A stretch of DNA of 29,135 nucleotides. Source: a virus. Position 1 is the stretch's first letter. The number at the start of each line of letters is the position of its first letter. The position numbers were made by a program, and so were the translations under genes. The notes under the pieces were generated by a model. It was not told the origin of the DNA and did not search any database. It was given only the letters and a program-made list of their open reading frames with translations. Below are positions 1 through 29,135 of this stretch, piece after piece. Location of the stretch: the IMG/VR virus record IMGVR_UViG_3300021959_000279, positions 1 through 29,135 of that record; one strand, 5' to 3'.

Positions 1-5
1 CATAA

Positions 6-14
6 TTATCCACA
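6..14 (+). promoter_or_regulatory. Perfect consensus DnaA box upstream of terminase
   Basis: The 9-mer TTATCCACA is an exact match to the classical DnaA box. It lies 26 nt upstream of a TAnnTTTG-type -7 element at 41-48, so it occupies roughly the -40 position of a promoter that lacks a clear -33 TTG. The same phage encodes a protein with a DnaA DNA-binding domain (24148-24708), so the box may be a regulatory or replication site. A chance match is possible because only one copy was seen. Confidence 0.5.
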
Positions 15-40
15 AGTGCTTTTTTCAAGTTCTGGTTTAC

Positions 41-48
41 TATGTTTG
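41..48 (+). promoter_or_regulatory. Putative -7 promoter element of the packaging operon
   Basis: TATGTTTG fits the Bacteroidota -7 consensus TAnnTTTG and sits 20 nt before the preferred terminase start at 69. No TTG is present at the expected -33 position, so the promoter may need an activator. The DnaA box at 6-14 is the obvious candidate site. Confidence 0.4.
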
Positions 49-68
49 TAGTTGTTCTACAACGGTTT

Positions 69-554
69 ATGGCAAAAAGGGGCAAGAAACAATTACCAAC
101 AGCGATAGTTAAACAGAGGGGTTTTTATAAGCCTTCTCGGCACAAAGACCACATAGGAGAGAACAATGCTATAGAGTTCGTACACAACGGTATACCTACT
201 GCTCCAGAGCATTTTGACGATAAAGCAGTAGAGATATGGCAGACTATATTAATGCAAGCTCAGAATGTTAAAGGCTACATAAGTTTCTTAGACTTACCTC
301 TATTCGAGCAATACTGCGAATGCTACTCAGAATTGCACTATTTGAATAATTTATGTAGGGGTAATAAGTACTACTATGAAGATGATAAAGGAGTAAAACG
401 TATTAATCCACTTTATCAAGAGAAAGACAAAAAGCGAAAGACTCTTATATCTTTAGCTAGGGAGTTTGGGTTTACACCTTCTTCTAGGACAGGATTAAAA
501 CTAACCCAAGAAACTAAGAAGGAGAAGTTTGACGAATTTGAGGAAGGGCTATGA
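69..554 (+). CDS. terS: Terminase small subunit (P27-like family)
   Basis: This is the DNA-recognition subunit of the packaging motor, which selects phage DNA and hands it to the large subunit. The protein has a basic N-terminus (MAKRGKK), then a helical region (HFDDKAVEIWQTILMQAQ, then a tyrosine/cysteine-rich helix) and a C-terminal stretch with SLAREFGFTPSSRTGL, which is typical of P27-type small terminases. An upstream in-frame ATG at 42 would add nine residues, but it lies inside the likely -7 element at 41-48, so the ATG at 69 is preferred (161 aa). The gene overlaps the large terminase start by 4 nt, which is the usual packaging-gene pairing. Confidence 0.85.
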   Translation: MAKRGKKQLPTAIVKQRGFYKPSRHKDHIGENNAIEFVHNGIPTAPEHFDDKAVEIWQTILMQAQNVKGYISFLDLPLFEQYCECYSELHYLNNLCRGNKYYYEDDKGVKRINPLYQEKDKKRKTLISLAREFGFTPSSRTGLKLTQETKKEKFDEFEEGL

Positions 555-2155
555 GATACTTCACAGACCAAGAAGCAATAGATTTAGAGAAGTATTACTT
601 CGATGAGAAGGCTGCTGATTTAGCGGTGAGGTATATTGAGAAGAATATACGTCACGTTAAGGGTGAACTTGCAGGGGAGTTGATTAAATTAGAGGATTGG
701 CAGAAAGATAAAATAATTAGACCAATCTTCGGATGGAAACATAAGGATACAGGACTAAGAAAATTCTCTTCTGCTTATGTGGAGATACCCAAAAAATCTG
801 GGAAGTCTTTTTTAGCAGCTTGTATGGCGGCTATCTTCTTAGATATTGAGAAGGAGGGTGGTTCTTCAATAATTGGTGTAGCTTGGGGTAGAAAACAAGC
901 AGGGTTAGTATTTGAAGCAACAAAAGAAGTAATTAAGAAGTCACCTCGATTAAATAAAAAGTGCAAAATATATCGTAATAGTATCACAGCTCCAGACCAT
1001 ATTGGCGGAACTAAGACATATCAGATACTTTCTAAAGAAGCAGGTGCGGAGGATGGGATTAACCCTCAACTCGGTATAATTGATGAGTTGCACGTACATA
1101 AGAATAACGAGGTCTTGGAGATGGTAGAGAAGTCTATGGGTGCGAGGAAGCAACCATTGTCGTTTATTATCACAACGGCAGGAAGTAATTTATATGGAAT
1201 AGGCTATCAAAGGCACGAGTACGCTATTGATGTAGTAAAAGGATTAATAAAAGATGAAACATTACTCACTTGTATATATGCAGCCAATAAGGAAGATGAT
1301 CCTTTTTCGGAAGAGACTTGGAAGAAGGCTAACCCTAATTATAATGTATCTGTTTATAAGAACAGTTATGAAAGAGAAGCAGCGAAAGCGAAGCAATCAG
1401 CAGCATCGTTAAACAGTTTTAAGAGATATTACCTCAATATATGGACTCAATCTACAGATGGATGGGTAAGCGATATAGACTGGCAATTCGCCTCAAATAC
1501 CGATATTATTGATTATCGTCTTTTAGAGCGATACCCTTGTTATGGGGGGTTAGATTTGTCAAGTCGCTCAGACATAACGGCTTTAACGCTGATTTGGAAG
1601 ATAGAAGGTAGGTTTTATAGCTTAAATTGGTTTTGGCTTCCCGAAGATAAAGGAACAAGAAGTGCGGATACTAAGAATATTCAATACAGAGATTGGGTAA
1701 ATAATGGCTTTATTACAGAAACTAGCGGTAATGTTGTTGATTATGAGTACATTCTGCTTAAATTAGACGAATTAAGGCATTCTTTTGATATTCGTAGTGT
1801 TGCGTATGATGCGTGGAATATGCACCATTTAGCCCCTAAATTGGTAGATATGGGCTTCGATTTAGTGGAATTTAGGCAAGGATTTAAGTCGATGACAGCT
1901 CCTACTAAAGAATTAGAGAAGGAGATTATGGCTAAAAACTTTGAGCATTATGGTAACCCCGTTTTAAGGTGGATGGTTGGGAATGCTGAGATACAGACAG
2001 ATGCAGCAGAAAATATTAAGATAATTAAAGACAAGAATAGACCAGAGAAGAAGGTGGATGGGTTGATTACTAACGTAATGGCATTAGCTATGTGGTTAGA
2101 CGAACCAGAAGAAGGAGGAAGCTACTTAGAAAGTGGTGATTTATTTATACTATGA
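551..2155 (+). CDS. terL: Terminase large subunit
   Basis: This is the ATPase-nuclease that pumps DNA into the prohead and cuts the concatemer. The N-terminal ATPase domain has a Walker A-like motif PKKSGKS (residues 80-86) and Walker B IIDELH (176-181). The C-terminal RNase H-like nuclease has acidic residues in GLDLSSRSD (D335, D341), AYDAWN (about 418-423) and KKVDGLITN (about D503). At 534 aa it is full length for the family. It starts in a 4-nt overlap with the small terminase, and its stop overlaps the ATG of a small membrane protein (ATGA). The motifs and context leave little doubt. Confidence 0.97.
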   Translation: MRYFTDQEAIDLEKYYFDEKAADLAVRYIEKNIRHVKGELAGELIKLEDWQKDKIIRPIFGWKHKDTGLRKFSSAYVEIPKKSGKSFLAACMAAIFLDIEKEGGSSIIGVAWGRKQAGLVFEATKEVIKKSPRLNKKCKIYRNSITAPDHIGGTKTYQILSKEAGAEDGINPQLGIIDELHVHKNNEVLEMVEKSMGARKQPLSFIITTAGSNLYGIGYQRHEYAIDVVKGLIKDETLLTCIYAANKEDDPFSEETWKKANPNYNVSVYKNSYEREAAKAKQSAASLNSFKRYYLNIWTQSTDGWVSDIDWQFASNTDIIDYRLLERYPCYGGLDLSSRSDITALTLIWKIEGRFYSLNWFWLPEDKGTRSADTKNIQYRDWVNNGFITETSGNVVDYEYILLKLDELRHSFDIRSVAYDAWNMHHLAPKLVDMGFDLVEFRQGFKSMTAPTKELEKEIMAKNFEHYGNPVLRWMVGNAEIQTDAAENIKIIKDKNRPEKKVDGLITNVMALAMWLDEPEEGGSYLESGDLFIL

Positions 2156-2322
2156 CAATATTTATAACATATTATGTATCAATGAGTTTAGCTGTACTGC
2201 AAGGTTATATAGCTAAGAAGAAAGTTCTAGGATTAGAGGATTTTAGCAATGTACTAATCTCTCCTCTTGTTTTCCCTTTATTATTTATTAAAACATTATG
2301 GAAGAATTTAGACCAAGATTAA
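2152..2322 (+). CDS. Small hydrophobic membrane protein, 56 aa
   Basis: The ATG overlaps the terminase stop as ATGA and the 3' end overlaps the next gene by 25 nt, so it fills an otherwise empty gap and is probably translationally coupled. It has two hydrophobic stretches (about residues 2-20 and 33-50, with LISPLVFPLLFI) separated by a charged segment AKKKVLGLED. This suggests a hairpin membrane protein. No family was recognised. Its place between terminase and a phosphoesterase gives no clear functional hint. Support is the start/stop overlap and the absence of any other gene in the gap. Confidence 0.55.
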   Translation: MTIFITYYVSMSLAVLQGYIAKKKVLGLEDFSNVLISPLVFPLLFIKTLWKNLDQD

Positions 2323-3020
2323 ACAAAGCTCAATATGAGTTAATAAAGACTTACAGAGGTAAGTCAAATGAGAGAAGAGTCCTAGTTATTGGTGATTTAC
2401 ACGCACCTTTTACGTTAGATGGATACTTAGACCATTGTGTTAATGTCAGAGACAAGTATGGGTGCAATGAAATTATTTTCATTGGCGATGTGATAGACTC
2501 ACATTATTCTTCATATCACGAACAAGATCCAGATGGAATGGGTGGTGGTGACGAACTAGACCTTTCTATAAAAGAACTAAGTAAGTGGTATAAGGAGTTC
2601 CCCAAAGCAAAAGTCATATTAGGTAATCACGACCTAATAGTTGCTCGAAAAGCGTTTAGCTCTGGATTAAGTAAGCGATGGATAAGGGATTTGAACGAAG
2701 TATTAGAAGTGCCTAATTGGGATTTTGTGGAAAGTTATACATTGGATGATGTATTATACATTCATGGTGTAGGTAGTAAAGCTAGTGGTAGGATAAAGAA
2801 AGAACTACATTCTGTGGTGCAAGGACACTACCATACAGAAGGGAACATAAACTACTTGGTGGGAAGGGGATATAAAATATTCGGGATGCAAACTGGATGT
2901 GGTATAGACCACGAAAAATATGCTTTCGCGTATGGTAAGCATTTTGGTAAACCATTCATTTCCTGCTCCGTAATCTTGAATAATGGCAAATTACCAATAT
3001 TAGAACCAATGGAATTATGA
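2298..3020 (+). CDS. Metallophosphoesterase (calcineurin-like)
   Basis: A 240-aa member of the two-metal calcineurin-like phosphoesterase superfamily. All core motifs are visible in order: GDLH (32-35), GDVID (63-67), GNHD (109-112), H156-G157 and GHYH (176-179), so the metal site should be complete. The substrate cannot be told from sequence; phage members may act on nucleic-acid ends, nucleotides or proteins. It starts inside the small membrane gene and ends in an ATGA overlap with the DUF3310 gene. Its location within the packaging/head operon is not unusual for phages of this group. Confidence 0.9.
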   Translation: MEEFRPRLNKAQYELIKTYRGKSNERRVLVIGDLHAPFTLDGYLDHCVNVRDKYGCNEIIFIGDVIDSHYSSYHEQDPDGMGGGDELDLSIKELSKWYKEFPKAKVILGNHDLIVARKAFSSGLSKRWIRDLNEVLEVPNWDFVESYTLDDVLYIHGVGSKASGRIKKELHSVVQGHYHTEGNINYLVGRGYKIFGMQTGCGIDHEKYAFAYGKHFGKPFISCSVILNNGKLPILEPMEL

Positions 3021-3241
3021 TAAAAACAAAAGAATCAATTAGGGACAAGCAAATTGGCGGCAAACATTACAAGGGTAAGCAAATCCAAGTTTGGGATATT
3101 ATTGACGAGTATAACTTGTCTTTCTACGAGGGTAATGCGTTAAAATACCTTCTGAGAAGAAAGGACAACAGAATAGAAGATTTACAGAAGTTAATACATT
3201 ATATTGAGAAACAAATTGAAAATACCAAAGAAAGTTTATAG
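3017..3241 (+). CDS. DUF3310 small protein
   Basis: A 74-aa protein with the DUF3310 signature: KQIGGKHYKGKQIQVWDIID (residues 11-30), followed by a helical part with NALKYLLRRKDN and IEDLQKLIHYI. The family is widespread in phages, and some T7-like members are annotated as nucleotide-kinase-like, but no reaction is established here. The ATG overlaps the phosphoesterase stop (ATGA), and the next gene starts inside its 3' end, so the three genes are likely co-translated. Confidence 0.85.
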   Translation: MIKTKESIRDKQIGGKHYKGKQIQVWDIIDEYNLSFYEGNALKYLLRRKDNRIEDLQKLIHYIEKQIENTKESL

Positions 3242-3641
3242 GGTTCTTCTCGACAAAAAGGAATTTGACTACATCTTCCTTGAGTTCTTGAGAGAACAGT
3301 CTCCAGAAGACGCATACGATGAAGCTATAGCTTATATTAAGAAGTTCGCTCCACGATTTAAGCATTACAGAGATTATTCTTCATACAGGAGTCGTAGATG
3401 GAAGGAGAACAACGAGTTGATTGAAATCCCAAAAGAGATAATTGAAGCTGTGACGCACAACATAGAGTTGTTAATGCACAAGCATTTAAAGCGAGTTAAA
3501 ATTCGTAAACACGCTTACGAAGCTACTGTGCAAGAGATACAGAAGTGGCTACCGAATTACAAACCATATAGTAACTACCAATCTTACAGAAGCTCAATAA
3601 CAGCTAGACATAAGAAGAAAGTTAAAAAAGTTGCAAAATAA
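3216..3641 (+). CDS. Basic protein of unknown function with an internal duplication
   Basis: This is about 141 aa, very rich in Lys, Arg and Tyr, with no recognised family. It consists of two related halves: DAYDEAIAYIKKFAPRFKHY followed by RDYSSYRSRR resembles HAYEATVQEIQKWLPNYKPY followed by SNYQSYRSSI. This suggests a repeated helical unit, perhaps binding nucleic acid. There is no ATG near the N-terminus; TTG at 3216 (or 3204) is the likely start, overlapping the DUF3310 gene. The last codons (VKKVAK) coincide with the 18-bp upstream block of the portal promoter, so its C-terminus is shaped by a promoter. The function is unknown. Confidence 0.65.
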   Translation: MKIPKKVYRVLLDKKEFDYIFLEFLREQSPEDAYDEAIAYIKKFAPRFKHYRDYSSYRSRRWKENNELIEIPKEIIEAVTHNIELLMHKHLKRVKIRKHAYEATVQEIQKWLPNYKPYSNYQSYRSSITARHKKKVKKVAK

Positions 3642-3664
3642 CGAGAAGTACTAATATACTTTTG
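3618..3664 (+). promoter_or_regulatory. Late promoter 1 (upstream of portal)
   Basis: The block AAAGTTAAAAAAGTTGCA (3618-3635) contains the -33 TTG at 3631-3633. Exactly 23 nt later comes TACTTTTG (3657-3664), a perfect TAnnTTTG -7 element. The portal ATG is 10 nt further on. The 18-bp block and the spacing are identical in three other places in this window. The block overlaps the 3' end of the preceding gene. Confidence 0.85.
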
Positions 3665-3674
3665 CGTTATTGCA

Positions 3675-4901
3675 ATGAAAATATTTGGGTTCGAACTTAA
3701 ACGAGCTACCCCTTACAAGGATGCAACGAAGGGCTTTATGAGTACCTTCTTCAACAACGCTGTGGGCAGAACTCCTGTAACTGAGGAGACCGTTATGGGG
3801 ATATCTGCTTACTACGCAGGGGTTAGGCGAATTTCTGAGAGTATAGCACAATTACCCCTAGAAGTAATAAGGACTGATGGGGATTTTAAACAACAAATAG
3901 AACACCCTAGCAAGTATTTACTAAACAAGGAAGCTAACTATAAAACAATATCTTTCGATTTCACTCAGATACTTGTTACCTCTGCTATAAATTGGGGTAA
4001 TGGTTTAGCAATAATAGAGCGAGATGCTCAAGCTAGACCAATAAGTTTAACTAATATTCCAACTAAATCTTGCACTCCATTTGATTATGATGGGGAATTA
4101 TTCTGGAAGGTTGACTTAGGGCCAAAGCAGAAAGGGTTAATGGTTTCTGACAGAGACATTATTAATTTAAGGGGTTTTGGTGTTGATGATGTTCTAGGGT
4201 TAAGTGCTATTGAGTATCATAAGCAGAACTTAGGGTTAACTATTGCAGCTCAAGATTATGGCAGCGATTTTTATAACAAAGGAACTAGATTAGATGGTTA
4301 TATTGAGTATCAAGGCAAGTTAGATGTAGAGGTTAAGAACTCAATCAAGCAACAATGGGATAATAATTATGGAGCTAACGGTGTAGGTGGTACTGCTATT
4401 TTAGATAATGGTACAAAGTACACTAGATTAGGACTTCCACCAGAAGATGCTCAATTTATAGAGACTCGTAAGTTTCAGAAGAACGAGATAGCAACAATTC
4501 TAGGAATACCACCTCACTTTATCAACGAACTTGAACACGCTACATTCTCTAACATTGAACATCAAAATATTGAGTATGTAACTTATGGTCTAGGAGGGTG
4601 GATTGAGAAGCTAGAGCAAGAGTATGGAAGAAAATTACTCAGAGAGAGCGAGAAAAACAACCATTACTTCAGACACAATGTAAATAAGTTCCTTCGGGCA
4701 GATATTAAGACTAGAGCAGAGTTCTACCGATTAATGACAGACATTGGAGTATATAGTATAAACGAAGTAAGAGCATTAGAAGAACTTAACCCTGTAGAGG
4801 ATGGAGATCTAAGATTTGTTCAATTAAATAGAATAGAATTAAGTATAGCTAAAGAATATTATGAAAAAGATAACGAGGAAAGCGGAGATACGAGGGATTA
4901 A
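3675..4901 (+). CDS. Portal protein, HK97 family
   Basis: The portal forms the ring at one head vertex through which DNA passes, and it docks both the terminase and the head-tail connector. The 408-aa protein shows the HK97/gp3-type pattern: an N-terminal AYYAGVRRISESIAQLPLEV segment, INWGNGLAIIERD, SDRDIINLRGFG, the stem region with GTRLDGYIEY, and EIATILGIPPHFINEL, followed by a wing/crown with NKFLRADIKTRAEFY. It is directly preceded by late promoter 1. Its 3' end overlaps the protease gene by 41 nt. Length and synteny (terminase, portal, protease, capsid) fit. Confidence 0.95.
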   Translation: MKIFGFELKRATPYKDATKGFMSTFFNNAVGRTPVTEETVMGISAYYAGVRRISESIAQLPLEVIRTDGDFKQQIEHPSKYLLNKEANYKTISFDFTQILVTSAINWGNGLAIIERDAQARPISLTNIPTKSCTPFDYDGELFWKVDLGPKQKGLMVSDRDIINLRGFGVDDVLGLSAIEYHKQNLGLTIAAQDYGSDFYNKGTRLDGYIEYQGKLDVEVKNSIKQQWDNNYGANGVGGTAILDNGTKYTRLGLPPEDAQFIETRKFQKNEIATILGIPPHFINELEHATFSNIEHQNIEYVTYGLGGWIEKLEQEYGRKLLRESEKNNHYFRHNVNKFLRADIKTRAEFYRLMTDIGVYSINEVRALEELNPVEDGDLRFVQLNRIELSIAKEYYEKDNEESGDTRD

Positions 4902-5436
4902 CTCCGAAGATAGAACTGCTGAATTTATAATCAGCAATGAAACAGTAGATAGACATGGTACTGTGTTCAAGATGGATGGATGGGATTTAAGCGTATATGA
5001 GCGTAACCCTATAGTGTGCTACAATCACAACAGCTCTGGAGATAACCCAGACACAATTATTGGCACATCTAGAGTATACCAAGAAGGCAACAACCTTATT
5101 GGTGAGGTTCGTTTTGAAGACGAGGGGGATAACCCACTAGCAGATAAGGTTTGGAAGAAAATCAACAAAGGTATTCTGAAGATGGCATCTGTTGGAGCGA
5201 GAGTACACGACTACAGATTTGGTAGCGAGTCAAAAGGAGAAGATGCTAACACTATTTACTTCACAAGACAAGAGCTATTAGAGTGGAGTGTAGTTAGTGT
5301 AGGTAGTAATCCTCAAGCATTTAAGCGTTCTGCTGAATTAATAGATGAGATAAAAGAAGAGTTAACCCCAAAAGGGATGGATGCTAAGACTAGAAATCTA
5401 CTTAATAAGTGGAAAGTTAAAAAAGTTGCACAATAG
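4861..5436 (+). CDS. Prohead protease, HK97 family (U35)
   Basis: A serine protease that cleaves the scaffold part of the capsid protein during head maturation. At 191 aa it matches the family. The catalytic His is likely H56 (CYNHN) and the nucleophile S110 (KMASVGA). The conserved segment ELLEWSVVSVGSNPQA (138-153) follows. The start at 4861 lies inside the portal gene. The final residues KVKKVAQ come from the promoter block of late promoter 2 and are not part of the protease fold. Confidence 0.93.
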   Translation: MKKITRKAEIRGINSEDRTAEFIISNETVDRHGTVFKMDGWDLSVYERNPIVCYNHNSSGDNPDTIIGTSRVYQEGNNLIGEVRFEDEGDNPLADKVWKKINKGILKMASVGARVHDYRFGSESKGEDANTIYFTRQELLEWSVVSVGSNPQAFKRSAELIDEIKEELTPKGMDAKTRNLLNKWKVKKVAQ

Positions 5437-5459
5437 TATCAAACTCTATAAGAATTTTG
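5413..5459 (+). promoter_or_regulatory. Late promoter 2 (upstream of major capsid protein)
   Basis: The same 18-bp block AAAGTTAAAAAAGTTGCA (5413-5430) ends in the -33 TTG at 5426-5428. It is followed after exactly 23 nt by GAATTTTG (5452-5459), which is TAnnTTTG with the TA changed to GA. The capsid ATG is 20 nt downstream. It would give the capsid gene its own transcript in addition to read-through from upstream. Confidence 0.8.
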
Positions 5460-5479
5460 CAATATAATTAATATTTAAA

Positions 5480-6700
5480 ATGAATAGTAAAAAAATCAGA
5501 GAAGAAATAGCTGAAGTAGAAGTAAGATTAGACAATCTTAATACTTTAGTTGAAACTGAGGATAGAAGTATGACTGATGAAGAGACTGCTAAGTTTGATG
5601 CAGACTTTGAAACTTTCAAGAGATTATCTAAAGATTTAAAGAAGGCTAACGAGTACGAAACACTAAGAGCAGAAGCAGCTAAAAATGTTGCTCCAGTTAC
5701 TTTAGATGTTCAGAAAGAGTCTAAAGAAGAAAAAGAAGCAGTAAGAGATTTTTCTTTTGGTGATGCAGTAAGAGCAGCTTACACAGGTAAGTTAGATGGT
5801 CTTGCAAAAGAAATGCACCAAGAGGGTGAGAAAGAGATGTACCGATTAGGTAAATCTTCTACTGGTATTGTTGTACCTTCAATGGTAATCAACAGAGCAG
5901 TAGCTACTGAGAATGATACAACTGGCATTGAGACTCAGTCTTTCGTACAAGGTGTTTACGCTAAAACAATTCTTGGAGAATTAGGTGTTACTCAGTTAAA
6001 CGCAATTACTGACCAAAGAGTACCTATTATACCTTCAGTTACTACCCAATGGGAAGGCGAGACAGATGCAGCAGCAGATGGTATGAGTGCTTTAAGCAAG
6101 GTTGACTTAGCACCAATCAGATTGGCTAGTTACCTTGATTACTCTAAACAAGCAGCAATGCAGCACAATGATAGTTTAGAATCAGCATTACGCCAAGCAC
6201 TTCAAGAAGCAATCGGAGCGAAGCTTGAGTATGCAGTATTTACTGACGATACTGCAAATGGTTCTTTTGCTGACTTAGGTGCAGGGAAGACTCAAGTTAA
6301 CTCAGCTACAGTAACAGGGTGTGTATTAGCACTTATTGAGGAAGTAATTTCTAACAACCATAACTTTGGTAACTTAGGATTTGCAATTTCTCACGACCTT
6401 TATAGCGAATTATACCAAGCAGTATTAGCTACAGGTGTATCTCCATTAGTAGCTAACGATATGATTATGGGAATGCCATTTGAGGTATCTTCTCAAATCG
6501 CTGACATAGCAGTAGGTGAAGAAGCTATCTACTACGGAAACTGGAGTAAGGTTCAAGTTGCTCAGTTCGGTGGAATTGAGATCTTAACAGACCCTTACAC
6601 TCAGGCGGTATCAGGAACTAATCGCCTAGTACTTAACTCTTATTGGGATATGGCACTTGTACAAGATGCAGCAATCTCAGTAGCTGGTTATACTGGATAA
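5480..6700 (+). CDS. Major capsid protein, HK97 fold
   Basis: This 406-aa protein is the shell subunit. Residues 1 to about 95 are highly charged and predicted coiled coil (KIREEIAEVEVRLDNLNTLV), which is the delta/scaffold domain normally removed by the protease encoded just upstream. The mature part starts near KSSTGIVVP and shows the family pattern: QSFVQGVYAKTILGELGVTQ, VPIIPSVTTQWEGETDAA, and a C-terminal VQVAQFGGIEILTDPYTQAV with strand-rich end. It has its own promoter (5413-5459) and is followed by a strong terminator hairpin at 6726-6765, fitting a very highly expressed gene. Confidence 0.96.
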   Translation: MNSKKIREEIAEVEVRLDNLNTLVETEDRSMTDEETAKFDADFETFKRLSKDLKKANEYETLRAEAAKNVAPVTLDVQKESKEEKEAVRDFSFGDAVRAAYTGKLDGLAKEMHQEGEKEMYRLGKSSTGIVVPSMVINRAVATENDTTGIETQSFVQGVYAKTILGELGVTQLNAITDQRVPIIPSVTTQWEGETDAAADGMSALSKVDLAPIRLASYLDYSKQAAMQHNDSLESALRQALQEAIGAKLEYAVFTDDTANGSFADLGAGKTQVNSATVTGCVLALIEEVISNNHNFGNLGFAISHDLYSELYQAVLATGVSPLVANDMIMGMPFEVSSQIADIAVGEEAIYYGNWSKVQVAQFGGIEILTDPYTQAVSGTNRLVLNSYWDMALVQDAAISVAGYTG

Positions 6701-6725
6701 TATTGTTTCATAGTTTGTTGAATAT

Positions 6726-6765
6726 AAAGGGGTTAAGGTTTCTAATACCTTGCCCCTTTCTTTAT
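6726..6765 (+). terminator. Intrinsic terminator after the capsid gene
   Basis: The inverted repeat AAAGGGG (6726-6732) with CCCCTTT (6753-6759) contains a second nested stem AAGGT/ACCTT, giving a hairpin of about 12 bp with a short internal loop, followed by a T-rich run (TTTCTTTATAT). It lies between the capsid stop and the next ATG at 6771, so connector genes are expressed only by read-through. This would help keep capsid levels far above connector levels. Confidence 0.85.
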
Positions 6766-6770
6766 ATATA

Positions 6771-7328
6771 ATGGAAGTTTTAAAGAATATAAACGTAACA
6801 ACGTACACAAGTACACAAGCCTTAACAACTGCGGAAGCTAAAGAGCATTTAAACATCTTAGACACGAGCTTTGATGATTTGATTGATGACTTTGTATCAG
6901 CAGCACACCAACTCCTATATCAAGAAACGAGCATATTGGTAGATGGTGTATTAAAGGGGTATTTAACAACTTATAAGGATTTCTTCTTACCTTTAGGGTT
7001 AGTAGATAGTATAGCTATATATTATTACGATAGCGACAATGTTAGGACACTACTCAGTAGTGATGATTATATCTTATCACTTGGTAAAGTACCTATTGTG
7101 GAATTTATAGGTTCTGAGCCTACAACATATAGTAGATCTTACCCTTATGAGGTAGAGGTAACTACTGCGGTTAACACTAATCCAATGGTCACACAAGCGT
7201 TAAAGATGATAGTGTCTGACCTATTTGAAACAAGACAAACTAATGTACAAGGAACTGCGGTTAATAGAGAGATGAGCAGAAGTACTGCTTGGCAATTAAG
7301 TCTTATTAGCCATAGAGTAGAACTGTAG
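6771..7328 (+). CDS. Head-tail connector, gp6-like
   Basis: A 185-aa adaptor that stacks under the portal ring. The N-terminal half has the typical pattern TTAEAKEHLNILDTSFDDL, then IDDFVSAAHQLLYQETSI. The middle is strand-rich (LPLGLVDSIAIYYYDSDN) and the C-terminus helical (MVTQALKMIVSDLFETRQTN). The ATG at 6771 is preferred: an upstream in-frame TTG at 6750 would start inside the terminator stem. The stop abuts the ATG of the head-closure gene without a gap. Confidence 0.88.
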   Translation: MEVLKNINVTTYTSTQALTTAEAKEHLNILDTSFDDLIDDFVSAAHQLLYQETSILVDGVLKGYLTTYKDFFLPLGLVDSIAIYYYDSDNVRTLLSSDDYILSLGKVPIVEFIGSEPTTYSRSYPYEVEVTTAVNTNPMVTQALKMIVSDLFETRQTNVQGTAVNREMSRSTAWQLSLISHRVEL

Positions 7329-7640
7329 ATGAATATCGGCAAACTACATAGAAAGATAGTAATTGAAGAGCCAACTAACGCTTCTAACAATTATGGTGAG
7401 TATGTTACCACTTGGTCTACTTTCCATACTTGTTTTGCAGCTATAAGTCGCTTCGGAGGAACTGAGAAGCTAAGGTCTGGAAAAATAGAAGCGGTTAACA
7501 AGGTAAGGTTTAAGATAAGGTTCTTTGCAGGTATTGAAGAAGATATGCGAGTACTTTATAACGGAAATTATTATCAGATAAAAGAAATACAAGAATTAGA
7601 CCGAGAAGGTCTGTGGTTAACGTGTCAAAGAGAGTATTAG
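7329..7640 (+). CDS. Head closure / head-tail adaptor protein (SPP1 gp16-like)
   Basis: A 103-aa protein with the head-tail adaptor pattern: basic N-terminus with KLHRKIVIEEPT, the aromatic YGEYVTTWSTFHTCFAAISR, a variable loop, then VRFKIRFFAGIEEDMRVLYN and YYQIKEIQELDREGLWL. This matches the small beta-barrel that closes the head after packaging. It follows the connector directly and overlaps the next gene, the conserved order in HK97-like phages. Confidence 0.87.
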   Translation: MNIGKLHRKIVIEEPTNASNNYGEYVTTWSTFHTCFAAISRFGGTEKLRSGKIEAVNKVRFKIRFFAGIEEDMRVLYNGNYYQIKEIQELDREGLWLTCQREY

Positions 7641-8188
7641 ACATAAAGTTCGATGGTATGGATGAGGTTATTAAAGAAATCTCAAGCCTACACGAAGCCA
7701 AGATTAGGCGTAGAGAACTACGTAAGATTATGGGGCAACCTGCTCAGAAGTTGGTTAAGCAAGTACAGAAGACTGCTCCAAAATATATGGGCAAAGATAC
7801 TCGTTTTAAAGTGACTAGATATGGAGGTTTAGAGTCTAGAATGAAGCTACACGCAGGCACGTTAAAGCGGTCTATTAAGAAGTTTAACGCAAAGAAGAGT
7901 GCATCTGTATATGTCGGGCCGAAGGTACTAAAAAGACCTAAAAGTCTGAAGGGTTTTTATAGAAATGTAGCTAATTGGGATAAGAATGGCTGGTATGCGA
8001 TGTTCTTATTGTATGGTACTAAGGGTAACGATGGTAAAAAAGGTGGATTCATTAATAAGGGTATACCAACACCTAGCGAGGATTTCTTAGTAAAAGCGGT
8101 AAGACAAGGCGGTAACTCTTTGATGCGAGATATGGAGGATAATTTAAACAAGTATTTGAATAAAAAGATTAAGAAACTAAAGTTATGA
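7613..8188 (+). CDS. HK97 gp10-like tail component
   Basis: About 190 aa and strongly basic. The N-terminal LDIKFDGMDEVIKEISSL is typical of the HK97 gp10 family, followed by LRKIMGQPAQKLVKQVQKTAPK, a Gly/Lys-rich middle, GWYAMFLLYGTKG and a C-terminal AVRQGGNSLMRDMEDNLNKY helix. These proteins sit at the head-tail junction and are needed for tail completion. The start is a GTG, either at 7613 or, giving the neat N-terminus MSKRVLDIKF, at 7622; both overlap the preceding gene. The stop overlaps the ATG of the next small gene. Confidence 0.85.
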   Translation: MVNVSKRVLDIKFDGMDEVIKEISSLHEAKIRRRELRKIMGQPAQKLVKQVQKTAPKYMGKDTRFKVTRYGGLESRMKLHAGTLKRSIKKFNAKKSASVYVGPKVLKRPKSLKGFYRNVANWDKNGWYAMFLLYGTKGNDGKKGGFINKGIPTPSEDFLVKAVRQGGNSLMRDMEDNLNKYLNKKIKKLKL

Positions 8189-8343
8189 AGAAAAGTATAA
8201 TAGCAACACTAACTAAAGATTATAAGAATTTCAAGAAAGGAGAAACTCTATCTTTCAGTAAGTCACACTACGATAGACTAAAAAAAGAAGGCTACTTTGA
8301 TAAAGTTAAAAAAGTTGCAAAGAAAGAAACAGAAGAAAAATAG
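8185..8343 (+). CDS. Small basic protein, 52 aa
   Basis: The ATG overlaps the preceding stop (ATGA), so coupling is likely. It is lysine-rich, with GETLSFSKSHYDRLKKEGYF in the middle, and resembles the short proteins that sit before tail-tube genes in many siphoviruses; no function is known. The C-terminal part (VKKVAKKETEEK) is encoded by the block and spacer of late promoter 3, and its TAG stop forms the first three bases of the -7 element. Confidence 0.65.
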   Translation: MKKSIIATLTKDYKNFKKGETLSFSKSHYDRLKKEGYFDKVKKVAKKETEEK

Positions 8344-8348
8344 ATTTG
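8302..8348 (+). promoter_or_regulatory. Late promoter 3 (upstream of tail tube protein)
   Basis: The identical 18-bp block AAAGTTAAAAAAGTTGCA (8302-8319, TTG at 8315-8317) is followed after exactly 23 nt by TAGATTTG (8341-8348), a perfect TAnnTTTG. The tail tube ATG is 23 nt downstream. The promoter lies wholly within the coding region and stop of the 52-aa gene. Confidence 0.85.
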
Positions 8349-8371
8349 TAAAATATTAAAGAAAGAATAAA

Positions 8372-8794
8372 ATGGCAGTATTAAACGGAAGTTATGGTAT
8401 GATAAGCGTAGATGGTACGGTTATAATGAACCTTACATCTTGCGACATATCACAAGAAATGGCAACTCGTGACGTTACGACTAAAACGAGTGCAGGGAAT
8501 AGAGAATTATTAGAAGGGATGATGAGTTGGAGTGGTAGTGCTTCTGGATACTTCGAGGATGAAGATGCAGATGGTCACAAGGCTTTACTAGCTGCGTTAC
8601 AAGCAAGAACTGCAGTAGCTCTTATTTATACAGAGTATGATGCCACAGGTACTACGGCAGCATTAGGTAACACTAACTACACAGGTAACATATTTATCAC
8701 ATCAGTATCTCGTACAGATGGCTTAGAAGAGTCGGCTACTTATGAAGTTAGCTTTGAAGGTACAGGAGCATTAACAGCAGGTGTTAACGCATAA
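8372..8794 (+). CDS. Major tail tube protein (TP901-1-like)
   Basis: A 140-aa protein that polymerises into the tail tube. It shows the family's pattern: N-terminal GMISVDGTVIMNLTSCDIS, then ATRDVTTKTSAGNRELLEGM, WSGSASGYFEDEDADG, and late strands with YTGNIFITSVSRTDGLEESA and TYEVSFEGTGAL. It has its own late promoter and a strong terminator immediately after it, as expected for the second most abundant virion protein. Confidence 0.92.
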   Translation: MAVLNGSYGMISVDGTVIMNLTSCDISQEMATRDVTTKTSAGNRELLEGMMSWSGSASGYFEDEDADGHKALLAALQARTAVALIYTEYDATGTTAALGNTNYTGNIFITSVSRTDGLEESATYEVSFEGTGALTAGVNA

Positions 8795-8815
8795 CTAAAA
8801 CCTAAACAATAAACC

Positions 8816-8847
8816 AAAAGGGTAGTGGTTTTCTGCTACCCTTTTTT
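8816..8847 (+). terminator. Intrinsic terminator after the tail tube gene
   Basis: A perfect 10-bp inverted repeat, AAAAGGGTAG (8816-8825) with CTACCCTTTT (8836-8845), with a 10-nt loop and a T-run of six. Like the hairpin after the capsid gene, it separates an abundant structural gene from the low-abundance genes that follow. Confidence 0.92.
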
Positions 8848-8857
8848 AAAATGAATT

Positions 8858-9145
8858 ATGATTAAATTAAACAATAAAGAGTACAAATTTAAGTTCGGCT
8901 TCAAAGCAATGTTGAACTTTGAGAATGAAGAAGGAGTTAGTGTATCAAGCATTAGCGATGACTTCAAGATGCAGACTATCGTAGATATGGCTTACTATGC
9001 TATCAATGCTACTAAGGATGAAATCACTAAGGATGAAATCATTGATGCTATTGATGCAGATGCTTCTCTGATTGGTATTATTACCAAAGCTATCGAGAAG
9101 GATATGGGGGCATTGAACCTTATCGAAGAGGAAGCAAAAAAGTAG
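8858..9145 (+). CDS. Tail assembly chaperone, short form (gpG-like)
   Basis: A 95-aa protein located between tail tube and tape measure, the invariant place of tail assembly chaperones. It begins KLNNKEYKFKFGFKAMLNFE and ends in an acidic/Lys tail. The last sense codons are GCA AAA AAG followed by TAG, which forms a -1 slippery heptamer in the correct frame. The short form is made by most ribosomes; it is thought in this family to coat the tape measure during tail assembly. Confidence 0.88.
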   Translation: MIKLNNKEYKFKFGFKAMLNFENEEGVSVSSISDDFKMQTIVDMAYYAINATKDEITKDEIIDAIDADASLIGIITKAIEKDMGALNLIEEEAKK

Positions 9146-9444
9146 GTATACCGACTATAGACTTTATAGAGGGGTATAGTCTGTCGGTACTACGCATAAA
9201 CCCCTCTAAATTATCGCTATGGCAATGGTGGGTAGCTTATGCTATCTATTGGCGTAACGAGCAAACTAAGCAACGAGGTGATTGGGAGAGAGCTAGAATG
9301 ATTGCTTTCTATGCGGTAGCTCCTCACACTAAGAAAGTTAAGAAACCAAAGGACATAGTAGAGTTCGATTGGGAGAAGAAAAAGAAAAAAGTGTTATCTA
9401 AAGAGGAATTTTTACGACTAAGAAAATTGCATTATGGCTGGTAA
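8858..9444 (+). CDS. Tail assembly chaperone, -1 frameshift fusion (gpGT-like), 195 aa
   Basis: A -1 shift on A AAA AAG (9136-9142) joins the 95-aa short form to a 100-residue extension read from 9142 to the TAA at 9442-9444. The extension has no start codon of its own in a sensible place. It includes LSLWQWWVAYAIYWRNEQ, RGDWERARMIAFYAVAP and a very basic tail. It fills the otherwise unexplained 290 nt before the tape measure and overlaps that gene's start. This is the standard G/GT organisation; in lambda the T part recruits the tail tube protein. No protein-level proof is available from sequence. Confidence 0.87.
9136..9189 (+). promoter_or_regulatory. Programmed -1 frameshift signal with stem-loop
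   Basis: The slippery heptamer A AAA AAG (9136-9142) is in the zero frame just before the TAG stop. Six nt downstream begins a stem: TACCGAC (9149-9155) pairs with GTCGGTA (9183-9189), and AGACT (9159-9163) with AGTCT (9178-9182), with a 3-nt bulge between them. That gives 12 base pairs at the ideal distance for stimulating -1 slippage. Confidence 0.88.
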
Positions 9445-11821
9445 AGAAAAGACAGTAAGTATACAACTCACCTATGACCAGCTTCAGCTATTAAAGACTT
9501 GGGGTAAGACTGAGAATACTCTCAAGAAGCAGGCTAGGAAGATGAAGCGTCTAGGTCAGCAGATGAGCTTGGCTATCTCTGCTCCTCTTGGTTTGGCTGC
9601 GGTAGCTGCTATAAAGCAGTTCGCTACTTTTGAGCAGTCAATGGCTAAAGTACAAGCGGTGTCTGGTGCAACTGCTAAAGAGTTTGAGATGCTTACAGCG
9701 AAAGCGTTAGAGCTTGGGCGAAGCACTATATTTACAGCCCAAGAGGTAGCTAACCTAGAGCTACAATACTCGAAGCTAGGTTTCTCAGCAGGTGAGATAG
9801 ATAAAATAACGAAAGCTACGCTTGATTTAGCCCTTGTTACAGGGGAGGATTTAGCTCGTTCAGCAGAGGTAGCAGGTTCTACCCTTAGAGGTTTTAACTT
9901 GGATGCGTCTGAGATGCCAAGAGTGGTAGATGTAATGGCAAAAGCGTTTACATCTTCGGCACTTGACTTAGAGAAATTCCAAGTATCTATATCTAAGATT
10001 GCACCTATAGCTGCTGCTACAGGTAGGAGTATTGAAGAAGTTACTGCTGCCGAGTCTGTTCTTGCGGATACTGGTATAGAAGCATCTATTATAGGTACAT
10101 CGTTACGTAAGATATTTGGTGACTTAGCTAAAGAGGGGATGACCTACAAGGAAGCTATGGATCAGATACGTAACTCCACAGCCCCTGTTGTTACGGCTAC
10201 TAAGTTATTCGATATACGTGCTGCTGCTGCTGCGGTGAGTTTAGCATTCCAAGACGAGAAGCTGAACAGATTATTAGAGACTTACAAGAATGCAGGGGGT
10301 ACTACTGAAGAGTTGAGTAAAATAATGAACGATACTCTGATGGTTGATTTAAAGGAGCTACAGAGTGCGGTTCAAGGTCTGGGTATTAAGTTTGGCGAAG
10401 TATTAAGCCCAGCAATAAGGAGTATAACTGATGCGTTCACGACTTTAGCACAGAAGATAGGAGATTTACCTAAACCTATAAAGATTGCTATAGCGGTATT
10501 AGGTGGATTTTTAATAGCTATACCACCAATAATAGCTATGCTTGGGCAGTTAGGGCTAGCATTGATTGGTTTAGGAACTACGTTAACAGGGGGGTTAGCA
10601 ATTATAGCCCCTTATGCTGCTGCTATAGCAGGGTTAGCTTTATTGTTAGGTGGGTTAGCTGTTGCGGTATACAACCTAAAGGGTAAGTATAGTGAACTAA
10701 CTCCACAAATAGAGGGGGTAGCTAGAGCAGAGGATAGACATCTTAGGTTCACTAAACTGCTAAACAAAAACCTACCTACCACAAAGAAGGGATTAATAGA
10801 TTTAAGAGATAAGTATTCTGATTTAGCAAGCAAACTAAAAGAAGTTAATAATGAGAAGATAAAGGAGATAAAATTATCTAAGATTGCTCAGTTAGAAGCG
10901 TTAAAAGAATTAACTGCAAAAGACGTTACATCTGGAGCTTATAAGTTCACAGGTCAAGCAGGTAATTTAGCTTATACAAAGCAGCTAAAAAAAGGGGGGC
11001 TTGAAAAGAAATTAAGCAAGACAGAAGAAATACTCAAGAGGTATGAAGACATCAACAAGAAAATAGATGAAGAGTTAGCTAAGTTAGATACTAAGATAGC
11101 ACTATTCGGCACAGGCGGTGGCGGTGGCGGTGGTGAAGAACTGCAACTTTCTCCCGACATTTTTTCTGAGTGGATTGATAAATATTCTGTAGACGCTTAT
11201 AAAAACTTATTCCCAGAGGGAACTGGTAAATTAGACAATGGTATTGGTAGGGCATTGGATAAGTGGGCGGATGATTTTAGTAAACAGTTTGAATTAAAGT
11301 TCGACATAGAAGCTGCTTTCCCTATGGATAAAATCAACAAGATAATACAAAAAAGTGGCGAGAAACTAAAGGAATTAACATCTTCGATTGAGTCTATGAC
11401 AGAGAGTGCTATTGTTGAGATGTCTAGTATGTTAGGGGATATGCTAGGTCGTGCTTTATCTGGACAAGACATTAGTGGCAAGGAGTTTGGTAGAGGGCTA
11501 CTTGAGATGATTGCAGGATTTATGCAACAGCTAGGAGCATTGATGATAGCATTCGGTGTTGAGTATGCGGTGTTTGAGAAGTCGGTAATTTCTGGTAATG
11601 CTCCATTGGCAATAGCAGCAGGGATAGCGATGGTAGCAGCAGGTGCAGCAATCAAAGGGGCATTGTCGAGCGGTGTTGATGGTAGCGGTGGTGGAATGAC
11701 CACTCCTTCTTACGGAGGTGGAGCAGGTGGTTATGGTGGTCAAGACTTTACTACAGAGGTTAAGATACAAGGTAGAGAGATGATAATAGTTCAAAGTAGA
11801 GAAAAATCATTCAGAAGATAA
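9434..11821 (+). CDS. Tape measure protein
   Basis: A 795-aa protein that sets tail length and is ejected with the DNA. The N-terminal third carries the TP901-type tape-measure domain (FATFEQSMAKVQAVSGATAK, LELGRSTIFTAQEVANLELQ, TLRGFNLDASEMPRVVDVMA). A long hydrophobic region (about 345-412, IAIAVLGGFLIAIPPIIAM and following) could insert in the host membrane. A seven-Gly linker (about 557-565, GGC/GGT codons) separates this from a charged C-terminal part with more hydrophobic helices. It is the longest gene after the tail chaperone, as expected, and abuts the tail-tip gene. Confidence 0.95.
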   Translation: MAGKEKTVSIQLTYDQLQLLKTWGKTENTLKKQARKMKRLGQQMSLAISAPLGLAAVAAIKQFATFEQSMAKVQAVSGATAKEFEMLTAKALELGRSTIFTAQEVANLELQYSKLGFSAGEIDKITKATLDLALVTGEDLARSAEVAGSTLRGFNLDASEMPRVVDVMAKAFTSSALDLEKFQVSISKIAPIAAATGRSIEEVTAAESVLADTGIEASIIGTSLRKIFGDLAKEGMTYKEAMDQIRNSTAPVVTATKLFDIRAAAAAVSLAFQDEKLNRLLETYKNAGGTTEELSKIMNDTLMVDLKELQSAVQGLGIKFGEVLSPAIRSITDAFTTLAQKIGDLPKPIKIAIAVLGGFLIAIPPIIAMLGQLGLALIGLGTTLTGGLAIIAPYAAAIAGLALLLGGLAVAVYNLKGKYSELTPQIEGVARAEDRHLRFTKLLNKNLPTTKKGLIDLRDKYSDLASKLKEVNNEKIKEIKLSKIAQLEALKELTAKDVTSGAYKFTGQAGNLAYTKQLKKGGLEKKLSKTEEILKRYEDINKKIDEELAKLDTKIALFGTGGGGGGGEELQLSPDIFSEWIDKYSVDAYKNLFPEGTGKLDNGIGRALDKWADDFSKQFELKFDIEAAFPMDKINKIIQKSGEKLKELTSSIESMTESAIVEMSSMLGDMLGRALSGQDISGKEFGRGLLEMIAGFMQQLGALMIAFGVEYAVFEKSVISGNAPLAIAAGIAMVAAGAAIKGALSSGVDGSGGGMTTPSYGGGAGGYGGQDFTTEVKIQGREMIIVQSREKSFRR

Positions 11822-14800
11822 ATGGGAGTATTATTCAGCAGTCAATTTAAGTCAAGTGCAGATGAGACCTACAAGGTAGATTTGTTCTACGAAGGGTATG
11901 AGGGGTTTAATGCAATAATAATAGGAGGAACAGGCAATACTTTCTACTTTGATGGTGATTGGACTTTATTAATCAATAGCGGAGATAGCGTACAGATATA
12001 TTGGAATAGTGGTGCAAATAATGCAGCAACTGCGGTTAATAATAGTGGTAGTGCGGTAACATATAATTCTACCTTTGATAGAACAGAGGTTATCTTGAAT
12101 ACTGCTTGGCAAGCATATTACGAAACGGTAGTAAGTAACGAAACTATCCCAGTTTATGACCCAGATATTATAGACATCTATACCGAGTGGGAGAATGATG
12201 GAGACATATTGTTAGCACCTATTAAGGCGAGTAACACAATGATTACTTACGCTAATAATGATAGCTATTTTGATTGGTTTTTAGCTAAGTATGTTTCTGC
12301 TACAGACCAAACATTCAAACTTGTTATTTATAAAGACAATACGGGTTGGGAGTTAGAATGGGCAGGCAACATTGTTATAGATTTACTTGAGTGGGATAAT
12401 ATCCCTAAGCCAAGACCAGTTACATTCAAAGCGATTGATGGGTTTGATTTACTTAAAGATATACCATATTCAGATGTTACAGTATATCCTCCAGATGATG
12501 AGAAGCTGAAGGAGCATATCTACAGAATATTTGCTAGGACAGAGTTAGCTCAATTTTGGGATACACTAGACCCTTATTTAAGAGAAAGTATAGAGTATAA
12601 GAGTAATGAAGTAACAGGTACACTTACTGCATCTCATAGTCCTTTAGATTACGTGTTTATGCACGACAGGATGTTCTTTGAGAAAGGTGACAATGAAAAA
12701 GTAGAAGGAATAAGTTGCTATGATGCACTTAAAGCAATACTTGAACTATTTAGTTGTAGAATATTTATAAGTCAAGGTTGCTACTACATTCAGCAAGTGC
12801 GTAACTACGAGAGTGGGAGTATATTCTACAGGGAGTACACTAAAGCTATGAGTAGCTACACTGCAAGTAGTTATACTTTTGAGTTAACTTCGGGTGGCAA
12901 TGATAGGGCAGAGGACTTAGTGACAATGGCAGGAGGTAAGTTCGCTTACTTAGCAGGGCTATACAAAGTTAGTATGCCTACAAGGAGACATGACCAACTT
13001 CTAACAAGAATAAGTACAGGCAGTATCAACGTAGGAACTGGTGTAAATAGAGATGGTAACCCTTATATTGGCGAAGAGTTTAGTATGGGAACTATTGATG
13101 GTGGAGTCGGTAGCGGTGCTTACTTGACTGTAGGTAACGATGTACACACTAACAGTATGATTTCATCTGACCATTTAGTACTATCTTATTTAATGTATCA
13201 AGGTGGTACAGTTGGACTACACAGACCCATAAAAACAAGCAGTAGTGGTTCTGATATTTATGTGAGTAAAGAAGGGTTTGATAACTGGGATTTACTTGGC
13301 AGATTAAGTGGTTCTACTACTGTTACTATTTATAATGGAGCAGGAGCAGCAATAGCTGTAGGATTAGCTATATCTAACACTTCTAATCAAGGTAATAGTA
13401 CTGTTAAGATTACATTATCTTCTGGTACTTACACATCTTCTTGGGCATATATAAAGACAAACGACTATACAGATACTTACTTCCTTAGTGGCGGTAATGG
13501 CAATCCTTTACAATGGGTGACAATGGATTACACGCAATGTTATTATCAGAAATTATTTAAGCCACCATTTTCTAATAGTCACACATTAAAGACTCCCGAA
13601 GTACCTTTTGATGGGGAGGTATTGTTCCATTTAAGAGCAGATGCTAATGATTGGAAAGGGATAGCTTTAAGTAAGGCATTTACAAGTTTTGCTGAGATAT
13701 TTAAAACTTATTTCATAGCACCTGTAGGCAATACATTAGAATATAATGAGGATATAGAGATAGAGGATATTTCTAGTGGATACACGAAAGAGTTAGAGTT
13801 AGACCCTCTTAATATATCTGAGCAGAATACTGCTACATCTCTTAACCATTTAAGAGTAGCAAAAGATTACTTAACAACCAATACACCTACTTATGCTGCT
13901 AGTGAATCGTGGGATGCGGACTTCGATGCAGACTACGACTTAAATATTACTCGTATAATGGAAGCTATGTCTCTTCAGTACAGACCTATAGAGCGTTATA
14001 TGGGAACTTTTGAAGGGCAGTACTATCCACACTACGCTATAGGATTTAACGATAAGACGTACTTCCTAAATGCGTGTAGGAAGAAGTACTCAATGGATGA
14101 GACTGAAGGAGAATGGATAGAGCAGACCAATCGGAGAGCAGGGCTTATTCCTACCGAGTATAAAGGATGGGAGGATAGCGAAGAAGAAACTACTGGAGAT
14201 GGCAATACAAGTGGTATGGTTGGAATGTTTAATAACAACCACAAAATAACAACCTTAGATGCGGATAGCGGAGCAGGTACTACAACGAGTCTAACCATAG
14301 AAGCTAACGAGATAAAGTTACTTAGTGGGGAGTCTATCGTTGTTGTAGATCCAACAAGCAACGATGTTGTGGAAGAGTTTGTTCTGAGTGCAGATTTAGC
14401 AGCAGGAGCAACAACGGCAAGTGTAACAAGTCAAGTTACCACTAAAGATATAGTGGAAGGTATGGCTATCCAACCTAAGAAAGATGTAATATGGGATAGA
14501 ACAGTAGATTTAGATAGTAGAGTCACTACAGTCGAAACAGACTTAGATGCTGCGGAGTTAGATATAACAGAGTTACAGTTTGATTTAGATACTAAGTCAG
14601 CAGACTTTACTTTAGCTTTAACTGATGCTTGGAAATTTATACTTGCTGACAGCACTAGCACAATAGACATAACTATAGATACTAATGCTAATGTTGCATT
14701 CCCTGCAAATACCCAAATAAAGATATGTCGTTACGACACAGGTGCGGTAACATTTACTGCGGAGTCGGGAGTAACAATAAAAGGCTTAACGGCTATATCG

Positions 14801-14863
14801 GCTACCGATGAGGTTGTAACATTAAAGAAACTTGGTACTGATTTATGGTTGATTTATGCCTAA
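11822..14863 (+). CDS. Large tail-tip / baseplate protein with fibre-like C-terminus
   Basis: A 1013-aa protein directly after the tape measure, the usual site of distal tail and receptor-binding proteins. The N-terminal part is strand-rich and contains WDNIPKPRPVTFKAIDGFDL, a pattern seen in large tail proteins of Bacteroidota phages; the middle is a long beta-rich region. From about 860 onward the protein changes: a coiled coil (SRVTTVETDLDAAELDITEL) is followed by a domain with DITIDTNANVAFPANTQIKI, FTAESGVTIKG and GTDLWLIYA, which resembles trimeric fibre-tip domains. It may combine hub/Dit-Tal functions with a fibre. The exact role is inferred from position. Confidence 0.75.
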   Translation: MGVLFSSQFKSSADETYKVDLFYEGYEGFNAIIIGGTGNTFYFDGDWTLLINSGDSVQIYWNSGANNAATAVNNSGSAVTYNSTFDRTEVILNTAWQAYYETVVSNETIPVYDPDIIDIYTEWENDGDILLAPIKASNTMITYANNDSYFDWFLAKYVSATDQTFKLVIYKDNTGWELEWAGNIVIDLLEWDNIPKPRPVTFKAIDGFDLLKDIPYSDVTVYPPDDEKLKEHIYRIFARTELAQFWDTLDPYLRESIEYKSNEVTGTLTASHSPLDYVFMHDRMFFEKGDNEKVEGISCYDALKAILELFSCRIFISQGCYYIQQVRNYESGSIFYREYTKAMSSYTASSYTFELTSGGNDRAEDLVTMAGGKFAYLAGLYKVSMPTRRHDQLLTRISTGSINVGTGVNRDGNPYIGEEFSMGTIDGGVGSGAYLTVGNDVHTNSMISSDHLVLSYLMYQGGTVGLHRPIKTSSSGSDIYVSKEGFDNWDLLGRLSGSTTVTIYNGAGAAIAVGLAISNTSNQGNSTVKITLSSGTYTSSWAYIKTNDYTDTYFLSGGNGNPLQWVTMDYTQCYYQKLFKPPFSNSHTLKTPEVPFDGEVLFHLRADANDWKGIALSKAFTSFAEIFKTYFIAPVGNTLEYNEDIEIEDISSGYTKELELDPLNISEQNTATSLNHLRVAKDYLTTNTPTYAASESWDADFDADYDLNITRIMEAMSLQYRPIERYMGTFEGQYYPHYAIGFNDKTYFLNACRKKYSMDETEGEWIEQTNRRAGLIPTEYKGWEDSEEETTGDGNTSGMVGMFNNNHKITTLDADSGAGTTTSLTIEANEIKLLSGESIVVVDPTSNDVVEEFVLSADLAAGATTASVTSQVTTKDIVEGMAIQPKKDVIWDRTVDLDSRVTTVETDLDAAELDITELQFDLDTKSADFTLALTDAWKFILADSTSTIDITIDTNANVAFPANTQIKICRYDTGAVTFTAESGVTIKGLTAISATDEVVTLKKLGTDLWLIYA

Positions 14864-15158
14864 GATGCCAAGCAAAACATATAGAGTAAAGAGTTACGGC
14901 AAACAGACTAAACACGATAAGCCTAAGAATTGGTTGAAAGACCAATCTCATAAAGCAATATACAGTACTGCTCGTTGGATAAAGCTAAGAAAGGCATATA
15001 TGCAGCGTAACCCAGTTTGCGAGATGTGCGACAAGGGTGCTTACTTCTTAGACCACATTATACCAATATCTCAAGGTGGGGATATATGGAATGAGGACAA
15101 CCTTCAAGGGTTGTGTCCTTCTTGTAACGGAAGGAAAACAAAAAAACAACAAAGTTAA
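14856..15158 (+). CDS. HNH endonuclease
   Basis: A 100-aa free-standing HNH nuclease. Zinc ligands are C55-C58 (CEMC) and C87-C90 (CPSC); the catalytic core is D66-H67 (FLDHIIPISQGGD) and N82 (NEDNLQGLC). The last HNH position is Asn (N91, CPSCNGRKT), a common HNN variant. The start overlaps the tail-tip gene by 8 nt. HNH proteins can help terminase cutting or act as homing enzymes; being far from the terminase genes, its role here is open. Its stop codon lies inside late promoter 4. Confidence 0.88.
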   Translation: MPKMPSKTYRVKSYGKQTKHDKPKNWLKDQSHKAIYSTARWIKLRKAYMQRNPVCEMCDKGAYFLDHIIPISQGGDIWNEDNLQGLCPSCNGRKTKKQQS

Positions 15159-15197
15159 AAAAGTTGCAACTATAATGTAGTTAGCAATCTATTTTTG
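15151..15197 (+). promoter_or_regulatory. Late promoter 4 (upstream of tail-completion gene)
   Basis: The fourth identical block AAAGTTAAAAAAGTTGCA (15151-15168, TTG at 15164-15166), exactly 23 nt before TATTTTTG (15190-15197), a perfect TAnnTTTG. The GTG start of the next gene is only 5 nt beyond the -7 element, so the transcript would be leaderless or nearly so. Confidence 0.85.
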
Positions 15198-15202
15198 TCG
15201 AA

Positions 15203-15715
15203 GTGATAGCTACTGCAATATACGAGTTGCTTAATGTTACGGATGTAACTGATTTGGTGAGTGGGGTCTACATCTCCAATGCACCACAGAATGCAGCTTT
15301 CCCTTATATAGTCTTTCGTGAGAGAGCGATACCAGAGGATACTAAGATACAGACCAAGATTATTACCTATGATGTCGAGATTATAATTGTAAGCGACAAA
15401 GGGCGTAATGGAGCTGGCGGTTTTAAAGAGATAGATGCTATAGGTGCGATGGTTCATTCTAAGTTAAATCGTTTCGCAGGGTTAGCAGGAGGCAAAATGT
15501 TAAGTAGGGTTGTTAGAACGGATATAGATACGTTTGTTGACCCAGAGACATACTTTGCTATACACGTACTTGACTATCGTGTTCGAGAATCAGTAACAGA
15601 GAGTTTAGCAGATCCTGCCAACTACCCTATCACAGTTAATGTATATGTTAATGATGTTCTGCAAGACAGTAACGTGGTTAACGGATATGAAGATAACACT
15701 TTTACAGTAAGCTAA
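15203..15715 (+). CDS. Tail completion protein, DUF3168-like
   Basis: A 170-aa protein with the DUF3168/HK97 gp11-like pattern: a short N-terminal helix (IATAIYELLNVTDVTDLV), GVYISNAPQNAAFPYIVFRE, a strand ITYDVEIIIVSD, a helix with FKEIDAIGAMVHSKLNRFAG, and FAIHVLDYRVRES. Family members cap the head-proximal end of the tail. They normally sit between the gp10-like and tail-tube genes, but here the gene is about 7 kb downstream, behind its own late promoter. The start is GTG. The C-terminal 40 residues (YPITVNVYVNDVLQDSNVV) extend beyond the usual family length. It abuts the fibre gene. Confidence 0.75.
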   Translation: MIATAIYELLNVTDVTDLVSGVYISNAPQNAAFPYIVFRERAIPEDTKIQTKIITYDVEIIIVSDKGRNGAGGFKEIDAIGAMVHSKLNRFAGLAGGKMLSRVVRTDIDTFVDPETYFAIHVLDYRVRESVTESLADPANYPITVNVYVNDVLQDSNVVNGYEDNTFTVS

Positions 15716-17437
15716 ATGGCAACATTTGATTTTGAATTAAACATAAAGACAATCAACGGAGAGAGTATTCTCGGTGCAGGAGATGTAACGATAGCAAGTC
15801 TAAGCGTAGGCACAGATGGGCAGATACCATTTACTAACGCTACGGGTGATGACTTGGATTATAGTAGTGGGTTAACTTATAGCGGCACAGAACTTTATGC
15901 GGAGGGCGATTTAAGACTTCAACTCAACGGTCAAGGCAGTTGGGATTATACCATACAAGCAGTAGATTCTAATACCGCCAATATTGGTGGGCCAAACAGA
16001 ATTAATTACACGAGTAGTTATAGTGATTTTAGCGGCTCTGTTTATATTGCAACTGGTGGAACTTCTAAAGTTGTATCTATTGGCAATGATGGTGGTTTAG
16101 GTGCAAGACTTGGCGTAAAAGGTAGGGGCACAACAACTCAAGCAACATTCTTATTGCAGAATAGTGCAGATACAGAGTTGTTTAAGGTATTAGATAATGG
16201 AACTATAACAGACATTAATGGTAACACATTCCATTCTCTAGGCACAGATGGGCAGATACCATTTACTAACGCTACGGGTGATGACTTGGATTATAGTAGT
16301 AGTTTTACTTATACAGATGCAAATAAACAATTAAATTTAATTGCTGAGACTAGTGCAAATATCACCCCTTTATTGCTTAGTCAAGAAAACACGAGCAATC
16401 AAATGGAGTTCCAAATCACTAGCAGAAATCATATAAAGTGGGTTGGCAGTCAAGGAACAATATATCTTAGCGGTAGAGGAAACGGATTATTTATTGGTGG
16501 GGCTTCAACAGATGCATCAGCACGACTACACGTCAAAGGCAGCGGCACAACATCAGCAACAACAACATTCTTATTAGAAAATAGTGCTGGAACAAACTTG
16601 TTGAAGGTTACGGATGATGGTGCGATGGTTTCATCTAATTATATTACTGCTGATGGTTATAAGATGGGAGGTTTTACCATTGAACCAAGATCAACTGTAC
16701 CTACCGAACAAATAAGTTTTATCAGCACAGGAGGATATACACTATTTAACGTATTTGCTCAATCGTCAACATCAGCATCACCTAAACTAGCAGCATTTGC
16801 ATTGTGGGATACAGACCCAACATTTTCAAGTAATATTAATCAATTCCAACTCGCAAATAATCCAACATCATCAGCAGCAACCATATTCACCCAAGCCTAT
16901 GGTTCTGGAACTGCTAAACCTATAAAGATGCACGCAAATTGGAGTGGTGGTAATTACGAACATCTGATAATAGAAACAGATGGGGATATTGGTATGTCAA
17001 CATCTCCATCAGCACGACTACACGTAAAAGGAAGCGGCACAACATCAGCAACAACGTCATTACTCGTACAAAATAGTGCAGGAACGGACTTATTGAAGGT
17101 TACGGATGATGGTGCTGCAACATTTGATTGGGGTACTCACATATTTGGAGATGGCGGGTCGGGTTTATCAAAAATTGCTTTTAGAAGTGATGGGTTTGGC
17201 TCTTACATATCATCTAATGGGTATAATATAACTATTAGGGGTAGGGGAGCAAGTAGCGGAGGCGTTCTAATTGGCGGAACTTCAAGTCAAACAGACCTTA
17301 CAATTAGTCAATATAGGTATGTTAAATTTGCCGATGTAGGCACACCGAGTACCCTAGAGAATGGTGCTATGTGGTATGATGGAACAAATTTCAATGTAAG
17401 AATAGGAGGAACTACTTACACCTTAGATAAGACATAA
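15716..17437 (+). CDS. Tail fibre protein with internal sequence repeats
   Basis: A 573-aa beta-rich protein without cysteines or signal peptide. It holds two copies of the peptide LGTDGQIPFTNATGDDLDYS (near residues 33 and 177) and three copies of a unit like ARLHVKGSGTTSATT with NSAGT-LLKVTDDGA (near 130, 268 and 432). Repeats of this kind build trimeric shafts in phage fibres and host-like adhesins. The C-terminal end (VGTPSTLENGAMWYDGTNFN, then VRIGGTTYTLDK) looks like a typical fibre tip. It probably contacts the cell surface. No chaperone or peptidase domain is visible. Confidence 0.78.
   Translation: MATFDFELNIKTINGESILGAGDVTIASLSVGTDGQIPFTNATGDDLDYSSGLTYSGTELYAEGDLRLQLNGQGSWDYTIQAVDSNTANIGGPNRINYTSSYSDFSGSVYIATGGTSKVVSIGNDGGLGARLGVKGRGTTTQATFLLQNSADTELFKVLDNGTITDINGNTFHSLGTDGQIPFTNATGDDLDYSSSFTYTDANKQLNLIAETSANITPLLLSQENTSNQMEFQITSRNHIKWVGSQGTIYLSGRGNGLFIGGASTDASARLHVKGSGTTSATTTFLLENSAGTNLLKVTDDGAMVSSNYITADGYKMGGFTIEPRSTVPTEQISFISTGGYTLFNVFAQSSTSASPKLAAFALWDTDPTFSSNINQFQLANNPTSSAATIFTQAYGSGTAKPIKMHANWSGGNYEHLIIETDGDIGMSTSPSARLHVKGSGTTSATTSLLVQNSAGTDLLKVTDDGAATFDWGTHIFGDGGSGLSKIAFRSDGFGSYISSNGYNITIRGRGASSGGVLIGGTSSQTDLTISQYRYVKFADVGTPSTLENGAMWYDGTNFNVRIGGTTYTLDKT
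15807..15868 (+). repeat. 62-bp perfect direct repeat, copy 1
   Basis: Identical over 62 nt to 16239-16300 and in the same reading frame of the fibre gene, 432 bp (144 codons) away. The identity extends through synonymous positions, which indicates a recent duplication or gene conversion inside the fibre gene. Confidence 0.95.
16239..16300 (+). repeat. 62-bp perfect direct repeat, copy 2
   Basis: Second copy of the repeat at 15807-15868. Recombination between the two copies would delete 144 codons in frame and give a shorter fibre. The surrounding unit is repeated less exactly elsewhere in the gene (around 16517 and 17008). Confidence 0.95.
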
Positions 17438-17483
17438 TAAATATGAGCAAAATAGATTTAACAACAACACATAACATAGTATA

Positions 17484-17774
17484 ATGACAGATTTAACAAT
17501 AAAATTTACAGACCAACTAGGCAAGGCTTTAGTTGATGCAGATGGCGAGGTAACACTTGCTAAAGTAATCACAACTGCTTTATTATCTCCAATGGAAGAT
17601 GATAAGACAATGAGTGGACAAGAGAAAGCAGACCTATTTAACCTTTGGTTTGATAAAATTAAAGACAACAAAGAAGCAGATTTAACAAGCGAGGACAAGG
17701 TGCTTATTAAAGAAAGAGTGGGGAAGGCCTACGCCCAAATTATAGTAGGGCAAGTTTATAAAATATTAAAATAA
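17484..17774 (+). CDS. Hypothetical protein, 96 aa
   Basis: An acidic, helical soluble protein with no recognised family. It contains DQLGKALVDADGEVTLAKVI and a C-terminal helix with ERVGKAYAQIIVGQVYKIL. It follows the fibre gene after a 46-nt gap and lies one base before the next small gene, so it belongs to the fibre/lysis operon. It may be a small structural or fibre-assembly factor, but nothing in the sequence proves this. Confidence 0.75.
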   Translation: MTDLTIKFTDQLGKALVDADGEVTLAKVITTALLSPMEDDKTMSGQEKADLFNLWFDKIKDNKEADLTSEDKVLIKERVGKAYAQIIVGQVYKILK

Positions 17775-17775
17775 A

Positions 17776-18096
17776 ATGTACGATAAATTAATAACAGAGG
17801 GTATTGTAACGATAGACCCAAGTAAGTCACCTGCTACCGAAGGTAAGCCTATTAGTGCGGTGTATGAGGTTAGCTTTGCTAATGACAAGGTAATTGTAAT
17901 TGGTAGATGGGAAGGTGATGCAGGAGGTAAAAGTTGGTCAACACCATTTACCAGAGAGGAGCTACCTAATGCAGAGGCACAAGGACTTTATGATAGTGTT
18001 ATTGCTGCGGTAAACGGCTTACACTTATCTATCAGAAAGTCAGATGCCAACTTTGGCACAGATAAGTGGGTAGAGTTCGTAGAGGAAAATGATTAA
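17776..18096 (+). CDS. Hypothetical protein, 106 aa
   Basis: A soluble, strand-rich N-terminal half (SAVYEVSFANDKVIVIGRWE) followed by a helical half (LPNAEAQGLYDSVIAAVNGL). No family recognised. Its start is one base after the previous stop and its end overlaps the next gene by 8 nt, so it is clearly part of a tightly packed operon between the fibre gene and the lysis genes. Confidence 0.75.
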   Translation: MYDKLITEGIVTIDPSKSPATEGKPISAVYEVSFANDKVIVIGRWEGDAGGKSWSTPFTREELPNAEAQGLYDSVIAAVNGLHLSIRKSDANFGTDKWVEFVEEND

Positions 18097-18439
18097 CCTA
18101 TTACTCCTTATAGTAGCTATATTGCTGATAGTGCCTTTGGGTGCTATTGGCTTTGTCTATTCTGTAGTTAGCAGAATGCTAAGAGCTGCAAGTGTTTACT
18201 TCTGGCAGATAGCGGTTGCAATAGATGAGTTAGGCAATACTATTTGTCAAGACCTATTTAATGACCTTATGATTAAGAAAGGTGGGCATAGATTTGGCAA
18301 TAGCAATGAAACAGTAAGTTATGTGTTGGGAGTAAATAAGAAGAATGGTAAGTTGTATTGGATTGGTGCAGCACTTAGCTACATCTTACATCTGATAGAT
18401 AAGTACCACGTAGAGAAAGCAGCAGATAGAGAGCAATGA
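18089..18439 (+). CDS. Membrane protein, 116 aa
   Basis: The N-terminus is a strong transmembrane helix (LLLLIVAILLIVPLGAIGFV, about residues 3-27), followed by an amphipathic segment, a soluble region with GNSNETVSYVLGVNKKNGKL, and a second moderately hydrophobic helix near 90-105. No family recognised. With the next two genes it forms a run of three small membrane proteins upstream of the amidase, so holin or envelope-related roles are plausible. It overlaps both neighbours. Confidence 0.75.
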   Translation: MINLLLLIVAILLIVPLGAIGFVYSVVSRMLRAASVYFWQIAVAIDELGNTICQDLFNDLMIKKGGHRFGNSNETVSYVLGVNKKNGKLYWIGAALSYILHLIDKYHVEKAADREQ

Positions 18440-18780
18440 TTTACCTATTACTACTTATAGAACTAATAGACGAAACTATAAACGGAGATAAACACGACTG
18501 GAGCAGCCTTGCAAGGTTAGCTATTATGTTTTTAGTGGCTAATGCTTGGGGTTTACTGCTAGGTAGCTTTTGGTATGGGGTTCTGTATGTTTTGGTAAGG
18601 TTTGCGATTTTCGATATTAGCATAGCTTTATTACGAGGGCATAAGTGGTACTACTTAGGTACTACAAGCAGTTACGATAAGATTTTAAAGAAGTTTAACA
18701 GATGGGTGCTGCTCGTTATTCGGGTGGTATGTATCGCAACAGTATTATATTATGAAATTATTTTTTCAAAGGGTTTTTAA
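18436..18780 (+). CDS. Polytopic membrane protein, 114 aa
   Basis: Starts in an ATGA overlap with the previous gene. Several hydrophobic segments are visible: residues 2-8 (weak), about 27-45 (LAIMFLVANAWGLLLGSFWY), about 48-66, and about 90-110 (VLLVIRVVCIATVLYYEII). It therefore probably has three or four membrane helices. No family was recognised. It may be a holin-type protein or an envelope modifier in the lysis region. It overlaps the next gene by 29 nt. Confidence 0.72.
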   Translation: MIYLLLLIELIDETINGDKHDWSSLARLAIMFLVANAWGLLLGSFWYGVLYVLVRFAIFDISIALLRGHKWYYLGTTSSYDKILKKFNRWVLLVIRVVCIATVLYYEIIFSKGF

Positions 18781-18967
18781 AAAGTACGGATGGGCTAGGT
18801 TTTTAATAACTGGAGGCGGTATTGGTGGCATTATGCTGCTAGTAGCACACTTACTACACAATAAAGTAGGCGGTGGAGATGTAGAGGGGTTGGCTATTGG
18901 GCTTACCACCTTTGTTTTATGGGGTGTAATAGTTATAGCATTATACAATTATTTCGATAGAGATTAG
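18752..18967 (+). CDS. Small two-helix membrane protein, holin candidate
   Basis: 71 aa: a basic N-terminus (FFQRVFKKYGWARF), a glycine-rich transmembrane helix (about 18-36, ITGGGIGGIMLLVAHLL), a short loop with GGGDVEG, a second helix (about 48-66, IGLTTFVLWGVIVIALYNYF) and a charged tail. Small size, two helices and position just before the lysis genes fit a class II holin, but holins share no reliable signature. The stop (TAG) overlaps the GTG of the next gene. Confidence 0.65.
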   Translation: MKLFFQRVFKKYGWARFLITGGGIGGIMLLVAHLLHNKVGGGDVEGLAIGLTTFVLWGVIVIALYNYFDRD

Positions 18968-19542
18968 TGAGAATAGAGGACATCATACCCGTAATAGCTG
19001 CTCTTGGAGGTGGTGGTCTTGGCGGTTGGATATTCGGAAGAAGAAAACAAAACGCTGAAACAAAAGTTGTTGAAGGGTCTGCGTTAGAATCTATGCAAAA
19101 AGGGTATCACTCTATGGTTAACGACTTTAACGAAAGATACGAAGAGCAAGGTAAACGTATAGACTCTTTAGAGACTGAACTAAAAAAATGTAAAGAAATT
19201 CAAGGAGAGAGGTCTAAGCAATCTTTCTTAAAAGAATATGCTGCAAGTGAGTTTGGACTTCTGATAATCAAATTCAACGGAGATATTGAATACACTAACC
19301 CTACGTTTGATAGGTTCTTTGGGGTGAAGGTTGGACACTTCATAGGTAAACCATACAGAGACTTTTTAAGCGAGAAGGAGTATGAGGCTAGTAAAGCAGC
19401 GTGGAGTGAAGGAAAAGATAAAACAGAATTACTTAATTATTCTAACTGGTGGCTAGTAGAAGGTAAAAGAAAGAAGTGTAATTGGATAAAGGCTTACAAC
19501 GACAACTTTAACCAAGTGGCTTACTGCGTACTTAGAGTATAG
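18967..19542 (+). CDS. Membrane-anchored protein with coiled coil and PAS-like domain
   Basis: 191 aa with a GTG start overlapping the previous stop. Architecture: a short N-terminal hydrophobic anchor (DIIPVIAALGGGGLGGWIFG, residues 5-24) followed by RRK; a charged coiled coil (about 35-90, SLETELKKCKE); then a PAS-like domain (about 93-191). The latter has FGLLIIKFNGDIEYTNPTFD, FFGVKVGHFIGKPYRDFL and a final strand VAYCVLRV, the classic PAS beginning and end. The first half resembles small anchor proteins common in Bacteroidota phages; the PAS addition is unusual. PAS domains bind small ligands or mediate dimerisation. No kinase or output domain follows. Confidence 0.72.
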   Translation: MRIEDIIPVIAALGGGGLGGWIFGRRKQNAETKVVEGSALESMQKGYHSMVNDFNERYEEQGKRIDSLETELKKCKEIQGERSKQSFLKEYAASEFGLLIIKFNGDIEYTNPTFDRFFGVKVGHFIGKPYRDFLSEKEYEASKAAWSEGKDKTELLNYSNWWLVEGKRKKCNWIKAYNDNFNQVAYCVLRV

Positions 19543-19566
19543 GGTAATTAACCGATAATTAAAAGT

Positions 19567-20214
19567 ATGAGATATTTAACGATATTATTATTGCTTGTTG
19601 CAGCAGCAAGTAAAGCACAATGTCCAGATAGCGTAAGTTGTGGCTCAACTATTACATTATACTATAGCAGTAAGCCAAATGGATTAATTAAACAACTAGA
19701 CCTAACAACGGCTAGTACGAGAGATACTGTAGATGTTATTGTGCTACAGAACGCAACTTTGCCTTATTACTTAGAAGTAGCTAAAGGTTCTTTAGCTTGT
19801 ACAGATATAGTGACAGATATTGATTACTTAAAAGCTAACCTATCAACTACTTGGGTTAGTTGTAATACTTCTACACCACTACCAGTTTCTTTGATATACT
19901 TCGGAGCAGGGATTGACAGAAACGTAGTAACCATTGAGTGGCAAACTGCTAGTGAGGTTAACAGTAGTCACTTCTTAATACAGAGGTATGATGGAGATTG
20001 GTTAGACCTAGATACTGTAAGAACAAGCGGTAATAGCAACGAGATAAAGACCTACAATTACATAGATGTTGTTGACTGCAACGGAAGATATTACTACAGA
20101 TTAGTTCACTTTGACTTTGATGGTAGCAGTCAAGAAGAAGGTGTAGTGCCAGTAGATATTACTTGGTTTAAAAGAGAAGAAGTGATGTATGATTTATTAG
20201 GAAGAAAGTTATAA
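19567..20214 (+). CDS. Secreted protein with Bacteroidota-type extracellular domain
   Basis: 215 aa. Residues 1-18 form a signal peptide (MRYLTILLLLVAAASKAQ) with an AxA-type site before the mature protein. Residues 19-100 hold four cysteines (19, 25, 78, 99) and no recognised domain. Residues 105-197 match the fibronectin-like module common near the C-termini of secreted Bacteroidota proteins: LPVSLIYFGAG, VTIEWQTASEVNSSHFLIQR, SGNSNEIKTYNYID, YYYRLVHFDFDG. The last residues, VMYDLLGRKL, resemble the middle motif of a type IX secretion sorting domain, cut short. It looks host-derived. Located between the PAS protein and the amidase, it may act at the outer surface or in lysis; this is inference. 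Confidence 0.75.
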   Translation: MRYLTILLLLVAAASKAQCPDSVSCGSTITLYYSSKPNGLIKQLDLTTASTRDTVDVIVLQNATLPYYLEVAKGSLACTDIVTDIDYLKANLSTTWVSCNTSTPLPVSLIYFGAGIDRNVVTIEWQTASEVNSSHFLIQRYDGDWLDLDTVRTSGNSNEIKTYNYIDVVDCNGRYYYRLVHFDFDGSSQEEGVVPVDITWFKREEVMYDLLGRKL

Positions 20215-20252
20215 ATTCGCTCAAATAGACGAATAATTAAATTATCGGTAAA

Positions 20253-20369
20253 ATGAAGGATATAGCAGAAATTTGGAAGTCTGTAGATGGTTTTGAAAAC
20301 TATGAAGTAAGTAATTTAGGGAGGGTTAAAAGCCTTGAAAGAAGCATTAAGAATTTATGTCTAAAATAA
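20253..20369 (+). pseudogene. NUMOD4 motif remnant of a homing endonuclease
   Basis: A 38-codon reading frame whose product is almost entirely a NUMOD4 motif (EIWKSVDGFENYEVSNLGRV, then KSLER). In intact genes NUMOD4 precedes an HNH nuclease domain; here the frame stops at 20367-20369 with no HNH, and the amidase begins at 20357 inside it. It is best read as the stump of a lost homing endonuclease, though a short functional peptide cannot be excluded. Confidence 0.7.
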
Positions 20370-20926
20370 TCTTAGATGCTGGACACGGCACTTACTCAGA
20401 ACATAAATCAGCTATAGTAAACGGCAAGAAGGTGTATGAGGGTTTTATTAATCGACAGATTGCAGGTATGCTTGGGCATTTGTTGGAGTGGGATGGTTAC
20501 AAGGTAATTTATACAGTACATCCTTCTGACGATAGAGACTTATCTTTGTCTTGGCGAGTGCGTGTTGCAAACCAACATCCAAACGCACCACTTATTAGTT
20601 TACATAGCAACGCTTTTAACGGACAAGTAAGAGGTTGGGAAATCTTCACAAGTAAAGGTCATACAAAAAGCGATTACCTAGCAACTTGTATTTACAACGA
20701 GGTGGCAAAGGTTACTACAGATATTAAGATGAGAACAGACTTTACCGATGGTGATGCAGATAAGGAGGTAGATTATTATGTGCTAAGAAAGACTAAAGGG
20801 GTAGCAGTATTAATAGAAACTTTGTTTTTTGATAATGTGCAAGATTATGCCCTTTTAGATAGCTTAGATTTTAGACAAAAAATAGCAGCAGCGTATTATA
20901 AAGGGATAGTTAAATGGATAAAGTAA
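20357..20926 (+). CDS. Endolysin: N-acetylmuramoyl-L-alanine amidase (Amidase_3)
   Basis: A 189-aa zinc amidase that cuts between N-acetylmuramic acid and the stem peptide. Zinc ligands are in LDAGHG (H9), EGFINRQIA (E28) and SLHSNAF (H82); the catalytic Glu lies in AVLIETLFFDN (about E154). It is a single catalytic domain with no cell-wall-binding module and no signal peptide, so it needs a holin to reach the wall. The start overlaps the NUMOD4 remnant and the end overlaps the spanin-like gene by 13 nt. Confidence 0.93.
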   Translation: MSKIILDAGHGTYSEHKSAIVNGKKVYEGFINRQIAGMLGHLLEWDGYKVIYTVHPSDDRDLSLSWRVRVANQHPNAPLISLHSNAFNGQVRGWEIFTSKGHTKSDYLATCIYNEVAKVTTDIKMRTDFTDGDADKEVDYYVLRKTKGVAVLIETLFFDNVQDYALLDSLDFRQKIAAAYYKGIVKWIK

Positions 20927-21207
20927 TTAAAATATTCGTTTTAAGCGTATTTCTTGTTATCGTTGGTATGTTAGTAGCACACACAATGAGAAAGTCGAAG
21001 GAGCAGCAGTCTATTGTGGTAGAATTGAGAGATGAGATAGATAGCTTACAGAAGGTTAGAGATACTATCCAGATTACTAAATATGAAACAATAACAAAAT
21101 GGCGAGTTAGAAATGAAAAAGAGATTAGGTATATTTATTTGTCTGATGATAGCACTCAGTTGCTTATCAGAGACAGTCTACGCTCAAGATACACTCAAGA
21201 ACGATAG
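20914..21207 (+). CDS. Inner-membrane spanin-like protein
   Basis: 97 aa: an N-terminal anchor (IKIFVLSVFLVIVGMLVAHT, about residues 5-24) followed by a charged, probably coiled-coil periplasmic part (VVELRDEIDSLQKVRDTIQI). This is the architecture of i-spanins such as lambda Rz. It follows the amidase directly, and its 3' part contains the start of another exported gene in a different frame. Spanins are not recognisable by homology, so the call rests on architecture and position. Confidence 0.65.
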   Translation: MDKVIKIFVLSVFLVIVGMLVAHTMRKSKEQQSIVVELRDEIDSLQKVRDTIQITKYETITKWRVRNEKEIRYIYLSDDSTQLLIRDSLRSRYTQER

Positions 21208-21487
21208 TGTTTGCACTACAGTTGAGCAGTATAAGCTAGACAATATAATGATAACAGATTTACTCAACACAAGGTCTGAGCAAGGTGAGATAATTAGATT
21301 AAACGATAGGGAGATAATCACCTACCAGATGGAGATAAAGAACTGGGAACGCATTTCAAGCGTTTTAAGCGACTCTGTTACCTACTATAAGGGTGAAACA
21401 TCAAAGAAGCACAGAAAGCTGCTTAGAACACGTAAGATTGCGTTAGGAGGGGTTATTATTGCTTTTCTTTTTGGGGTGGTGTATTAA
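21113..21487 (+). CDS. Exported protein overlapping the spanin gene
   Basis: 124 aa with a signal peptide (MKKRLGIFICLMIALSCLSE, then TVYAQ, likely cleaved after YA), a helical periplasmic region (LDNIMITDLLNTRSEQGEII) and a C-terminal transmembrane helix (about 107-124, ALGGVIIAFLFGVVY). It starts inside the i-spanin-like gene in another frame with 95 nt overlap, which recalls Rz/Rz1. However, a good lipobox is missing (ALSC is weak) and the C-terminal helix resembles a unimolecular spanin or another membrane partner. Confidence 0.65.
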   Translation: MKKRLGIFICLMIALSCLSETVYAQDTLKNDSVCTTVEQYKLDNIMITDLLNTRSEQGEIIRLNDREIITYQMEIKNWERISSVLSDSVTYYKGETSKKHRKLLRTRKIALGGVIIAFLFGVVY

Positions 21488-21554
21488 ACGCAGCATAACA
21501 GTTGCTAAGATGCAATGCTCATACTTCGCACTAGCACTTAGCTTGGTGTTAGGC

Positions 21555-21821
21555 TTAATTATCGTTACGCCAATTAGTGTTTTTAATATTCATTTGATAA
21601 TCTATAACATCGTTATTGATGTTAAACTCTTCAAGAACTAAATCATAGTTTAGTTTTAACTTTTCAAATAACATAACAGTTTCAGAAACTTTATCAAATT
21701 CCCATAGCCTAAAATAAGTGTCTGGCTTAAATTCTTTTGGTCTTTTTTTGTCATCACATCTAAAAATGTAACCAAATTCAGTTTTTAATTCTGCTTCTTG
21801 TGTTTCAATAAAATCTTTCAT
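21555..21821 (-). CDS. Hypothetical protein, 88 aa, partner of the Mom-like gene
   Basis: Acidic soluble protein with no recognised family (EFGYIFRCDDKKRPKEFKPD, then DTYFRLWEFDKVSETVMLFE). Its ATG overlaps the stop of the Mom-like gene as ATGA, so the two are probably translated together. The DNA is more AT-rich than the neighbouring phage genes. It runs towards the rightward lysis operon and ends about 70 nt from its last stop. It may be a modification partner or regulator. Confidence 0.7.
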   Translation of the reverse strand: MKDFIETQEAELKTEFGYIFRCDDKKRPKEFKPDTYFRLWEFDKVSETVMLFEKLKLNYDLVLEEFNINNDVIDYQMNIKNTNWRNDN

Positions 21822-22549
21822 CTTTTTGGATATTGTTTAATTTTGTTTTTTAATAATTTCATCATTTGTTTATTTTCTGTTCTATTTCCTAATAGTTTCA
21901 TATATCTTCCTTTAGCAAATCTTGTTCTTCTCTCTAAATGTGGTTTGTCTTGTAGCCATATATCTATTTTCCCTTTACCTCTAAAACCATATTTAGTAAA
22001 AAAATCTCTATCTCCCATAAAAATCTTATTAGAATCCTTATAATAAATATCATAATGCACATCTTTTGTTCTTCCTAAAAAATACCAATTTGTAGCTTGG
22101 TAAACTGTTCCTATTTCACCTGCTTTATCATCAGAAAAAGCAACGCAAAATTTATATCCTTTTTTCTTTATTTCCCTTAAACCAAAAGCAATTAATTTAC
22201 TTGCAGAATGTTCGTGTGACCACCAAGTACAAGCACCTCTATTCAATAAAAGTCCTTTTTTCTTATAATGTTCTCCAACATATTTTCCATAGCCATTACA
22301 AACTATTAATCCCATATCACCAAAACAAATAACACCAGCCAATACATCTTCAAAAAATATCCCATAGCAAAATTTAACACAAGTTCCCATTGTTCCAAGC
22401 CATTCGTATTCTAATATTATCTTTTCTGCTTGTTTATATGTTACCTCTTTGCAAACTGCCTTACTAATATCAGCTTTAGGATAACCAAACAAACCACCTC
22501 TATCGGTTTTCTCTTTTTGTTCTCTTATTATTCTTTGGTGTGCTTTCAT
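21818..22549 (-). CDS. Mom-like DNA-modification protein (GNAT-type fold)
   Basis: 243 aa resembling the Mu Mom family, whose founding member converts adenine in phage DNA to a carbamoylmethyl form and so blocks restriction. Recognisable features are CVKFCYGIFFEDVLAGVICF (57-76), RGACTWWSHEHSASKLIAFG (104-123) and the signature FSDDKAGEIGTVYQATNWYF (138-157), followed by a basic C-terminus with FAKGRYMKLLG, as in Mom-like proteins that end in KHRY-type motifs. Its DNA is visibly AT-richer than the flanks, suggesting separate acquisition. The alternative is a generic GNAT acetyltransferase. No Mu-like Com regulator is seen. Confidence 0.62.
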   Translation of the reverse strand: MKAHQRIIREQKEKTDRGGLFGYPKADISKAVCKEVTYKQAEKIILEYEWLGTMGTCVKFCYGIFFEDVLAGVICFGDMGLIVCNGYGKYVGEHYKKKGLLLNRGACTWWSHEHSASKLIAFGLREIKKKGYKFCVAFSDDKAGEIGTVYQATNWYFLGRTKDVHYDIYYKDSNKIFMGDRDFFTKYGFRGKGKIDIWLQDKPHLERRTRFAKGRYMKLLGNRTENKQMMKLLKNKIKQYPKR

Positions 22550-22603
22550 TTCTCTTTATTTTAGTTCGTTCCTCACTAATTGCCCTTTTTAAAAATACGG
22601 ATG

Positions 22604-22654
22604 GGTAACAACGTGTATAGCACATTAAAACGATACCATACACAATACGTTATC
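22604..22654. repeat. Imperfect two-armed inverted repeat beside the mom-like cassette
   Basis: Outer arms GGTAAC (22604-22609) and GTTATC (22649-22654), inner arms GTGTAT (22613-22618) and ATACAC (22638-22643). The inner arms extend to 8 bp with one G-U pair when read as minus-strand RNA. The right arm covers the stop codon of the upstream 85-aa gene. It may be a factor-dependent terminator, or a folded recombination-type site: the sequence TAACAACGTGTATAG is reminiscent of intergenic cassette-flanking sequences seen in Bacteroidota. Confidence 0.45.
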
Positions 22655-22907
22655 TCTCTACCTTAAAATCTCCTATATCTGTCAATAGTATATCTTCATC
22701 TATCGCATTAAGGATTACATTAAAGTTGTGTACGCAGCGAGATTGATACTCGCCACCAGTCTCTGTCTTCTCAAACTCTTCAACACTTCTGTATGTGAAG
22801 TTTTTAAGCGTTCTAAGCGACTTTCTTAGGTTAGCGGTAGTATTTAGCTCTTCTGCTATTTCGAGTGCGTTTAAGCACAGTAAATGAAGTATTACGTGCT
22901 TGTTCAT
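22650..22907 (-). CDS. Hypothetical protein, 85 aa
   Basis: Helical protein (MNKHVILHLLCLNALEIAEE, then LRKSLRTLKNFTYRSVEEFE, ending DILLTDIGDFKVER). No family recognised. An upstream in-frame ATG at 22985 would give 111 aa, but the ATG at 22907 overlaps the stop of the 44-aa membrane gene as ATGA, so the shorter form is preferred. It is the last gene of the replication-side operon before the mom-like cassette. Confidence 0.68.
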   Translation of the reverse strand: MNKHVILHLLCLNALEIAEELNTTANLRKSLRTLKNFTYRSVEEFEKTETGGEYQSRCVHNFNVILNAIDEDILLTDIGDFKVER

Positions 22908-23038
22908 TTCTTCTCTATTAAGTCTGGGGTGGTTTGAACTATCCACCACATTACTGCCATACCTAATGCTACGCCCAGCAGCCATATAACTGCGTAGTAA
23001 CTCATTGTGATTAATTTTGCTATCTCTGCTTCTGTCAT
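22904..23038 (-). CDS. Small single-helix membrane protein, 44 aa
   Basis: Reads MTEAEIAKLITMSYYAVIWL, then LGVALGMAVMWWIVQ, ending TPDLIEKK. It has one strong transmembrane helix (about 14-35) with an acidic N-terminus. It starts just after the hairpin at 23054-23075 and ends in an ATGA overlap with the 85-aa gene. The overlap, the clean helix and the gap it fills support it as real. The function is unknown; it could be an early membrane effector. Confidence 0.62.
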   Translation of the reverse strand: MTEAEIAKLITMSYYAVIWLLGVALGMAVMWWIVQTTPDLIEKK

Positions 23039-23053
23039 AATGTTATAAATTAA

Positions 23054-23075
23054 GGGCAGGCGGTTAAACCTGCCC
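23054..23075 (-). terminator. Hairpin terminator in the leftward operon
   Basis: GGGCAGG (23054-23060) and CCTGCCC (23069-23075) form a 7-bp GC-rich stem with an 8-nt loop, about 12 nt after the stop of the leftward 23087-23470 gene. On the minus strand it is followed by TTAATTTAT, a weak T-tract, so termination may be partial. It would separate the replication genes from the small membrane genes. Confidence 0.7.
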
Positions 23076-23086
23076 CGATATGAAAA

Positions 23087-23470
23087 TTAACGCCGAACAA
23101 TTAAAACGTCATCTGCGTATGAAACTTTAGGAGGAGCAATGATTACTCCATCCTCATCTACTACTTGGTTGCGTAAAGCTGCCTTACTCTGCTCCTGCAA
23201 GAACCTTAACTCGTTCTTAACATTCTGTATAGCAGGGATGTGGTCAAAGTTGTATATCGCTCTACCATCTCTTCTCTCGAAGTAGAACCCAGCGTGTGTG
23301 AACTGCTTACCGTAGTGCTGAGACTGCTCTAACGCAGCTCCCTTTACTACTGCCATCGCTTTCTTGAACTCTCGCTCTAACGACTTCATCTCAATTAACG
23401 CATCGAAAGGGTCAACGTTCTCCTTCTGTACCTCTTCGGCAATCCTACTAAAATGGCACATCGTCATCAT
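23087..23470 (-). CDS. Hypothetical replication-associated protein, 127 aa
   Basis: No recognised family. The N-terminal two thirds are helical and charged (FDALIEMKSLEREFKKAMAV, IPAIQNVKNELRFLQEQSKA), the C-terminus is strand-like (KVSYADDVLIVRR). It overlaps the SSB-like gene by 23 nt: the codons for that protein's acidic tail also encode this protein's first residues (MMTMCHF). The tight overlap suggests coupled synthesis and a role with the SSB-like protein in replication or recombination. Three ATG codons (positions 1, 2 and 4) could serve as start. Confidence 0.72.
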   Translation of the reverse strand: MMTMCHFSRIAEEVQKENVDPFDALIEMKSLEREFKKAMAVVKGAALEQSQHYGKQFTHAGFYFERRDGRAIYNFDHIPAIQNVKNELRFLQEQSKAALRNQVVDEDGVIIAPPKVSYADDVLIVRR

Positions 23471-24125
23471 CTATTAAGGTTAAACGCTCTAAATCATCTA
23501 GTGTACCTTCCATCTGAGGTATCTCCTTCACAGGTCTTCTGTAGCTCTCTAACGATTGGAATAGCTCCTCAGATTTCTCTTCGTCTGCACCAGTTATTGT
23601 GTCACAGAACTCGAACTTAGGGATTGAATAATTAACCCTACCTTTCTTCAAAGACTCCGCTTCCTTGATGCATACCCAGTTGTTAATTAACTGTCTGCGG
23701 TTCTTCTGAACGAAGTCACCCCACTCTTGTACTGCCGAACCTTTTAGTTTGATGTTACATAGTTCGCCATCTAACATTACGTAGATAGATTTACAGTAGT
23801 GGCCACCTTTGTTAGCGATAGTTTCCTTAATGTCGCTGTAGTAACCCTCTGCTATCACTCCACCTTTAAAAGATTGAACCTTTAGCTCTTCATCATTAAG
23901 GTATTTCACCTCATTAGAGTAGATACCACTCTTGCTGCCATCATTCCATCCAGCTACTGCGTGTTTCTCGTCTAACACGATAAAACTAAGCGGTAACGCT
24001 AACATCACGTTCTTTTTCTCTGACTTGTCGTAGTAAGCTAATGTTTTCTCTTCCGACTTCCACTCTAGATACCTTGTAACTGGGTTGGAACTCTTTGTTT
24101 CTAAGTTTGATTTTCTTGTAATCAT
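23448..24125 (-). CDS. SSB-like single-stranded DNA-binding protein
   Basis: 225 aa ending in TLIDDDDVPF, an almost exact copy of the acidic tail by which bacterial SSB recruits replication and repair proteins. The N-terminal 150 residues alternate strands and loops (TLAYYDKSEKKNVMLALPLS, HAVAGWNDGSKSGIYSNEVK, KSIYVMLDGELCNIKLKGSA), compatible with an OB-type fold but not recognisable as canonical SSB. The rest is linker (EEKSEELFQSLESYRRPVKE). It follows the DnaA-domain gene and precedes a coupled partner gene. A TATATTTG -7 element ends 4 nt before its ATG. Confidence 0.75.
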   Translation of the reverse strand: MITRKSNLETKSSNPVTRYLEWKSEEKTLAYYDKSEKKNVMLALPLSFIVLDEKHAVAGWNDGSKSGIYSNEVKYLNDEELKVQSFKGGVIAEGYYSDIKETIANKGGHYCKSIYVMLDGELCNIKLKGSAVQEWGDFVQKNRRQLINNWVCIKEAESLKKGRVNYSIPKFEFCDTITGADEEKSEELFQSLESYRRPVKEIPQMEGTLDDLERLTLIDDDDVPF

Positions 24126-24129
24126 TGTT

Positions 24130-24137
24130 CAAATATA
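24130..24137 (-). promoter_or_regulatory. -7 element for the SSB-like gene
   Basis: On the minus strand TATATTTG is a perfect TAnnTTTG, 4 nt before the start codon at 24125. No TTG is seen at the usual -33 distance, so it may be weak or activated. If used, the message starts at or next to the start codon. Confidence 0.45.
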
Positions 24138-24147
24138 ATATTTATTT

Positions 24148-24708
24148 TTAGATTTTGTCCTCTATGAACTTAAATAATCTGTTTATTCTTCTATTAAATG
24201 GTTTATCTACATCTATTAAGTCGCTAATAGACTTTACTGCGTGTATTACCGTAGAGTGATCACGCTTACCCCATTGCCAAGCAATATACTTCAATGTATG
24301 GTGCTTGTACTTTCTCATCACATACCAGAATGTATGTCTCGCTAAAACTAATTCTCTATTCCTTCTTTTACCTATAACATCATCTTTCTGTACACCGAAG
24401 AAGTCACACACATACGAGAATAACTCGTCATCAGTAAACCCTTCTGCTAAATCTCTCTTCTGGTAGTCTAGGTGGTTCTGACATATAGGAGCAGAATATG
24501 GTGAAGGAGGAGGAATGTTAATGGTGTACGTTAGGTCTTCTGACTCAATCAAGAACCCTTCGTCAACTAACTGCTGCAACTTCCTAGCTTTCTTGCTATA
24601 ACCATACTTATCAATTTGGTTAATTACTTGTGTCCTTGTTTTCTCACTATTACCTATATACTCTCTTAGAGTCATATAAATGTTTCTATAATCGCTTAAT
24701 AATTCCAT
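24148..24708 (-). CDS. DnaA domain IV-type DNA-binding protein
   Basis: 186 aa. Residues about 92-186 match the DnaA DNA-binding domain IV: VQKDDVIGKRRNRELVLARH (106-125), then YIAWQWGKRDHSTVIHAVKS (141-160), where RDHST corresponds to the base-contacting GRDHTT signature of bacterial DnaA, and a closing helix INRLFKFIEDK. The AAA+ ATPase of DnaA is missing. Residues 1-65 look like a small helix-turn-helix or winged helix (EKTRTQVINQIDKYGYSKKA), followed by a proline-rich linker. It probably binds DnaA boxes or phage iterons and acts in origin recognition or as a regulator. It overlaps the upstream gene by 13 nt. Confidence 0.88.
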   Translation of the reverse strand: MELLSDYRNIYMTLREYIGNSEKTRTQVINQIDKYGYSKKARKLQQLVDEGFLIESEDLTYTINIPPPSPYSAPICQNHLDYQKRDLAEGFTDDELFSYVCDFFGVQKDDVIGKRRNRELVLARHTFWYVMRKYKHHTLKYIAWQWGKRDHSTVIHAVKSISDLIDVDKPFNRRINRLFKFIEDKI

Positions 24709-24914
24709 CCTATTATTTTTCTCATTTTATACTCACATACATTGTACTCATCAGATATTACTGATAAAATCTGACATCTAAACTGATACAATCTTTTTTC
24801 ATACTCTGTCCTACCCATCTTATTAAAATTCTCCTTACTGAACTTTAGCACAGCTATTCTATACTCACGTATCACTTTCTCTACCGTTCTTGCGTAATCT
24901 AAACTATCTCTCAT
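24696..24914 (-). CDS. Hypothetical protein, 72 aa
   Basis: A small, basic helical protein (ARTVEKVIREYRIAVLKFSK, then YEKRLYQFRCQILSVISDEY) with no recognised family. Its ATG overlaps the stop of the upstream gene (ATGA) and its 3' end overlaps the DnaA-domain gene, so it is translated as part of the same leftward early operon. The C-terminus (DEYNVCEYKMRKIIGW) slightly recalls an HTH-like end of DNA-binding proteins, but this is not a firm call. Confidence 0.7.
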   Translation of the reverse strand: MRDSLDYARTVEKVIREYRIAVLKFSKENFNKMGRTEYEKRLYQFRCQILSVISDEYNVCEYKMRKIIGWNY

Positions 24915-25234
24915 AATGTCTTTTGGTGATAAATAAATTGTAAATCGCTACCAATCTCTGATTGCTCAATAATTAATACTGCTAACTCTCTGTCTCCACC
25001 ATTTCTTCTAATAAAGTCCTCGTACTTCGTTATCTGCTTCTGCTTAGGCGGTAACCCCAGCTTCTCAGTTAACTCATCATTAACTGTACAAAATGCCATC
25101 AGTAGATTAATTAGCTCTTCTCTTAAATCATCTTTGCTTTCGAAGTCTCCTATATATAAGAAGTCATCGTGCTGATCTATCTGCTTGTTGAATGTGCAGA
25201 TATTTCTGCTTGGTTTATAAATATAATGTTTCAT
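24911..25234 (-). CDS. First gene of leftward early operon, hypothetical, 107 aa
   Basis: Begins MKHYIYKPSRNICTFNKQID and contains GDFESKDDLREELINLLMAF and EKLGLPPKQKQITKYEDFIR; no family recognised. The ATG at 25234 is preferred over an upstream GTG at 25240, because that GTG includes the last base of the -7 element. As the first gene after the origin-side promoter it should be expressed early. The message would be leaderless or nearly so. Confidence 0.75.
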   Translation of the reverse strand: MKHYIYKPSRNICTFNKQIDQHDDFLYIGDFESKDDLREELINLLMAFCTVNDELTEKLGLPPKQKQITKYEDFIRRNGGDRELAVLIIEQSEIGSDLQFIYHQKTL

Positions 25235-25239
25235 TGGCA

Positions 25240-25270
25240 CAAATATAAACTGAATATTTTAAATAGCAAA
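25240..25270 (-). promoter_or_regulatory. Leftward early promoter
   Basis: On the minus strand TTTG (25267-25270), a 19-nt spacer and TATATTTG (25240-25247) form a full-consensus Bacteroidota promoter. The start codon of the first leftward gene lies 5 nt beyond the -7 element. Unlike the four late promoters it lacks the AAAGTTAAAAAAGTTGCA block and has a 19-nt rather than 23-nt spacer, consistent with recognition by the unmodified host polymerase early in infection. Confidence 0.82.
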
Positions 25271-25285
25271 ATTTATTTATTTTTC

Positions 25286-25550
25286 CGAAGCGATACACGA
25301 AGGGGTTGGTGTTCCCCGAAGCGATGTGAAATGAAGAGATTTGTAACTTTTCTGTCAGGAACTTGTTTCCGAAGGGGTGCAACATCGGTTACGAAGCGTT
25401 TTTCGAAGCGTTACAGCCGTTGGTATCATTGGGTTCGAAGCGTTCGAAGCGGTTTTTCCCTACTTTCTATATATAAAAGTAAAAATCTCGCGTTTTTTGT
25501 GTTTTTTTTAAAATATAAAATAGTAATAGAGATACGGGTACATCGCTTCG
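25286..25550. other. Candidate replication origin with CGAAGCG iterons
   Basis: Six direct copies of CGAAGCG (25286, 25317, 25392, 25404, 25436, 25445), two variants CGAAGGGG (25298, 25370) and one inverted copy (CGCTTCG, 25544-25550) occur within 265 nt that hold no credible gene. Some are paired (12 nt or 9 nt apart), and several extend to TTCGAAGCG, a half-palindrome. Between 25460 and 25540 the DNA is very AT-rich with T-runs, as in an unwinding element. The cluster lies between divergent early operons encoding a DnaA-domain protein, SSB-like protein and primase-helicase. Confidence 0.75.
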
Positions 25551-25572
25551 ATTGGATTTATTAACAATATGA

Positions 25573-25600
25573 TTGATATAAAAAATAAATAATATTTTTG
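25573..25600 (+). promoter_or_regulatory. Rightward early promoter of the primase-helicase operon
   Basis: TTG (25573-25575), a 17-nt spacer and TATTTTTG (25593-25600), a perfect -7 element. Transcription would begin near 25605, leaving a leader of about 90 nt before the primase ATG, in contrast to the leaderless arrangement on the other side. The -33 match is only three bases, so confidence is moderate. Confidence 0.6.
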
Positions 25601-25634
25601 CACGTGTAGTTAGAGATTTAGCGATTTCTATTCA

Positions 25635-25680
25635 ATGAGGTTTTTATGTGCTACCTGCTACACTTTTTAAAAAGCACATA
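25635..25680 (+). promoter_or_regulatory. Leader with short ORF and inverted repeat before primase
   Basis: The leader contains an 11-codon frame (MRFLCATCYTF, 25635-25670). It overlaps an inverted repeat TATGTGCT (25645-25652) / AGCACATA (25673-25680), with the 12-nt palindrome CTTTTTAAAAAG (25663-25674) nested at its right end. These could form alternative hairpins near the ribosome start region, or serve as an operator. No T-tract follows, so it is not a typical terminator. Confidence 0.45.
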
Positions 25681-25697
25681 TAATTTAAAAGTACATT

Positions 25698-28169
25698 ATG
25701 AATATTGAAGATTTAGTGAAAAAGGGTTTAAGTATTATTCCTTTAAAAGATGACAAAAGACCTGCTCTAAAAAGTTGGGTTAAGTATCAAGAAGAAGCCA
25801 ATAAAGATATGTCACTATATAGTAGTGATAATATAGGGTTGGTATGTGGTAAAGTAAGTGGCAATTTATTAGTTATAGATATTGACGCTAAGTATGATAT
25901 TACTGGAACGCTATTTAGTGACCTAAAGCAGTTAATTGATAATACTAAAGAGGGGTTGTTCGACAAGATGCAGCTAAACGCTACTAAGAATGGTGGCTTC
26001 CACTTAATATTTGCTTGTGAGAGTCAACCAATAGGTAATAAGAAGTTAGCAAGTAGGGAAGCGACTGTTGAAGAGAAGCTAAAAGGAGATAAGGTAAAAG
26101 TATTACTAGAAACAAGAGGTGAAGGAGGGTATATCTGTTATCCACCAACTAAAGGGTATAAAGTAATAAAAGAAGGGTGGGAGACTCTTAGTGATAATGA
26201 GGTAGATATAGTACTATCTTGTTGTCGTTCATTCAATCAGATACAAGAGAAAGAAATAGAGTATTCTAAGAAGATAAATAACGAGTCTTACATCGTTAAT
26301 CCATTTGACGACTATAATAATAGAGGGGATTGTATAAAAGAGTTAGTAAAAGAAGGGTGGAAGGTAATATTCGAGCAAGGAGATAGAGTACATTTAAGAA
26401 GATCTGGTGCTACAGATGCAAGAACAAGTGGTAACTTCTCTAGGGACCATAATAAGTTATACGTGTTTAGTACATCAACAGTATTTAGAGAGAATACTGG
26501 CTATTCCCCAGTAGCAGTATATTGTAAGTTAAATCATAATGACGATTGGTCTGCTTGTGCTAAATCATTAATAGAACAAGGGTATGGGAGAAAGCGTGAG
26601 GTAGTTCCTAAGAAATACGCTAAAGTTATTCGTAACCTAAAAGAAGATGATGCTGCTAAAGATGATATAATAGATGCGTTAAGAAAGATAGATGGTAAGT
26701 CTATAGATGAGTTAACCAAAGTTATAGACAACTACGATGCTAATATGGGTAGTAGTATCTCCACTTTCTGGGATGTTGAGATAAAGCCTAGTGGAGCGAA
26801 GAAGATAACGATAAGCTATTATGAGATATGTAGGTTCATTAATAACGAACTAAACATATATAGATATAGATTAGATGATGACGAGGGAGGATATAGGTAT
26901 GTAAGACAAGAGCAAGGGATGATATTCCCAGTAAGTATGGATTACATTAAAGATGCTATAAAAGACTATATAGAAAGTTTAGAGAATTACTTTGATGGGA
27001 TATATAAAGATGAGTTACTAGAAGTGTTATATAGAAGCTCTAAGACATTATTTAGCGATAATATAATGGAGTTCTTAGAGTATACAGATGCTGAGATATT
27101 AGAAGATGATGAGAAATCAGCATACTTCCCCTTCTTGAATTGTTTAGTTAAGGTTAGTGTGTTTAATCAGATAGAATTATTAGATTATAAAGATATAGGG
27201 AATAAGTATATATGGAAGAGTAAGATAATACAGCATAACTTTGATATAGATGGAGATAGCGATGGCTTTAGTTTTAACACTTTCTTGCAGAAGATAAATA
27301 ATGATGATAGAGATAGGTTAACATACTGTTGCAGTCTTATCGGATTTTTGATACATACGTGGAAAGATCCACTTAACCCTATTACGGTAGTATTTGGAGA
27401 AGAAACTGCTGATACTAAACTTGGTGGTGGTTCTGGTAAAGGTATATTGTGTAGTGCATTAAATAAGTTGAGACCTAGTGTAACAATAGATGGTAAGAAC
27501 TTTAATCCAGATAGAGAATTTGCTTGGCAAAGGGTAAATCTAGATACGAAGATTATATTCTTACAAGATACTACTGAGAACTTTGACTTTGAGAACTTAT
27601 TTAGTAGAACTACAGATGGTTTTAGTATTAGTAAGAAGTTTACCCAAGAGATACATATTCCATTTGAGAGAAGCCCTAAGATAGCTATCACTACAAACTA
27701 CTCTGTCGATAATGCGATGGGAGCAGCAGATAGAAGATTGAAGCTCTTAGAGTTTAGTCCTTTCTTCAGCAGTAAACGTAAGCCTATTGATGTACTTGGC
27801 GAAGTATTGTTTAATAGCTGGGATAAAAGCAAGTGGGATAAGTTTTTTACAATGATGTTAGACTGCGTGTTATTCTATATGGAGAATGGTGTTGTTAGTT
27901 TAGAAGAAACAAAGAGTAGTCGAATAAAAAGAGTAGGAGTAAAGTATGGCACTGACTTTCTTGATTGGTTCAAGGGTTATGAGTTAGATGAGCATAATTA
28001 TTTTAACGATGTATACCAACACTTCTTAAACGAGTGTGGTTACGCTGAAAGAAATTATAGCCAAAAAAAGTTTAGTCAAGGGGTAGACTTCGCTTGTGAG
28101 ATTTTTGGCAAAGAATATAGTAAAAAGAAAGACCCTGTTAACAGAAAACTAAAAGTATATTGGGAATGA
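25698..28169 (+). CDS. Primase-polymerase / SF3 helicase fusion
   Basis: 823 aa replication protein. The N-terminal part (1-200) resembles bifunctional primase/polymerase domains: IIPLKDDKRPALKSWVKYQE and GLVCGKVSGNLLVIDIDAKY, with the acidic VIDID probably binding metal. A linker region (about 200-470) follows. The C-terminal helicase (about 540-720) has a Walker A GGGSGKG (576-582), Walker B-like KIIFLQD, and PKIAITTNYSVDNAMGAADR with sensor and arginine residues, as in D5/SF3-type helicases. It lies just after the candidate origin. The stop overlaps the next ATG (ATGA). Confidence 0.9.
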   Translation: MNIEDLVKKGLSIIPLKDDKRPALKSWVKYQEEANKDMSLYSSDNIGLVCGKVSGNLLVIDIDAKYDITGTLFSDLKQLIDNTKEGLFDKMQLNATKNGGFHLIFACESQPIGNKKLASREATVEEKLKGDKVKVLLETRGEGGYICYPPTKGYKVIKEGWETLSDNEVDIVLSCCRSFNQIQEKEIEYSKKINNESYIVNPFDDYNNRGDCIKELVKEGWKVIFEQGDRVHLRRSGATDARTSGNFSRDHNKLYVFSTSTVFRENTGYSPVAVYCKLNHNDDWSACAKSLIEQGYGRKREVVPKKYAKVIRNLKEDDAAKDDIIDALRKIDGKSIDELTKVIDNYDANMGSSISTFWDVEIKPSGAKKITISYYEICRFINNELNIYRYRLDDDEGGYRYVRQEQGMIFPVSMDYIKDAIKDYIESLENYFDGIYKDELLEVLYRSSKTLFSDNIMEFLEYTDAEILEDDEKSAYFPFLNCLVKVSVFNQIELLDYKDIGNKYIWKSKIIQHNFDIDGDSDGFSFNTFLQKINNDDRDRLTYCCSLIGFLIHTWKDPLNPITVVFGEETADTKLGGGSGKGILCSALNKLRPSVTIDGKNFNPDREFAWQRVNLDTKIIFLQDTTENFDFENLFSRTTDGFSISKKFTQEIHIPFERSPKIAITTNYSVDNAMGAADRRLKLLEFSPFFSSKRKPIDVLGEVLFNSWDKSKWDKFFTMMLDCVLFYMENGVVSLEETKSSRIKRVGVKYGTDFLDWFKGYELDEHNYFNDVYQHFLNECGYAERNYSQKKFSQGVDFACEIFGKEYSKKKDPVNRKLKVYWE

Positions 28170-28753
28170 CAAAAAAAGAACTAAAAAACAAGTGCAGAAC
28201 AATTTTAAACAAGTACAACTTCAAAGAATTGTTAAACAGCGAAGATTATGAATTTATGACTTCAGTATTCAAGAACCACCCAGATTGGGAAAGTAAAAGA
28301 AAAGAAGGGGTAAAAGCCATAGAAGTAAATAGGAGTATCTTTGGGAATAAGTGTTTTTACATAATAAGATTTGACGATACTAAGATTGATATATCTTTCC
28401 ATAGTGCGATTGATGGTGATGCTACATTAAAAAGCAAGGTAAGTTCGGCACTAAGAACAGCTATTAGAAACGAAATATTGGACTTTAAGAGAAAGAATGT
28501 AGAATATGGGGTAACAAGATGTGTTGTTAGCGGAGAAGTGCTTACAAAAGGTAATACGAATATAGACCATTACGACCTTACGTTTGCAGAGATGTGTAAG
28601 CTATGGGGTAAAGAGTTAACGATTAATGATATTGTATCTCGTGAACAATGGTATGAAATAAAGGATAATAATTTAAAGCAAGAGTTCATAGACTTCCATA
28701 ACAAACATTGTAAGCTAAGAGCAGTAACGAACAAAGTCAACCAATCGTTATGA
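28166..28753 (+). CDS. DUF3223 protein with HNH-like C-terminus
   Basis: 195 aa. Residues about 25-90 resemble DUF3223 (the DCL-like module also found on plant RNA polymerase IV/V): VFKNHPDWESKRKEGVKAIE and KCFYIIRFDDTKIDISFHSA. The C-terminal half looks like a degenerate HNH nuclease: RCVVSGEVLTKGNTNIDHYD (a Cys, then DH), LTFAEMCKLWGKELT and FHNKHCKLRAVTNKVNQS. The paired ATGA junctions with the primase upstream and the helicase downstream place it firmly in the replication operon. The ATG at 28166 is preferred over an upstream TTG. Nuclease activity is unproven. Confidence 0.72.
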   Translation: MTKKELKNKCRTILNKYNFKELLNSEDYEFMTSVFKNHPDWESKRKEGVKAIEVNRSIFGNKCFYIIRFDDTKIDISFHSAIDGDATLKSKVSSALRTAIRNEILDFKRKNVEYGVTRCVVSGEVLTKGNTNIDHYDLTFAEMCKLWGKELTINDIVSREQWYEIKDNNLKQEFIDFHNKHCKLRAVTNKVNQSL

Positions 28754-29135
28754 GCATACAACTGAGGGATTACCAAACAAGGATAGCTATGGAGTGCTTT
28801 GCCAAGTTGCAAAAGTATGGTATCTGCTATCTATCAATGGAGGTACGTACAGGTAAAACTCTTACATCTCTATCAGCTGCTGAGTTTATCACCAACGGTA
28901 GGGTGTTATTCCTCACGAAGAAGAAAGCTATCTCCAGCATTGAAGCAGATTATAAAGACTTCGGGTTCAAGTTTAACTTAACTGTAATCAACAACGAGTC
29001 TATGCACAAGGTTGAAGGAGACTTCGACTTAATCATCTCAGACGAGCATCATAGAAACGGAGCTTACCCTAAACCGAACAAGGGTACTAAAATAATTAAA
29101 GAAAAGTATAGCCACCTGCCAATGATATTTCTTAG
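28750..29135 (+). CDS. Superfamily 2 helicase (SNF2/DEAD-like), partial
   Basis: The gene starts in an ATGA overlap with the DUF3223 gene and runs off the window end; 128 codons are visible. It opens with the Q-motif-like LRDYQTRIAMECFAKL and has Walker A SMEVRTGKTLTS (K36), motif Ia-like NGRVLFLTKKKAISSI, and Walker B ISDEHHRNG (DEHH, 98-101), with a following segment that probably leads to motif III. This is the pattern of phage SNF2-type helicases that remodel forks or recombination intermediates. The C-terminal helicase half is not in the window. Confidence 0.88.
   Translation, partial: MSIQLRDYQTRIAMECFAKLQKYGICYLSMEVRTGKTLTSLSAAEFITNGRVLFLTKKKAISSIEADYKDFGFKFNLTVINNESMHKVEGDFDLIISDEHHRNGAYPKPNKGTKIIKEKYSHLPMIFL

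Follow-up and report, generated by a model that had tools for sequence, protein, structure and literature searches.

In temperate phages of Gram-positive bacteria the small proteins RinA, ArpU and Ltr, which are encoded near the terminase genes, activate the virion genes. Ltr of phage phi13 is described as a late transcription regulator (PMC13123087). In phage Mu, the Mor dimer occupies a 16-bp site that is centred at -43.5, replaces the -35 element and is used with the main sigma factor of the host (PMC4390567), and the C protein serves the four late promoters of Mu (PMC4461284). The TAnnTTTG box of Flavobacterium psychrophilum lies at -12 to -5 (PMC9723704).

We analysed an IMG/VR virus record of 29,135 bases, referred to below as the window, and our data indicate that it carries four promoters that are likely to be activator-dependent and late. 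No description of these promoters was found in the open-access papers searched. They resemble the Mor and C systems of Mu in a small candidate activator, a predicted block centre at about -42.5, the number of four promoters and the missing -33 element, but the block of the window is a direct repeat (lag 9) and not two 5-bp inverted repeats, the -7 boxes are of the Bacteroidetes type and the candidate gene is located between those for terminase and portal. With RinA, ArpU and Ltr they share a small phage protein gene near the terminase genes, for which we propose virion-gene activation here; unlike those, this gene has no family-library match, stands after terminase and not before it, and would serve four promoters in the window. 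Compared with Bacteroidetes primary-sigma promoters (-33 TTTG / -7 TAnnTTTG), the host-type -7 box is kept, whereas its first T is often lost and an 18-bp phage block is found instead of the -33 element. A late-promoter motif in common is also a feature of phage sigma factors and RNA polymerases (T4 gp55, phiEco32, AR9), but here the -7 box remains host-type and the upstream block exceeds a sigma element in length.

Only distant relatives of the window were found among named phages: the best match of its portal protein is 36% among the named-phage matches listed, and its large terminase subunit (TerL) is at most 40% identical to named phages among the matches listed. The bacterial genomes scanned with TerL gave a single match, at 29%, and no prophages of the window's group were found in bacterial genomes. 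The host-type -7 boxes together with the matches to Cellulophaga and Flavobacterium phages suggest a Bacteroidetes host. A leftward operon encodes a homologue of the Mom DNA-modification protein (21818-22549, - strand; PF25680, E 5.6e-22), and a PAS-like domain protein, with sub-threshold PAS matches, is encoded in the late region at 18967-19542.

Four identical blocks in the window

The 18-bp block AAAGTTAAAAAAGTTGCA has four exact copies in the window, all on the + strand, at 3618-3635, 5413-5430, 8302-8319 and 15151-15168, and no further copy with up to three mismatches, for which 0.12 would be expected by chance. A TTTG ends exactly 29 nt after each of them, at 3664, 5459, 8348 and 15197, which equals 23 nt from the TTG of the block to the -7 octamer. 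The original prediction, an identical block at four places with fixed spacing and with AAAGTT twice at a 9-nt period, was thus correct. It had also placed a TAnnTTTG-type element at every site; the full form is present at sites 1, 3 and 4, i.e. TACTTTTG (3657-3664, predicted start ~3669), TAGATTTG (8341-8348, ~8353) and TATTTTTG (15190-15197, ~15202), while site 2 reads GAATTTTG (5452-5459, ~5464), with the TTTG in register and the TA absent. Given the fixed 29-nt spacing and a TAnnTTTG box at -12 to -5, the block is predicted to lie at about -51 to -34, with its centre at about -42.5.

The first genes past the blocks, all on the + strand, encode the portal protein (3675-4901; phrog_12, E 1.3e-96), the major capsid protein (5480-6700; phrog_617, E 1e-29), the major tail (tube) protein (8372-8794; phrog_1407, E 6.5e-23) and, at 15203-15715, a presumed tail completion protein, which has no profile match and is labelled by its position only. 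The claim that the blocks precede structural genes is supported by PHROG profiles for portal, capsid and tail; the orthologue of the fourth gene in relatives has the same promoter type upstream. The long gene after it (15716-17437), possibly a tail fibre gene, contains repeats visible by eye near 15810 and 16240 and near 16510 and 17000.

When the downstream 60-mers were shuffled 200,000 times, TTTG never fell at a shared offset for the four copies. A test blind to the block, which collected exact 12-mers equidistant upstream of any TTTG on both strands, ranked the four-site set far above any other in the window and gave none in the reversed control. A motif model trained without the window scored the four sites at 20.3 bits, vs 2.8 for the next best of 612 anchors. 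Block-less promoters contrast with these sites. The leftward early promoter with the -7 element TATATTTG (25240-25247, - strand) has a TTG 19 nt upstream, as had been predicted (TTG-N19-TATATTTG, 25247, -), whereas the rightward early promoter at 25593 has an N17 spacing; a further promoter-like site, TATGTTTG (41-48, + strand), called from the sequence only, lies before the terminase-to-candidate-activator genes.

Three of the block copies double as codons for KVKKVA at the end of the preceding gene. The fourth is in another frame and in relatives the blocks occur outside coding sequence, so it is the DNA and not the protein that is constrained. An explanation at the protein level, i.e. a KVKKVA tail, was ruled out, since the frames differ and many sites are non-coding.

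Corresponding sites in related phages

We collected relatives by a capsid-protein search, which gave 68 contigs, the majority 53-69% identical; these contigs are partial and mutually related. The record G004 (IMGVR 3300046167_000405, 33,988 bases) has a capsid region at both ends (L210, L216) and many matches repeated ~30.6 kb apart, and hence is probably a ~30.6-kb genome with overlapping assembled ends. The window and its relatives have a common gene order of terminase, small gene, portal, protease, capsid and tail.

Diverged relatives (major capsid protein identity 53-64%) carry sites of this kind upstream of the same genes, 29-30 nt from the TTTG end. Four sites stand out in every longer relative contig examined, preceding the portal, the capsid, the tail tube (or a small gene ahead of it) and the fourth gene. 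The spacing across 71 distinct late sites, as scored, is 29 nt in 54 and 30 nt in 17. The original prediction had proposed to search relatives for the block at its fixed spacing; the spacing and the genes were recovered, but the block itself differs by lineage. Two contigs (L227 and L238) have four sites each with the differing block ACAAAAAAAAACACA, ending exactly 29 nt before the TTTG, L233-L235 carry TGCAAAAAAAAATACT-like blocks, and most other relatives have AAAGTTAAAAAAGTTACA-like ones. Cellulophaga phi39:1 has no such late-promoter sites.

Within a genome the blocks agree. In a set of 30 dereplicated contigs, blocks of different late genes in the same genome are most alike 28-29 nt before the TTTG, at 12.3-12.5 of 18, vs ~6.5 of 18 for internal genes as a control, and at least 13 matches at that peak were found in 54-56 of 80 late gene pairs vs none of 90 internal ones. 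The identity is 13-16 of 18 across genes within a genome vs 8-12 for the same gene across block types. An operator that follows its binding protein would be expected to change in this concerted way per lineage. With the G005 lineage left out of training, the motif model gave exactly four G005 sites of at least 16.0 bits vs 3.6 for the next one; the same four sites also rank first in G001 and G003, for which close relatives were still in the training set. The exact block among all viral contigs occurs in 47 stretches, which we consider coding or chance matches because none has a -7 element at the right spacing. The loose pattern AAAGTTGCA-N21-TAnnTTTG occurs in 109 stretches, roughly the chance estimate, and one of these (L150) is a real relative, discussed below.

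The -7 box of the relatives follows the pattern nAnnTTTG: among the 71 late sites, A(-11) is found in 68 and the TTG in all, with T(-7), T(-6) and G(-5) retained and T(-12) mostly gone. The start codons of the portal and the fourth gene lie 4-10 nt after the TTTG in the window and its relatives (exactly 5 nt in seven of seven sites for the fourth gene), so their mRNAs are predicted to be nearly leaderless; at the fourth site of the window the predicted start is one base before the GTG start codon. In most cases the capsid and tail-tube start codons are 13-30 nt after the TTTG. The same promoter with differing leaders could set low vs high protein output.

The candidate activator and its single-domain relatives

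Few non-structural genes are common to the window and the longer relatives, and the best conserved of them is 3216-3641 (+ strand), which lies between the terminase large subunit and the portal and ends just past the first block. Its TTG start was picked by orthologue comparison. The predicted product has 141 residues, is basic (33 K/R vs 18 D/E) and represents a tandem duplication of a ~70-aa helical domain: its halves are homologous by hhalign (E 1.6e-14) and by BLASTP inside the window protein (2e-7), and the AlphaFold model has two similar four-helix units with a mean pLDDT of 91. The gene is present in all block-bearing contigs that cover the terminase-portal region. It was not found in L231, L248 and L224, where the blocks are absent too; gene and block are not independent events in this respect, because both follow phylogeny. 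The location of 3216-3641 beside the portal promoter could simply reflect a conserved gene order. We consider it plausible, at slightly better than even odds, that this product is the late activator.

The domain has nothing at the curated cut-offs of Pfam and NCBIfam, nothing convincing in PHROGs and no match to known DNA-binding families or folds, and tblastn found no match to the candidate in 50,697 phage records. Fold searches with the tandem and single-domain models gave no significant match, which does not show a new fold; one weak match was to a chain of the Mu C complex (Z 2.5, rmsd 3.8, 39 residues), tied with unrelated ones. Searched against Pfam-A up to E 1, 16 tandem and 30 single-domain members showed no match to the Mor family. 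The predicted geometry is close to that of Mu Pm and the Mu C promoters, whereas membership in the Mor/C family is unsupported by sequence.

Two further protein searches added more than 30 contigs, and the single-domain relatives among them were nearly all fetched by the protein alone. The single-domain family matches the tandem one by profile (E 1.3e-8), and the four helices recur in its model (mean pLDDT 87). All of the 30 single-domain contigs examined have the homologue between terminase and portal and an element GAAAC...YTNC with a -7 box at 29 or 30 nt, positioned from within 45 nt upstream of the candidate gene end to just past it. The best form of the element, GAAACAAAGTTTCA, reads as an inverted repeat and precedes the portal -7 by 29-30 nt. 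There are four coding contexts for the element, among them positions past the stop codon, spanning it and in two reading frames. Because it codes for the candidate in most single-domain phages, protein-level constraint may nevertheless account for part of its conservation. The relative L150 has a single-domain protein between terminase and portal, and AAAGTTGCA-N21-TATATTTG directly before the portal. Two contigs show a second palindrome, GAAACTAGGGTTTCT / GAAACAAGAGTTTCT (L334:3712, L340:5927), with a -7-like box at 25 nt and not at 29-30.

The promoter-proximal half of the element is mainly GYTNCA, at the same position, in the tandem and the single-domain groups, and the direct-repeat signal of the blocks in the tandem group has its maximum at lag 9. 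Since a protein of two domains is paired with a direct repeat, and a one-domain protein with an inverted one, we propose one domain per half-site: in the tandem protein, each of the two domains would take one half of the direct repeat AAAGTTAAA | AAAGTTGCA, and the single-domain relatives would dimerise on inverted repeats (GAAAC-AAA-GTTTC). There is about an even chance that these proteins form a new late-activator family for the Bacteroidetes-type RNA polymerase, defined by a ~70-aa helical domain that acts as a dimer on inverted repeats or tandem-fused on direct repeats, 29-30 nt before the -7 end, with operators co-changing per lineage.

Alternative explanations and meaning of the promoters

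The original prediction counted the 23-nt spacing from the TTG, and it is very improbable that these are host primary-sigma promoters with an unusually spaced -33 element and no phage factor, even though the window block contains TTG and the -7 boxes are host-type. The TTG is replaced by TTA, ACA or TAC (GTTACA, AACACA, ATACT) in nearly all relatives; a TTG at 22-24 nt is found in four of the 71 sites and at the normal 17-21 nt in two, being absent in the other 69, so the block is not a -33 element but lies just upstream of the -33 position. An identical 18-bp block also far exceeds the length of such an element. The A-richness of the blocks and this very location would suit an UP element, bound by the alpha subunit of RNA polymerase and making a strong promoter without an activator, and a partial UP element also adjoins the activator site of Mu Pm (PMC4390567). 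This is nevertheless improbable, since all four copies have the same letters at the non-A positions (GTT...GTTGCA), which vary in concert from lineage to lineage, and the single-domain phages have GAAACAAAGTTTCA, with little A-tract, at the same place. We hold it to be just as improbable that the block is the operator of a repressor that silences the virion genes early, or of a host transcription factor that varies between hosts. A fixed operator beside a promoter is compatible with either sign of control and lineage-specific blocks could track different hosts, but the missing -33 is typical of positively controlled promoters, and within the sample studied only phages with the candidate gene have the block and its spacing.

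The promoters may also depend on an activator that is another phage protein, most plausibly the one with a DnaA-C-terminal helix-turn-helix encoded at 24148-24708 (- strand; PF08299, E 2e-20) in the leftward early operon, although we regard this as unlikely. Its early position suits a regulator of later genes, and Bac_DnaA_C is above the cut-off in nine of 14 group records, including all the longest; all of these records may be incomplete. However, conservation of the protein is only 34-37% where that of the blocks is high, and in phages that keep the single-domain element the domain is sub-threshold in four of 12 records and missing from G030 (28,677 bases), with the same proviso that records may be incomplete. 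TTATNCACA is the usual recognition sequence of DnaA domain IV. One perfect DnaA box of this type is present in the window, at 6-14, no more than chance, and the DnaA_C-type gene is not linked to the promoters. A reading of the blocks themselves as DnaA boxes is unsupported.

We return to the reading that the four blocks would be operators of a phage-specific activator, most likely the product of 3216-3641, and give it as a whole a probability of roughly 0.6. Between the activator and the modified polymerase of the original prediction, which named no factor, comparison favours an activator-type promoter class, and no sigma or polymerase profile matched the window proteins scanned. We infer that the protein bound at the block would be an activator, not a repressor, and that the genes would be transcribed late. 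The host polymerase would first transcribe the terminase-to-candidate region from the block-less TATGTTTG. The product of 3216-3641 would then bind the four blocks (about -51 to -34), substituting for a -33 element, and would recruit or activate the host polymerase with its primary sigma at the degraded -7 box (nAnnTTTG). It would act on the portal promoter directly downstream of its gene as well as on the other three, and the four promoters as a set would cover the virion genes, starting with the portal.

A late-transcription switch for such phages, whose hosts have atypical promoters, was not found in the open literature searched. The question is directly testable, because the operator is defined, the geometry is fixed and one candidate gene is named. 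The relatives provide a natural series of co-varying protein-operator pairs, and the promoters are a potential inducible system for flavobacteria, where genetic tools are scarce.

Follow-up and report, generated by a model that had tools for sequence, protein, structure and literature searches.

A lysis-region phage gene that appears to descend from type IX secretion cargo, with a sorting tail that stops after motif B

The question raised by this locus is why a phage should carry, next to its lysis genes, a gene for a secreted protein that ends in what looks like a piece of a type IX secretion system (T9SS) sorting domain. The window, by which we mean the whole analyzed stretch of 29,135 bp (IMG/VR virus record IMGVR_UViG_3300021959_000279), contains the genes of the small terminase subunit, portal, prohead protease and capsid in the usual order, and it appears to be a siphophage-like contig of about 29 kb. 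Bacteroidota-type promoter motifs (GTTGC-N17-23-TANNTTTG) were observed three times in the window, as compared with 0.15 expected, and relatives of its endolysin are found in Bacteroidota phages, among others, which makes a Bacteroidota host likely. The gene of interest and its neighbors are as follows.

18752..18967, + strand, two-TM holin-like small protein (a guess from sequence reading; no PHROG match)
18967..19542, + strand, membrane-anchored coiled-coil protein with a PAS-like domain (PAS_9, E=1.9e-5, under the curated cut-off)
19567..20214, + strand, secreted protein gene, 215 aa (ORF listing and sequence)
19567..19617, + strand, its signal peptide, residues 1-17, predicted cut between SKA and Q18 (sequence reading; fit to the Q-rule; homologues alike)
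19618..19878, + strand, its Cys-bearing N-terminal stretch, residues 18-104 (no family match; AlphaFold2 pLDDT mostly <50)
19879..20163, + strand, its fibronectin-like (FN3-fold) domain, residues 105-199 (AlphaFold2, structure match, T9SS-cargo relatives)
20164..20211, + strand, its shortened short CTD, residues 200-215 (motif B, MYDLLGRK, present; motifs D and E missing)
20254..20370, + strand, NUMOD4 homing-endonuclease remnant, 38 aa (Pfam PF07463, E=6.6e-12)
20357..20926, + strand, endolysin, N-acetylmuramoyl-L-alanine amidase (Amidase_3, E=6.9e-31; phrog_435 endolysin)
20914..21207, + strand, i-spanin-like protein with an N-terminal TM and a coiled coil (weak phrog_739 Rz-like spanin, E=0.046; sequence reading)
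21113..21487, + strand, overlapping protein with a signal peptide and a C-terminal TM (sequence reading; L002 homologue)

The open reading frame of the secreted protein is real and begins with ATG. The N-terminus, MRYLTILLLLVAAASKA followed by QC, has a short n-region with an arginine, a hydrophobic core and a glutamine after the predicted cut, and it reads as a predicted type I (Sec) signal peptide of the Bacteroidetes Q-rule type, in which glutamine directly follows the cut (PMC5837995). The same pattern was seen in the phage relatives of the protein. Neither a lipobox, as the glutamine precedes Cys19, nor a second hydrophobic segment was found by sequence reading. Cysteines are present at residues 19, 25, 78, 99 and 172, four of them within the 18-104 stretch, for which no homologue was detectable in Pfam, NCBIfam or PHROG; these N-terminal 87 residues of the mature protein are probably its functional part. 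The next domain was modeled by AlphaFold2 as a seven-strand sandwich at residues 108-198, with block pLDDT values of 92-96 over residues 111-200, and the model superposed on solved FN3 domains over residues 104-200 with a Z score of about 10 and an rmsd of 2.1-2.7 Å (VIA-align). By sequence, this domain gave no significant Pfam, NCBIfam or PHROG family and no Pfam family at E<=1, fn3 models included, and a sequence search of solved structures gave no real match. An earlier note made from the letters alone had described a secreted protein with a signal peptide, a cysteine-containing region and a fibronectin-like domain of the kind found in Bacteroidota secreted proteins, and this description agrees with the cut site, the cysteine positions, the predicted fold and the T9SS-cargo relatives.

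To what proteins is the FN3 domain related? The data showed 21 matches to it in plasmid records, all from Bacteroidota and for the most part with a T9SS type A annotation. When 84,980 species genomes were scanned, 44 chromosomal loci matched, nearly all in Bacteroidota, Ignavibacteria or Chlorobiota. In 35 of 35 closed ORFs of the Bacteroidota group, the FN3 domain was followed by 73-145 residues with a CTD-like end, in which the sorting-domain pattern was PNPF ... YDxLGR ... GIYxY ... KKM. The window protein is like the T9SS type A cargo (TIGR04183/PF18962) in its signal peptide, in the FN3-fold domain at the same place and in its motif-B-like tail, but it has only 17 residues after the FN3 domain and is without motifs A, D and E. 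Naming the host through the best FN3 match in the genomes of one order was abandoned, as this match was a classical-CTD protein and did not pin the host. The only sequence matches to the domain among annotated phages came from four huge uncultured genomes (LR756500/502/504 and LR745206), which also encode TIGR04183 sorting domains. Their proteins share with the window protein the signal peptide and the same FN3 domain, with a similar layout in a 236-aa example (L013); unlike the window protein, they have a full or short CTD and, in the stretches that were read, are encoded away from lysis genes. One FN3/short-CTD protein of LR745206 (L014, 2697-4375) is split over two frames, possibly by a frameshift or an assembly error.

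A structure search of viral proteins added several uncultured Caudovirales proteins with 27-36% identity, and IMG/VR scans, using domain alignments, gave 17 contigs whose proteins consist of a signal peptide, a variable domain, the FN3 domain and about 40 C-terminal residues. In all 16 of these relatives that have an intact C-terminus, the end is a short CTD with motifs B, D and E. On these comparisons, the window gene descends from a T9SS-type cargo gene, apparently one with the order signal peptide, variable domain, FN3, short CTD. The best matches are hence cellular T9SS cargo and phage proteins with signal peptides, rather than only phage structural proteins. The view of the earlier note that the module is otherwise a host hallmark holds in that it is of host type, but is too strong, because many other phages have it. 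A 229-kb viral contig (L087, 3684-10601) even has five consecutive signal-peptide genes beside a gene for a protein of about 600 aa, a phage secretome cluster in which two proteins have a classical CTD and two have FN3 with a short CTD.

The short CTD of the phage relatives has the consensus DNRxxKxIVKIxNLxGQEVxExYxGxxIIxYxDGxxxK and is matched by neither Pfam nor NCBIfam. It was modeled as three strands in one relative, L086, whose model is weak outside the FN3 and short-CTD parts, so that a fold search with it means little. It fits what has been described for the short CTDs found in Prevotella intermedia, which are three-stranded and retain motifs B, D and E in 40-55 residues (PMC11969387). 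The window protein is different from these in having the first strand and motif B only. Within the literature searched, short CTDs were published for P. intermedia only (PMC11969387), while those described here occur in phages and Flavobacteriales. The presence of the short CTD in one of 395 genomes of a phylum-wide sample had raised the suspicion of a phage-specific sorting domain, which was given up when a sample of one order, by our reading Flavobacteriales, had it in 114 of its 395 genomes, often with at least 18 copies per small genome (G411, G416, G440 and others). All 14 genomes with the short CTD that were tested encode the T9SS translocon SprA and classical CTDs. These observations suggest that the short CTD is a host-lineage sorting signal which is common to phages, and we infer that it directs T9SS export. 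Because it is unseen by Pfam and NCBIfam, the T9SS secretomes of abundant aquatic bacteria and of their phages are probably undercounted.

Phage-encoded T9SS cargo has already been published, in Cryophage (PMC7468147) and as BACON/T9SS proteins of crAss-like phages (PMC6949934). Those phage genes encode T9SS-cargo-type proteins, as here, but their products have type A sorting domains, while the window protein is cut off and encoded in a lysis region. What appears to be new is cargo with a short CTD, both in phages and in small-genome Flavobacteriales, as well as the variant that is cut after motif B and stands beside an endolysin gene. If this is right, Bacteroidota phages widely use the secretion address system of their hosts, since such proteins are encoded by 17 viral contigs and by the four huge phages, and the one lineage that has the cargo without the address is a natural experiment on the parts of the T9SS signal that matter.

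How the tail of the window protein relates to the short CTD was seen from its length and spacing. In the intact phage relatives 58-62 residues follow the FN3 signature YYRL, as compared with 36 in the window protein. The window tail aligns without gaps to the first half of the short CTD, through motif B, and the spacing from YYRL to the motif glycine is that of the phage homologues L085 and L086, again with no gap. The part that is missing is the last 22-26 residues, which are motifs D and E; neither the GxY of motif D nor the lysine of motif E is found at the C-terminus, which ends MYDLLGRKL. On a motif-B profile built from 21 short CTDs, the tail (KREEVMYDLLGRKL) scored 8.5 bits, while true members scored 25-37 bits. 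About 5 of 10,000 shuffles reached this score, which was found at no other of 424 ORF C-termini and was the sole one among 10,425 14-mers of the window ORFs. A generic full-length CTD profile gave about 1-3 bits on the same tail, within the shuffle range, and finding the tail by this profile was therefore dropped, only the short-CTD comparison being convincing. Since the generic profile is blind to the tail, the view that it is cut off draws on its context and on the short-CTD comparison. TIGR04183 and PF18962 had no match on the window protein, and their whole-genome scan matched only another ORF, below the cut-off. A missing end in another frame or past the stop was also considered and rejected, because no GxY...K pattern came out when the bases that follow 20214 were translated. 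The cut-off sorting tail proposed in the earlier note is thus retained, with its motif B, but it corresponds to the front half of a short CTD rather than to a central piece of a classical CTD of 70-80 aa.

Published experiments on T9SS export showed that the last 13 residues and the motif-E lysines are required, and that the last 22 residues, with motifs D and E, are sufficient (PMC10202324). As the window tail is without these motifs, no T9SS passage through the outer membrane is predicted and T9SS surface exposure is less likely, although motif B alone could still be recognized. Judged from sequence, the window protein is a derivative of the T9SS cargo families and not a member of them, as motifs D and E are absent.

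To follow the history of the gene, the window was compared with L002, the one close relative with the same neighbors around the secreted gene. Amidase-based scans for the same cassette gave only L002 and the distant L005. The PAS-like protein has homologues in L002, where it also adjoins the secreted gene, and in L008 and L009, where the secreted gene is absent and the amidase is not adjoining, and a search with it in 395 genomes gave generic PAS proteins only. The genes directly 5′ of the amidase are annotated only as hypothetical proteins in Tenacibaculum phage pT24 and in Flavobacterium phage lotta8-1. In L002, an ATGA overlap joins the secreted gene to its neighbor on each side, the PAS gene at its start and the amidase gene at the end of its tail. 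In this single metagenome contig about 540 bp of the gene are deleted and the frame is shifted, which leaves MRYITILLLLVAAAKKKD and, in another frame, the last 29 codons. The last 91 bp are kept with 89% nucleotide identity, ending GGGAGAAAGTTATGA where the amidase ATG starts; the last 29 codons (87 bp) are 89.7% identical between L002 and the window, while the best amidase window of equal length is 75.9% identical. The loss of the middle of the gene in L002 makes it look accessory, and we infer that it is dispensable. Because the cut-off end is common to both phages, the truncation is old and predates their split. The window/L002 substitutions in the first 14 and last 29 codons are distributed 5/0/11 over codon positions 1/2/3, and this bias, in a small test with 16 differences in 43 codons, suggests that the reading frame was translated, and was under constraint, during much of the time since the two phages diverged. 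The nucleotide conservation of the tail could also reflect its use by the endolysin, since GGGAGAAAGTTATG looks like the ribosome-binding site of that gene in the L002 arrangement. The NUMOD4 remnant, which separates the secreted gene from the amidase in the window and is absent in L002, appears to have been inserted in the window lineage after the end of the tail was fixed. A fusion of the secreted protein to the amidase by frameshifting is allowed by the ATGA geometry in L002 but is excluded in the window by the insert of about 140 bp. The secreted gene of the window is flanked by a perfect 10-bp inverted repeat, ACCGATAATT at 19551-19560 and AATTATCGGT at 20240-20249, which could be an insertion mark, a regulatory site or chance; both junction spacers that contain it are missing in L002.

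The reading that we prefer, with a probability of about one half, is that this is a moron-like accessory gene which a Bacteroidota phage carries in its lysis region, and which is derived from T9SS cargo of the signal peptide/variable domain/FN3/short-CTD type. Its product would be exported by Sec and cut between SKA and Q, and, because the sorting domain stops after motif B, it would not be carried across the outer membrane by T9SS. It would then stay periplasmic or lie against the inner face of the outer membrane and, being made together with the lysis genes, would act on the envelope late in infection. The roles that we favor as a guess are superinfection exclusion or interference with the export of surface proteins. 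The latter is plausible, because the T9SS-dependent gliding machinery is thought to include the receptors of Flavobacterium phages (PMC7345892). The possible roles named in the earlier note were surface masking, superinfection exclusion, interference with T9SS and outer-membrane lysis.

The foremost alternative, which is possible but clearly less probable than an accessory envelope function, is that the gene is a decaying remnant, which arrived as a working T9SS cargo gene, lost its sorting end and is now being lost, and which is kept mainly because the endolysin gene has its ribosome-binding site and overlapping start in the final codons. This would agree with L002, where the gene lost about 540 bp and its frame, yet the tail is kept up to the amidase ATG. 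It agrees less well with the window, where the frame is intact, the model of the FN3 fold is of high confidence, none of the 43 compared codons has a second-position change, and the ORF is kept although the NUMOD4 insertion already parts the tail from the amidase start. It is unlikely that the protein is a working T9SS cargo with a minimal signal, for which motif B would be enough, and which would mask receptors or block superinfection at the cell surface. The full short CTD of the 16 intact phage relatives, the published phage T9SS cargo with its proposed role in superinfection exclusion (PMC7468147), and the arrest of RgpB secretion by mutation of motif B alone (PMC11969387) are in favor of such a signal, but the absent residues are just those that were necessary and sufficient in the tested species (PMC10202324).

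We consider it improbable that the protein is a T9SS decoy, whose motif B, lacking D and E, would dock in PorV or another part of the shuttle or translocon and jam the export of receptor adhesins. Motif B reaches deepest into PorV in published models (PMC11969387), and the suspected location of Flavobacterium phage receptors in the gliding machinery would give such a decoy its target; on the other hand, motif E, a reported regulator of the PorV interaction (PMC10202324), is absent, and the motif-B match of the tail is weak. A lysis factor that helps to break the outer membrane, which we find a little harder still to credit, could be suggested by the placement of the gene between membrane proteins and the amidase and by the overlaps of its start and stop with both neighbors in L002. 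However, the sequence has neither a lipobox nor another membrane segment, the protein is lost in L002, and the large-phage homologues are located outside lysis regions. The amidase and the spanin-like genes, a weak call, come next, which makes a lysis role for this protein less needed. Phage tail structures often contain FN3 and Ig-like domains, and the model is matched by FN3 folds in the tail proteins of T1, T5 and DT57C. That the product is a virion protein is nevertheless very improbable, as its signal peptide would send it out before assembly and its sequence relatives are secreted proteins.

Several other features of this phage were observed. A PAS-like domain ends the membrane-anchored protein at 18967-19542, and a sensory domain is unusual in a phage lysis region. 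The overlapping membrane/secreted ORFs 3′ of the amidase may be a spanin-like pair, although this assignment is weak. By the ORF listings, a 114-aa membrane protein is identical in the window (18436-18780) and in L009 (2094-2438), while their neighbors diverge, which could reflect a recent mosaic exchange in the lysis region. The protein at 15716-17437, a probable tail fiber, is rich in repeats, with several ARLxVKGSGTTxATTxLLxNSAGT blocks which L009 has too. Finally, a Mom-family protein is encoded on the opposite strand at 21818-22549 (PF25680, 5.6e-22), and its gene is likely one for DNA modification or anti-restriction.
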